From NCBI RefSeq assembly GCF_026151205.1, contig NC_087080.1, positions 9,471,837-9,535,836 of the forward strand: a stretch of DNA of 64,000 bases. The letters run 5' to 3'. The stretch's first letter is position 1, and each line of letters starts with the position of its first letter. Below, piece by piece: positions 1 through 64,000 of this stretch. Position numbers and translations under genes: made by a program. A model generated the notes under the pieces. That model saw only the letters and a list, made by a program, of their open reading frames with translations, searched no databases and was not told the origin of the DNA. This stretch comes from Bolinopsis microptera (lineage: Eukaryota > Ctenophora > Tentaculata > Lobata > Bolinopsidae).

Positions 1-974
1 ATATTATGTTATTTATGATGGTATAAGTGTAGGATAATATCTTATTTTTCGTCTTATGTTTCTTTCTGTAACTGTCCCTTTTCATTGTTTCTTCTCGTTT
101 TCTTTCTTTTCAACTTTATTTTCTTTTTGTTTCTTCCCCTTATATCATCTTTTCAATTTCCCAACATCAAATAAGAAAAGTAGAAAGTAACTTAGAAATG
201 GTCGTATAATAGATTTATACTTTCACACAAAGTACGATTTTACAAGCAAAGTACGTTTTAGGATCATGAGAGCACATGTTAATGATGCAAGGGTAGACCA
301 CCTCCGGGATAGAATAATCAAGCGGGAAAAAACTCCGTGAGGTTGAGAAAATGCTAGAGCTGCAAGACCATGTCAGCAAAAAAAAACAAAACCTCTAGGT
401 TTGCAAAAGAATCAGAAATGTGCTTTATTTTAGCATACAATTACGAGAGCGTCAGTAAATTTTTAAGTTCCGAATTGAGACTTGAGAGAAAATAAGGTCT
501 TTAAAGCTTGTATTGTTCATGATACATCAAATGCCAAGATTTCACACATCAAACTTTATTGCATAACAATAACAATACTGCAGAGTTTCCATAATCCCTC
601 CCGTTATTATCTCGACCCGGTGCAGTAACGTACTTCCGAAGCCCTTCATCCCCCAGTACGTACCAAGAATCGCCGGCTTCACCGCCTATTGACGACACTA
701 ATGCGCGAGGAGCATGATGATGAAGCAAGAACTAAGAAGATGAAGCTTGTTTTATCCTTTATTTCTTTTTGTTATTTCACATTTTAATAAATTTTTGTTT
801 TCTACTTCTTACTTTTATTAAAGTGTTTTATTTGTACTCCTTCGTATAAAGTGGAAAAGAGGATCTAAATATAAAGCAAGGAGAAAGATGGGGAAGAAAG
901 GGTAGTATCAAAAAGTATTGTATTGGATTTTATAGTACGTTTAGGCGTTAAATTACAAAATTATTGATTCAGAG

Positions 975-1217
975 ATGGGCTATGCCCTACAGAGCTGTAG
1001 CATGCATGGGTGGTATCAAGACCAATATGGAGTTGAGTCCCTCAACAATGTTATCAAGAACTCGGTATTTGATGGGAACGCCAGCAAGAACTCTCTTCCC
1101 CTTCTTGTCATGGGATTAACAACCGAATTTTTGCCACGAAAAATCCGAGCTTTTCACCACAAAGGTCTGGATCCTACTTTCAAATTAACTTATTTGTTTT
1201 ACAAAAAAAGGATTTGA
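975..1217 (+). pseudogene. MULE-type transposase fragment, copy A (frameshifted)
   Basis: This is one of six copies of the same cassette (975, 11596, 17554, 21955, 25675, 27720). Relative to the copy at 11596 it lacks a base at the TNNGVES motif, so the upstream part is read in another frame. The downstream part shares the LNNVIKN and TTEFLPRK motifs. The family assignment rests on the NNGVES-LN pattern typical of MULE/SWIM-type transposases and is tentative. Nothing suggests activity: only about 80 residues remain, with no catalytic acidic residues. Confidence 0.5.
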
Positions 1218-1425
1218 TTGACTAATTAAAATATCATGAGAGCACATTTTACTGATGCACGGGTAGACCACCTCCGGGATAGAATAATCAAGCGGGAAAA
1301 AACTTCGTGAGGTTGAGAAAAAAAATTCATTATAGAATGCTATGCTACGGCAGTTTTAGTTTAATTATATTTAATAGAACGAATAAACAACGTTTTAAAT
1401 CAATTAATTTCAGTCACTGGTTTGA

Positions 1426-1632
1426 CTCAAACCTCTCTGCGATAAAGATGGAGATGATTTTCTGAAAGAATTGTCGAAGCATTTTTGTGTGTTCAGAATC
1501 AAAAGGTATTTGACGAAGGTAGTCAGAAAAGACCATAAAATTGAACTCTCCAGGATACAGCAGAAGGCTGTAGGTTATGCTAAGGGGCGGGAGTTGTTCG
1601 TTCTTGGGATGTCCACAGATGTGGTTATCTAA
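1426..1632 (+). CDS. Orphan exon-like ORF of unknown function
   Basis: A 68-codon open stretch ends at a TAA (1630-1632). It encodes a lysine- and arginine-rich, mixed-charge sequence with motifs such as FRIKRYLTKVVRKDHK and AKGRELFVLGMS. An in-frame TGA lies just upstream and there is no good initiator, so it looks like a terminal exon without its partner. It recurs in every 1112-bp unit (about 2538, 19628, 22406 and 23518) with few changes. I do not recognise the family. Confidence 0.4.
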   Translation, partial: LKPLCDKDGDDFLKELSKHFCVFRIKRYLTKVVRKDHKIELSRIQQKAVGYAKGRELFVLGMSTDVVI

Positions 1633-1806
1633 TTAATAAAATAAACATTTAATTGTTCGTATAACTAATTGCATGATTCTGGCCATATTCAATAACCTGT
1701 TATGAGATGGAACATATTATCAAATTAAAATTAAAATTAAATTATCTTATAAAGTATTCGCATTGGACGGTGACAACTGATATTTATCATTTATTCTTTT
1801 TAAGCT

Positions 1807-2376
1807 ATGTCCTCCAAAAAGAATGAAAGATTCGTCAGGATACATGCCCTTGATGGAGCTGAAAGCAGCTTCAAAGCTGTTGTGGCCAGAGGAAACTTGG
1901 TGAGTCTAATATTATCTAACTCTATACAAATTCATGTTGTTTCAAATGCATTCAATTTGTGTAGCTATCCCTTTATTCTAGAGTGCAACCGAAGATGCTT
2001 TTGATCAACAGAACGATTGCCTAGGTGAAGTAACACGTCTATACGATTTTAGTATGAGTAAGAATACAAATAATGCATTATAGAACGCTATGCTACGGCA
2101 GTTTTATTTTATTTAGATTTAATAGAACGAATAAAAAACGTTTAAAATCAATTAATTTCAGTGACCATGTACCAGTACCACAACTTTACAAAGTTAGATA
2201 ACCCCATCCAGAATCTGAGCCACGCAAAATTCCAAGGAGTCCCACAGAGCACGCTACTCAATTTAACGTTCGATTGTGTGGTAAAGCAACTATACGTAAA
2301 GGGCCTCAAATTTGTAGAGCTTAGCTCGACGCAGATGAAAGACTTCATATTATTGAACATAGAAGGGTACTTTTAG
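1807..2376 (+). CDS. Small three-exon gene, unit 1 of copy A
   Basis: Exon 1 (1807-1899, 31 codons from ATG) ends at a GTGAGT donor. Exon 2 (1982-2024) follows a CTAG acceptor and ends in phase 1 at GTGAAG. Exon 3 (2162-2376) follows an AATTTCAG acceptor and runs to TAG. The phases agree (0, then 1), giving about 117 residues. Exon 1 is basic (MSSKKNERFVRI). Exon 3 starts VTMYQYHNFTKLDNPI. I find no known domain, signal peptide or membrane segment. Similar copies lie at 2919, 20009, 22787 and 23899. Intron and exon are equally conserved between copies, which shows recent duplication and says nothing about selection. Confidence 0.5.
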
Positions 2377-2918
2377 AATGTACACACTGTTCGAGATTAA
2401 GCACGACAGTTCCACAAAGGAAGACACACGGGCTAAGCGTGAAGGTTATTTGGAAACAATACCTAACCCATTGTTCAAATTAAACCTGTACTTCCTGAAG
2501 TTTTCGTTTCAATTGCAGAAGTCTTATACTGGTTTGACTCAAACCTCTCTGTGATAAAGATGGAGATGATTTTCTGAAAGAATTGTCGAAGCGTTTTTGT
2601 GTGTTCAGAATCAAAAGGTATTTGACGAAAGTAGTCAGAAAAGACCATAAAATTGAACTCTCCAGGATACAGCAGAAGGCTGTAGGTTATGCTAAGGGGC
2701 GGGAGTTGTTCGTTCTTGGGATGTCCACAGATGTGGTTATCTAATTAATAAAATAAACATTTAATTGTTCGTATAACTAATTGCATGATTCTGGCCATAT
2801 TCAATAACCTGTCATGAGATGGAACATATTATCAAATTAAAATTAAAATTAAATTATCTTATAAAGTATTCGCATTGGACGGTGACAACTGATATTTATC
2901 ATTTATTCTTTTTAAGCT

Positions 2919-3488
2919 ATGTCCTCCAAAAAGAATGAAAGATTCGTCAGGATACAAGCCCTTGATGGAGCTGAAAGCAGCTTCAAAGCTGTTGTGGCCA
3001 GAGGAAACTTGGTGAGTCTAATATTATCTAACTCTATACAAATTCATGTTGTTTCAAATGCATTCAATTTGTGTAGCTATCCCTTTATTCTAGAGTGCAA
3101 CCGAAGATGCTTTTGATCAACAGAACGATTGCCTAGGTAAAGTAACACGTCTATACGATTTTAGTATGAGTAAGAATACAAATAATGCATTATAGAATGC
3201 TATGCTACGGCAGTTTTATTTTATTTAGATTTAATAGAACGAATAAAAAACGTTTAAAATCAATTAATTTCAGTGACCATGTACCAGTACCACAACTTTA
3301 CAAAGTTAGATAACCCCATCCAGAATCTGAGCCACGCAAAATTCCAAGGAGTCCCACAGAGCACGCTACTCAATTTAAGGTTCGATTGTGTGGTAAAGCA
3401 ACTATACGTAAAGGGCCTCAAATTTGTAGAGCTTAGCTCGACGCAGATGAAAGACTTCATATTATTGAACATAGAAGGGTACTTTTAG
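2919..3488 (+). CDS. Small three-exon gene, unit 2 of copy A
   Basis: This is the 1112-bp-shifted duplicate of the gene at 1807, with the same splice sites. Exon 1 is 2919-3011, exon 2 is about 3094-3136 and exon 3 is about 3274-3488. Differences are few: His to Gln at residue 13 of exon 1 and Thr to Arg in the NLxFDC motif of exon 3. It has no recognised family. Confidence 0.5.
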
Positions 3489-3489
3489 A

Positions 3490-3720
3490 ATGTACACACT
3501 GTACGAGATTAAGCACGACAGTTCCACAAAGGAAGACACACGGGCTAAGCGTGAAGGTTATTTGGAAACAATAACTAACCCATTGTTCAAATTAAACCTG
3601 TACTTCCTGAGGTTTTCGTTTCAATTGCAGAAGTCTTATACCTGTATTAATGATTACGTTAAAATAGTAAGATGTTTAAAGCAGGTACTCAGCTCTATTC
3701 AACATCACTGGAGGTATTAG
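3490..3720 (+). pseudogene. C-terminal ORF, truncated copy
   Basis: The ORF starts MYTLYEIKHDSSTKEDTRAK right after the stop of the gene at 2919, in a different frame. It is cut at 76 residues by a frameshift near 3698, where longer copies (16176-16537 and 20580-20945) continue to about 121 residues. The remnant is rich in Lys, Phe and Leu and of unknown function. The downstream part is also deleted relative to those copies: the TTFFRENREYE stretch is missing near 3750. Confidence 0.45.
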
Positions 3721-3895
3721 CGACGCCAGAATTCTGATTCAGAAGGTGACAACATTAGGACTCTACTCACTTATGTAATCTAGAGGAACGTGTTTTGTGA
3801 AACGGAAACTGGAGCAGTATTCACATCAGCTGAGATGCGAGACTGAGATATTATGTTATTTATGATGTTATAAGTGTAGGATAATCGACCTTCAC

Positions 3896-5509
3896 ATGCA
3901 ACACCTGCTAACCAATGAACATGGTTTGAAAGACCATCAAAACCGAGTCAAAAACATAGAAGACCATTGTAAAGGAGAACTAAGTGAAGATGTAAGTGGT
4001 GTCAAAAAGGCTATTAAAGACCTTCAGAAACAAATCACAGATCTTTCCACCAAAGGTCTTGTCTCATCTACTGCTCCCAAGCTTGACACTGAGAAATTGA
4101 TACATGATATCATAGACCAGCTTGATGAACATACTCGGCAGGAACCGCATATTTCTCTTGAACTGAAGGAAATCAAGCAGTCTCTAGACCAACTATCTTC
4201 CCAACAGACGACAATTCCTCATGATCAGCCATCATCTGGTTCTGCATTAAATGATAAGCACCTTCTATCAAAGACCACCTTTAAACATGAGGAAAAACCT
4301 GTGGTAGACACCGTGGAAGAATTCATCGACAGTGATGCTGAATCAGACCTTCTCCAATACTGCGAATCTCTTCAGTTCAGTCAGGAGAATGGGCATTCAG
4401 TATGTTCTTTTGGAGAGAAGTACAAGTATAGCGGATCCAGAGATGAGAATAAGAAAACCGTGGAGATCCCTGATAAAATTGCTGCACTTGTCCTGAAAAT
4501 CAATGAGGAGTTCTGTGCAGAAGGAAACCCTGTAATGAATAGCGTGTTGATCAACCGCTATGAAGAAGGCGAGGGTTATCTGCCTGAACATTCAGACAAT
4601 GAACCGGTGATACATCCAGAGTCTAGCATATTGACTCTTTCCATTGGAGGTGAATGCAAAGTCCTCTTCACTGAAACGAACAACCCAGTTCACACGCACA
4701 AGTGTACTCCAAGATCAGTTTACAGGATGACCAGAAGGAGTCAGGCTCACTACAAGCACTCTATCCAGAAGGGGTCAGTCACTGGTGCAGTACGATATAG
4801 TTTCACCTTCAGATCAATAGATGGAAAGAATCGTGCCAGTACTTGTATCTTCTCTGATTCAAATGGAGCAGGTATGAAATTTGGAGAGGATCACAAAAGG
4901 AGCTTTGGTAAGTGGCTGCCTGGTCGGAATGTTTGGACTCCTACAATAGATGACATTAACCCATATCTTGCATGTGGATACAAGAACATTGTTATTATGT
5001 GTGGTATAAATGATGTTAGAAGACCATCTGTTAAATCTCAGCGTGAAATTTTTGCTATATTTAGTCATCTAGAATTCAAGATTGAGCAAATTCAAGAGGC
5101 CAATCCAACTGCCCAAGTATTTCTTTGTCCTCTTTTACCAACTCGAAATGCTGATTTAAATAGGAAAGTTCTTTACTTTATAGAGCTTATTCGTCGTGAG
5201 CTACTTCCCAAAAACTTTGGTGTCCAGTTCGTTGATGGCTTTGATGACTTCCTGGATAATAACACTGGCTTACTTTGCCTAACCTTGTCCAGGGAGTTTG
5301 ACAAATATGGCCGGACGGATTACCTGCACCTTAATTGGAAGGGAGTGGCCAAACTTGCTACTTTAATCCGTAATACTGTCCTCGTTAGGATGCATGGAGG
5401 GACTGATAGGAGGAAGAGGGGGAGGAGGGACGGTAAGGTTGGTTCAACACTTTATTCTCATGCCGCCGGAGGACAGCCTCATGTTGAAGGCTATCAGCCT
5501 CCAACATGA
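3896..5509 (+). CDS. LINE ORF1: coiled coil, AlkB-like dioxygenase, SGNH esterase
   Basis: This 537-residue ORF1 protein has a charged, probably coiled-coil N-terminus (about 10-65) and an acidic linker. Residues about 150-308 match the AlkB-type 2-oxoglutarate/Fe(II) fold: LINRYEEGEGYLPEHSDNE with candidate iron ligands H232 and D234, a third histidine at H285 or H288, and R300/R306 in RYSFTFR for 2-oxoglutarate binding. An SGNH-hydrolase-like domain follows: S322 in SDSNG, N372 in GINDVR, and D475/H478 in DYLHLNW. The C-terminus (500-537) is basic. Esterase domains are known in CR1/L2 ORF1. The AlkB domain is the unusual part. The function, possibly RNA demethylation or RNP handling, is inference. 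The start may not be native because the element begins just upstream. Confidence 0.85.
   Translation: MQHLLTNEHGLKDHQNRVKNIEDHCKGELSEDVSGVKKAIKDLQKQITDLSTKGLVSSTAPKLDTEKLIHDIIDQLDEHTRQEPHISLELKEIKQSLDQLSSQQTTIPHDQPSSGSALNDKHLLSKTTFKHEEKPVVDTVEEFIDSDAESDLLQYCESLQFSQENGHSVCSFGEKYKYSGSRDENKKTVEIPDKIAALVLKINEEFCAEGNPVMNSVLINRYEEGEGYLPEHSDNEPVIHPESSILTLSIGGECKVLFTETNNPVHTHKCTPRSVYRMTRRSQAHYKHSIQKGSVTGAVRYSFTFRSIDGKNRASTCIFSDSNGAGMKFGEDHKRSFGKWLPGRNVWTPTIDDINPYLACGYKNIVIMCGINDVRRPSVKSQREIFAIFSHLEFKIEQIQEANPTAQVFLCPLLPTRNADLNRKVLYFIELIRRELLPKNFGVQFVDGFDDFLDNNTGLLCLTLSREFDKYGRTDYLHLNWKGVAKLATLIRNTVLVRMHGGTDRRKRGRRDGKVGSTLYSHAAGGQPHVEGYQPPT
5506..5509 (+). promoter_or_regulatory. ATGA overlap of ORF1 stop and ORF2 start
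   Basis: The ORF2 ATG is 5506-5508 and the ORF1 TGA is 5507-5509, so stop and start share two bases. Stop-start overlaps of this kind support translation by termination-reinitiation in some two-ORF LINEs. Another in-frame ATG lies further into ORF2, but the first one precedes the PHD cysteines and fits best. Confidence 0.7.
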
Positions 5510-8500
5510 ATGTTCTTAAAAAAGAGGTCTGTGCCCACTGTTTAAAAAGTATCTATTTAGGTCAATCTATATTTGAATGCTACAACTGTAACTGTCCCAT
5601 TCACTCTAGATGCTATAACACCAGTGACAAACAAAATCAAAAAGTTGACTTGTACTGCAATAATTGTCTCCACCTAGCAGTAATCCGTTATAACCCATTC
5701 AAGCTTCTGAATGATGACAATGATGATAACACTGATGCAGATGATGTTACACGTAAAATCTCTGAGGTACTTGAAAGCTGTGACTCATATTCTGTAAAAG
5801 GCATAAACCACACCTTTGCTCACGAATTACAAGTGCAAAACTCACTAATATTTCAAAATCTTGATGGCAACAAATCAAACTTTGACTCGCTGGCAATTGA
5901 AATAGCTAGATTTACTAACAAATTCTCTGTAATTGGTCTTGCTGAAACAAATGTAGGCCCTGAATTGAAAAACTTGTACGAACTCACAGGCTATGAGAGC
6001 TTCTATCAAGATACCTTTGACTCGAAAGTAAAAGGCTCAGGAGTAGCTCTATATGTCCTTAACTCCTTTAATGCTGTTAAAAATAACAACCTGTCACAAG
6101 TAACAGAAAATCTAGAAACCCTCTTTGTAACCATAGGAAGTATAGGAAATTCTACTTCTATAGGAGTAATATACCGCCCTCCAAGTGGCAATGCTGAGCA
6201 AGCTCTCCAAGAATTGTCGTCAATCCTTGATAAAGCACCAAAACATACACACATTGCAGGTGATTTTAACATTAATCTCCATGGTAAACACAGTAACATT
6301 ATTGCACAGTATGAAGACGTCCTATTCAGTAGAGGCTTCTTCCCATTGATATCATTAGCAACTCATGAAAAGCCTGGATGTAATGCCTCGTGCATCGACA
6401 ACATCATTACAAATGACCTAGACTCTGTTACTGCCTCTGGAGTCATAACTGATCACATATCTCATCACCTACCTATATTTACAATATTTGACTGGGAAAT
6501 TAGCAAGACCAAAAATATTCACAAGCACACTCAATACTATGACTATTGTAAATCAAACACTGATAAATTTGCTGAAGTCTTGGGTAACAAACTAGACAAT
6601 GAACCAATTATAGATTTTACTAACTTTCATGATATCTTTAAAAACAGCATTGACGAAACCTGCAAACTAGCTGTACCCAAAACCACTAAGCGCACTATGC
6701 AGAACAACCCATGGATTACTGGCGGGATTATAGCCTCAGTAAACCACTGCCATGGGCTGTATGATGACTGGGCGAAAGTCAGGAAAGTTAAGTGTAAACA
6801 AGGCGAAACTGACACAAAAGGGGGCACATGCGTGTGTTCTATCTGCTGTAATAAAAGAAACCGTTATGATGACTACAAAGAATATAGAAAGGCTCTAAAA
6901 AAGGTTCGTAAAAAAGCTGTATCTGAATATTATTCTGACAAGTTTCTTGAAACTCAGGGAAATTCCAAGAAAACCTGGGAACTGATAAATAAAATTCGTG
7001 GCAAACAGAAACGTGATATCAGACCTATATTTACCATAGACAATGAAAAGATAACTGATCGCAGAGTTATAGCTAATGAATTCAATAAGTATTTTGTATC
7101 CCTAGCATCTAACCTTAATGCAGCCTACACAGAACTAGGAGAGATACAAATAAATCAGCTTCCAAGTTTCTGTGACTTCTTACCTAAATCGAATACAGCT
7201 AATATATATCTACATGACTGCTCACCTGAGGAGGTGGCTAAGATCATATCGGAACTTAAGAATGGCAAGGCTAGCGACATACCAGTACATATAGTAAAGG
7301 CAGTATCAGGCAAAATTAGCCCACTACTATCGGTATTGTACAACGAATGTATGCAACAGGGATTTTTTCCAGACGACCTAAAAGTAGGTAAAATAAGTCC
7401 AATATATAAGAAAGAAAATGCTGAGCTTCTTGAAAATTACAGGCCTATCTCAACCTTAGCAATATTCGGTAAAATACTTGAAAAAATCATATTCTCCAGG
7501 CTTTACAGTTTCTTCCAGTCGCAAGGATTATTATATGAAAATCAATATGGCTTTAGAAAAAATCACTCGACAAGCCATGCACTCAACTTTTCTGTCGACT
7601 ACATTGAAAAATCTTTAAGAGATAAAAATCACGTACTAGGCATCTTCATTGATTTAAGTAAAGCTTTTGACACAATCTGTCATGATAAACTGCTTAAAAA
7701 ACTGAATGATTATGGAATTCGAGGGACTGCAAATAAATTGATAGCCAGTTACCTTTCTAATAGACAGCAATATGTTTCAGTACTTGGAGAAGAATCCGAA
7801 AAACTGTCTGTAATATTTGGTGTTCCTCAGGGGTCAGTATTAGGTCCCTTGCTTTTCATTATCTACATCAATGAAATATATAGAGTATCAGACCTAGGTA
7901 AGTTTATACTTTTTGCCGATGACACCAACATATTTGTTGTAGATAAATGTATAAAAACACTTTACTGCAAAGCTAATAAAATTCTTAAACTTGTTCATCA
8001 GTATATGAAGAGTAACTTGCTGCATATCAACATAAAGAAATGTTGCTATATCCACTTTAAGCCGAACTGTAGAAATGAACCAGATTCAAACACCAATGAA
8101 TTAGAACTGACACTAAATAATATAGTAATTAAAAAGGTGGAGGAAACTAAGTTTCTTGGAGTCATTATTGACCAAAAACTGAACTGGGATGCTCACTTAA
8201 GAGCGTTAAACCGTAAATTGAAATGTGAGATAGGTAGACTATGTGGAATTAGACGCTGTGTACCTAAAAAACTATATAAGGACCTGTACCACACCCTTTT
8301 TGAATCACACCTATGTTATGGAATATCTGTTTGGGGAGGTGTATCAAATAATAAACTAGAAGCCATATTTAAAACACAAAAGAAATGCATAAGAATTCTC
8401 TTTGGTGATAATGATGCATACTTCAATAAGTTCAAAACATGTGCCAGAGTAAGGCCTATCACTAGGGATAAGACCGGTAAAGTTATCAAGCAGATGTTAG

Positions 8501-8889
8501 GCAAAGATTTCTTTGAACTAGAACACAGTAAACCAATCTGTAACGAGTATAACTTCCTGACTGTCCACAATCTTCATAAGTTGCACTGTTTACTGGAAAT
8601 GTTCAAAATTAATAAGTTCCAATCACCAATCTCAATGTTCTCTTTATTCAACAGGTCACCAAGACGAGACAACTACTTCATCCCACCCACTCCATCCTCA
8701 CTATACATCTATCAATCAACTAGTATTTGGAATCACTGCCGTAAGTCAACAAGTGAAATAGACTTCTCCACTCCCATCAGTATATTCAAGAATAATCTTA
8801 AGAAATCTTTGTTAGAACTACAGTCTAAATATGACCGACAACTTTGGTGCAGTTACAACTTTGATGCAAATGAATTATCATTGAAATAG
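5506..8889 (+). CDS. LINE ORF2: PHD finger, APE endonuclease, reverse transcriptase
   Basis: This 1127-residue protein nicks target DNA and reverse-transcribes the element RNA. A PHD finger has the full Cys4-His-Cys3 set (C9, C12, C25, C28, H33, C36, C51, C54). The endonuclease spans about 115-330 with E147 in AETN, GDFN (D253, N255) and D316/H317. The reverse transcriptase spans about 560-850 with IDLSKAFD (D716), GVPQGSVLGPLLF and FADD (F803-D806). The C-terminus is Cys/His-rich. No stop or frameshift is visible. Its ATG overlaps the ORF1 stop in ATGA, pointing to termination-reinitiation. It resembles CR1/L2-clade elements; exact placement needs a tree. Confidence 0.93.
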   Translation: MNVLKKEVCAHCLKSIYLGQSIFECYNCNCPIHSRCYNTSDKQNQKVDLYCNNCLHLAVIRYNPFKLLNDDNDDNTDADDVTRKISEVLESCDSYSVKGINHTFAHELQVQNSLIFQNLDGNKSNFDSLAIEIARFTNKFSVIGLAETNVGPELKNLYELTGYESFYQDTFDSKVKGSGVALYVLNSFNAVKNNNLSQVTENLETLFVTIGSIGNSTSIGVIYRPPSGNAEQALQELSSILDKAPKHTHIAGDFNINLHGKHSNIIAQYEDVLFSRGFFPLISLATHEKPGCNASCIDNIITNDLDSVTASGVITDHISHHLPIFTIFDWEISKTKNIHKHTQYYDYCKSNTDKFAEVLGNKLDNEPIIDFTNFHDIFKNSIDETCKLAVPKTTKRTMQNNPWITGGIIASVNHCHGLYDDWAKVRKVKCKQGETDTKGGTCVCSICCNKRNRYDDYKEYRKALKKVRKKAVSEYYSDKFLETQGNSKKTWELINKIRGKQKRDIRPIFTIDNEKITDRRVIANEFNKYFVSLASNLNAAYTELGEIQINQLPSFCDFLPKSNTANIYLHDCSPEEVAKIISELKNGKASDIPVHIVKAVSGKISPLLSVLYNECMQQGFFPDDLKVGKISPIYKKENAELLENYRPISTLAIFGKILEKIIFSRLYSFFQSQGLLYENQYGFRKNHSTSHALNFSVDYIEKSLRDKNHVLGIFIDLSKAFDTICHDKLLKKLNDYGIRGTANKLIASYLSNRQQYVSVLGEESEKLSVIFGVPQGSVLGPLLFIIYINEIYRVSDLGKFILFADDTNIFVVDKCIKTLYCKANKILKLVHQYMKSNLLHINIKKCCYIHFKPNCRNEPDSNTNELELTLNNIVIKKVEETKFLGVIIDQKLNWDAHLRALNRKLKCEIGRLCGIRRCVPKKLYKDLYHTLFESHLCYGISVWGGVSNNKLEAIFKTQKKCIRILFGDNDAYFNKFKTCARVRPITRDKTGKVIKQMLGKDFFELEHSKPICNEYNFLTVHNLHKLHCLLEMFKINKFQSPISMFSLFNRSPRRDNYFIPPTPSSLYIYQSTSIWNHCRKSTSEIDFSTPISIFKNNLKKSLLELQSKYDRQLWCSYNFDANELSLK

Positions 8890-10216
8890 GTTGATTTAGT
8901 AAACATAATCACATGAGTAAACCACGGTGTTATTGCAAAAAACCATGACAAGGGTATCAGACCTATATTAATCTAAGAGACGACACAAAACGAATCATCA
9001 TACAACAAATTTTAAAATCCTGCGGCACAGGATCTTGTTGTTTTCCTACTCTACCTCTCCCAAACCCCTCTCTCCTTCTCCTCTCTTCAGGTTTATTCTT
9101 CAATTTTTTTTAAATTAGATAGCAGATGTATTTTCTTTTAAATGAAGTAATGGCATTATACATTGATTGGTATCGTATGTATGTTGTGTATAGTGTTTGC
9201 TGACTGGGTATATGCTATATATTTTGAGGCTCACGACGTCTCGTCCCATGGGCGGAGTTGTAGGCTGAGTATGTGTTCTCCTTACTTCGTATGGGGAAAC
9301 ATTGACAGGTTTGCCTTAGCCTTTGGGACGAGTGTTTGCCCACCGGGGATCCAAAAATATGATTATCATGGACATTACTTTGACACATAAACTAATCAAA
9401 CGACTTGAATGATTCCAGAAAATTTTACTAACTGCATTTAGCTAGTTTATAGTAAATACACACGATCGCAGAATAGAGGAGCACAATTGGGTTCTTTGTT
9501 CTGCGACTGTGTTTCCTCGGTGGGCCGACAGGTTTTTGTTGTGTAGTAGTGCTGGGGAAAAAAAAACGCTTTAACTATCAATGAGAGTACAAATTTTTAA
9601 TTCTTGACCTTAGTGCCACAGTTTCTGTGGTAAAAACAAATTTATAGTTAAACGTTATATAATGTAGAAGGGCATGATTTACTCACATCACTAAGCATCT
9701 GGATGGATAATTAGCACACAAGGATAAACTGACCTTTAAACATGACCACCAACTATAATACCACGTAACCATAGCTCCGAAATAAATAAATTGCTCTATA
9801 TAGAAACATCTGGCCTGATCCTATCACATTGTGGTCCCCAGGGGTTCGGTAAAGCCCTTACAGGCAACTGGGTCCTTTTACCAGCCACAATAAAATTGGT
9901 CATGCCAGTACTGTCATAAACTGTAACCAACTATTTAAAAATTAGACATCTTTAGCTAAATTTTAAATTTTAAGTCATAGAGCAATCTTCTTAATTTTAA
10001 AATTTTTAAGAATTATATTTTACCCTAACTATGATGTGGTGGCATTTCATACTTAACTAAATTTCAACTTTGAAAGTAAATAGATTATTAGTGACAACAA
10101 ATTATAGTTTAAGACATCCATTCTGCATTGTGTTTCCAATATTAGAATTTATGATATGTATTGATTGAATAATTGGTAATAAATTTAACTTTTGTTTTAT
10201 TAACTTTTGTTTTATT
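8890..10216 (+). other. LINE 3' untranslated region and tail
   Basis: There is no convincing gene here; short ORFs at 9163 and elsewhere look random. A small stem (ccacag-tttc-tgtgg) lies near 9618. The end carries two copies of a 15-base AT-rich repeat just before the array sequence resumes. Structured 3' ends and short terminal repeats fit recognition by the element's own reverse transcriptase, but that is inference. Confidence 0.6.
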
Positions 10217-10482
10217 ATCTTATTTTTCGTCTTATGTTTCTTTCTGTAACTGTCCCTTTTCTTTGTTTCTTCTCGTTTTCTTTCTTTTCGACTTTATTTT
10301 CTTTTTGTTTCTGCCCTAATATCATCTTTTCAATTTCCCAACATCAAATAAGAAAAGTAGTAAGTAACTTAGAAATGGTCGTATTAATAGAAATTCATAC
10401 TTTCACACAAAGTAAGATTTTACAAGCAAAGTACGTGTTAGGAACATGAGAGCACATGTTAATGATGCACGGGTAGACCACC

Positions 10483-10841
10483 CATAGGTGCAGATTTCGT
10501 TTTGAGGTGAACTTTTAAGTTCCCGAGAAATCTTCTTATGTTTGCTTTTTTCCCCCTCGGGCCCCACATCCAGAAAGTTTTATATTTCCTCCCAGATGCG
10601 TTTTTTTCTAAATTCTGTGGCCCGCTCAGATCGCTCGCAAGTTTGCCTTTTTTTCTCTGGCCCGCTTGTTTCGCTCGCAAATTTTTAACACTGGACCAAT
10701 TCACGAGCAAGGCGAGTGCATACAGCTCTGTTGAGGTCAATTTTTTGCGCAGAAAGCGCTCGATTTTAGGGAAAAAAATTTATGTTTGCTTTTAATTTTT
10801 ATGGTGCCGTCGGCACCTGAAATCGACGAAATCTGCAGGGG
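10483..10841. mobile_element. Small non-autonomous DNA transposon with 12-bp TIR
   Basis: TGCAGATTTCGT (10489-10500) is inverted exactly at 10826-10837. Flanks tagaccacc (10474-10482) and tggaccacc (10842-10850) form a 9-base near-duplication. Other array copies read gggtagaccacctccgg without interruption, so this is a clean insertion of about 359 bp. It includes a 15-base palindrome, ggtgccgtcggcacc (10803-10817), and GC-rich repeats of tcgctcgcaa. It encodes no protein. The superfamily is unresolved (hAT, P or MULE by target size). Confidence 0.82.
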
Positions 10842-11595
10842 TGGACCACCTCCGGGATAGAATAATCAAGCGGGTAAAAACTCCGTGAGGTTGAGAAAAT
10901 GCTAGAGCTGCAAGACCATGTCAGCAAAAAAAAACAAATTTCTAGGTTTGCAAAAGAATCAGAAATGTGCTTTATTTTAGCATACAATTACGATCTAGCG
11001 TCAGTAAATTTTTAAGTTCCGTATTGAGACTTGAGAGAAAATAAGGTCTTCAAAGCTTGTATTGTTCATGATCCATCAAATGCCAAGATTTCACACATCG
11101 AACTTTATTGCATAACAATAACAATACTGCAGAGTTTCCATAATTCCTCCCGTTATTCTCTCAACCCGGTGCAGTAACGTACTTCCGAAGCCCTTCATCC
11201 CCCAGTACGTACCAAGAATCGCCGGCTTCACCGCCTATTGAAGACACTAATGCGCGAGGAGCATGATGATGAAGAAAGAACTAAGAAGATGTAGGTTGTT
11301 TTATCCTTTATTTATTTTTGTTATATTTCACATTTTAATAAATTTTTGTTTTCTACTTCTTACTTTTATTAAAGTGTTTTATTTGTACTCCTTCGTATAA
11401 AGTGGAAAAGAGGATCTAAATATAAAGCAAGGAGAAAGACGGGGAACAAAGGGTAGTATTAAAAAGTATTGTATTGGATTTTATAGTACGTTAAGGCGTT
11501 AAATTACAAAATTATCATTTTCATCATTATCATTATCATTTCATCAATTACAAAAGTTAGTATTACGAAAGCTTTAAAATTACTACATAACCTTA

Positions 11596-11859
11596 TTGAT
11601 TCAGAGATGGGCTATGCCCTACAGAGCTGTAGCATGCATGGGTGGTATCAAGACCAATAACGGAGTCGAGTCCCTCAACAATGTTATCAAGAACTCGGTA
11701 TTTGATGGGAACGCCAGCAAGAACTCTCTTCCCCTTCTTGTCATGGGATTAACAACCGAATTTTTGCCACGAAAAATCCGAGCTTTTCACCACAAAGGTC
11801 TGGATCCTACTTTCAAATTAACTTATTTGTTTTACAAAAAAAGGGATTTGATTGACTAA
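11596..11859 (+). pseudogene. MULE-type transposase fragment, best-preserved copy
   Basis: An 87-codon stretch reads in one frame through RWAMPYRAV, KTNNGVESLNNVIKN and GLTTEFLPRK to a TGA. The segment preceding a SWIM-type finger in MULE-like transposases commonly carries a TNNGVES-LN pattern, so this is probably an exon from one. It lacks the catalytic acidic residues and the finger. A possible acceptor (ttgattcag) lies at its start. The other five copies are frameshifted or truncated versions. Confidence 0.5.
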
Positions 11860-11955
11860 TTAAAATATCATGAGAGCACATGTTACTGATGCACGGGTAG
11901 ACCACCTCCGGGATAGAATAATCAAGCGGGAAAAAAACTCCGTCAGGTTGAGAAA

Positions 11956-12680
11956 ATGCTAGAGCTGCGAATTCATAAGGTTTGGGTCAGAGCTGTCGGA
12001 AATGTCATAGAAGATATGAATGCCTGCTTTGGGGAGGAAAAACAGAATGTTGCAGCCCTTAAGGAGTTGATCCCAGCAAAAGCATCAGAACCTGACCATT
12101 CAGCGGAGTTAACAGAAAAACTTATGGTACATTTTGAGGATTTTGTGGATGTTGGTTCCATTCTTCTAGAACGGGAGGCTGCTTCACTGGGAGCCTGTGA
12201 GCAAGATTGACAGACCTTATTAACCCTTTTACAGTTGGAACTGTAATGGGTACCTTCAGAGGGTACAAACAGAACTATGCTAAATGGTTAAGCAAAGTAG
12301 GGCAGCAAAGAGTATGCATTTTTACTATTACCACTTACGTTTATATTGATAAACTTACTGTAAAAATTCTTATAAAATTGAGACTTATTGACTATTGTCG
12401 AATCTAATCCACCTTTTCTCTCGTAATACTAATATGTAAAATTATTGAAGGAAAAGAAAACAATTTTTATTTTATTGAAAAACGATAATAATGCCACTTT
12501 CTTCCTCCTAATGTTTCGTTTTCAGCACACAAAAAGTGGTCAAGCTCCGAATGATGAACTCCACATCAAGAGCTACTGCCATGCAGAATTTATCCGCTTT
12601 CTAGACGGAACTGCTGTAGGTTCGTTCGGCACTGAAGACCCAACAACCAATGTCTTGTCGAAAAGCGACGATGAGGTTTA
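11956..12680 (+). pseudogene. MADF-like gene fragment, copy B
   Basis: These are the same exons as the fuller gene at 26029-27525. An upstream ORF is at 11956-12210 (IEDMNACFGEEKQ). An exon about 12207-12310 ends KVGQQR before a GTATGC donor. An exon about 12525-12674 starts HTKSGQAPNDE after a TTTTCAG acceptor. A following exon begins near 12800 but breaks off at about 12892, where unrelated sequence replaces it. The C-terminal exons are therefore missing, and this copy is probably dead. Confidence 0.5.
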
Positions 12681-13016
12681 CAATTTATGCTTAATAGTTA
12701 GAGCTATACGCATTTGAATTAAAAATATATTACACATCATAATCAACGACAGTAAGTGACAGATTCAGTCACTTTGCCTTGACCCAAAAATAAATCAGAT
12801 ATCTGTAGAAATGGTTGAAGAAGAGGAGGCTTTGGTGATGGCTGAAAACGACCTCAACAGTTGTATGGAACGAGATACTGAAAACTTAGGAGCACAGATC
12901 TGAAGTTTTATGACAAAGACCTGTAACCCACATTTTTTGAAAAAAAGAGTTAGGTAAATAATATGCTTCAAGGAGCTTTTCTCCAGCTATTCCTGAAGGA
13001 ATTTTATTATAAACCG

Positions 13017-13235
13017 CCTATAAGCCACATTTAATTGCCTGTAACCCACATGTAAAATCGAAAATGTTGTATCAATTATTTGTGATAAATAACCCGTAAG
13101 AGGCTTACAGGCCTTTGTCAAAAAATGTCAATGCTTCCATTAAATAACAATAAACCTGTATGTGGCTTACAGGTTTTTGTCAGAAAAATACTGTCAACAA
13201 ATTTATGACAAAGTTACCTGTATGTGGCTTACAGG
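13017..13235 (+). repeat. Recurrent quasi-palindrome cctgta-gtggct-tacagg
   Basis: cctgtatgtggcttacagg occurs at 13155-13173 and 13217-13235, with a variant at 13093-13111 and half-versions (cctgtaacccacat) at about 12920 and 13038. Most are accompanied by tgacaaa or tttgtca. Spacing is irregular, so this is not a simple tandem repeat. It could be a protein-binding site cluster or a decayed repeat. Confidence 0.6.
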
Positions 13236-13590
13236 CTATCTGTGATATAACATTGCTGTGAATAACCTCTGTTATTATCCAAGTTTGTTGTATACAGGTT
13301 TAAAACTGATACCATTTTGACTTACTAAATAGAATAATATGAACTACATTTCAAACACAGTGATATATTTTAGCATAACTGATAAGTTTGGATAGCTTTC
13401 CTTCTTCAACAAAAACAAGCTTAAGTGTGGCCACCTCATTTTCTAGTGGCCACTCCTCAGTGGATGACGGTGTTCCACTCTACGAGTGCAATCATGTGTT
13501 GAAGACAGCCTTGTGCAGGTGCTGCCTTGTGATGCTACAGGTTGGCCAGTAATTGCTTTCACCGGCAAGCCATCGTTATACTGCCCAAAT

Positions 13591-14733
13591 TTGACAAAAG
13601 GAAGTATGTGACATTTTTGAAGATATGGAGTTTTATATACCGTTGAAAAGCTGACAATAAGCTCTATCCCACTTGATAAGTGGCATTTCATGAAAATACT
13701 CCTACAATGTTGACCTAGGGAAGTATGTGACAGTTTTTAATCTGAATGTCCTGATGCTGGCTGATACGATTATCACAAAAGGAAGTATGTGCGCATACAT
13801 ACAGGAGGGTTTTTGAAATTTTTATAGGACTGGTTCACAGAGTGAACAGATTCCAGATTTATATATTTTTAAACTGATATTTAATAAATGATTAAAAGAA
13901 ATTTTAAAGTTGCCATTAGATCCAAAAATACACCCATTATGCTCACTTAAAAACAACTCTAAATCAGTAGGCTGTCACTCTATTAATGCACCACACCGCT
14001 ACCTCCACTGCACTAATAGTTATACAAATAAATTCTACAATCCTAATTTTGTATCGTTATGGAGACCGGTGTTCATACAAAACATTTACTAGGTTGCCGT
14101 TTGGTGTGAGCAATAGCGAACAGCACGCACACTCCTTTGCCCCGTCAACCTATATCTAATCTTACTATATATAAAGCGAGACGATATATATGGTTCCGTG
14201 CCATTTTACTGACACCATGGCATCAACTGTAACGCGACTTTCCGCAAAAACCGGAAAAGATATACAACTGAAACTTTTTTGACTGGGTCAAATGCTTTAA
14301 TGGCCTTCAATTCAGCATGAAAAAGTAAAAAATTGGCCAAGGAATAAGAATTTTAGTGCCCAAAATTTGGACTCCCAAGTGGTGTCAAAAACGCGAATTA
14401 AATAGGTAATAATTATTTTAGTCTCTCGAGTCTTGACACCACTTTAGGGTAGACGGGTTCCTGCTAGTCTATTTAAAGAGTGACAACCATACTGCACATT
14501 GAATTAGGATTCCGTTAAATATCAAATTGATTTATTGTAAACTTGTTTAATCTGTAATAAATGGCATAAAATTGAAATTTTTGTTTAACTGAAATTTTTG
14601 TTTAACTGATACTTCCTTTTGTCAAAATTTTTGCACTTACTTCCTTCTGTCACATTACTGTGTGTACATACTTCCTTTTTTGGTGGACATACTTCCTTTT
14701 ATGATATTAATCATTGTACTTACTTCCTTTTAT
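13591..14733. repeat. Mirrored clusters of the motif ggaagtatgtgac
   Basis: Plus-strand copies lie near 13600, 13728 and 13780 (aaaggaagtatgtg). Five minus-strand copies lie at about 14609, 14640, 14668, 14690 and 14719 (acttccttttgtca and variants). Two opposed clusters separated by about 0.8 kb resemble the subterminal repeats that transposases bind, but no terminal inverted repeat with a target duplication was found at the edges. Confidence 0.55.
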
Positions 14734-15378
14734 GTATTAAAAATACAAAGGGTTAAATAAATGGATAATTTGTTTCAAATCATATAAAGATAATGTGACA
14801 CTACATGCTTAAAACTATTAAATCACAAGAAATTGATAAAAATGTCATGAATACCAAATGCAAGGAAATTTTACGTGAGTTTATGATATAACTACGTTAA
14901 AAAACCCTTCAACTATCATGAAATAAACTCCTGGTGAAGGTGTGACCACCTGCTGAAACCGGTGGTCACCCCACACTATAAGGCAGTTTTTCACTGTTAT
15001 AATTACAGTGCAGTGAGTTGTTGAAAAGAGCCTTGTGCAGATGCTCTTTTATCATTTATGATACAACGATCTGGCTAGCAATTGCTTTCATCGGCAAGCC
15101 TTCAGAATCATGCGAATATTTGTACATGATCTTACAATCTTGTATTACTTTGTTTCACTCAAAAGTTTAGCCTAGCAATGATGTACGATCGAATTAAAAG
15201 GAGGAAGCTGAATGTCTGTTGCACAGTAAGTTAGTTGAATTACAAGCTTTTTTTCTAAGAAGTTGCTTACAAAATAGGATTGAGTGGCATTTTTTATCAA
15301 AATAACCAGAAATCTTTCAAGAATAATTGAGATTTTATGATTATGACTTTTCCATACCTAAACAAAAAGTAATTTCAG

Positions 15379-15539
15379 TTTGTGGTTGGTGAACAAGTGC
15401 TTGTACCCTGGCCACTGAACAGTAATGATGCTCCATTATATGAGGCTGTCATTACACGGATTTCAGAAGCACACTGTGATGTTGTCTACACAGGTGACAA
15501 TTTTGAGGAGAGATATGTCTCTACTCGGAAACTAGTTAA
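15379..15539 (+). CDS. Tudor-like single exon
   Basis: A 161-base exon lies between an AATTTCAG acceptor and a GTAAGT donor. It encodes about 53 residues: FVVGEQVLVPWPLNSND, YEAVITRI, CDVVYTGDNFEERYVS. The alternation of V-A-W-like entry, a middle xAxIxxI strand and a VxYxGD...xVxxxxL ending fits a Tudor/SGF29-like or related chromatin-reader fold. Such domains read methylated histone tails. No adjoining exon is certain, so it may be a stranded fragment beside the piggyBac remnant. Confidence 0.5.
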
Positions 15540-15773
15540 GTAAGTTATTGCATAGGTATTTCTACATCTTAAGTAGTTAAGTCTTAACTTAATTGTTGAA
15601 AAATATCGAATTCACTTACACACCTTATAATTGTAGGTATCATGACATACGAGTAAGTCTAAATATCTGAGCTCCTTGGCTTACATTTTTCTAAAGTTTT
15701 TCTGCAATTATTTAATTGTAAAATATTAATTTAAGCATTAATTTTAAGCATTAATTTTATAACGGTTATCATT

Positions 15774-15916
15774 AAACGACCAGCTTATGTCAAGGAGTAC
15801 AAAAATGGAATGGGTAAAGTTGATGTGTTTGGTGGCCATGTGGCTAGCTAGAGAATCTCTCTCAGGATATAAAAGTGGTGGTCGCCACACTTAATCAATA
15901 ATATTGATTGTCTAGG
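15774..15916 (+). pseudogene. piggyBac-type transposase tail, copy B
   Basis: The frame reads RPAYVKEYKNGMGKVDVFG, then RISLRI and KWWSPHLINNID, with two stops between. The order VxEYNxxMGGVD, YRISxR, KWWWPLF is the conserved end of the piggyBac transposase catalytic region. The reading ends at ...gattgtctag followed by a GT donor, in the same phase as exon 2 of the array's small gene, and splices toward exon 3 at 16053. It is dead as a transposase. Confidence 0.72.
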
Positions 15917-16051
15917 TAAGGTAACACGTCTATACCATTTTAGTATGAGTAAGAATACAAATAATTCATTATAGAATGCTATGCTAGGGCAGTTTTAGTT
16001 TAATCATATTTAATAGAACGAATAAACAACGTTTAAAATCAATTAATTTCA

Positions 16052-16537
16052 GTGACCATGTACCAGTACCACAACTTTACAAACTTAGATAACCCCATCC
16101 ACAATCTGAGCCACGCGAAATTCCAAGGAGTCCCACAGAGCACGCTACTCAATTTAAGGCGTACTTGTAGAATGTACACACTGTACGAGATTAAGCACGA
16201 CAGTTCCACAAAGGAAGACACACGGGCTAAGTGTGAAGGTTATTTGGAAACAATAACTAACCCATTGTTCAAATTAAACCTGTACTTCCTAAAGTTTTCG
16301 TTTCAATTGCAGAAGTCTTATACCTGTATTAATGATTACGTTAACACAGTAAGATGTTTAAAGCAGGTACCCAGCTCTATTAACATCACTGGAGGTATTA
16401 GCGACACCAGAATTCTGATTCAGAAGGTGACAACATTCTTTAGGGAGAACAGGGAGTATGAGATATTACTGAATACATGCACTGTCATGGGAAGACGACT
16501 CTACTCACATATGTACGTAGAGGAAAGTGTTTTGTAA
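16052..16537 (+). CDS. Fused exon 3 and C-terminal ORF, copy B (161 aa)
   Basis: The exon-3 sequence (VTMYQYHNFT, AKFQGVPQSTLL) is joined by a 108-base deletion, in frame, to the C-terminal ORF (MYTLYEIKHDSS). It then runs on through NITGGISDTRILIQKV and TFFRENREYE to a TAA. Elsewhere the two parts are in different frames with a stop between. An AATTTCAG acceptor precedes it. This is the longest open version of the pair. The function is unknown; it is hydrophilic with one Phe/Leu-rich stretch. Confidence 0.45.
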   Translation: MTMYQYHNFTNLDNPIHNLSHAKFQGVPQSTLLNLRRTCRMYTLYEIKHDSSTKEDTRAKCEGYLETITNPLFKLNLYFLKFSFQLQKSYTCINDYVNTVRCLKQVPSSINITGGISDTRILIQKVTTFFRENREYEILLNTCTVMGRRLYSHMYVEESVL

Positions 16538-16855
16538 AACGGAAACTGGAGCAGTATCCACATCAGCTGAGATGCGAGACTGAGATATTATGTTATTTAT
16601 GATGTTATAGGGTAGGATAATATCTTATTTTTCGTCTTATGTTTCATTCTGTAAATGTCCCTTTTCTTTGTTTCTTCTCGTTTTCTTTCTTTTCGACTTT
16701 ATTTTCTTTTTGTTTCTGCACTTATAATCCATCTTTTCAATTTCCCATCATCAAATAAGAAAAGTAGTAAGTAACTTAGAAATGGTCGTATAATAGATTC
16801 ATACTTTCACACAAAGTACGATTTTACAACTACAAGGTAAGTACGTTTTAGGAAC

Positions 16856-17083
16856 ATGAGAGCACATGTTAATGATGCACGGGTAGACCACCTCCGGGAT
16901 AGAATAATCAAGCGGGAAAAACTCCGTGAGGTTGAGAAAATGCTAGAGCTGCAAGACCATGTCAGCAAAAAAAAAAAAACTTCTAGGTTTGCAAAAGAAT
17001 CAGAAATGTGCTTTATTTTAGCATACAATCACAAGAGCGTCAGTAAATTTTTAAGTTCCGTATTGAGACTTGAGAGAAAATAA
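16856..17083 (+). CDS. Short basic helical ORF, intact copy
   Basis: A 75-codon ORF starts MRAHVNDARVDHLRDRIIKR and continues through EVEKMLELQDHVSKKKK. It looks amphipathic and highly charged, and could be a coiled-coil exon. Related starts lie at 266, 1236, 10446, 11870, 17828, 21260, 22216, 25094 and 25944. Most of those break at the A-run after KRE. In copies B and E the second start continues, out of frame, into the MADF-gene region. No family is recognised. Confidence 0.35.
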   Translation: MRAHVNDARVDHLRDRIIKREKLREVEKMLELQDHVSKKKKTSRFAKESEMCFILAYNHKSVSKFLSSVLRLERK

Positions 17084-17553
17084 GGTCTTCAAAGCTTGTA
17101 TTGTTCATGATACATCAAATGCCAAGATTTCACACATCGAACTTTATTGCATAACAATAACAATATACTGCAGAGTTTCCATAATCCCTCCCGTTATTCT
17201 CTCAGCCCGGTGCAGTAACGTACTTCCGAAGCCCTTCATCCCCCAGTACGTACCAAGAATCGCCGGCTTCACCGCCTATTGACGACACTAATGCGCGAGG
17301 AGCATGATGATGAAGCAAGAACTAAGAAGATGAAGCTTGTTTTATCCTTTATTTATTTTTGTTATTTCACATTTTAATAAATTTTTGTTTTTTACTTCTT
17401 ACTTTTATTGAAGTGTTTAATTTGTACTCCTTCGTATAAAGTGGAAAAGAGGATCTAAATATAAAGAAAGGAGAAAGACCGGGAAGAAAGGGTAGTATTA
17501 AAAAGTATTGTATTGGATTTTATAGTACGTTTAGGCGTTAAATTACAAAATTA

Positions 17554-17817
17554 TTGATTCAGAGATGGGCTATGCCCTACAGAGCTGTAGCATGCATGGT
17601 AGGTATCAAGACCAATATGGAGTTGCCTCCCTCAACAATGTTATCAAGAACTCGGTATTTGATGGGAACGCCAGCAAGAACTCTCTTCCCCTTCTTTCAT
17701 GGGATTAACAACCGAATTTTTGCCACGAAAAATCCGAGCTTTTCACCACAAAGGTCTGGATCCTACTTTCAAATTAACTTATTTGTTTTACAAAAAAAAA
17801 AGGATTTGATTGACTAA
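17554..17817 (+). pseudogene. MULE-type transposase fragment, copy C
   Basis: This is the same cassette as 11596, with two small indels (near the TNNG motif and a lost base in cttctttcatggg), so the C-terminal half reads in the wrong frame. Confidence 0.45.
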
Positions 17818-18207
17818 TTAAAATATCATGAGAGCACATGTTAATGATGCACGGGTAGACCAACTCCGGGATAGAATAATCAAGCGGGGAAAACTCCGTC
17901 ACAAAGACAGAGACAAAAAGATTCATTATAGAATGCTATGCTACAGCAGTTTTAGTTTAATTATATTTAATACAACGAATAAACAACGTTTAAAATCAAT
18001 TAATTTCAGTGACCATGATATGAACCAGTACCACAACTTTACAAAGTTAGATAACGCCCTGTTTATTTTATCAAAATGAACCCTTTTTGGTTTTTTGCCA
18101 GATTATTTTTGATCTGACCTTTAGTTTATGTAGGTTTAGTCATCTTTTCGACCAAACTTCTTTTACCTTACTGTTATTACTTATTCTATAGATGCATTTA
18201 TTTGCAG

Positions 18208-18961
18208 TATACGGGACCGAATCCTCCGCAGAGTCAGAGTTTGCCACAAATACCGGTGCGTTTAGTTTATTTTTGAAAGATATGTTTGAAAGAATTTAAC
18301 ATGTTTTCTGACCCGATGCTAATTTTTATTGAATTAATATCCATGTCCTTTTAGAACCAGTCACTGAGACGCCAAATCGCTGCAAACGAGAGCCAGCTGC
18401 AGCTGAAGAACCGATGGAGTCAGCTATGGGTGCGTCTTGTTTATTTTATCAAAAAGGAACTCTTTTTGGTTTTCCGTCCAATTATTTGTGATGTGAATCA
18501 CAAATAATTGGGTGAAAAACCTTTATTTCTTATTATGTAGACTTGGTCATCTTTTCGAACAAACTTATTTACCTGACTGCATGACCTTTATTATCATATA
18601 TATATATATTATATATTCATTTATTGGCAGTGAACAATTCCATGGACTCAGTTGTGATTAAAAGTAAGTATGAATCTGTAGACCCCCTTGCCCCTTCTTC
18701 CCATGTCCTCTCATCCTGATGAGCAATTTCGTGGTAAGTATAATAAGACGTTTTGAAAAAGCAGATAATGCAATAGTGAAGGATCATCAGATAATAACTT
18801 TCTTATATTAATCCATACCTATTATTACCTGCTATTAAGCAGTGTTTACATTTTTGGTTACCGTATATCGTTATAATTTACATTTTTTATATAATGAATG
18901 TTGTGTGGATTAATTAAACATGTTTTAACCTCACAATCTCGTTGCAGCAGAGTACTTGTAA
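18208..18961 (+). CDS. Last exons of an unrelated gene inserted in copy C
   Basis: Four exons chain in one frame: 18208-18255 (48 nt), 18355-18429 (75 nt), 18631-18663 (33 nt) and 18948-18961 to a TAA. Acceptors are TTTGCAG, TTTTAG, TTGGCAG and GTTGCAG. Donors are GTGCGT, GTGCGT and GTAAGT. Every exon is phase 1-1. They encode acidic, Glu/Pro/Thr-rich sequence (TPNRCKREPAAAEEPMES) ending VVIKTEYL. An intron module (tttattttatcaaaa...) before exon 1 recurs after exon 2, which suggests exon-intron duplication. The 5' part of the gene is absent. No family is recognised. Confidence 0.45.
18478..18511. repeat. 15-bp perfect inverted repeat in an intron
   Basis: ccaattatttgtgat is inverted as atcacaaataattgg around a 4-base loop. 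The related intron near 18100 has only the first half, so the hairpin arose after that module duplicated. Confidence 0.75.
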
Positions 18962-19012
18962 GTAGGCTTTTAATCGGATCTCATCACTCATGATGAGTGA
19001 TCAGTGATGAGG

Positions 19013-19108
19013 GTAAAGCTGATGTGTCTGGTGGCCATGTGCCTAGCTACAGAATCTGTCTCAGGATATAAAAGTGGTGGTGGCCACACTTAATAAATAA
19101 GATTGATT
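19013..19108 (+). pseudogene. piggyBac-type transposase tail, copy C
   Basis: The frame gives GKADVSGGHVPSYRICLRI, a stop, then KWWWPHLINKID. The motif order matches 15774-15916 and the flanking 110 bases are similar, so both come from one ancestral join. One of the two stops in copy B is not shared here (Tyr is retained before RI). It again runs into ctag/gtaagg, the donor of the array gene. Confidence 0.7.
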
Positions 19109-20008
19109 GTCTAGGTAAGGTAACACGTCTATACGATTTTAGTATGAGTAAGAATACAAATAATGCATTATAGAATGCTATGCTACGGCAGTTTTAGTTT
19201 AATTAGATTTAATAGAACGAATAAACAACGTTTAAAATCAATTAATTTCAGTGACCATGTACCAGTACCACAACTTTACAAAGTTAGATAACCCCATCCA
19301 GAATCTGAGCCACGCAAAATTCCAAGGAGTCCCACAGAGCACGCTACTCAATTTAACGTTCGATTGTGTGGTAAAGCAACTATACGTAAAGGGCCTCAAA
19401 TTTGTAGAGCTTAGCTCGACGCAGATGAAAGACTTCATATTATTGAACATAGAAGCGTACTTGTAGAATGTACACACTGTACGAGATTAAGCACGACAGT
19501 TCCACGAAGGAAGACACACGGGCTAAGCGTGAAGGTTATTTGGAAACAACAACTAACCCATTGTTCAAATTAAACCTGTACTTCCTGAAGTTTTCGTTTC
19601 AATTGCAGAAGTCTTATACTGGTTTGACTCAAACCTCTCTGCGATAAAGATGGAGATGATTTTCTGAAAGAATTGTCGAAGCATTTTTGTGTGTTCAGAA
19701 TCAAAAGGTATTTGACGAAGGTAGTCAGAAAAGACCATAAAATTGAACTCTCCAGGATACAGCAGAAGGCTGTAGGTTATGCTAAGGGGCGGGAGTTGTT
19801 CGTTCTTGGGATGTCCACAGATGTGGTTATCTAATTAATAAAATAAACATTTAATTGTTCGTATAACTAATTGCATGATTCTGGCCATATTCAATAACCT
19901 GTTATGAGATGGAACATATTATCAAATTAAAATTAAAATTAAATTATCTTATAAAGTATTCGCATTGGACGGTGACAACTGATATTTATCATTTATTCTT
20001 TTTAAGCT

Positions 20009-20578
20009 ATGTCCTCCAAAAAGAATGAAAGATTCGTCAGGATACATGCCCTTGATGGAGCTGAAAGCAGCTTCAAAGCTGTTGTGGCCAGAGGAAACTT
20101 GGTGAGTCTAATATTATCTAACTCTATACAAATTCATGTTGTTTCAAATGCATTCAATTTGTGTAGCTATCCCTTTATTCTAGAGTGCAACCGAAGATGC
20201 TTTTGATCAACAGAACGATTGCCTAGGTAAAGTAACACGTCTATACGATTTTAGTATGAGTAAGAATACAAATAATGCATTATAGAATGCTATGCTGCGG
20301 CAGTTTTATTTTATTTAGATTTAATAGAACGAATAAAAAACGTTTAAAATCAATTAATTTCAGTGACCATGTACCAGTACCACAACTTTACAAAGTTAGA
20401 TAACCCCATCCAGAATCTGAGCCACGCAAAATTCCAAGGAGTCCCACAGAGCACGCTACTCAATTTAAGGTTCGATTGTGTGGTAAAGCAACTATACGTA
20501 GAGGGCCTCAAATTTGTAGAGCTTAGCTCGACGCAGATGAAAGACTTCATATTATTGAACATAGAAGCGTACTTGTAG
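20009..20578 (+). CDS. Small three-exon gene, copy C
   Basis: Same exon structure as 1807-2376: exon 1 20009-20101, exon 2 about 20184-20226, exon 3 about 20364-20578. It ends IEAYL instead of IEGYF, and one Lys to Glu change lies in QLYVEGLK. The splice sites are intact. Confidence 0.5.
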
Positions 20579-20579
20579 A

Positions 20580-20945
20580 ATGTACACACTGTACGAGATT
20601 AAGCACGACAGTTCCACAAAGGAAGACACACGGGCTAAGTGTGAAGGTTATTTGGAAACAATAACTAACCCATTGTTCAAATTAAACCTGTACTTCCTGA
20701 AATTTTCGTTTCAATTGCAGAAGTCTTATCCCTGTATTAATGATTACGTTAAAACAGTAAGATGTTTAAAGCAGGTACCCAGCTCTATTAACATCACTGG
20801 AGGTATTAGCGACACCAGAATTCTGATTCAGAAGGTGACAACATTCTTTAGGGAGAACAGGGAGTATGAGATATTGCTGAATACATGCACTGTCGTGGGG
20901 AGACGACTCTACTCACTTATGTACGTAGAGGAAAGTGTTTTGTAA
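20580..20945 (+). CDS. C-terminal ORF, full-length copy (121 aa)
   Basis: This is the longest separate version of the MYTLYEIK ORF. It continues through SSINITGGISDTRI, TTFFRENREYEILLN and RRLYSLMYVEESVL to TAA. It begins one base after the stop of the gene at 20009, in another frame, so an intron or frameshift must join them if they are one protein. An internal tttcgtttcaattgcag looks like a splice acceptor. Function unknown. Confidence 0.4.
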   Translation: MYTLYEIKHDSSTKEDTRAKCEGYLETITNPLFKLNLYFLKFSFQLQKSYPCINDYVKTVRCLKQVPSSINITGGISDTRILIQKVTTFFRENREYEILLNTCTVVGRRLYSLMYVEESVL

Positions 20946-21954
20946 AACGGAAACTGGAGCAGTATTCACATCAGCTGAGATGCGGGACTGAGATATTATG
21001 TTATTTATGATGTTATAAGTGTAGGATAATATCTTATTTTTCGTCTTATGTTTCTTTCTGTAACCTGTCCCTTTTCTTTGTTTCTTATCGTTTTCTTTCT
21101 TTTCGACTTTTTTTTGTTTTTTGTTTCTGCACTTATAATTCATCTTTTCAATTTCCAATATCAAATAAGAAAAGTAGTAAGTAACTTAGAAATGGTCGTA
21201 TAATAGATTTATACTTTCACACAAAGTACGATTTTACAAGCAAAGTACGTTTTAGGAACATGAGAACACATTTTACTGACGCACGGGTAGACCACCTCCA
21301 GAATAGAATAATCAAGCGGGAAAAACTCCGTCAGGTTGAGAAAATGCTAGAGCTGCAAGACCATGTCAGCAACAACAAAAAAACCTCTAGGAATCAGAAA
21401 TGTGCTTTATTTTAGCATACAATTACGAGAGTGTCAGTAAATTTTTAAGTTCCGAAATGAGACTTGAGAGAAAATAACTAAATAAGCTTGTATTGTTCAT
21501 GACACATCAAATGCCAAGATTTCACACATCGAACTTTATTGCATAAGAATAACAATACTGCAGAGTTTCCATAATCCCTCCCGTTATTCTCTCAACCCGG
21601 TGCAGTAACGTACTTCCGAAGGCATTCATCCCCCAGTACGTACCAAGAATCGCCGGCTTCACCGCCTATAGACGACACTAATGCGCGAGGAGCATGATGA
21701 TGAAGCAAGAACTAAGAAGATGAAGCTTGTTTTATCCTTTATTTATTTTTGTTATTTCACATTTTAATAAATTTTTGTTTTCTACTTCTTACTTTTATTG
21801 AAGTGTTTTATTTGTACTCCTTCGTATAAAGTGGAAAAGAGGATCTAAATATAAAGAAAGGAGAAAGACGGGGAAGAAAGGGTAGTATTAAAAAGTATTG
21901 TATTGGATTTTATAGTACGTTTAGGCGTTAAATTACAAAATTATTGATTCAGAG

Positions 21955-22197
21955 ATGGGCTATGCCCTACAGAGCTGTAGCATGCATGGGTGGTATCAAG
22001 ACCAATATGGAGTTGAGTCCCTCAACAATGTTATCAAGAACTCGGCATTTGATGGGAACGCCAGCAAGAACTCTCTTCCCCTTCTTGTCATGGGATTAAC
22101 AACCGAATTTTTGCCACGAAAAATCCGAGCTTTTCACCACAAAGGTCTGGATCCTACTTTCAAATTAACTTATTTTTTTACAAAAAAAAGGATTTGA
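21955..22197 (+). pseudogene. MULE-type transposase fragment, copy D
   Basis: This is a frameshifted cassette like 975-1217, with the same missing base before GVES. It differs by Val to Ala in KNSAFDGN and a changed A/T run at the end. Confidence 0.45.
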
Positions 22198-22786
22198 TTG
22201 ACTAATTAAAATATCATGAGAGCACATTTTACTGATGCACGGGTAGACCACCTCCGGGATAGAATAATCAAGCGGGGAAAACTCCGTGAGGTTGAGAAAA
22301 AAAAATTCATTATAGAATGCTATGCTACGGCAGTTTTAGTGTAATTATATTTAATAGAACGAATAAACAACGTTTAAAATCAATTAATTTCAGTCACTGG
22401 TTTGACTCAAACCTCTCTGCGATAAAGATGGAGATGATTTTCTGAAAAAATTGTCAAAGCATTTTTGTGTGTTCAGAATCAAAAGGTATTTGACGAAGGT
22501 AGTCAGAAAAGACCATAAAATTGAACTCTCCAGGATACAGCAGAAGGCTGTAGGTTATGCTAAGGGGCGCGAGTTGTTCGTTCTTGGGATGTCCACAGAT
22601 GTGGTTATCTAATTAATAAAATAAACATTTAATTGTTCGTATAACTAATTGCATGATTCTGGCCATATTCAATAACCTGTTATGAGATGGAACATATTAT
22701 CAAATTAAAATTAAAATTAAATTATCTTATAAAGTATTCGCATTGGACTGTGACAACTGATATTTATCATTTATTCTTTTTAAGCT

Positions 22787-23356
22787 ATGTCCTCCAAAAA
22801 GAATGAAAGATTCGTCAGGATACATGCCCTTGATGGAGCTGAAAGCAGCTTCAAAGCTGTTGTGGCCAGAGGAAACTTGGTGAGTCTAATATTATCTAAC
22901 TCTATACAAATTCATGTTGTTTCAAATGCATTCAATTTGTGTAGCTACCCCTTTATTCTAGAGTGCAACCGAAGATGCTTTTGATAATCAGAACGATTGC
23001 CTAGGTAAAGTAACACGTCTATACGATTTTAGTATGAGTAAGAATACAAATAATGCATTATAGAATGCTATGCTACGGCAGTTTTATTTTATTTAGATTT
23101 AATAGAACGAATAAAAAACGTTTAAAATCAATTAATTTCAGTGACCATGTACCAGTACCACAACTTTACAAAGTTAGATAACCCCATCCAGAATCTGAGC
23201 CACGCAAAATTCCAAGGAGTCCCACAGAGCACGCTACTCAATTTAAGGTTCCATTGTGTGGTAAAGCAACTATACGTAAAGGGCCTCAAATTTGTAGAGC
23301 TTAGCTCGACGCAGATGAAAGACTTCATATTATTGAACATAGAAGGGTACTTTTAG
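22787..23356 (+). CDS. Small three-exon gene, unit 1 of copy D
   Basis: Exons are 22787-22879, about 22962-23004 and about 23142-23356, with the same phases as at 1807. Exon 2 has Asp-Asn-Gln in place of Asp-Gln-Gln, and exon 3 has His in place of Asp in the FDC motif. Confidence 0.5.
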
Positions 23357-23898
23357 AATGTACACACTGTACGAGATTAAGCACGACAGTTCCACAAAGG
23401 AAGACACACGGGCTAAGCGTGAAGGTTATTTGGAAACAATAACTAACCCATTGTTCAAATTAAACCTGTACTTCCTGAAGTTTTCGTTTCAATTGCAGAA
23501 GTCTTATAATGGTTTGACTCAAACCTCTCTGCGATAAAGATGGAGATGATTTTCTGAAAGAATTGTCGAAGCATTTTTGTGTGTTCAGAATCAAAAGGTA
23601 TTTGACGAAGGTAGTCAGAAAAGACCATAAAATTGAACTCTCCAGGATACAGCAGAAGGCTGTAGGTTATGCTAAGGGGCGGGAGTTGTTCGTTCTTGGG
23701 ATGTCCACAGATGTGGTTATCTAATTAATAAAATAAACATTTAATTGTTCGTATAACTAATTGCATGATTCTGGCCATATTCAATAACCTGTTATGAGAT
23801 GGAACATATTATCAAATTAAAATTAAAATTAAATTATCTTATAAAGTATTCGCATTGGACGGTGACAACTGATATTTATCATTTATTCTTTTTAAGCT

Positions 23899-24468
23899 AT
23901 GTCCTCCAAAAAGAATGAAAGATTCGTCAGGATACATACCCTTGATGGAGCTGAAAGCAGCTTCAAAGCTGTTGTGGCCAGAGGAAACTTGGTGAGTCTA
24001 ATATTATCTAACTCTATACAAATTCATGTTGTTTCAAATGCATTCAATTTGTGTAGCTATCCCTTTATTCTAGAGTGCAACCGAAGATGCTTTTGATAAT
24101 CAGAACGATTGCCTAGGTAAAGTAACACGTCTATACGATTTTAGTATGAGTAAGAATACAAATAATGCATTATAGAATGCTATGCTACGGCAGTTTTATT
24201 TTATTTAGATTTAAAAGAACGAATAAAAAACGTTTAAAATCAATTAATTTCAGTGACCATGTACCAGTACCACAACTTTACAAAGTTAGATAACCCCATC
24301 CAGAATCTGAGCCACGCAAAATTCCAAGGAGTCCCACAGAGCACGCTACTCAATTTAAGGTTCGATTGTGTGGTAAAGCAACTATACGTAAAGGGCCTCA
24401 AATTTGTAGAGCTTAGATCGACGCAGATGAAAGACTTCATATTATTGAACATAGAAGGGTACTTTTAG
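23899..24468 (+). CDS. Small three-exon gene, unit 2 of copy D
   Basis: This is the 1112-bp-shifted duplicate of 22787. One change in exon 1 (His-Ala to His-Thr) and one in exon 3 (Ser to Arg in ELRSTQ) separate it from its neighbour. Confidence 0.5.
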
Positions 24469-24469
24469 A

Positions 24470-24700
24470 ATGTACACACTGTACGAGATTAAGCACGACA
24501 GTTCCACAAAGGAAGACACACGGGCTAAGCGTGAAGGTTATTTGAAAACAATAACTAACCCATTGTTCAAATTAAACCTGTACTTCCTGAAGTTTTCGTT
24601 TCAATTGCAGAAGTCTTATACCTGTATTAATGATTACGTTAAAATAGTAAGATGTTTAAAGCAGGTACTCAGCTCTATTCAACATCACTGGAGGTATTAG
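24470..24700 (+). pseudogene. C-terminal ORF, truncated copy D
   Basis: It has the same frameshift and deletion as 3490-3720, so the damage predates the A/D duplication. Confidence 0.45.
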
Positions 24701-25674
24701 CGACGCCAGAATTCTGATTCAGAAGGTGACAACATTAGGACTCTACTCACTTATGTATCTAGAGGAACGTGTTTTGTGAAACGGAAACTGGAGCAGTATT
24801 CACATCAGCTGAGATGCGAGACTGAGATATTATGTTATTTATGATGTTATAAGTGTAGGATAATATCTTATTTATCGTCTTATGTTTCTTTCTGTAACTG
24901 TCCCTTTTCTTTGTTTCTTCTCGTTTTCTTTCTTTTCGACTTTATTTTCTTTTTGTTTCTGCCCTAATATCATCTTTTCAATTTCCCAACATCAAATAAG
25001 AAAAGTAGTAAGTAACTTAGAAATGGTCGTATTAATAGAAATTCATACTTTCACACAAAGTACGATTTTACAAGCAAAGTACGTGTTAGGAACATGAGAG
25101 CACATGTTAATGATGCACGGGTAGACCACCTCCGGGATAGAATAATCAAGCGGGGAAAACTCCGTGAGGTTGAGAAAATGCTTGAGAGAAAATAAGGTCT
25201 TCAAAGCTTGTATTGTTCATGATCCATCAAATGCCAAGATTTCACACATCGAACTTTATTGCATAACAATAACAATACTGCAGAGTTTCCATAATTCCTC
25301 CCGTTATTCTCTCAACCCGCTGCAGTAACGTACTTCCGAAGCCCTTCATCCCCCAGTACGTACCAAGAATCGCCGGCTTCACCGCCTATTGACGACACTA
25401 ATGCGCGAGGAGAATGATGATGAAGCAAGAACTAAGAAGATGAAGCTTGTTTTATCCTTTATTTATTTTTGTTATTTCACATTTTAATAAATGTTTGTTT
25501 TTTACTTCTTACTTTTATTGAAGTGTTTTATTTGTACTCCTTCGTATAAAGTGGAAAAGAGGATCTAAATATAAAGAAAGGAGAAAGACGGGGAAGAAAG
25601 GGTAGTATTAAAAAGTATTGTATTGGATTTTATAGTACGTTTAGGCGTTAAATTACAAAATTATTAATTCAGAG

Positions 25675-25929
25675 ATGGGCTATGCCCTACAGAGCTGTAG
25701 CATGCATGGGTGGTATCAAGACCAATATGGAGTTGAGTCCCTCAACAATGTTATCAAGAACTCGGTATTTATATTTGATGGGAACGCCAGCAAGAACTCT
25801 CTTCCCCTTCTTGTCATGGGATTAACAACCGAATTTTTGCCACGAAAAATCCGAGCTTTTCACCACAAAGGTCTGGATCCTACTTTCAAATTAACTTATT
25901 TGTTTTACAAAAAAAAAGGATTTGATTGA
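25675..25929 (+). pseudogene. MULE-type transposase fragment, copy E1
   Basis: This is a frameshifted cassette with a 6-base insertion (Val-Phe-Ile-Phe in place of Val-Phe), which it shares only with the copy at 27720. Confidence 0.45.
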
Positions 25930-26028
25930 CTAATTAAAATATCATGAGAGCACATGTTAATGTTGCACGGGTAGACCACCTCCGGGATAGAATAATCAAG
26001 CGGGGAAAAACTCCGTCAGGTTGAGAAA

Positions 26029-27525
26029 ATGCTAGAGCTGCGAATTCATAAGGTTTGGGTCAGAGCTGTCGGAAATGTCATAGAAGATATGAATGCCCGC
26101 TTTGGGGAGGAAAAACAGAATGTTACAGCCCTTAAGGAGTTGATCCCAGCAAAAGCATCAGAACCTGACCATTCAGCGGAGTTAACAGAAAAACTTATGG
26201 TACATTTTGAGGATTTCGTGGATGTTGGTTCCATTCTTCTAGAACGGGAGGCTGCTTCACTGGGAGCCTGTGAGCAAGATTGACAGACCTTATTACTTTA
26301 ATAACCCTTTTTCAGTTGGAACTGTAATGGGTACCTTCAGAGGGTACAAACAGAACTATGCTAAATGGTTAAGCAAAGTAGGGCAGCAAAGAGTATGCAT
26401 TTTTACTATTACCACTTACGTTTATATTGATAAACTTACTGTAAAAATTCTTATAAAATTGAGACTTATTGTCGAATCTACTCCACCTTTTCTCTCGTAA
26501 TACTAATATGTAAAAATATTGAAGGAAAAGAAAACAATTTTTACTTTATTGAAAAACGATAATAATGCCACTTTCTTCCTCCTAATGTTTCGTTTTCAGC
26601 ACACAAAAAGTGGCCAAGCTCCGAATGATGAACTCCACATCAAGATCTACTGCCATGCAGAATTTATCCGCTTTCTAGACGGAACTGCTGTAGGTTCGTT
26701 CGGCACTGAAGACCCAACAACCAATGTCATGTCGAAAAGCGACGATGAGGTTTATAATTTATGCTTAATAGTTAGAGCTATAAGTATTTGAATTTAAAAT
26801 ATATAACACATCATAATCAACGACAGTAAGTGACAGATTCAGTCACTTTGCCTTGACCTAAAAATCAATCAGATATCTGTAGAAATGGTTGAAAAAGAGG
26901 AGGCTTTGGTGATGGCTGAAAACGACCTCAACAGTAGTATGGAACGAGATACTGAAAGGGTTATTTCAGAACTGAGGACAGCGGCCTCACAGTCAGGCTC
27001 GACTTTAGGTACGTAGTTTATTATCAATAAATGTATGCTACCATTCATCTTACAAATAACCTATCCATTATCTTAACTCTTCTCTTCTTAAAGTTATCAT
27101 CTATATAAGTATATATTAAACTGTGCCTTGCTTTTATAATATCAATGTATAAATTGTCTAGGACTTTTATTTAGTGCATATTTCTAATGTAAAAGAAAGG
27201 TCACTGCCAGACGCCAGTTGCCTGAAAAATGGAAACAAGTCAAAATATGCCAGAGAAAGAGACCAAATGAGGGATCAAACTAATCAGTTTGGTAAGATAT
27301 TGTTTACATTTCTTAATTATATGTATTATAACCGATAGTTTGTCTGTAATATGGAGTTGTTATGAGCACAATAGCTCTATTGGCATAACATTTAGCAACT
27401 CACATAATGCTTATATAGCTGAGGGCTTCTCCCAATTGAGCTCTGCTCTGGTTGCATCTCTGGCATCACCCCACCAAGCCCCTACACCTACCCCTGGTCC
27501 GAGCGACCATTTTTCTGCATTTTGA
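26029..27525 (+). CDS. MADF-like multi-exon gene, copy E
   Basis: An upstream ORF (26029-26283) encodes VGNVIEDMNARFGEEKQN. Exon b ends at 26392 (YAKWLSKVGQQR, GTATGC donor). Exon c is 26600-26749 (HTKSGQAPNDE, EFIRFLDGT). Exon d is 26873-27008 (VEKEEALVMAENDLN). Exon e is 27211-27291. Exon f is 27419-27525, ending SPHQAPTPTPGPSD to TGA. Phases agree from b to f (0, 0, 1, 1). The KWLxKxxxx-TKSGQA...FL pattern matches the second half of MADF (Myb/SANT-like) DNA-binding domains. How the upstream ORF joins exon b is unclear, since it ends in a stop. It could be a host gene or a transposon accessory protein. Confidence 0.55.
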
Positions 27526-27719
27526 GAAACTATTGTGCAGAGGTTGAGAGGAGGATGACTGATGAGGAATGATGAGGAGAAGGAGGTGAAAGAAGAAGGT
27601 TAAGGAGAAGAGGAGAAAAAGGACTGAGGAGGAGGAGGAGAAGGACTGAGGAGGAGAAGGTATTGTATTGGATTTTATAGTACGTTTAGGCGTTAAATTA
27701 CAAAATTATTAATTCAGAG

Positions 27720-27914
27720 ATGGGCTATGCCCTACAGAGCTGTAGCATGCATGGGTGGTATCAAGACCAATATGGAGTTGAGTCCCTCAACAATGTTATC
27801 AAGAACTCGGTATTTATATTTGATGGGAACGCCAGCAAGAACTCTCTTCCCCTTCTTGTCATGGGATTAACAACCGAATTTTTGCCACGAAAAATCCGAG
27901 CTTTTCACCAGTAA
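27720..27914 (+). pseudogene. MULE-type transposase fragment, copy E2 (truncated)
   Basis: This is a sixth cassette, sharing the 6-base insertion of 25675. It is stopped by a base change at HHK to H-Q-stop, though DNA similarity continues to about 27990. It is a short local duplication at the end of the array. Confidence 0.45.
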
Positions 27915-28208
27915 GGTCTGGATCCTACTTTTAAATTAACTTATTTGTTTTACAAAACAAAGGATTTGATTGACTAATTAAAATATAAACTGTTTTGTGT
28001 CTGTTTATTATATGGTATTGAATGCTGAAACTGATTAAAGAGCAACTAGAAAACTAATCCTTTATTACGAAAACACCTTTGAAATTATTCACCGCAGAGA
28101 AAAGCAGATTCTGCTCGGTACAATAGGATTGTGGGACAGTATAAAATTGTATGGGTATTGTTTTGCAGTTATGAACTTAAATCTTTTGATAGTCGGACAT
28201 CTGAAAAG

Positions 28209-28335
28209 CTTACATTATTTGTGCACTCGAAAGCTGTTTAGCAAAATGTATCATTATTATTTGTGCACTCGAAAGCTGTTTAGCAAAATGTATCGTTATT
28301 ATTTGTGCACTCGAAAGTTGTTTACTCTATTCGGT
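28209..28335 (+). repeat. Three tandem copies of a 42-bp unit
   Basis: The core ttgtgcactcgaaagctgtt recurs three times at about 42-base spacing, the third copy diverging at its end. A 92-codon ORF runs through it and repeats LCTRKLFSKM, which is a consequence of the repeat. Confidence 0.85.
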
Positions 28336-28729
28336 GCTGTTAGAAAACGAGGACAACAGTATATATATGGAGAAGAAAAAGATAGCAGATTTTACAAAAT
28401 ATGTTAGCTACTACCGTATTCTGATCCTGGAGTAAAATATATACAAATACTTAACACTAAACTAAATGAATTTTATATTATTACACAAATTTCGTCAAGC
28501 CGAATTTTCGTTAAACTCTTAGTTTACTTGTGCAGCTAATTATAGCAAGGTTTGCCGAGAAGATGGCACCCGTTAAAATTCCGTTAACAAAATATCCCCT
28601 ATTATAATAGCCTACCAAGCAGTTAAAAATGTAAGGTCTAAGTAGACTACGGTGATGTAAAGTAAAAGGATATCACTGATCACACCTGTACCTGGTTGTG
28701 TCATGTTATGCAGTTCCTGTGATATGCTT

Positions 28730-28776
28730 CATATTCTGGGTCCGTGTGGATGAGATCTACACGGACCCAGAATATG
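28730..28776. repeat. 18-bp perfect inverted repeat
   Basis: catattctgggtccgtgt (28730-28747) and its exact complement (28759-28776) enclose an 11-base loop. Further imperfect copies of gaatatgatcc follow. It forms a stable hairpin with no obvious T-tract. Confidence 0.85.
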
Positions 28777-30285
28777 ATCCGGAATATGATCCAGAATCGT
28801 AGATAACTAGCTGATTTAGTAGAACTGGACTGTCTCAGTGTTAAGGAAAATTTTGAGATTTTGAGATATTATGTTGTAGAGCTCGATCTAAATATTCTTT
28901 TGTTCTCACCGAAAAAAAATGTCCCATGATCTATAGATATCGCATGTCAAATTTTGAGATTTACCTGTAATTCTATTGTAAAAGATAAGTTTATGTCAAG
29001 GTCTTCTCCAATAGAGTTATGTAGCCATTTTTCATTATTTCTTCTCCAAAGCTGAGATATATGGTTAACAATGAGTACGTTCCACGACATTTTTGACCTT
29101 ATCAAAAGAGTAAGAAACACAATTTTAAAAATCGCCTCATATTTCCTGGCTGTGGCTATCTCAGGAACAAATGTTCCAAATTTAAGCAGAAACGGATGAA
29201 AGCTATAGGAGAAGATAGGTTTTAAAGAGGATTTAAAGATGATTCGAAGAAGATTTGAAGAGCCAAAAGACTGATTTTAAAGAAAATACGTTAATAAAAA
29301 ACCTCAATTTATGAAAATATGACAGAACCTCAATTTGTCAAAAAATAAAGGGTATATAATAGTTTTGTTGACGTTGGAGTTTGGACAGCCAATTGGTACC
29401 CAATGGATACGTGTACCTTAAAACGAGAGCAAAAAATGTTAAGAACCAAAGAAGCAAAGGGTGTCATATTATTATAATATTTTTTGGCCTCAGACCCCAC
29501 CCAGGCCCTGTGGCCTTAATTCATCTGACTAGTAGTAATACTACGTCAATACTCACTAAGTTTCCTTATTTTTTTACTTTAAAGGTCGGTAATCCGCCAC
29601 TATTTTAACAACTTCGGTGAAGACCGTATTTCTTCGCTGCGTAGTAGTGAGTGAAATACGGTAGTTTAGTAATTTGTAGAGTTACGATATATGAATACCG
29701 ATGATGAAGATAATAACGCGGAGAATCGCGATGGATTCACGGCATTTGCAGACTATGACACAAAACACTCAGACTGCTACTGCTCGGTTGTTACCGAAAC
29801 AGTCGCCATATTTGTTAGAGAGAAAAATATGTAAGTATTTAAAAAGGGCAGGGATAGTAATGTGTGACTTTATTTGTTTATTAATATTATGGTTAATACA
29901 TACCTCAAATTGTCATTAAATTTGACGAAAATTCCTTAGTTTCAACTTTCAATATCTGGATGATTAATTAAGCAACCATGAATCTTTTCAGAAAGTGGCC
30001 AATCCACATAAAACATGTAGATGCGTTGGTGGAGTATATCGTTGAAACACAAGATACTTAATACTAGCGGTGGAATTATGGGTGAGAGAAAATTTGTCGG
30101 ACGATATCAAAATGTAAGTTTCAGTAATTTTGAAGAAGGACCAATATGATAAATAGAGTCCGAATATTATGGTAAATAGGGGTTTAAGGAAACTTTTGGA
30201 TTTTACTGTTTCAACTTTCATTTCAACCATTTCAACTTCATCAACCATTTCAACTACAGTTTACAGTTCACACCTTGACACGAAC

Positions 30286-31248
30286 ATGAATTCCGTTTAC
30301 AGAAAACCTGGCTACTCCGTTACCACCGACAAGTCCTCCCTCCTTCACCCTCCCCCATCCCATCACTACGAGACTCGAATGATCCACGCTAACATCTTCT
30401 CTGTTGGGGCCAGCCATCCTGATCCTGACGAACCCTTCTTCACTCACCTTACCCTTTCCCCAGACTCCAGTTACAGGACTCCACCAAGACCTTCACAACC
30501 GGAGATGATATACTATGATGTCACTCCTGGTAAGTCTATATTGGACATTTTTTCCACTCCTCACGATGAGATTATGATGGATCCTGAAGACGAAACAGAT
30601 CCTGAAGACGAATCCAGCCCTAAAGACGAATCAGACGCTGAAGACGAATCAGACGCTGGAGACGAATCAGACGCTGAAGACGAATCAGACCTTGAAAACT
30701 AATGAGACCCTGAAGACGAATCAGACCCTGAAATCTCGTTCACCATCATGAAGAGTGCATTCAATGGAACACCCCGGAGACCCTGCCCTATTCCAGTTAC
30801 CCTCGACATCGAGATGAAGGAACTGACTCTAACTGATCCTACTTCTCCTCCACCTCCAACCACACCTCCACCTCGTCTTTCTAGACCCCACCTTCAACCC
30901 AACGGATCCGAACCTAAAACCCCTACCACTCCTACCATACCACCTAAACTCTCTGGTCCCCATCGACCTAAACCATCATCCCCCTCAGACCAGGTCTTTA
31001 CCTCACCGACCTCCCCCTCTCTCCTGGCCTTCTCTTCTCTATCACTGCAGTCACCTACTCGACCCAGAAGATCAGAGCGGATTAGACGGAGAACACGGGG
31101 GATTTCTTCAGAGCAGGAGGAGGAGCTGAATCAATACTTCCTGAGGAGCAAACACTTTGGATCTGGGTCCCGGAGACAGGTTGCCAAGATGGTTGGGATC
31201 AAGGAGTCTACTGTGTTCCAGTGGTTCATCACCAAGAAGAAAGCTTGA
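30286..31248 (+). pseudogene. Divergent homeobox-like gene with two stops
   Basis: A single intronless frame starts MNSVYRKPGYS and runs through an acidic 18-base tandem repeat (ESDAEDESDAGDESD). It meets adjacent TAA and TGA codons (30700-30705), then continues in the same frame through a Pro-rich region to RRTRGISSEQEEELNQYF and STVFQWFITKKKA at the C-terminus. The last 60 residues fit a homeodomain in length and pattern (F in helix 1, WF in helix 3). The usually invariant Asn51 is Thr. The in-frame acidic repeat after the stops shows that they interrupt one gene. No introns suggests a retrocopy. Confidence 0.6.
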
Positions 31249-31820
31249 ATATTTGTGTATTTTGTATGTTTTTTATATGGGATTGAAATTTAGTTAAATA
31301 ACTTAAAATTTGCAGCACTATTTCCGAAACAAGATGATATGGACTCAAAAGAGGAGGTGAAGAAGACTATGAAAACTTTATTTGTGATCCTTAATGCGAT
31401 AAGAAATGCAAAGGTAGTATAGGACTTCTTTAATATTACTATGTACTTCTTCATGCAGCACTCCGGGAAAGTGCACTCAGCTCCTCCCTGCCACTGGAGT
31501 AATATGTAAAAGTTGAGAAGATGGAGCCGCTAGATATAGAGTTATAGAGTGACTGGAAACAAGTGGAAACTATAGTTCCTCTAAATTAGTTATTAAGGGT
31601 TATTAAGCCCCCATAAAGGGGACGGCGGATAATGAGTTAAATTATTTGTTATTTTGTTTAAAAATAATAATGTTATCAATATTCCTGAAAGAGAAGATAG
31701 ATGATGTAGCATGTTTGAATTGTTCCGCAATAATTTGTATTCTTATTATAGAAAATGAACGAAGAGCTTTCCGGAGCCATAGGTGGTTGTCGAACCATCG
31801 CAGGACCTGAAACCACCATG
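31249..31820. other. Exon-like scraps between homeobox relic and repeat
   Basis: A possible exon about 31314-31411 (DMDSKEEVKKTMKTLF) lies between gcag and gtagta. Another about 31752-31820 (MNEELSGAIGGCR) ends exactly where the 311-bp repeat begins with gtaatt. Neither links to a clear gene. A 30-base stretch near 31495 resembles the terminus of the element at 47604 on the other strand (actggagtaat). Confidence 0.25.
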
Positions 31821-32131
31821 GTAATTTATTATGTAACTTATTAACTAATGTATATTTATTCCTTAGTCTCCTATGACCATAGTTCCTACTACAATAAGCG
31901 GGTTTCACTTCTAAGCTATCAAATACTAAAATGGCGACGAGTTATAAAAGAACCTATAATAGTGGGTCAGACTTCGATGAGTTTTCGGAACAGTTCAAGC
32001 TATGGGTAAGCCTTAAAGAAGATCACATTGAGGTGCTACCTGTCAGAGACAAATTTACAACTGAGGAACTGTTTAATGCTCAGACAAGTTAATTCTATCT
32101 GATTAAAATCGCAGAAATCTCCCTTCTGAAC
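31821..32131 (+). repeat. 311-bp direct repeat, left copy
   Basis: It is nearly identical to 37688-37997. The two enclose a LINE and a decayed gene. Both copies contain the same short ATG ORF (aaaatggcgacgag start). The right edge of the shared sequence falls at the centre of an 18-base palindrome, cttctgaacgttcagaag (32123-32140), present only in this copy. They could be ends of a retroelement or a segmental duplication. TG...CA LTR ends are not evident. Confidence 0.85.
31931..32092 (+). pseudogene. Gag-like N-terminal fragment, left copy
   Basis: It reads MATSYKRTYNSGSDFDEFSE, then LWVSLKEDHIEVLP, and stops at a TAA. The start context (tactaaaatggcgacgag) resembles that of the Gypsy Gag at 57866 (aaatggcgacgag), and the length and acidic character fit a Gag N-terminus. 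The assignment is tentative. Confidence 0.35.
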
Positions 32132-32225
32132 GTTCAGAAGAAACTTTTTGCGTTTTGTTTCTAGATGTTTGAGCAAGTAAGAATGATGATTAACAAGAGC
32201 GCAATGCACACTTTCTGCTATCATT

Positions 32226-35200
32226 AACAACTGATTTTCACTTTCAGTGCGAGCGATTGTTTTGGACCCGAATCCATTGAAGTGTCGACTTATCTTAATG
32301 AGGCTAAGATAGATATTGCAATACTTAACGAAACCTGGTTTAAGAGTTCTATTGCTGATAGTGAATTTCTGCACCCTGACAGATATAAGATATTTCGCTC
32401 TGATAGATCGAAGAAAACTCATCCACCAGATCCTTCTAATCCAACCCGGTTTAGGAGGAATGGTGGAGGGGTCATGATTGCAGTGAGAGCAGACCTTGAT
32501 CTAACTTCAAAGGAAGTTCATCTCAAGTATGGTGCAGAAATTCTTGCTGTGGAATTTAAGACATCCACTGGAATTAAGTTTGTTGTATGCACATGTTATC
32601 GTGTTGGTACACTGGGCTCCGCAAATCATGAAAAAATTGTTGAGTCTTTGAAAACTCTTCTCAGAAGAAGAGGACTGAGTAAAGTCTTCATACTAGGAGA
32701 TTTTAACCTGACCGGAGTTTCCTGGTCTACCCTGGCCAGCTCCTGTCCTATTGAGCAATCTTTTGTTGAATCTTTTGTTGATCTAGGCCTTCAACAATGT
32801 GTGTTAACACCTACCCACTGCAAAGGCAAAACACTTGACCTATTGCTCACAAACTCTGTGTCAAATATTAATGACCTAATGGTAGGTGAGAGAGATAGTG
32901 CTTGCAAGTCTGACCACTTCCCCATCAATTTTAAGATCAACGTTAAAGTTGGTAGGAAGAAGCCAGTCAGGCGTATGTGCTATAACTTTAAGACTGTGAA
33001 CTGGGAGAGGCTAAACCATGAACTCCGACACACGAATTGGGATGCATTGCTCAATGGCACAGAACCTGAAATTGGATGGAAAAAATTTAAGGACAAACTT
33101 TTTAATGTCACAGATAAATTTGTTAAAAAATGCTCTGTCAAGACTGATGGCCAAGATCCATGGTTTGACTCGGAGTGTTATGATGCATGGCGTAAGAAAG
33201 TGAGATTACATAAAGAAAGGCATAAAAGTGATAGAGCTGAAATTGCATTCTCCCTTGCTAGGAAAAATTTCAAAAATGTGGTTGCTCAAAAAATGAGGGA
33301 AACATTAAATGAATCTGATGATAGTGCTTTAATAACAAAAAAATTTTGGTCCTATGTCAAATCGAAGACAGCTAGTCAGCGGATCCCTGAGTTTGTAAGC
33401 CACAAAGGCACTGTCCGCAACTGCCCTGAAGACCAGGCCAACCTATTTAATGACTTTTTCTTCGAGCAGTTCTCTGAGGCATCAACTTATGACATAGATA
33501 TAGATTACTCTAATGATTGGCGCTTTGATATTGAATTTGACCACAGAAGGGTTCGCAAAATCCTTTCCAATATTAATGCTAATAAAGCTTATGGACCTGA
33601 TGGTATCCATGGGAAACTTTTGAAAAACTGTGCGGTTGGGCTCGCATACCCTATATCAATACTTTTTCATTCATGCTACAACATTGGGACACTACCAAGG
33701 GAGTGGAAACTGGGGCACATTGTACCAATATTCAAGAAAGGGGATAAACATGAGGTTTCAAATTATAGGCCAATTTCTCTTACATGCTTAATCACAAAAG
33801 TTCTTGAACGCATAATAAGAGATGAGTTATTGGCACTTACTAATGGCATGATCAATGACAAACAGCATGGTTTCCGAGCTGAGAGATCTTGTGCAACTAA
33901 TCTTGTAGGACTGTGCGACAGCCTAGCGCTCTCACTGAATGAAAATATGAGAACAGATGTAGTCTACTTTGATTTTGCCAAAGCATTTGACTCGGTTAAC
34001 CATGATCTTATATTATTTAAGCTAAAGAGCAAATTTGGTATTGATGGGAGGCTACTGAAATTCATCACTGATTATCTAAGAGACAGGCAACAACAGGTCT
34101 TGATAAGTGGCAAGTTTTCTTCTATGAGAAACGCCCAGTCTGGTGTACCTCAAGGGTCAATTTTGGGACCATTGCTGTTCATTATGTTCATTGATGATAT
34201 ATCAGTGGGGATTTCACCAGGCACACAACTGTCACTGTATGCCGATGATACTAAAATTTGGCGTAAGATTGTTTCGGAGTCTGATATCCTGCGACTGCAG
34301 AAGGACATTGATTATCTCCATGACTGGTCACTTTCTAATAAAATGAGATTTCATCCCGACAAATGTAAGGTCCTCACCGTCGCAGGAAGGATATCCGAAA
34401 CAGTTTCCCTCCTTAGTGTCCTACCACTCTTTAACTTTGTATACTCCATGGGAAGAATCACACTTGACTATGTTGATCATGAAAAGGATCTGGGTGTAAT
34501 TGTGACATCAAATCTCGATTGGAAAGATCAGTGCTCCAAAGTCCTTTCTAAGGCAAACCAAAAATTAGGCATGGCGAGAAGAAATTGTTATTTTGTCCAA
34601 GACGTAAATCGTCGTAGAGTACTGTATCTCACTTTAGTGAGGAGCCTATTTGAGCATTGCTCGGTTATATGGAGACCAGTCACAAAATCCCAGATAAGCA
34701 AGCTGGAGGGCCTCCAAAAGCGTGCTATTAAGTGGATTCTTCACGAGGAGTATATGAGTTATCCACCATCCACATACATTCAAAAATGCAGACAGCTGAA
34801 GATTATGCCGATTGAAGACCGCTTTGACTTCTTGGATCTCATCTTCTTCTTTAAAATTGTGAAGCAACATATACCTGTCACTTTACCCTCATATTTGCAA
34901 CCATTTCAAGGCCACTCAAGGCTCAGAAATAGTCACATGGACTCTCTATGTTTTGTAAGCTCTATCTCACCTCGAGCAAGCTCCAACGCTTTTGCCAAGA
35001 ATTTCTTCTATAGGACCCACACTAAGTGGAATCACATTCCTCTAGATATCCGTGAGATAGAGAGTATCACTGATTTTAAAAGTAAACTTTCCACTTACAT
35101 GTGGGGGAAAATTATCCCGGTGGATTCGGACTCTGAACTTGACTATTCAATAGAAACAAATCCGTAAAATAGTTTATTCAAGATTATCTATTCTTGCTGT

Positions 35201-35510
35201 CTGCATTCACATATTTCTCAATTTCATCTCACAGCACAATATTTTATGAATTGATTGAATGGGTGTGTGATTTTGTTTAAAGTAACTTATTACAATTTTA
35301 TAAGGGCCCATGCTTGTGCAGGAGCTGCATTTGCACTCAATATCTGTGTTTTGGTGACCCTCAGGTCCTTTGGTTACATACATTTTGTCCGAGACAATTT
35401 CAACTTTGACAATCCATGCTTAGAGGACAATATTATATTTAACTAATTCATTGTGTAAACTTGTATGTAATTGACTGATTTGAAAGATTTCAATAAAAAA
35501 AAAATTATTG
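32226..35510 (+). mobile_element. 5'-truncated LINE (jockey/CR1-like)
   Basis: It comprises an EN-RT ORF followed by about 330 bases of 3' sequence and a short A-run (caataaaaaaaaaa, near 35500). The left edge is unclear. The frame is open back to a TAA at 32225, but the first endonuclease motif is missing, so the 5' end is truncated. It lies inside the space between the two 311-bp repeats. Confidence 0.85.
32282..35167 (+). CDS. LINE endonuclease-reverse transcriptase (5'-truncated)
   Basis: About 960 open codons. The first listed codon is GTG, which is not a credible eukaryotic start; the protein simply lacks its N-terminus. The endonuclease has E17 in NETWF, GGGVMIAV, GDFN (D140, N142) and SDH (D211, H212). 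The reverse transcriptase has IFKKGD, NYRPISL, FDFAKAFD, GVPQGSILGPLLF and YADD (Y653-D656). A C-terminal KWNHIPLDIRE...FKSKL segment is typical of jockey/CR1-like elements. There is no internal stop, so insertion is recent. It carries no PHD finger, unlike the other two LINEs here. Confidence 0.9.
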   Translation: MSTYLNEAKIDIAILNETWFKSSIADSEFLHPDRYKIFRSDRSKKTHPPDPSNPTRFRRNGGGVMIAVRADLDLTSKEVHLKYGAEILAVEFKTSTGIKFVVCTCYRVGTLGSANHEKIVESLKTLLRRRGLSKVFILGDFNLTGVSWSTLASSCPIEQSFVESFVDLGLQQCVLTPTHCKGKTLDLLLTNSVSNINDLMVGERDSACKSDHFPINFKINVKVGRKKPVRRMCYNFKTVNWERLNHELRHTNWDALLNGTEPEIGWKKFKDKLFNVTDKFVKKCSVKTDGQDPWFDSECYDAWRKKVRLHKERHKSDRAEIAFSLARKNFKNVVAQKMRETLNESDDSALITKKFWSYVKSKTASQRIPEFVSHKGTVRNCPEDQANLFNDFFFEQFSEASTYDIDIDYSNDWRFDIEFDHRRVRKILSNINANKAYGPDGIHGKLLKNCAVGLAYPISILFHSCYNIGTLPREWKLGHIVPIFKKGDKHEVSNYRPISLTCLITKVLERIIRDELLALTNGMINDKQHGFRAERSCATNLVGLCDSLALSLNENMRTDVVYFDFAKAFDSVNHDLILFKLKSKFGIDGRLLKFITDYLRDRQQQVLISGKFSSMRNAQSGVPQGSILGPLLFIMFIDDISVGISPGTQLSLYADDTKIWRKIVSESDILRLQKDIDYLHDWSLSNKMRFHPDKCKVLTVAGRISETVSLLSVLPLFNFVYSMGRITLDYVDHEKDLGVIVTSNLDWKDQCSKVLSKANQKLGMARRNCYFVQDVNRRRVLYLTLVRSLFEHCSVIWRPVTKSQISKLEGLQKRAIKWILHEEYMSYPPSTYIQKCRQLKIMPIEDRFDFLDLIFFFKIVKQHIPVTLPSYLQPFQGHSRLRNSHMDSLCFVSSISPRASSNAFAKNFFYRTHTKWNHIPLDIREIESITDFKSKLSTYMWGKIIPVDSDSELDYSIETNP

Positions 35511-36107
35511 AGAGCCGGGTGAGACAGGCGGCCCAGAAAAGGGCTAGAGAATCAGCCAAGAAAACTTTCAGTTTCAAAAATTTTAGATAGATTTATTGTG
35601 TTCTCTGAGAAGATTTATCATCATTTTGCAATTAAACTTTCAACTAAACTTGTAATTAAACTTTCAACTAAACTTTTCACTGAACTTGTAACTATGAATC
35701 GATGTATAATGTATAATGTATCTAATGTGTAATGTATTTAATGTATAGTGTAATGTAAAAAGTGACAGATAAATACCCAGAACTTGCAGGCAGTTTTCAC
35801 GCTCATTGATAATCAGAACTGAATTTTACAACATATTAACATCTAATTTCCCTGAACTGCAATGTATTTATCTGTCAAAGCCCCAAACGGTCTATCAGCC
35901 TCCACGCGGCTTGGGGTGGGTGGTGTATTGATGTATTTCTGTAATTATCGTACACTAGCGAATGATTCCAAAAAAAGTATTTTCATTTGTCTTCGGAGGT
36001 TTCCTGATAACTTGGTAGATTAATCTATCTAAAACTTAACTCTTGTTGCATGAAACTTAGAGGCACAGTAATCAAATTCAAGTAAAATTCATATTTTAGA
36101 TCGTATC
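35511..36107. other. Non-coding stretch with short AT repeats
   Basis: A short open piece (QAAQKRARESAKKTF) lies just after the LINE end. Then come repeated aattaaactttcaactaaac (35625-35690) and tgtataatgtat (35700-35760) units. I see no gene. Confidence 0.5.
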
Positions 36108-37593
36108 ATGAAACAGTGCCCTTGCGTTGTCTGCAATGGTGAGAAAAGAACTGAACGTACCATAAAGGAGCATCTGGTCGAGTATGGACATTCAAAGAAA
36201 AATTTGCTGACAGATTTTCTCGAGCATTCGACACCAATCGACAAATTGTTCCACTATGCATTGAGGTAATTTAGCATTAGTAAATCGTCACAGAGATAAG
36301 TCCATGGCAGTAAGTTGAGCAGATAATTCATCCATTTAACCCAACAGGAAAATGCTGGAGAAGAGTTTCTCACAAGGAACAATCATCGAAGTGAAAGGTT
36401 TACCGGGTAAACCCCTAGTGATTACTTCGATAATCAAGCCTCAGAAAAATATAGCTACACCTGCAGACAGCACGAAGAGGAAACACGCTAAAGTGTTCAA
36501 GGATATCGTAGAGAGCCAGGTATCTATCCTAAATAGTGTTATCAGGTTATTTTTAATCTGTAATAATGTGCAGACCAGATTGCTTATTGATCAACCAGAA
36601 ATGGTGATGGTGGTGAAATAAATAATGGATGCACTGTTTGCAGGCTGAATCAAGTTGTTCGAAATGTCCCGAACATGAGATCGATGTGGTAACGAAACGA
36701 ATAAGAACAACTGAGATAAATTCGTTATCAAAAGAAGAACGTCAATACATGAGTGCCTCTACTGGAGTAAAGAGTATAGAACCGATTGACGCTCTTCATG
36801 TTGCCATGTTCAAAGCAGAGTGTGAGTGCTTGAGTTTAAATTCTAACTGTTGATATAAAACATAGATATGAATACCGAACTAACATATCATGAGTAAGGC
36901 AGATTCTCATATTGATAAACTTTCCAGCGAACACGGGGACATCCAATGTTCGTAACAATCTGCGACCTATGCTGTAGAAATTTGATATCAAATTAGAATC
37001 AGAGAAAGAGATACAAGCAGTTGAAGAGTCTTATACTGTAAGTTCTGATCTTAGTCACATACACTACTAAATTTAGCACTTAAATCTTATACAGTCTGTC
37101 ATCACTAAAAATCAGTTAAATTCTCAATTCTCATTTCAGTTACGTTCTGAAAAGGATCCAACACCATGCCCTAGACAAGGATGTACTAACCTTTAAGACT
37201 GGGGGTAAGCCCCAGACTTTCGTTCGAACAAAGATACCTGGCAAGGTTGTCGACAATCCGGACCAGGCAGTTAGAAGGAAGCTGCACCATGCACACAGAA
37301 ATATCACAGCACTGCAGGTTGATTGATTATATGCTAAAATCTGTAAGATTGTCAAATATCCCAATACGAATTTTACTAAGTATTAAACTAAAATTCACTG
37401 TATCGATCTCAGGTAAATACTCATCGAGATAGAGGATTTGACGTGGACCTCAAGGACATTGTAGGACGCTTTGAAACTGCATCTTTTCAGACATTGGAGT
37501 CTAAAGAGACGAAAGCATATGTTGCAGAGTCCTCCAACATCAACAAGAGACCAAGAATGGATTCCGGAGATACAATTGATTTTATGAACGCTG
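36108..37593 (+). pseudogene. Decayed six-exon gene with CxC-type finger
   Basis: Exon 1 (36108-36265) encodes MKQCPCVVCNGEKRTERT followed by HLVEYGH, a C-C-C-H-H arrangement like N-terminal fingers of some transposon proteins. Exon 2 is 36348-36519, exon 3 is 36644-36821, exon 4 is 36928-37037, exon 5 is 37140-37317 and exon 6 is 37413-37593. Splice sites are good and phases agree for exons 1-4. Exon 4 has an in-frame TAG (36975-36977), and exon 5 is open only in the wrong phase by one base, so the gene is broken. Exon 6 ends at a donor with no successor. The family is unknown; it may be a transposon-associated ORF. Confidence 0.5.
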
Positions 37594-37687
37594 GTAAATA
37601 CAAGTCATACCTTGAAATATAAGTAGTATATTTCGTATCATTTCAAAGTATTGTCTTCAAATTGATTCATACCATGTGTTATATATG

Positions 37688-37997
37688 GTAATTTATTATG
37701 TAACTTATTAACTAATGTATATTTATTCCTTAGTCTCCTATGACCATAGTTCCTACTACAATAAGCGGGTTTCACTTCTAATAAGCTATCAAATACTAAA
37801 ATGGCGACGAGTTATAAAAGAACTTATAACGGTGGGTCACACTTCGATGAGTTTTCGGAACAGTTCGAGCTATGGGTAAGCCTTAAAGAAGATCACATTG
37901 AGGTGCTACCTGTCGGAGACAACTTTACAACTGAGGAACTGTTTAATGCTCAGACAAGTTCTATCTGATTAAAATCGCAGAAATCTCCCTTCTGAAC
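37688..37997 (+). repeat. 311-bp direct repeat, right copy
   Basis: This is the partner of 31821-32131, with a few substitutions, a 3-base insertion (ctaataagc) and a 4-base deletion. Unrelated sequence begins right after cttctgaac. Confidence 0.85.
37801..37968 (+). pseudogene. Gag-like N-terminal fragment, right copy
   Basis: Same start as 31931 (MATSYKRTYNGGSHFDEF), ending two codons later because of the local 4-base difference. After the stop another frame reads YLIKIAEISLLN, as if a longer ORF was broken here. Confidence 0.35.
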
Positions 37998-38096
37998 AGC
38001 CGTGCTCGATCGCGTGCGCGCGACAGTGAATTTAATTTAGAAATGTACTTACTATTTTTGATTCGAAACTAGTAATAGCGGAGAAGATGTGAGGGG

Positions 38097-38807
38097 ATGT
38101 TTGCAATCTGTGCAGCTACACTTAACCTGCTTGATAACCCGGACTTTATCAATCGGAACATTCAGTTCTTCAGCGACAGCATGAGCTCTCTCCATGCGCT
38201 GTCAAACCATTATCCCACTTCAACTATGACAATAGACACCATAAAAGCCTTGAACTCCCTAGGTTTGAAATCAAAGATAACGCTTCACTGGGTAAGAGGC
38301 CACACAGGGGTAACGGGAAACGAACTCGCGGACAGCCTGGCAAAAGAAGCCACCAGTCTTGATAGTGTGGGACAGGTTACCCCCGTTCCGTACTCCAGCT
38401 TCAAAGCCAAACTCAAAAGTTGGTCTTTCGCCCAAAGCAAATCATCTTTAGAAGCATCACCCTCCACTAATAAGCTTCATAAGCTAGTTGTCTCCCTCCA
38501 TAAGAAAGAATCATTATCCACCATCACAGAAATGACAACAGCGGACCTTCATAAACTTACCAACATACTTTCTAACAGAGCACCTCTATACTCATTTTTG
38601 TTTAAAATAAAAAAGAAACCTATAGATATCTGTCCTCGATGCCATCTAGAACCAGAAGACAATGTCCATTTTCTTTGTAATTGCCCATTTTTATTCACCT
38701 TACGAAGCGCTACCTTTGGTTTTCCAGTTCTTAAAATTAATGACCTTGTCAAAATAAAATCCTTTAAATTATTATCATTCATTAAAAAAAAGCGAAATTT
38801 TCCTTAG
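38097..38807 (+). pseudogene. LINE 3' fragment: RNase H and zinc knuckle
   Basis: 236 codons carry the C-terminal RNase H of an I/jockey-type LINE: D27 in FFSDS, then HWVRGHTGVTGNELAD with H70 and D80. A CPRC...H...C knuckle (PRCHLEPEDNVHFLCNC) follows. The endonuclease and reverse transcriptase are missing, and so is the first catalytic Asp, so the listed ATG is not a native start. 5' truncation on insertion is the likely cause. AT-rich 3' sequence with A-runs follows to about 39056. Confidence 0.8.
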
Positions 38808-39911
38808 ACAATACGTACAATGATTTACATTACTATACAATTATTTCTATTGCTAATTCTTGAGGGTCCGATTAACTATTTTTCATACCGTAACTACATT
38901 ATACTGTAGCCTTCCGTTTTTACAATTTAGGATTTTTTTCACTTCACTCAGGATACATTACTTATATTCACTTATGATACATTGCAATTAATATTCCATC
39001 ATACACTTCTTTTACTCAATGTACTTCTTCTTCATTTAAAAAAAATCAAAATAAAAATAAATATCTTCAAGCTACGCTACTCTACACACGATAAAACACG
39101 TTAGCCCATAAATAACACGCTTTAGAAATTATCATCACAGGACAACATGACACCTAAAACTTTGAACATAACACGAGGAAACATGGACAAAACTGAACAA
39201 GAACCACATTCGAAGACCGAAACATCTGAATGACTCTGCAACCCAGGAATCCACTACTCAGTTATCATCGCTAAATGATCGGTTTGGTATCGACGTTACA
39301 TACTTTATTATTTTTTTTTAAAAAGAAAAAGAGGCTGATTTTAGTTTGTTTTTTTTTTTTTTTTTTTTTTTTTTCCTTCAAAACATTCCAGTACATTGTG
39401 CAGAAAGTTGGAGATGAAGCCGTAGTACGTACATGTAGCATTCTACTGGATCGAACTTGCAGAGTGTGGTTTCCTCCAATCTGGGCCGCGCGTTTATATA
39501 AACATACACGGCGCAGATCGACTGGAGGAGATTGCACTATGTAGGCTCCGGTGTAATGTGATATGTATGTACTACGGCTTTACAAATTTTGGAAGCATGT
39601 AAGGATATATATCTGATACCTATCGTATATACTAAAAATACTCTAGCACAATTGTAACTGCAGTTTCACAGAACTCTAAATGCTTAATGAACACTCTTGC
39701 AGGTACCACCCGTATTCACACTCAGACCTGAGTTTAGTCATTTCCCGATACGAGATTGGGGACGGGTTCTATAAACAAACAAACAAACAAACAGAAGATG
39801 TGAGGCGCGGCACTCGGCAGGGCAGGCTTGATTTATATACCAGTAATTCTTGGACTTGTCGTTATCCCTCCAATCTCAATTGCTATAATATGTATAATCA
39901 TTATATTATAC
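38808..39911. other. AT-rich stretch, no gene
   Basis: It holds the LINE 3' end with A-runs (about 39030-39056), a T-run of 26 (39349-39374) and an aaac microsatellite (39775-39793). A short GC-richer piece (39410-39540) has weak self-complementarity (cctccaatctgg and gactggaggagatt). The ORFs across 39275-39544 span the T-run and are not credible. Confidence 0.5.
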
Positions 39912-40861
39912 CAGGCCTCCCAGCCAACCTCGAAAACCTTGAATTCTGCTATTTTACATAAAAACCCTTGAAAACCTTGAATTTCAACTAAAAATTTACA
40001 AAAATTTCGCCTCCGGAAGTTTTCTTGCTTCTGTTTTGAGCAATTTGTTCTGAGCAATCCCAACCTTCCAGGTTATATTATTTCAATCACTAATATCCTA
40101 TTCTCTTCTCTAGAAATGTTATGAACCAAGGATGTCAAACTCAAAGCATTCCAAGACGTCTTTCAGAGAACAGTAGGTGGAAAGAGGAGTATGAAGGCTG
40201 GGTTCAAAAGGACCCAAGGCCAAATGATCAGTTTTCTGCTCTATGTTTGGCATGTGGCTGGAAGAAAATTGGCGTTTGCAGTTTCAGTATTGCAGCCGCT
40301 GAAATGAAAAAATTTAGACTCCCATGCTAAGGGCACCAAACATTTGAAGAATTTGGACGAGTACAGAGACTTCAAGAAGACAAATCTATCATTTAGTATT
40401 AGTGGAAATCTTCAATCTACTACGACTACAGAAAAGAACTCTGAAGATCAGTTTGATCTTCCAAATCAGCACATGACACTCCGAGCTGAATTAATCATCC
40501 CCCTTGATTGAAATAAAACTTGACTAAGTTTTATTTCAATCAACTTCTATTTAAAATTCAAATAGACAATGTTATATTGTTATTTCAAAGTGTTTTATAA
40601 TCCAAGTACATATTTTAAAACACATTTTAAAACACAAGTTTTTAAATTCACCTGTCTTTATAAGTTTTGAGAAAAAAAGATAAAATTAACAAGTTTTCGT
40701 ACTACATTTTTTTTTGTTAGTTTTTGTACAAACATACATATTCGTCATGAAAAACCTTGAAAACCTTGAAAATGGCTATCTGAAAACTTTGAAAAGGGTT
40801 TGAAACCAAGAAAACCACCTTCAAAACCTCGAATTTTACGAATTTCAGAGTGGGAGGCCTG
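39912..40861. mobile_element. hAT-type element, decayed
   Basis: The left end CAGGCCTCCCA (39912) is inverted at the right end TGGGAGGCCTG (40851-40861), a terminus typical of hAT elements. The interior has a BED-finger fragment and repeated aaaaccttgaa. A clear 8-bp target duplication is not visible. Most of the transposase is deleted. Confidence 0.72.
40121..40390 (+). pseudogene. hAT transposase N-terminus with BED finger (frameshifted)
   Basis: It reads YEGWVQKDPRPNDQFSALC, then the Cys pair of CLACG, then a frameshift of an A-run. The next frame continues SHAKGTKHLKNLDEYRD with the two histidines. Cys-x2-Cys...His-x5-His is a BED-type finger. The catalytic domain is absent. Confidence 0.65.
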
Positions 40862-40870
40862 GTTAGTATA

Positions 40871-40879
40871 CTTGTTCAC
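40871..40879 (+). repeat. 9-bp direct repeat, left flank of the Mutator-like element
   Basis: cttgttcac recurs at 46083-46091, immediately outside the opposite end. Nine bases is the usual target duplication of Mutator-like elements. Confidence 0.6.
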
Positions 40880-41078
40880 GATTGGGCGACATCTGTCCGA
40901 CAGCGACATCTGTCCGAAAGCTGAATTAGGGATTTCGGACAGATGTCGCTGTCGGACAAGAGTCGTTTTTGGCGACATCTGTCCGAATTTCGGATCATAT
41001 TGTAATTTCGGTTCACATTCGTATTTCACAAGCTCACGGGTAATCTCGTGACGTTCTAAAGCTGATGTGATCCCTTAA

Positions 41079-42441
41079 GGGGGGGGGGGTTCACCCTGAT
41101 TTTTTTGTGAAACTTGGTTTCGAGATAGCAGTTGACCAACAAACTAGGACCAGTGACCGAACTTTTGAGGGGGTCCCGGACCCCAACCGCCAAACGGTGC
41201 CCGCGGGGCAGCCACGCCCATATTTGGTCCAAATTAGGCCCAATTTAGCCAAATACCCTGAACATGCCCAAAATCCAGATTTTAGGTGCTCTACTTGTAG
41301 CTAGCGGTTCCTTGAACTCGTATATGAATTTTCATCAAGATTGGACAAAAAATGACTGAGTTATGAGCAAAAAACCATATGACCATATTTGGGCATACGC
41401 ACCAAATTTGATCGATTTTTGGCCCATAAATTGGTCAAATATCAATATTTTTGAATGAAACCAACTTTATATGGAAGGTAAGCCTATACTACACATTATC
41501 TATGATTATCAGCTCAGTATCTACCTAATTGTGGATTCTATGTTCAAATAATCGCAAAAAATGAACAAAATTGCCCATATCTCAGTTCGCGATATTTGCA
41601 AAACTGACTTCGCTCAAAACAATAGAACTCAATAGGGTTTCAATATTTTTTCATGAAATTTTCAGAATCAACGTAGAATTGTCTCATGACCTTAAGTTTT
41701 GGGACAGAATTTTGAGTTAGGCCTTTAAAAAAATTTGGCGGCCAAATTCCAAAATTTGCACTGCTAAATTTAGAATTTGGCCGCCAAATTTTTTTAAAGG
41801 CCTAACTCAAAATTCTGTCCCAAAACTTAAGGTCATGAGACAATTCTACGTTGATTCTGAAAATTTCATGAAAAAATATTGAAACCCTATTGAGTTCTAT
41901 TGTTTTGAGCGAAGTCAGTTTTGCAAATATCGCGAACTGAGATATGGGCAATTTTGTTCATTTTTTGCGATTATTTGAACATAGAATCCACAATTAGGTA
42001 GATACTGAGCTGATAATCATAGATAATGTGTAGTATAGGCTTACCTTCCATATAAAGTTGGTTTCATTCAAAAATATTGATATTTGACCAATTTATGGGC
42101 CAAAAATCGATCAAATTTGGTGCGTATGCCCAAATATGGTCATATGGTTTTTTGCTCATAACTCAGTCATTTTTTGTCCAATCTTGATGAAAATTCATAT
42201 ACGAGTTTAGGGAACCACTAGCTACAAGTAGAGCACCTAAAATCTGGATTTTGGGCATGTTCAGGGTATTTGGCTAAATTGGGCCTAATTTGGACCAAAT
42301 ATGGGCGTGGCTGCCCCGCGGGCACCGTTTGGCGGTTGGGGTCCGGGACCCCCTCAAAAGTTCGGTCACTGGTCCTAGTTTGTTGGTCAACTGCTATCTC
42401 GAAACCAAGTTTCACAAAAAAATCAGGGTGAACCCCCCCCC
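41079..42441. mobile_element. 1363-bp foldback element with TTAA target duplication
   Basis: Arms 41079-41749 and 41773-42441 are essentially perfect reverse complements around a 23-base centre. They begin with an 11-G run and end with a 9-C run. TTAA flanks both sides (41075-41078 and 42442-42445). The empty site cccttaagatctgatcc is present in the duplicated segment at about 42811-42827. TTAA duplications are made by piggyBac and Kolobok transposases. No coding capacity: the ORFs at 41107 and 42218 are mirror images of each other. Such long near-perfect arms imply youth or gene conversion. Confidence 0.92.
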
Positions 42442-42445
42442 TTAA

Positions 42446-42975
42446 GATCTGATCCATCGATACGTGATTGACTAGTTGAGAACAGGATCGTGCTAGCCGT
42501 ACCCTAACAAGCTGTCGATCACATCACAGGACATGAGTACATATAGGACAGCAGTATGGAGAGACGCAAACAAGGCTCGGAGAACCCTGTCCTAAATGGC
42601 TTCAGGGTAACACGACGATTGGGCGACATCTGTCCGACAGCGACATCTGTCCGAAAGCTGAATTAGGGATTTCGGACAGATGTCGCTGTCGGACAAGAGT
42701 CGTTTTTGGCGACATCTGTCCGAATTTCGGATCATATTGTAATTTCGGTTCACATTCGTATTTCACAAGCTCACGGGTAATCTCGTGACGTTCTAAAGCT
42801 GATGTGATCCCTTAAGATCTGATCCATCGATACGTGATTGACTAGTTGAGAACAGGATCGTGCTAGCCGTACCCTAACAAGCTGTCGATCACATCACAGG
42901 ACATGAGTACATATAGGACAGCAGTATGGAGAGACGCAAACAAGGCTCGGAGAACCCTGTCCTAAATGGCTTCAG
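42446..42975 (+). repeat. Duplicated left end of the Mutator-like element
   Basis: 42446-42605 (following the foldback) repeats at 42816-42975, and 40880-41078 repeats at 42617-42815. The first copy includes the transposase ATG (42556) and 16 codons, then jumps to a fresh terminus ggtaacacgac at 42606. The second copy lacks the foldback and leads into the longer ORF. Confidence 0.88.
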
Positions 42976-43807
42976 ATACGTCTTCGACAAGCGAAGAGAC
43001 GACACCTCCTACTGGAAATGTTCGGATTTCCGAAAGGGTTGCAGAGCCCGCATCCGTACTGTGGACAGACAACTGATCACTCCTACTCCTGACCACACTC
43101 ACCCTGTCGGCCATGCTGAAACGAACGTCCACGTCAGCAAACAGAACTTGAAAAGAAAGGCTTCTGGTGGAGATCAACCGACGAAATACCTCGTATCTGA
43201 AGCAGTCGGTGGATTGGGTTACGAATCTAGAGCAAAGCTTGGCTGCCAGCTATCATCCCTCAACAGAATGGTACAGAGAAGCAGAAAAGCAGCTAACAGA
43301 CACCCTTCTAACCTGAGAGATCTGGAAACGCTCTCCATTCCTGCAAACTACATCCTCTCTACCGACAACGAACCAATGATGCTCTGGGACGCTGGATGGG
43401 ACGAACAGACTCGTCGATCTTTCCTTTGGGGGACTCCTAAGAACGCAGATCATATGGTGGACGCGGAGCATTGGGTAGTCGACGGTACCTTCAAATCCGC
43501 ACCTAATCTGTTCCATCAGCTCTTCACAGTCCATGGCCTCTTCCCTGACGGCTGGCACCTCCCCCTCTTCTATGGACTCCTTCCTGGAAAAACGACGACC
43601 CTCTACCGCAACCTGTTCGAGGAGATAGACACCTGGGCTTCTGGGGGCTACCAACCACAATCCATCCTCATGGACTACGAGCTCGCCATTCACAACGCAG
43701 TTGCTTCCGTGTGGCCCTCCACTACCAGACGAGGATGTAACTTCCACTACAAGAAGGCCCTCCTGAAGCATGTTACAACTTCGACAACTTCAGAGAATTG
43801 TAGATGA
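42926..43807 (+). pseudogene. MULE transposase with FLYWCH finger, interrupted
   Basis: A FLYWCH-type finger (residues about 9-60: NGFRYVFDKR, YWKCSDFRKGCRARI, H-T-H) precedes a MULE catalytic region (about 180-285): EHWVVDGTFKSAP, GLLPGKTTTLY, ILMDYELAIHNAV and GCNFHYKKAL. The first two acidic catalytic residues (D in VDGTF, D in MDYE) are present. It loses frame near HVTTSTT. The original frame resumes as VDDYDNYSNPMDF and is cut by a TTAA insertion at 43840, continuing AIGNLTML after 45740. The last third of a normal transposase is missing. The start is the ATG at 42926. Confidence 0.85.
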
Positions 43808-44118
43808 TTACGACAACTACAGCAACCCTATGGATTTCCTTAAAGGTTCATGACGCCCAAAAATAACCCACCCTTATATTTTAATATATTGTTGTTATGT
43901 AACATATAACTAAGATTAGTCAAAACCGTACCTTTCTATCTGCTTCCTATCCCGAGATATTGGGAGATCTAATTATGCTCCCCACCGAGCTTGTGACGTC
44001 ACGTTTGTGCCCACCTTGCTTGGTTAAAATAACACTGCTCCTACAGCTATAATAAGGTTGTTTCTGTTGTTTCTGACATAAATTAGGTTGACCCCTCTCC
44101 AGGTGACCAAGAGCTTAG

Positions 44119-44932
44119 GGTACCGCGACAATTGACCCCCCGACAATTGACCCCCCGACAATTGACCCCTTATGTAATTACGCTGGGGTCAATTGTCGCG
44201 AAATCTAGGGTTTAGTACGACAATTGACCCCCCGACAATTGACCCCTTATGTAATTACACTGGGGTCAATTGTCCGGAAATCTAGGGCTTAGTACGACAA
44301 TTGACCCCCGACAATTGACCCCCCATGTAATTACACTGGGGTCAATTGATCGAGATAGGGTCAGGGTCCTAGGTCACGGTCCTAGGTCAGGGTCCTAGGT
44401 CAGGGTCAGGGTCAGGGTCCTGGGTCAGGGTTAGGGTTAGGGTCAGGGTCAGGGTCAGGGTCAGGGTCAGGGTCAGGGTCAGGGTCAGGGTCAGGGTCAG
44501 GGTCAGGGTCAGGGTCAGGGTCAGGGTCAGGGTCAGGGTCAGGGTCCTGGGTCAGGGTCAGGGTCAGGGTCAGGGTACGGTCAGGGTCAGGGTCAGGGTC
44601 AGGGTCAGGGTCAGGGTCAGGGTCAGGGTCAGGGTCCTAGGTCAGGGTCCTGGGTCAGGGTCAGGGTCCTGGGTCAGGGTTAGGGTTAAGGTCAGGGTCA
44701 GGGTCAGGGTCAGGGTCAGGGTCAGGGTCAGGGTCAGGGGTCAGGGTCAGGGGTCAGGGTCCTGGGTCAGGGTTAGGGTCCTGGGTCAGGGTTAGGGTTA
44801 GGGTTAGGGTTAGGGTTAGGGTTAGGACTTAGGGTTAGGGTTAGGGTTAGGGTTAGGGTTAGGGTTAGGGTTAGGGTCAGGGTCAGGGTCAGGGTTAGGG
44901 TCAATTGTCGGGGGGTCAATTGTCGCCCATCC
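44119..44932. mobile_element. 814-bp element with 8-bp target duplication and telomeric core
   Basis: gagcttag at 44111-44118 and 44933-44940 is a perfect 8-base duplication. The ends are inverted: GCGACAATTGACCCCCCGAC on the left, its complement on the right, after six imperfect bases starting GG. Left of centre are three 85-base units with gacaattgacccc facing ggggtcaattgtc. The rest is telomere-like repeat. It encodes no protein. An 8-bp duplication with GG ends could point to Merlin, but the superfamily is open. Confidence 0.85.
44358..44900 (+). repeat. Interstitial telomere-like array (TCAGGG and TTAGGG)
   Basis: About 540 bases of hexamers, mostly TCAGGG with scattered TTAGGG and GGGTCCTGGG or GGGTCCTAGG interruptions. 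A block of canonical TTAGGG lies at about 44789-44875. TTAGGG is the telomere repeat of most animals. The array lies wholly within the 814-bp transposon, so it is carried as transposon interior and is not a chromosome-fusion scar. Confidence 0.95.
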
Positions 44933-44963
44933 GAGCTTAGCCAGCAAGGCTATGGATCAATGA

Positions 44964-45322
44964 TCATGCAATACTGATACAGACGAAGAAGGATCGTACA
45001 TCCCGGAAGGATCTCGCCTCAGTGCTCTAGTACCGATTGAAAGCTGGTGCTCATGTGGTCTGTGTATTAGACTGCCATCTGAGATAGAGAACTGCTACTG
45101 TCGAGAAAGCACGTGTCTCATGGATTCGATTTTGGAAGCCAAAGGTATACGATGTGTGACAGAGTACGAACTGTTCAAAACGGCTATTGGAAATCAGGAG
45201 GTACTACTGGAGTTGTGTGCCTTCGGAATGGACTGTGTGTAATCGGGGAAATAAGAAGACTGTATCCTTCAGACCAATACACAGCCATTAAGGAGTCTCA
45301 ATTTTTCTCCCGTCTCGAATAA
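44964..45322 (+). pseudogene. P2X7-C-terminus-like cysteine domain (frameshifted)
   Basis: The frame from 44976 reads EGSRLSALVPIESWCSCGLC, EIENCYCRE, CVTEYELFKTA to a TAA at 45240. A second frame then continues CVIGEIRRLYPSDQYTAIKE to 45322. The W-C-x-C-x2-C, E-x2-C-x-C-x-E and IRxxYP...YT features match the cysteine-rich domain at the end of P2X7 receptors. That domain is also widespread as a stand-alone domain in invertebrates and transposons. No channel part is present. One frameshift near 45225 breaks it. It lies inside the 1893-bp TTAA element, as cargo or a second ORF. Confidence 0.65.
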
Positions 45323-46091
45323 GCTGCATATTTCTTGAAACTGTTTCCACGGTTGTAAAATTTATGAATACAATTTGATTTTTAGTTATGTTATAATTTT
45401 ATAAGCATGAAGTATTGATGTTTACATTGAGTACACAGCTGATTCTGAACTGCTGCAATAAAAAGTAACTAAATATAGCTAAGTCAAAACTCAAAACACC
45501 ACAAACAAAGGAAGTGGGAACACAAAGTGCCCTAGTACTGTGTTATTTTAACCAAGCATGTCATGGAGAGGGCTGCCGTGACGCTACATGAAATTAGTGA
45601 TATGGGGCTGTAACTTGGTAATTGAATCAGTTAGAAAGTCCGTTCTTTCACATAGTGATTGCATTTTATATTATAAATACTATGTTTATCACTATTCAAA
45701 TATTTTTTGATACCAAATCTCCAGCGTCATGACCCTTTAAAGCTATCGGAAATTTGACTATGCTTTAGATTTGATTATATGTGATATTGTATTATATTGA
45801 ATTAATTTATAACATTTAAATAACATTGAAACTATTGTACAATTTATCGACATCAAATTAAAATAAACTGTGGTAGTAAACTATGGCTCAGATCATATCT
45901 CAAATTGGACATGTTACGTATACAATTTAGCAAGTAACAGTTTAGATCATGTCTATAATTGGAAATGTGTCGTATTGAAATCAGGTCACAATTTCGGACA
46001 GATGTCGTTTTTTTCTGGTACCCTGATTCGGACAGATGTCGCTGTCGGACAGATGTCGCTGTCGGACAGGAGTCGTGTTACCCTTGTTCAC

Positions 46092-47600
46092 AGACTTTTT
46101 AACTCTCGACAGTGTTAGTGGAGAAGGCTACACAGAAACTGCGTGAGATGAGCGATTTCTCCACCACGTGAAGGATTACTGTGTTAACGACTTGGCAAAC
46201 CTTTGGCGACTGTTGATGTTAAACATCAAAAATCTCCTAAATGACTCAAAATCTGACAGTCACCTCGGACGGTTTGCCAATATATTCTCGTTGATGCTAG
46301 CGACGTCATTGCAGAAATAATGTGAGCAAAACTCTACCAAAAATCAAAGGAACCAGCATTTTGGAGTGTCCCTAGACAGATTGCTGACACACTAGAAGAG
46401 TAGAAGGACAGTTTAAACACCTGGTCCTGGTAGAGCTGACTGCACTCTGAATACAAACACACAGAAACCCTGAATACAACACACAGCAACCTGTTTTGTG
46501 CCACACTTTATTTATTCGGTTGTTTATGTTACTTTACGTATCTCGACGGTATTATAACAGATCCAAGGTTATAGAGAGAATGAAACAAGATGAGATACGT
46601 TCTTAATTTTTTGATCGTTTGACTGAATACTCAAATATGACTGGCGCAATATATAGAGCTCGGTTACGTTCAATCATTTTAACGTTACTTATATTATTAT
46701 TATATTATATCAATGGTCTCATATTGAATATTGAACCTGATTGCTCCCAAAAGAGAAAAAATTAACCATTATTCAAAGTAAACAATTAACATAATATATG
46801 GTTAAAAGTCATGTCATGTTTTAAATTTCAGCTGTACACCTTTAATGGAACCAGTGCAGCTTCTTGGGATGGCAAGAACTCAAGATGGATAAAATCATAT
46901 GAATAATAACACGTTTTTGCTCAGAGCTGCGATGGCCTGGGGCAAGTGTAATGTCCGGAGAAGAAAACAAAACCCCGTTTTCGATGATGAAGGAAGCACT
47001 GTCTGGTATGAAAGATGACTTTTACAATCTACATGGAACTTTTAAATAATAAGGTGGATAAATAATAAGGTGGACACGCTGAGACACATCTATGTAATTA
47101 ATTATGTAATTATTTCATTAATTATGTAAATGAACTCGTGAATTTTGTCTACAAAGTAGTTGGAAAGACGAGGAAAAATCTCGGCAACCGGACATGACCC
47201 GATGTAACGTCTGAAGATGCTATAAAAGAAGATAACCTTTAGAAATTACTCTTTCTCTTTGATTTATTGTTGTAGAGGAATTGTAATCAAATATAATATG
47301 AGTTACTGACTTACAGACAGTAATTACAGACTTATAGACAGACTGACTTACAGACAGTAATTACAGACTTATAGACAGACTGACTTACAGACAGTAATGT
47401 ACGACCCTGATGGCTAATTATGACAGTATTGATATATCATATTTAAACAGCATTAATTCTTTTTTGGCTACTCATTATTCTGTAGAGACGTTTCTTGGTG
47501 CCACTTTAGACAGATGTCATCAGAGGGAAGGGCTACACACGGATTAAAAACATTAAAAACCTCATAAAGCTTTTTGCTGTAGCAAATCCTGAAAGGGCGG
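46092..47600. other. Region without a supported gene
   Basis: Two exon-like scraps lie near 46831 (LYTFNGTSAASWDG) and 46928 (AMAWGKCNVRRRKQNPVFD), but I find no chain. Three tandem copies of a 37-base unit (cttacagacagtaattacag) lie at 47309-47398. From about 47485 the sequence matches modules seen at 55424-56096 (tttcttggtgcc, attaaaaacattaaaaacc), which is the host repeat of the next element. Confidence 0.45.
47309..47398 (+). repeat. Tandem 37-bp repeat
   Basis: cttacagacagtaattacag with a following cttatagacagactga is repeated twice in full and partly a third time. Confidence 0.8.
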
Positions 47601-47603
47601 CTA

Positions 47604-48620
47604 TACTCCAGTAGCAGGGAGGTGTTGAGTGTGCACTTCGATGTACAGAGTTTTTTGCTATTGAATCGGGTTAAATAGGTCATTGGTAACTCAAATCACC
47701 GAGGGGGGAATTTTGTGTCGCTAGCCCCAACCCTGTGGAGCCACGCCCATATTTCATATCAGGTGCGTATATGGGAAATATGTATCTCAGCTTCTGAAGG
47801 TCTTAGAGACTCAAGCTTGAGTTTAAAATGACCGCAATGACCATGTTTATATTAGTACTATGAAGGTCATGAAAGCCCAAAATGCTTATTTTTGGAAAAA
47901 ATTCAGAAAAACCGATTTTCACTTGAGCGTGAGTAAAAAAATCTACTCTAGAAATTTAGTGAAAATCGAGTAAGCAGTTCAGTGTCTACAAGATTTCTAA
48001 ACACAGGGTCCTCTGTTAGGTCATTCTGAATTAGAATTGATAAAGTAAGCAAATTCTATAAGTAGTTTCAACCCTGTGGAGCCACGCCCATATTTCATAT
48101 CAGGTGCGTATATGGGAAATATGTATCTCAGCTTCTGAAGGTCTTAGAGACTCAAGCTTGAGTTTAAAATGACCGCAATGACCATGTTTATATTAGTACT
48201 ATGAAGGTCATGAAAGCCCAAAATGCTTATTTTTGGAAAAAATTCAGAAAAACTGATTTTCACAAGCAAAAAATCTACTCTAGAAGTTAAGTGAAATCGA
48301 GTGTAAAGTTCAGTGTCTACAACGTTTCTAAACATAGGATCCTTTGTAAGATCATTCTGAATCAGAATTGATTAGGTATGCAAATTCTATTAGTAGTTTT
48401 AACCCTAGGGTGCAAAACTCCTAAATTACCCCCAGGCGCAAATATATGACTTTTCTATCTCGGCTTCTGAACGTTGTAGGGGCCTCTCTTTGAGCTCAAA
48501 CTAACTACAATGGCCACATTTATATACCGACTATAAAGCACAAAGCAACTTAGGGTCTATACAGCTTAGTTTTTAGAAATTCATTAAAAACTTTTTTAAC
48601 CTTCATGCATCATAAAATAG
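47604..48620 (+). repeat. Left inverted arm
   Basis: It matches 54027-55035 in reverse, with two internal direct copies of gtggagccacgcccatattt (47735 and 48075 regions). An inner, more diverged inverted segment follows: 48621-48705 against 53660-53745. Confidence 0.9.
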
Positions 48621-49327
48621 TCTCTACCCAGCTACCACCAGTGCGTTATGATTTTAGATCTTTCTAGCAACCTCTGATATGAATGCTACCTCTTCCTCTA
48701 TCCAGCTACTATACCACCAATTCCAGCTGTTTTCACCTACTTCGGCTACTATCTCTTTAGCTACCACCAAGGTTCCTCCAACTTCTGCTATTTCTAGCAA
48801 TCTTAGCTTCTAGGTTAGTGGACTACTTCTTGCCCTATCCTATCAATCATTTCATATTATCTAATTCCTAACCTCATGCCGTACTCAGACAACGACGACG
48901 CAATATCTACACGATATCTACACAGATATTTACACAGTACTCATTATACATACATCACACATTACTGTACATTTGACTCTGTACATTTGACTGATCTGTA
49001 CATTTGACTCTGTACATTTGACTCTGAACATTCGACACATACATTACTGTACATATGGAAATTAGGCTCATGCACGGTGAGCTGCTGCCATCAAGTAATA
49101 GAAGAGAAGTTAAAGGTCAATCATAAAGGTAAAGGTGAAGTTTACTTAATTACTGTAGATAAGTCACGGTACTTTCTACACACAGGACTGAAAGTCTTCG
49201 TTAGAAGTATCTGACTAGGTCACGTTATTATTATCATATTTTGTATTAATAGTAAGTCTATACTCTCTTAAATATATCATAATATAACTATAATACTCAC
49301 GAATATAATACATTATCTCATAGTTCT
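48621..49327. other. Spacer upstream of the third LINE
   Basis: It contains the inner inverted segment (ctacccagctaccacc), repeated gctac-type pyrimidine-rich sequence, and five copies of a 17-base unit, tgtacatttgactc (48968-49024). No gene. The 5' end of the LINE must lie here but cannot be fixed. Confidence 0.45.
48968..49030 (+). repeat. 17-bp tandem repeat upstream of LINE ORF
   Basis: tgtacatttgactc recurs about five times with small spacers. Short tandem repeats in the 5' region of LINEs can act as promoter units, but this is only position-based inference. Confidence 0.7.
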
Positions 49328-52300
49328 ATGAACGAATCTCAGCGTTGCAACAAATGTAATACACGTATTCCTAAAGCACGTTCGTTCCTAATTTGCAGTC
49401 ACTGCGACAAAATAAAACATATGAAATGCATGAAGTTATCTAAGTCTGAGGCAAAAATAATTGTAGATTCTGGCTCTGCCTGGATATGTTATGACTGTAT
49501 TTCCAGCGCCTTACCAGTAAATGCATGCCCCTCGGCAAAGCCACCGAGACAAGGGCCCGTCATAGGTCCTAAATTTAAAGTTCAATGCACATGCTGTAAT
49601 GGCTGGATTTACTCCCCCGCCAACCTGAAAACCTGCCACTGGTGCGAATCTAAAGTACATACCAAATGTCACTCCGACTTATTAGGATGCAGAAATTGCT
49701 GTGAAAATATGATCCCGGGATACTATGTACATTGCTATCAGCTATACTCATTACATACACATACTCACACCGGCGTAATCCACAATCCCTACGATCGCTA
49801 TCAGTTGATTAACGAAATAGGAAATACAATTGACCAAGATCAGGAACTCGAATATTGGAATGAGATTTCTGATATTTTAGTTAGCTGCAATTACATGGAG
49901 CCGACTAATGTAAGTTCGTCAGGACCATGTGATCTTAAGATATTTACCTTAAACATACGGGGACTTCTTAAAAACGTAGACAAATTAAGAGAAGATATAT
50001 TCACGTACTCGAAGTATGATGTCCTTTGTTTTAACGAGACTAATCTCTTGCAGGATAAGCTTCCTAATGGTATTAATGACCTAGTGCTCGAGGGATTTTA
50101 TGAACCACTGTTACGAGATCCAATACGTAGTTCTGGTCGTGGTGGGGGTTTAGCAATTTATATCAATACGCGCGTATGCGAGTCTGAAAATATTGAAAAA
50201 TTCTTTCCCCAAAACTTTGATGTGACAGACAAGAGTGGTGAATTCATGTTGGTAAAACTCCATAACTGCAAAGGCTTTAACAAAACAAAGATAATCGTCA
50301 ATATATATCGGTCACCTGCATCAAAAAATCCTGATAATTTTAACAAACTCATTGACTCCCTATTACACGGCATGGAAAGGCACTCGAGAAAACATACTAT
50401 ATTAGTCGGTGATTTCAATGTAGATCTTACACATTATGATACTGACAAACATTGTCAAAATTTGATTGAAACTATGACTAAATACGGTTTCTTTCCTGAG
50501 CTAGTCTCACGTCCCACACGTATCACTGATCACAGTGCCACTCTTATAGATCATGTTTACAGCAATAACGTACAACACACACACAGCTGCAATGTTCTTA
50601 CTGTTGACCTGTCTGATCATCTAGCCACTCTTGTTACTATCTCACTTGGGCAATACAGCCACATTGCAGGGAGTAGAAACAAACGACACAGAGTCGACCA
50701 TGGAATGAATATTGAAAAACGTATGTTTAACGAGTCGAACAACCTTAAATTTATAGAATTAATTGGATCCGAAATGTGGGAGGAAGTCACACGTGAAAAT
50801 TGTGCTGATGAACAATATAACAAATTTATTGAAATATACGGTCAGCATTATGATGAGGCATACCCAGTGAAAACCAATCATGTGCGCCGCAAATTTGAAA
50901 GGCAGGACCCCAAACCTTTTATGCTACCCTGGCTTGAAATTGCATGTGCTCGTAAAAACAAATTATTCCATGCCAAAATAGTGGACCCAACGGAGGAAAA
51001 CTACAAGGCTTACAAAAAGCATAAGGCATTCTGCGACAAGCACGTCAATAAGGCAAAAGACAAATACTACAAAACACAATTTGATAAGTATAAAGATTGT
51101 TCAAAGAAACAATGGCAGCTGATCAACACTCTACTTGGCAGAAAATCTAAATCTCATAACAAAATTAAACTCCAAAACGCCGACGGAAATATCATAAATA
51201 GTGACAGTGATGTAGCTGAGCACTTTAACTCTTACTTCTCCAACATTGCCACAAAAATCAAAGATGCGATCAGCGCGCGTACTGTATTCGATCCAGGGGG
51301 TTTTAAACATTACCTTAGCAGCCCAGCTTCGCAGTCTATGTTCGTAAGACCAACTACCGAAAGTGAAGTTGAACAAATTATTAGCAAGCTTAAGAATAAA
51401 TCCACTCAAGACACTAAAATTGAACCCCTAAAAATTGTAAAAGACTGCCCCTCCTTCTGTAAAGTCTTGTCCATAATCATTAACACATCATTTAGTCAAG
51501 GTATCTTCCCATCATCTCTCAAAATAGCTAAAGTTATACCAATTCACAAAGGAGGCAGCAAATCCGACGCCACTAACTATCGACCCATATCTTTGCTGTG
51601 CACATTTTCCAAATTGTATGAAAAACTTATGCATAATAGAGTAATGGACTTCCTTGACAAGAAAGGCTCGCTCTTTGAAGGGCAATATGGCTTCCGGCCA
51701 GGCCGATCCTGTGAGCATGCTCTTTTGGATGCTCAACACACGATTCTGAATTCCCTTGCCAAAAAGGAAGTTGCTCTATTACTCCTAGTCGACTTTAGTA
51801 AAGCTTTTGACGTTTTGTCTCATGATGTATTGATTGACAAACTCCAGCACTATGGAATCCGTGGGCAAGCTTTGCAATGGTTTAAATCCTACCTGAGCAC
51901 ACGTCAGCAATATGTATGTTTGAATGGTATTAAATCAGCTCTTAAACCTATTACATACGGAGTTCCACAGGGCAGTATTATGGGACCTTTGTTATTCCTA
52001 ATCTACATCAATGATATGCCAAATATCAACAGTATGATAAAGTTTATACTCTACGCTGATGATGCAAACATCATAATAAAAGGAAAAAATGCAAACGATG
52101 TTATACAAAAATTCAACCAATTCTCCCACGAGTTTGTACGCTGGGTTGACTGTAATGGACTTGCACTTAATCTAAAAAAGACCTGCTATATGCTTTTCGG
52201 TGTTAGAAATACTGATAATACTCCAATTATTCATATTGCAGACACACAATTAGAACGTAAAAGGGAAGCACGGTTCCTTGGCGTTATAATGGATGATAAA

Positions 52301-52741
52301 CTAACATGGTCTAAGCATATAGCAGCTGTTAGATCAAAAATGATGCGGTATGTAGGAATTATGTATAAAATAAAACGTCACCTATCGATTCAAATAAGGC
52401 TACAGATATATCAAAGTTTTGTTCAATCGCATTTAAACTTCTGTTCAATTGTATGGGGGTTTGCAGCAAAAAATCACATTGAATCACTCTTCTCACGACA
52501 AAAACAGGGTATCAGGGCAGTAATGCCAGGTCACATTAATTACTTTTACAAAGACGGTCGACTGCCAGAACACACAAAACAATTTTTCAATAACAATGGT
52601 ATACTCACGGTGCACAGTGTTATTGTAAAAAACACACTAATTCTCATGCACCGAATCAAACATTTCCGCAGCTCAGTCCCTCAACAAATCTGTATTCAAC
52701 TATCCCAGAAAATGCACCCACTGCAAACTCAGATCACGTGA
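49328..52741 (+). CDS. LINE ORF: two PHD-like fingers, endonuclease, reverse transcriptase
   Basis: 1137 codons. The first finger is Cys4-His-Cys3 (C7, C10, C23, C26, H31, C34, C54, C57). A second follows (C86, C89, C102, C105, H110, C113, C120, C123). The endonuclease (about 205-450) has N in LNIRGL, FNETN, GDFN and SDH. The reverse transcriptase has VIPIHKGG, NYRPISL, VDFSKAFD, GVPQGSIMGPLLF and YADD (Y909-D912). The ORF ends early at a TGA because of a frameshift near 52738; the rest continues at 52738-52992. It is related to the LINE at 3886 but has two fingers instead of one, and no ORF1 is visible upstream. Confidence 0.9.
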   Translation: MNESQRCNKCNTRIPKARSFLICSHCDKIKHMKCMKLSKSEAKIIVDSGSAWICYDCISSALPVNACPSAKPPRQGPVIGPKFKVQCTCCNGWIYSPANLKTCHWCESKVHTKCHSDLLGCRNCCENMIPGYYVHCYQLYSLHTHTHTGVIHNPYDRYQLINEIGNTIDQDQELEYWNEISDILVSCNYMEPTNVSSSGPCDLKIFTLNIRGLLKNVDKLREDIFTYSKYDVLCFNETNLLQDKLPNGINDLVLEGFYEPLLRDPIRSSGRGGGLAIYINTRVCESENIEKFFPQNFDVTDKSGEFMLVKLHNCKGFNKTKIIVNIYRSPASKNPDNFNKLIDSLLHGMERHSRKHTILVGDFNVDLTHYDTDKHCQNLIETMTKYGFFPELVSRPTRITDHSATLIDHVYSNNVQHTHSCNVLTVDLSDHLATLVTISLGQYSHIAGSRNKRHRVDHGMNIEKRMFNESNNLKFIELIGSEMWEEVTRENCADEQYNKFIEIYGQHYDEAYPVKTNHVRRKFERQDPKPFMLPWLEIACARKNKLFHAKIVDPTEENYKAYKKHKAFCDKHVNKAKDKYYKTQFDKYKDCSKKQWQLINTLLGRKSKSHNKIKLQNADGNIINSDSDVAEHFNSYFSNIATKIKDAISARTVFDPGGFKHYLSSPASQSMFVRPTTESEVEQIISKLKNKSTQDTKIEPLKIVKDCPSFCKVLSIIINTSFSQGIFPSSLKIAKVIPIHKGGSKSDATNYRPISLLCTFSKLYEKLMHNRVMDFLDKKGSLFEGQYGFRPGRSCEHALLDAQHTILNSLAKKEVALLLLVDFSKAFDVLSHDVLIDKLQHYGIRGQALQWFKSYLSTRQQYVCLNGIKSALKPITYGVPQGSIMGPLLFLIYINDMPNINSMIKFILYADDANIIIKGKNANDVIQKFNQFSHEFVRWVDCNGLALNLKKTCYMLFGVRNTDNTPIIHIADTQLERKREARFLGVIMDDKLTWSKHIAAVRSKMMRYVGIMYKIKRHLSIQIRLQIYQSFVQSHLNFCSIVWGFAAKNHIESLFSRQKQGIRAVMPGHINYFYKDGRLPEHTKQFFNNNGILTVHSVIVKNTLILMHRIKHFRSSVPQQICIQLSQKMHPLQTQIT

Positions 52742-52992
52742 CTGCAGCATCCTGGTTAGCCGAGTACAACACCACACATTTCAGATCTTCGATGTTCTTC
52801 AAAGGACCTTTACTCTCAATTTATGCTGTAAATGCAAATGTAAGCACCCTACCCACACTTTTTTCCATAAACCTTTTTAAATCGGCTACAAAACGCATGC
52901 TCTTGAACCTGCAGAGTGAAAATGACGATGACACGTGGCCCAGTTTCTTATTACATAATATTCCAGGTCTAAGAAGGTCACAACGTGTCTGA
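52738..52992 (+). pseudogene. C-terminal end of the third LINE ORF, out of frame
   Basis: 84 codons, TAASWLAEYNTTHFRSSMFF through LRRSQRV to TGA, overlap the end of the main ORF in another frame. Length, position and the xTTHFRSSMFF-type segment fit the normal end of a LINE ORF2. A single indel explains the split. There is no ATG; GTG is the first codon. Confidence 0.65.
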
Positions 52993-54026
52993 AAGTTACT
53001 GGACACAACGGTCATTATATCAGTTTAGTGAATTAGTTAATTAGTTAATTAGTAAATCAGTTATTAGTCATATGGTTATTATTAAGTACTATATATTATA
53101 TGATATTACAAAAATAAACTATGAATATATATTTGCACACAAAAAACCAGAACAAACTGATCACAGACTAGCGGCAACTAATATTAATGGATAAGCCACA
53201 CATCCTAAATTCCAGGTCCATATTTACACTGCCACATTCCCCACTATCACTATTTTCCTATCAGCACAAACCGTAATTAATTGATTTCAACAATCACAAA
53301 CACTACATATCCAAACTAATGACATGGCATAGCAATATCTACGATATCCTAAATCAGTCCCTAACAAACTTAGCGCGAGTCTGAAAGGCTGTTGGAAGCA
53401 CAGAGTGCTCCATATTTTGTTTTAAATCAATAAACCTTTTTTTTTCATTTTCATTTTCTTTTTTTTATAAATTTATTAACTGCGTGCAAATTTGTGTTTC
53501 AGATTTGATCTATTTATGATATATATTTATGATTATGTAATAAAGTTATTAATATTATATTCGTAAACATTGGCTGGCTTACAAACCAGTCCCCAAACAA
53601 ACAAACAAATCTAGCAACCATCAGAAAAATGTCCTCTTCCTTAATGAGCTGGAAATTGTTGGATGCAGCGGAGGTAGCACTCATAGATCAGAGGTTATAA
53701 GATCTAAAATTATAACGTACGGTGGTAGCTGGGTAGAGTTGACCTGGAGTTAGCAGAAGGCAGCTAGAAGTAGATTCTGCTACATGATGTTGGATTCAAG
53801 TTGATTAGCCATAAAAGCCGAGCAGTACTGGAGAGAGCCCCAGGGAGGGAGCTGAAGGCAGCCTTCTGAAACTGAGTATTTTCGCAGTTATACCAAAATT
53901 AAAGTTAGGTGGTATGTGCTGCTCCATAAATGTTATCCTAATGTGTTTATGTTGAACGTTTTACTGTGCTGCAAATATCTTTTTAGCCCGAGATATCATT
54001 ATTAAGTACATGTTTGATCATATTAC
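52993..54026. other. LINE 3' region and inner part of right arm
   Basis: AT-rich 3' sequence runs to about 53470 with aacaaacaaac runs near 53598. An inverted match to the left inner segment follows (53660-53745). Then about 280 bases (53746-54026) have no counterpart on the left side, including ccccagggagggagctgaagg. No gene. Confidence 0.5.
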
Positions 54027-55035
54027 TATTTTATGATGCATGAAGGTTAAAACAGTTTTTAATGAATTTCTATAAACTAAGCTATATAGACCCTATGTTG
54101 CTTTATAGTCGGTATATAAATGTGGCCATTGTAGTTAGTTTGAGCTCAAAGAGAGGCCCCTACAACGTTCAAAAGCCGAGATAGAAAAGTCATATATTTG
54201 CGCCTGGGGGTAATTTAGGAGTTTTGCACCCTAGGGTTAAAACTACTAATAGAATTTGCATACCTAATCAATTCTGATTCAGAATGATCTTACAAAGGAT
54301 CCTATGTTTAGAAACGTTGTAGACACTGAACTTTACACTCGATTTCACTTAACTTCTAGAGTAGATTTTTTGCTTGTGAAAATCAGTTTTTCTGAATTTT
54401 TTCCAAAAATAAGCATTTTGGGCTTTCATGACCTTCATAGTACTAATATAAACATGGTCATTGCGGTCATTTTAAACTCAAGCTTGAGTCTCTAAGACCT
54501 TCAGAAGCTGAGATACATATTTCCCATATACGCACCTGATATGAAATATGGGCGTGGCTCCACAGGGTTGAAACTACTTATAGAATTTGCTTACTTTATC
54601 AATTCTAATTCAGAATGACCTAACAGAGGACCCTGTGTTTAGAAATCTTGTAGACACTGAACTGCTTACTCGATTTTCACTAAATTTCTAGAGTAGATTT
54701 TTTTACTCACGCTCAAGTGAAAATCGGTTTTTCTGAATTTTTTCCAAAAATAAGCATTTTGGGCTTTCATGACCTTCATAGTACTAATATAAACATGTGC
54801 ATTGCGGTCATTTTAAACTTAAATTTGAGTCTCTAAGACCTTCAGAAGCTGAGATACATATTTCCCATATACGCACCTGATATGAAATATGGGCGTGGCT
54901 CCACAGGGTTGGGGCTAGCGACACAAAATTCCCCCCTCGGTGATTTGAGTTACCAATGACCTATTTAACCCGATTCAATAGCAAAAAACTCTGTACATCG
55001 AAGTGCACACTCAACACCTCCCTGCTACTGGAGTA
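54027..55035 (-). repeat. Right inverted arm
   Basis: This is the reverse complement of 47604-48620, with a few substitutions and small indels. The ORF at 54304 is the mirror of one at 48144, so both are shadows of the repeat. Confidence 0.9.
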
Positions 55036-55180
55036 CTAGGTTTGATTTAAACTGTTAGATTAAATTAATCATCATTGTATTTGTAATTTGTAATTTGTAT
55101 TATAATTTTCATTTTTGTTTTTTGAAAAGAAGTTTATACATCAAGAGGGGAAAAGGTGAAAGAAAAGTATAATCTGTAAC

Positions 55181-55257
55181 ATGGGAAAATATTCTAAGCA
55201 TGGGAAAATATTCTAAGCATGGGAAAATATTCTAACTTTCTAAGCATGGAAAAATAT
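55181..55257 (+). repeat. Tandem catgggaaaatattctaag units
   Basis: About four copies of a 19-base unit, the last one diverged. Confidence 0.8.
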
Positions 55258-55309
55258 TCTAGAATTGTTGGTAATAACATCGTGAGTTCAATAAAAATTT
55301 TCAGGGACC

Positions 55310-55440
55310 ACATTCTTGGATACTTTAGGAGAAATGGTCGGGGCCGCTCTGCGGACAGTAGCACAGAAAGACGAAAATCTAGCAGAGAGAACTATTAACA
55401 TAATTTATTCAGAAAGGCCAGCCGTTTCTTGGTGCCGTTT
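55310..55440 (+). other. Exon-like fragment
   Basis: After tttcag an open stretch reads TLGEMVGAALRTVAQKDENL and RTINIIYSERPAVSW. It runs into the tttcttggtgcc module and a G-run, with no donor I can support. The family is unknown. Confidence 0.3.
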
Positions 55441-55467
55441 TAGACAGAAGAACAGTAGTCGTTCTGA

Positions 55468-55514
55468 GGGGGGGGGGGGGGGGGGGGGGGGGCGGGGATC
55501 ACGCCTCCCCCCCC
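55468..55514. repeat. G25 run followed by a C11 run
   Basis: A run of 25 G, one C, four G, a short linker and 11 C. It could form a hairpin or G-quadruplex. The exact length may be unreliable, as homopolymers are error-prone. The glycine-rich ORF across it is an artefact. Confidence 0.85.
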
Positions 55515-55675
55515 CCCTCGCGGCTTCGCTATGTTTATTAATAATAATAATATTCTTGTTTTGTGAATAGAAGTTTATATTTTGTAGTGTAAATTGTTAT
55601 GACTCGGCTAATAATTAATAATTATTAGGCACACTAAAACATGTCATCAGAGAGAAGGGCTTCGCAGCAATCCAA

Positions 55676-55888
55676 AAGGAGGAAACTACCTGTTTTAAGG
55701 AGGAAACTAACTGTTTTAAGGAGGAAACTAACTGTTTTAAGGAGGAAACTAACTGTTTTAAGGAGGAAACTAACTGTTTTAAGGAGGAAACTAACTGTTT
55801 TAAGGAGGAAACTAACTGTTTTAAGGAGGAAACTAAATGTTTTAAGGAGGAAACTAAATGTTTTAAGGAGGAAAATGACTGTTTAAAT
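55676..55888. repeat. 21-bp minisatellite, ten copies
   Basis: aggaaactaactgttttaagg repeats about ten times with one- or two-base variants. Both strands stay open: plus gives RRKLTVL heptads from an ATG at 55641 (81 aa), minus gives SSLKQLV heptads (99 aa). Since 21 is a multiple of 3 this can be chance. Heptads suggest coiled coils if translated. Confidence 0.9.
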
Positions 55889-56418
55889 ATGGAGGAAATT
55901 AACTGATTTTTCAAAGTTGAGGGACGTTTGAGGTATAGTACCAGAAAATATTTATTTTCACAAGAACTCGAAAGACCAAAGCAAATAATATGATAGATTT
56001 GCTAAACACGGGTTTCTGCACCTCTGCACGCGGATTAAAAACATTAAAAACCACATATAAAGCTTTTTGCTGTAGCAACTCCTAAAAGGGCGGCTAGGTT
56101 TGATTTAAACTGTTAGATTAAATTAATCATCATTGTATTTGTAATTTGTAATTGGTATTATAATTTTCGTTTTTATTTTTTTAAAAGAAGTTTATACATC
56201 AAGAGGGGAAAAAGTGAAAGAACCGTATAATCTGTATAAGGGGGAAGAGAAGGCTAAGGTGGAGGGTGGTACAACTACAGACGATGTCTCGGAGTATAAG
56301 CACGCAAGGAATGTGGTAGATAGTAGACTAAAGGTTAGTGACAGTCAAAATAGTAATTGGTATAGTATTATAATTTTTATTCTTGTTTTTTGGAAAGAAG
56401 TTCATACATCAAGATCTT

Positions 56419-56640
56419 AGATCCGGCCTGCGTGAATTTGAAATAGTGAATGATAAACGTGAGATAAAAACTCCCGGACAACTTGAACCGTTTCTCGAAA
56501 CCTTAAACGAAGACCAAAGAAGAGTTTACGACAAAGTTAATAACCATTATCATATAGAACACTTGATGGTACACACGGACAATGGATGCACGGGCAAGGA
56601 GTGCAGTCGTCCCTTATATGTGAGTGGATTTGTATTTTTG
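56419..56640 (+). pseudogene. PIF1-like helicase scrap, N-terminal side
   Basis: It reads LEPFLETLNEDQRRVYDKV and then HLMVHTDNG, followed by KECSRPLYVSG, where the Walker A loop should follow but is lost. LNxDQRxVYDxV directly before the ATP-binding loop is characteristic of PIF1/Helitron-type helicases. The same stretch recurs at 61689 with its Walker A. Confidence 0.6.
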
Positions 56641-57040
56641 TAGTGCAAATCCTTAAAGGGCGGCTACGTTTGATTTAAACTGTTAGATTTGTAATTGGTA
56701 TTATAAATTTCATTCTTGTTTTTTGGTTCGTACATCAAGATCTTAGATAGTTAGATCGATCCGGCCTGTGTGACCTAGAAACGAAGACCAAAGAAGAGGA
56801 CATGGAATGCACAGGTAAGGAGTCCAGCCGTTCCCTTAAATTATATGTGAGTGGATTTATATTTTGTAGTGTAAATTGTTATGACTAGTAAATAGTAATA
56901 AATAATTATTGTTATAGTCCAGTGAATACTCAATACGGGCATCTACCTGCAAGTCCCATTTGGATACTTCTACCTACGATTTAATGTATCTTATTAAGAG
57001 TCTGATACCACTATGACGGTTTTAACAGAAAATATGGTAA

Positions 57041-57256
57041 AGAACTAGAACGTCATGACGTCACAGAAAAGACCGCCACCAAGCTCATGGCCGACCGTGG
57101 GGTCCGGGTTAAATACGAAACCCAATGCGACATCCTACGCCGCATGAAGATAACCGGACCCATGGTTGGCCTGTCAGCAGCGCACGTCGTTAATGCTGAC
57201 GTCTCATCGAGAACATCTATCAGTGTATGGTATGGAGCCAATTGTGGAGCCAATCA
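57041..57256 (+). other. Open fragment of unknown function
   Basis: An open frame reads ERHDVTEKTATKLMADRGVR, ILRRMKITGPMVGL and VSVWYGAN-type ends; the last motif recurs at about 62020 (SVWYGANHGAN). It is GC-richer than its surroundings. It may be part of the gene whose helicase pieces lie around it. The family is unknown. Confidence 0.3.
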
Positions 57257-57527
57257 TAACCACTGCAACAATCATGTTAAATTTATTTATGTTATTTCTT
57301 TATAAGTTTATACACGTGCAGTCTTCCTTGCTCTCTTCTTTTTTTGACTTCTCCTTTTTACTGTCTTCTTTTTTTTCATTCTTTCTTTAATTATTACTTT
57401 TTTAGGTTTTCTTATTTTCTTTTCTTCTTCACAATTTTTTTCTTTCTATAGTTCTGGGTGAAAAACCTCAGATATCATTATTAAATATTATATCGGTCTT
57501 AGATTAATTATTACTTTACACCGTATA
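57257..57527 (+). repeat. About 270-bp direct repeat, left copy
   Basis: It runs from accactgcaacaatcatg to tattactttacac and matches 63304-63562 in the same orientation with scattered changes. The copies bracket the Gypsy element and helicase scraps 6 kb apart. TG...CA ends and a primer-binding site are not visible, so LTR identity is doubtful. Confidence 0.75.
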
Positions 57528-57865
57528 TTTTCCACTGAATGAAATATCGATCAATAGAAACTCATGAAAGAAGACTAAAACAGCCTGAAAGAAAGGGTGT
57601 TTTCAGAAAGCTTGACGACAACCCAAAAGAAGAGGAGGTGTTTGTAAAAACTTTCTATATTATATGATCAGAAACCCAAGGTAACTTAACATTTCTAGTC
57701 TATTTGCCCACAATAAAAAACCAATTTCGATTTACTACCATGAAAATTGTTATATATATTGAACATTGATTGCTATCATAATTTGTTATTAACGATTTGT
57801 TCTTCCCTAGCCTCTTTGATTACGTGTTAACAGCTTGTTTTATTTCTACACTCACGCTACAACAA

Positions 57866-59944
57866 ATGGCGACGAGGACAAAAGAGCCACTAACCGTCAC
57901 ATGCTGTCAAAAAAGCTGGTTTGAAAGATACGAGTTTGAGTTATTGGCGGGAGGACTGGCAGCAGAGGTCCCAGAGTTAGCTAATGACGGTTCTAACCGT
58001 GAGGCTAGAAACATGGCTATAAAGAAGAATTTAGCAGGCTTTATTGCAAGGACAGATGAGAACATTTACAAGCTGTTGAAGTCACTGACCGTAAAAAAGA
58101 TGGAAGACTGCAGTTACGAGGAGTGTAAGAAACTCATTTTAGATCACTTGGCCCCGGCACCAACAAAGTTTGCTCAAAGATACAAACTGAGAAGCTGTGT
58201 GCAGGAGGGCGAAGAATCCACAGCAACCTATGTTTCAAGACTAAGAACAATCGCAAATGAATGTGATTTTGCCAACTACAACGAGGCTATATTGGATCAG
58301 CTGCTCGCTGGACTGAGGAATCAAAAGGTTGTTTCCGAGTTGTTAACTAAGGATGACTTAACACTGGCAACCGCGGTGAAGGAAGCTTTAAGTCGTGAGC
58401 AAGCAAACAGGGAGGCTCAATTCATGAATAACACGTTATCACCGGGAGAGTCATCGAGATCAGTGAACTTTGTGAAACCAACATTCAAAAGAACAATGAA
58501 AAACCTCTATGGGAAGAAGGGGGAAAGTTCAGGTGGTTCGGGTGGAAAGCAGAAAAGTGGAATGCAAAAGGGACTTAAATGTAGACGGTGCGGACTTCGT
58601 GGACATATTGGTGAAAATTGTCAAGTCCGGTATCATATCTGCAAACGTATTGGACACATCTCCAAGAATTGCAAGCAAAACAGCATTGTTCACAACATTG
58701 AACAAGGAGAGTCGAGTTCGGAGAGTTATGAGTTCGGTATGGATGAGAATTGTGAAAATGTCTTGGACAATGAGATTTACCCCGAGTATGATCATGACAA
58801 TGAGTGTAATTCAGTTGAGATTGAAAAAGGTAATGCTAATACATGTTCTTATCTGTGTGCTGATTTCTCTAAACTTACTCATTTAACTGATTCGAAATCT
58901 TCAAATATGTATGTGAGGGATAAGGTGTTTAATGCCTTTGATTTTAGTTATCTTGTTTGTGATCCCGATTCCACTATTACCACTGATAAGTCTGACTTAA
59001 GTTTAGTTTCTGATAATGTGTTTCCGAATGTCAATATGATTGAGTTAAGCAAACCGTATGTAGAAGTAGAAATCAACGGTAAACTTTTGTCTATGGAGTT
59101 CGATTCAGGGTCTGCAGTGTCTGTTGTGAGCAAACGTACATTATTATCTTGTGGCTTGGCCAATTTAACACTTACACCCAGCAGGCAAACATTACGGGTT
59201 GCAAACGGACAAATCAAAACAGTTGACGGCTGTGCTGTAGTTAATGTAGAGTTGAACGGTGAAAAAGCTCATGGAATGCAGCTCTATGTAGCAGAGGACT
59301 TCCCCAGTTTGTTTGGAAGACCGTGGATTGTAAAGTTCTGTGGACAGAATTGGCTAGAGAAGCTGCTCAGCACAAAGTTAGTACATAATTTAGCCCCAGA
59401 CAAATCCCAGCAGGTGTCAGTGAGCTGTGAAAGCTGCTCTGGGAGTGGTGTCGATAAGGGTGACATGCTAACCGATGGTGCGACCGTGAAAAACAGGTGG
59501 AAATGTGAAAACACCTGTACTCGGGTTGATCAATGTCGTAGTATCGCTCAGTTAAAACAGAGCGAGGTGTTTAAATCGGGTTTAGGACTAGTTAAGGGTG
59601 TACAGGCAAGTTTGGTCCTGAAGGACAACTCCAAACCTATTATGATGAAAGCCCGTAGTCTACCCTATGCCTTGAGAAACAAGGTTGAAAGTGAGTTAAA
59701 TGATATGGTTGAAGCGAAGATTCTAACCAAAGTCGAAGACAGTCCACGGGGGACACCCATAGTGCCTGTGAAGAAGGATGGAGGGCGGTCAGTGCGCATT
59801 TGTGGGGATTATAAATCGACCCTGAACAAATGTATCAGCACCCGACAATACCCTCTACCTACCGTGGAGGAATGTCTGAATGCTGTGCAGGGGGGACAAA
59901 CGTTCTCTAAGATTGACATCAAAAAGGCTTATAATAACCTGTAG
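57866..59944 (+). pseudogene. Gypsy Gag-protease-RT (first part, ends at a stop)
   Basis: I place the start at ATG 57866 (MATRTKEPLTV); upstream codons are open but lie in non-coding-like sequence. The Gag body spans to about 225. A CCHC knuckle follows (C239, C242, H247, C252), then a second whose first Cys is Tyr (YHICKRIGHISKNC). The protease has DSG at about 413. The RT begins near 570 (RSLPYALRNKVESEL, ICGDYKSTLNK, FSKIDIKKAYNNL) and is cut by a TAG at 59942-59944 just past the first catalytic Asp. Confidence 0.82.
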
Positions 59945-59999
59945 CTGTTGATAAGAAATGAGGACCGTGTCTTGAATCACCCTGAATACGCACAAAGGG

Positions 60000-60869
60000 T
60001 TGTATCAATGGAATCGCTTGCCGTATGGCATCAGCAGTGCATCGGCTATATTCCAGTCATGTATGGATGACACTCTGTGGGGTGTGCCTATGACGTGCTG
60101 CAGAATTGACGATATATTAGTTTCTGGTCGAAATGAGAGTGACCATCTGATCAACCTCAATAATGTCATAAGTAGGTTGGAGCAGCGAGGTTTTAAATGT
60201 AAAACCGAAAAAACTTCTTTCATGCAAAAAGAAGTTGTCTATCTGGGTCATGTGGTGTCTGCTGAAGGGATCAAACCCGTGAAAAGCAAGGTCGAGAGTA
60301 TGCTGATGGCTCCAGAACCTAGGAATGTGGACGAACTAATTAGTTTTTTGGGGGCTGTGAATTATTACAGGCGCTATTTGCCCAACTTGTCGTCTGTGAT
60401 TGCTCCAATTGAAAGGCTGAGAGCTAAGAATGTAAAGTGGGTGTGGACAAATACCGAAAAGACAGCGTTTAAAATATTGAAAAATCTGCTGGCTTCTAAC
60501 CGTGTATTGACCTTTTACAATCCCAAGCTTCCTCTTAAACTGGACACTGATGCTTCAATCGGTGGCATTGGCGCAGTGTTGTCTCACATTATGCTGAATG
60601 GGGATGAGCGCCCCATTGAGTTCATCTCCCGGACCCTGTCACCGGCCGAGAGGAATTACGCTCAAGTGGACAAAGAGGCCCTGGCCATAGTGTGGGCCAT
60701 AAAGCGCCTACATATTTACTTGTATATGAGACAGTTTACCTTGGTGACAGATCATCGTGCGCTGGTTCGTATATTTGGCGATAAGCCAATTCCAGAGATG
60801 ACTGCCGGTAGGTTAACTAGGTGGGCTTTATTCCTTATGAATTACCAGTATGACATTCAATATATATAA
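60000..60869 (+). pseudogene. Gypsy RT-RNase H (second part, shifted frame)
   Basis: It continues the RT in another frame: WNRLPYGISSASAIFQ, then RIDDILV where most relatives have Tyr in place of Arg in the YxDD box, YLGHVVS and FLGAVNYYRRYLPN. The RNase H follows: LDTDASIGGIGAVLS, DKEALAIVWAIKRLHIY and TDHRALV. It ends at a TAA after YQYDIQYI, before any integrase. The frameshift lies between about 59980 and 60000. Confidence 0.82.
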
Positions 60870-61688
60870 CCAATCTTCGACTATGATCGATTAGAAAAAA
60901 CTAAAACATATTTTAAAATTTAAATAGATTTTACACGGGAGGTTTCGAGTCGTTCAATCAGGGTGTTATGCTACTTCCACTCTTCCAGGAGGATATATTT
61001 AGGTTTACACAGAATCACTGTGATGTACTAAAACCGAGACCAACAGTGCAGTGGATCTACCTGTAAACAGTTCTGACAAAGTGCCCAATCATGATGACAA
61101 GTGAATCTGACGACAAATCTTCTGAATCTTCATCCGGCGAATTGGAAGATAGTTGGGAGGATTAAATCAGAGAACACTATTAATTTATTGTCTAGTGGAA
61201 TGCTTTAAATTTAATGTAATATTGGTCATCGGACCTGTTCAACGCTACAGGTGGCAAGTAGAGATGAACATCTAAGCATTTTGGGGAATATTGGCAATGA
61301 TGAATAAATAAAACCTACAAGTACTATACAGATAACTAATTTATATTATAATTTTCATTCTTGTTTTTTTGAAAAGAAGTTTAATATGCATAATTAATCA
61401 TATTTTGTTGACATCAATTATAGCAGCAAATCAAGTTTCAAATTGTTATGTACAGTTAGTAAATTCTGATTAAATCAGTATAATTATAGAGATGTTGACG
61501 GATGGATTCTATTAACTCAGCAAAAGCTTTTTGCTGTAGCAAATCCTAAAAGCTAAGGGCGGTTACGTTTGATTTAAACTGTTAAGGAGGCACCCCTTGA
61601 GGTTGAGGAGGAACCCCTTGATGTTGAGTAGAAACGCTGGGAAGTCGAGGAGCCCCCAACTAGATAAAAAATAATAAAAAACAAATTT
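60870..61688. other. Stretch after the Gypsy break
   Basis: No integrase or LTR is visible. Repeat modules of the 55-62 kb family reappear (61345 and 61525-61580), and a short ggttgaggaggaacccc duplication lies near 61600. Confidence 0.5.
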
Positions 61689-62272
61689 GTTTACGACAAA
61701 GTTACCAACTATAATCATATAGAACACTTGATGGTACACAAGGACAATGGAATTGCACGGGTAAGGAGTGCAGTCGTCCCTTTAACTTATATGTGAGTGG
61801 ATTTGGAGGAACTGGCGAATCGTACTTGATTAAAGCCTTGCAGGGATATCTATGGGTACAGAAAAACCTGTTGATATTGCTTTAACTGCACCAACGGTAC
61901 TTGCTGCAGCAAACACATTACACAAGGACAATAGATGTGCAAGTAAGGAGTGTAGTCGTCCCCTTAATTTAAATGTGATTTGCATACGTCATATTTTGTT
62001 GACATTAATACATCATGTCAGTGTATGGTATGGAGCCAATCATGGAGCCAATCATATGCATAAGTAGGGTAACTGTACACTTTGTCACTAAAGATTTTCT
62101 CCGTAAGATGGTGGTGATCAGATTTTGGTGGTTTTATTCCTCAAGGTGGCAAGTTCAGGGTATTAATCCCAGAACAGTTGATTTTCAAGGGTGACCTAGA
62201 TGCTCTGATAAACTGGGTGTTTCAAGACCTTGAAGCTCAGTACACAGATCACAGCTCAGCTGGATTGTAAGT
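61689..62272 (+). pseudogene. PIF1-like helicase, broken
   Basis: The pieces come in helicase order: HIEHLMVHKDNG; LYVSGFGGTGESYLIKALQG (Walker A, with Glu at 61817-61819 in place of the essential Lys); after a frameshift IALTAPTVLAAANTLH (motif Ia region). Further on come KFRVLIPEQLIFKGD and LDALINWVFQDLEAQYTDHS, the segment before the C-terminal helicase domain, up to TAA at 62270. The DEAD-box-like and middle motifs are missing. Such helicases are found in Helitrons and in host genes; no Rep domain or Helitron end was seen. Confidence 0.65.
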
Positions 62273-62734
62273 AGAAGCCTGATCTATCATATTTTACCTT
62301 TAAGTTTTTATATTCATAGACATGTCTGAGTGGTTATGTTTTGTTGTTTCACACACATTCATTCCCTTAGCATGTAAATACAACAAAGATGTAAATACCA
62401 CTTTAGTATAGAGGATTCAGGTGAACGGAACGAGAGCTAACCCTGAAGGGAAGGTAGTGTATTGTTTAGCTTATTTTGGTCATTGTTCTTTTTCAGTTTC
62501 TTTAGTCCTAGGTTTGTAGTTTTGGGTTACTACTTTCTAACATACTTTTATATTTACAGGGTTGTTTTTAGTTCTAGTGAGTAGTCGGCTGGTGTAAGAG
62601 TGAAGAGCCAGACAGTTGCCCAACGAACAAAACGAACAAAACTGTACTTGATTAACAACAAAGTCCTCCTTTTTAGGGTAAATTTTCATCTACAAACAGC
62701 AACGAACGAATTGTTACTATCTTAACTTTCACAG

Positions 62735-63303
62735 ATTTCCCAATTCCATGCAATTCAATAAGAACACCTTCCCGCAGATGGAGGACGACAGAGTGGGCAA
62801 AATCACTGACACACGGAATGAAGAAGCTCTACGAGCGATAAAGTACAGGTGCCACGACACAGTAGCTTGTATCAAGGAAGCGGTAAACTCCTCCCTGGAA
62901 GGCTGGACCAGCACTGTTTTGCCAGAGAGAAGCCCTGAACTAATTATTGCTGTTCACCTAGATAAGGACGTTCCTGATCTTTATGTCAATGATAGGTTAG
63001 TTTAATCCTGCCTTTTTGATGCAATAATCTTTGTCCAAATTCCAGTGACAAGCTAATCAGACAACTAACAAAAATTTTTGCAGGACGAACCTGCGACTGT
63101 TCCTGAAATCAGTCTTTCGGGACTTACTGGATGTTGAAGATCTGCAGTTAACTCAGCCCCCCATCCTCAAGGTTTCCCGGGGAAAAAAGCAGTCCATTAT
63201 CAAAATAAAGACAACCCTTGAGATCATTGCGATGCTGAGAGAACTGAAGAGAGAAAGTCACACCTTCCACTCTGATGGCGATATAACCACTGCAACAAAA
63301 TAA
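62735..63303 (+). CDS. Two-exon gene or terminal exons of unknown function
   Basis: Exon 1 (62735-62995) follows a TTTCACAG acceptor, with an internal ATG at 62748. It encodes NTFPQMEDDRVGKITDTR through VHLDKDVPDLYVND and ends in phase 2 at GTTAGT. Exon 2 (63084-63303) follows TTTTTGCAG, reads LRLFLKSVFRDLLDVEDLQL to TFHSDGD and stops at TAA. Phases match exactly. Residues after the Asp fall into the 270-bp repeat, so the true end may be lost. It is acidic and soluble-looking, with no recognised domain. Confidence 0.5.
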
Positions 63304-63562
63304 CCACTGCAACAATCATGTTAAATTTATTTATGTTATTTCTTTATAGACACGGTGCAGTCCCTATCTTCTCTTTTTGGCTTCTCCTTTTTACTGTTTT
63401 TATTTTTTTCATTCTTTCTTCAATTATTACTTTTTTAGATTTTCTTGTGACTTTCTTTTCTTCTTCATAATTTTTTCTTTCTGTCGTTCTGAGTGAAAAA
63501 CCTCAGATATTATTATTAAATATTATATCGGTCTTAGATTGATTATTACTTTACACATTAAT
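63304..63562 (+). repeat. About 270-bp direct repeat, right copy
   Basis: This is the partner of 57257-57527: pyrimidine-rich, ttctttttttca-type tracts, and a shared tcagatat-attattaaatattatatcgg end. Confidence 0.75.
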
Positions 63563-63582
63563 TATTATTACAATATTAATTA

Positions 63583-63828
63583 TTGCTTTATCACATAATA
63601 AGATCCAATAGCTGGAGGCATTGTGAAAGCCAGTGCTCCAGCTGTAGTGCACCGAAATCCGGGGGGACCTCGGTGCAGGGGTATCCTGGGGAGTGGCGCT
63701 GCAGATGCTGCAGATTCAGCAATTTTGAATTCAGGGTGGAATGTCGGAGCTGCTATAAAATAAAGGGAACATTGCCTGAGACGAAAGAGGAAAAGCAGGA
63801 GAGAGAGAGGAGGCCTGGGAGAAGATGA
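63583..63828 (+). CDS. RanBP2-type zinc finger fragment
   Basis: An open frame contains EWRCRCCRFSNFEFRVECRS followed by C, which satisfies W-x-C-x2-C-x3-N-x6-C-x2-C, the RanBP2 zinc-finger consensus (63691-63756). A Lys/Glu/Arg-rich tail follows and the frame closes at a TGA (63826-63828); another frame stays charged after that. Such fingers bind RNA or ubiquitin. Upstream Cys pairs (CESQCSSC) may be a degenerate second finger. The gene continues beyond what can be followed, perhaps past the window. Confidence 0.5.
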   Translation: MLYHIIRSNSWRHCESQCSSCSAPKSGGTSVQGYPGEWRCRCCRFSNFEFRVECRSCYKIKGTLPETKEEKQERERRPGRR

Positions 63829-64000
63829 AGAAAGATGCTGAGGAGGCTTCAGTAAGGCATAGAGAGGATAAAGCACAGGATGCCATAGAAGAGGAAAAGG
63901 TTACAATCCTCATTGTAAAAATAACCGCATTTATTCAAATCACAATCCATGACAGATCATGACAATATCCGTGTATGAACAGAAATTATTAATTATAATA

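Follow-up and report, generated by a model that had tools for sequence, protein, structure and literature searches.

Does a single transposon protein of a comb jelly combine an AlkB-type dioxygenase with an SGNH esterase, and what would such a pair do for the element that encodes it? The question is raised by an open reading frame in the window, a stretch of 64,000 nucleotides of Bolinopsis microptera, which a preliminary description had read as a LINE ORF1 fusing the two enzymes. The features bearing on this reading are collected in Table 1.

Table 1. Features of the LINE in the window. Aligned copies include the window copy and near-copies.
Feature	Position in window	Strand	Basis or remark
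LINE insertion, 5'-truncated, 6331 bp, inside tandem array	3886..10216	+	uninterrupted sites and homology start
ORF1, 537 aa, N-terminus missing here	3896..5509	+	linker, AlkB, SGNH, basic tail
AlkB-type Fe(II)/2-oxoglutarate dioxygenase domain	4283..4819	+	residues 130-308; Pfam part 172-306; PF13532 E=2.7e-15
Iron ligands H232-S-D234	4589..4597	+	invariant in 15/15 aligned copies
Third iron ligand H288	4757..4759	+	invariant in 15/15 aligned copies
Arginine motif R300...R306, RYSFTFR	4793..4813	+	both R invariant in 15/15; aligned with ALKBH2 RVNLTFR
SGNH esterase-like domain, residues 314-500	4835..5395	+	PF13472 E=5.8e-6, sub-threshold; catalytic positions invariant
Candidate nucleophile S322	4859..4861	+	invariant in 15/15 aligned copies
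N372 of CGIND block	5009..5011	+	invariant in 15/15 aligned copies
D475-Y-L-H478, candidate acid and base	5318..5329	+	D and H invariant in 15/15
Arginine/lysine-rich tail, C-terminal to esterase	5396..5440	+	sequence
ATGA, shared by the stop of ORF1 and the start of ORF2	5506..5509	+	sequence
ORF2, 1127 aa: N-terminal zinc finger, APE-type endonuclease, reverse transcriptase	5506..8889	+	Pfam
Reverse transcriptase domain	7408..8169	+	RVT_1 residues 635-888
3' end: two copies of TTAACTTTTGTTTTA and TT	10185..10216	+	sequence

Comparison of the window ORF1, a frame of 537 codons without a stop, with Pfam revealed a match to the AlkB profile PF13532 (2OG-FeII_Oxy_2) of 57.5 bits, against a curated cut-off of 31.2, with residues 172-306 covering positions 53-194 of the 194 in the profile. 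Human ALKBH2, recovered from the PDB by phmmer at about 2e-4, aligned at H232-x-D234 and at R300/R306, the latter presumably being the 2-oxoglutarate-binding arginine motif. A profile score above the curated cut-off is thus joined by the HxD...H triad and the RxxxxxR spacing by which AlkB-family members are recognized, in agreement with the pattern first noted by eye. The preliminary description had left the third iron ligand between H285 and H288; H288 is the invariant residue, and H285 was rejected. The esterase part matched PF13472 (Lipase_GDSL_2) over residues 356-483 with 27.3 bits, short of the curated cut-off of 32.9. Its proposed residues S322, N372 and D475-x2-H478 are fully conserved, and together with H232, D234, H288, R300 and R306 they were invariant in all 15 aligned ORF1s, a set that includes the window copy and near-copies. 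No RRM was matched by Pfam in these ORF1s, and the last 65 residues hold 10-13 Lys or Arg in the window copy and in families A-D (described below). AlphaFold2 models built from the single sequence with no alignment were of low confidence, with a pLDDT of 31.6 for the AlkB domain, for which a double-stranded beta-helix would be expected, and of 44.4 for the SGNH domain. By profile and alignment, the window ORF1 is confirmed as an AlkB-type dioxygenase domain followed by an SGNH esterase-like domain.

The first 28000 positions of the window form a tandem array of ~1.1 kb and ~4 kb repeats, ~92-99% alike, in which four uninterrupted sites are left. Because the LINE sits in this array, its insertion site can be read: the uninterrupted site GGATAAT/ATCTTATT is present in array repeats matching GTAGGATAAT at window positions 29, 16612, 21021, and 24855. 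No target-site duplication was seen at the insertion. Homology with five other copies (L009-L012, L027) begins at 3885, and the mutual match of L009-L012 extends further upstream than the window copy; therefore, the copy in the window is truncated at its 5' end, with an internal ATG at 3896. As a native start this ATG was rejected, since the insertion begins at 3886 and family-A copies are ~155 residues longer at the N-terminus, where they carry a PHD finger. The 537-residue ORF1 of the preliminary description thus stands as an open frame and not as the complete protein, which reaches 689-745 aa elsewhere in the genome.

The ATGA overlap that joins ORF1 to ORF2 recurs in several other copies, and the 3' tail is the same in L010, the version in L011 having two extra bases. 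In ORF2, the reverse transcriptase was matched by RVT_1 at E=6.1e-36, the endonuclease by Exo_endo_phos_2 (2.3e-4) and Exo_endo_phos (0.0069), both below their curated cut-offs, and the zinc finger by C1_1 (0.0087, sub-threshold). Another LINE in the window, with an ORF2 27% identical, gave an endonuclease match of 7.9e-13, above the cut-off. With a reverse transcriptase, an N-terminal APE-like endonuclease and repetitive, dispersed, 5'-truncated copies, the element is by its sequence an APE-type LINE (non-LTR retrotransposon), which bears out the LINE context originally assigned to it; a CR1/L2-like placement, judged from anatomy, would be tentative.

Other repeats lie elsewhere in the window. 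An inverted repeat (47601-48621 and 54025-55039, 98.3% identical) flanks a stretch holding a LINE ORF2 at 49328-52741. Positions 41074-42446 form a near-perfect palindrome, matching its reverse complement at 98.9% identity across ~1.37 kb, beside which an ORF at 42926-43807 appears transposase-like by eye. The gag-pol-like ORFs at 57797-60869 resemble, also by eye, a Gypsy-type retrotransposon, and a similar long ORF begins locus L017.

In the genome (264,652,675 bases in 232 contigs), at least 81 matches to ORF1 were found, 81 being the number scored among 958 candidates. By row count, 28 of these are 93-100% identical to the query, one is 74% identical, and 52 fall at 44-52%, so that the element is neither single-copy nor confined to one family. 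Their starts are ragged at the 5' side and their 3' ends are common to copies. Since 75 of the 81 scored matches contain no stop within the matched stretch, a chance motif match was rejected. Twenty of the matching stretches were fetched for closer reading. Counted from the first ATG, ORF1 measures 689-745 aa in families A (L009-L012), B (L014, L016, L026), C (L017-L020), and D (L021); in two further family-B loci, L013 and L015, the open frames run to 728 and 751 codons and the first ATG lies further in, which gives 644 aa, and ORF1 is truncated or broken at the remaining fetched loci. L013 and L015 are 99.69% identical over 6765 bases, and such near-identical copies suggest recent activity.

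Full-length ORF1s have the order PHD finger, coiled-coil-like linker, AlkB, SGNH, and basic tail. Among six full-length ORF1s of families A-D scanned with Pfam, AlkB was above the cut-off in all six, PHD was matched in four (one above cut-off), and the lipase profile was matched below threshold in five. PHD chains and designed coiled-coil chains were also matched when an ORF1 profile was compared with the PDB. As to coiled-coil periodicity, family A gave no convincing signal, with 40 of 300 shuffles scoring as high, and the signal was moderate in the other three families (B, 18; C, 5; D, 8 of 300 shuffles).

D321-S322, N372-D373, D475, and H478 were also invariant in a set of nine aligned sequences, and conservation of the candidate catalytic residues persists at greater distances. 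Across seven families (A-G), aligned to family F as the reference at 32-35% identity and with three N-terminally cut slices among the rows, invariance was seen at 55 of 608 reference positions, all nine catalytic candidates included. Within families, dN/dS of the AlkB domain was 0.070 (A), 0.235 (B), and 0.129 and 0.153 (C), the two family-C pairs having one copy in common and dS > 1, and the SGNH domain gave 0.093-0.231; synonymous divergence is largely saturated when families are compared with one another. Both enzyme domains are under purifying selection within families.

The two domains also appear to travel together. Base differences between C_L018 and C_L019, measured in 50-codon windows, were 1-5% up to about residue 200, 17-28% between about residues 176 and 600, and 2-6% after about residue 576, and B_L014 and B_L026 diverge sharply beyond about residue 500. 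These mosaics indicate that the AlkB-SGNH stretch moved between subfamilies, probably, as we infer from the pattern of divergence, via template switching or recombination.

Across the genome, the AlkB Pfam family gave at least 151 matches, many in long frames (about 150 of 587 candidates were scored), and among those listed all were above the cut-off. Twenty-two AlkB loci were fetched (L029-L035 and L037-L051). Three of them (L035, L047, and L048) are host-like AlkB genes, judged by eye and from the tree; the other 19 are mobile elements, a call based on a following ORF2 or Helitron part or on similarity to a locus with one. A GDSL/SGNH profile match lies in the same frame as AlkB at 14 of the 19, none above the curated cut-off: 12 have E <=0.008 and two are weak (L040, 0.054; L046, 0.13). 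L030 gave no SGNH match at the limit of 0.05 and is ~80% identical to L031, which has the domain; counting it, SGNH accompanies AlkB at 15 of the 19 loci. The remaining four comprise three Helitron slices (L037-L039) that do not reach the place of SGNH and one frame (L051) that ends after AlkB. Among the mobile-element frames scanned, AlkB was above the curated cut-off in 5/5 and 10/10. A profile of families A-G recognized the SGNH domains of ORF1 types H and I and of the Helitron at 8.8e-7 to 2.5e-4, and that of type J at only 0.13-0.19, both for a search space of 10000. No PHD match was obtained in the scanned frames of types H, I, J, or the Helitron, some of which are slices cut at the N-terminus.

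When 13 ORF1-type queries were compared with the window by tblastn, no AlkB/SGNH ORF1 was located next to the LINE ORF2s at positions 32282 and 49328; perhaps not every LINE shares the association, or these two ORF2s may belong to truncated copies. No relative was found in viral contigs with ORF1, ORF2, and three alignments as queries, or in prokaryotic contigs with ORF1 and one alignment, collections that say little about animal genomes; at least one phage record and at least 28 plasmid records match the AlkB part only.

In total, ten LINE ORF1 types in our grouping (A-J) carry AlkB and an SGNH-like domain in this one genome, and the fusion first noticed in the window is one instance of a genome-wide pattern. 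The ten types sit on about four ORF2 lineages, the placement of E-J being made without their reverse transcriptases. ORF2 identity is 60-67% within A-D and 33-40% between E, F, or G and A-D over the N-terminal part. The type I ORF2 is 51% identical to that of the window LINE at 49328 and 22-29% to A-G where matched, and that of type H is 21-28% identical to A-D where matched. For type J, no ORF2 match was found at E 1e-3. ORF2-like frames follow its ORF1, the scanned one having no Pfam match, and its endonuclease is represented by a sub-threshold match in the L020 stretch with the same residues by eye; type J is a probable LINE. In this type (L030, L031, and L040), AlkB lies toward the N-terminus and SGNH at the C-terminus.

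The pair also extends to another class of transposon. L029 and L036 (contig C10:16874382-16884546) together form a single open frame of 3388 codons (L029:883-4500 and L036:1-6546) that encodes SGNH, a Pro/Ala linker, and AlkB, then Helitron_like_N (1e-22) and PIF1 (6.7e-22). Judged by these domains it is a Helitron, with the SGNH-AlkB order inverted relative to the LINEs. Further AlkB frames of more than 3200 aa are present in the genome.

An AlkB tree was built from 28 rows, of which 21 are from mobile elements, three from the host, three bacterial, and one from a phage. All rows were excised by the pattern HxD..H..RxxxTxR, which none of the 28 loci lacked, and therefore its presence there is not independent evidence. 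The Helitrons form one clade. The LINE rows require four label changes, of which the starred branches force at least two. Type J AlkB clusters with the host ALKBH2/3-like genes (named by eye), Burkholderia AlkB, and phage AlkB at 100/99 and stands apart from the remaining LINEs; two long-branched bacterial rows fall among A-G with weak support, and types H and I and the Helitrons are placed without firm support. We favour a reading of the tree with at least two gains of AlkB by LINEs, although one gain and one loss also gives two changes, and the position of type J suggests a separate capture.

What, then, might the protein do? In the ORF1 profile search of the PDB, the nearest solved relatives were ALKBH8 (4.9e-7), ALKBH2 (3.2e-6), ALKBH3 (5.6e-4), and ALKBH6 (1.1e-3), and ALKBH5, FTO, and ALKBH1 were absent from the best 60 of 73 matches, so that within those 60 the closest relationship is not to the m6A erasers ALKBH5 and FTO. 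The substrates of ALKBH2/3 are m1A and m3C. The most plausible role of the AlkB domain would be the reversal of alkyl or methyl marks on the RNA or cDNA of the element, as the preliminary description had proposed, and the elements probably use the AlkB-SGNH protein to clean up their own genetic material or to disguise it. On the more specific model, to which we give an even chance, ORF1p is part of a two-enzyme RNA particle. The protein would multimerise on the RNA of its own element, and AlkB would oxidatively strip methyl groups that block or mark the element's single-stranded RNA or DNA. Its targets would most likely be m1A/m3C-type adducts or marks that stop reverse transcriptase, a choice favoured because of the relatives named above. 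Helitrons do not reverse-transcribe, and one carries the same AlkB-SGNH pair, so relief of blocked reverse transcription cannot explain everything. The PHD finger would direct the particle to chromatin, and ORF2 would probably be made by termination-reinitiation at the ATGA. The SGNH domain would provide attachment to lipids or membranes, or de-esterification, in the manner of ZfL2-1 ORF1p, the esterase of which is hydrolytic and binds liposomes (PMC3905857).

A broader reading, that AlkB plus SGNH is a recurrent anti-restriction module acquired or exchanged by unrelated elements, a self-encoded epitranscriptomic or epigenetic counter-defence, seems to us somewhat short of an even bet. The module would be spread over a Helitron and LINEs of about four ORF2 lineages, would occur in three domain orders, and would include AlkB domains that arose at least twice; as part of the proposal, methylation would be the means by which the host attacks the nucleic acids of transposons, and the reason for acquiring the pair. 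That AlkB is a recent chance capture without function can hardly be credited: many families carry it, its dN/dS is 0.07-0.24 in families A-C, and it has probably two origins, each beside SGNH. A single-copy oddity and a decayed passenger were both rejected on the number of families and these ratios, which also removes the outcome that would have undone the initial reading, namely one copy with an AlkB part under no constraint. Action in trans on host tRNA, histones, or silencing proteins, for which the PHD finger would bring the dioxygenase to chromatin, is unlikely. The finger does lie within the same protein, and the best PDB relative, ALKBH8, is a tRNA-wobble enzyme, yet the scanned H, I, J, and Helitron frames (some N-terminally cut) have kept AlkB and SGNH and show no PHD.

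Less probable again is that AlkB serves as a non-catalytic nucleic-acid-binding fold standing in for the missing RRM. A substitute would be useful, as esterase-type ORF1ps are without structured RNA-binding domains (PMC3905857), but neither the iron triad nor the two arginines vary among families at 32-35% identity, a constancy that binding alone would not require. A better case, if still a rather doubtful one, can be made for epitranscriptomic evasion, with AlkB as an eraser of m6A (or DNA 6mA) whose benefit would lie in hiding transcripts from the m6A readers of the host and from decay, not in the clearing of lesions that block reverse transcriptase. MT-A70 (7 matches, some with a stop) and YTH (5 matches) were found in the genome exon by exon, so an m6A system is probably present; an AlkB encoded by an orchid Gypsy element removes m6A from RNA in vitro (PMC9289625); and an mRNA mark would concern LINE and Helitron equally. 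Against this stand the nearest solved relatives, which are not ALKBH5/FTO among the best 60 of 73, and the report that ALKBH5 suppresses L1 in mammals (PMC7873242), an effect that would be of opposite sign to a simple benefit of m6A erasure. The finding of a conserved AlkB-esterase pair across many LINE types and a Helitron connects the question of esterase ORF1s with that of transposon-borne AlkB, and it makes testable whether a transposon has to remove base methylation from its own RNA or DNA in order to multiply. With a comb jelly as host it may also bear on early animal transposon defence.

In plant RNA viruses the AlkB domain belongs to the viral replicase, and to our knowledge no fusion with an esterase occurs there. 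The resemblance lies in a selfish RNA-based element with an AlkB for which RNA demethylation is reported (Alphaflexiviridae, Betaflexiviridae, and Closteroviridae, as given in PMC9289625). Closer is the retrotransposon-encoded AlkB-family dioxygenase of orchid Ty3/Gypsy (Ogre-like) elements, which has intact ligands (PMC9289625) and is, in the literature found, the only previous report of a transposon AlkB, from one plant LTR lineage. That enzyme has demonstrated RNA demethylase activity in vitro; it is an ALKBH5-type protein encoded by a separate ORF of an LTR element in one plant lineage, unlike the ALKBH8/2/3-type AlkB-esterase fusion in a LINE ORF1. Bdelloid LTR/Athena elements carry GDSL/SGNH ORF3s (PMC5408684) and are alike in that esterase genes are common to unrelated retroelements of one host; there the esterase is a separate ORF, and the word 'oxygenase' is absent from the available text of that paper.

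The nearest known architecture is the type IV (esterase) ORF1p of CR1/L2 LINEs such as zebrafish ZfL2-1 (PMC3905857; PMC4120745). Both place ORF1 upstream of an APE-RT ORF2, and both have a coiled-coil-like stretch before the SGNH esterase, an arginine-rich stretch, and no RRM match in Pfam; the SGNH domain with its catalytic residues that characterizes type IV is present here, with PF13472 sub-threshold. Esterase ORF1s were described in 2003 and their role has been unclear since (PMC4120745). In that survey of 448 Jockey-superfamily elements they were reported only from vertebrate L2/CR1 groups, and its main text as available contains none of the terms AlkB, oxygenase, alkylat, 2OG, or methyl. 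Nor was a report of an AlkB-bearing LINE or Helitron found among the best-matching titles and abstracts, a scope outside which subscription journals and Repbase lie. Compared with ZfL2-1-type ORF1p, the window family adds an AlkB domain before the esterase and an N-terminal PHD finger. Judged by its domains, it appears to be a new, AlkB-bearing variant of the esterase-ORF1 LINE, in an association that reaches a different transposon class.
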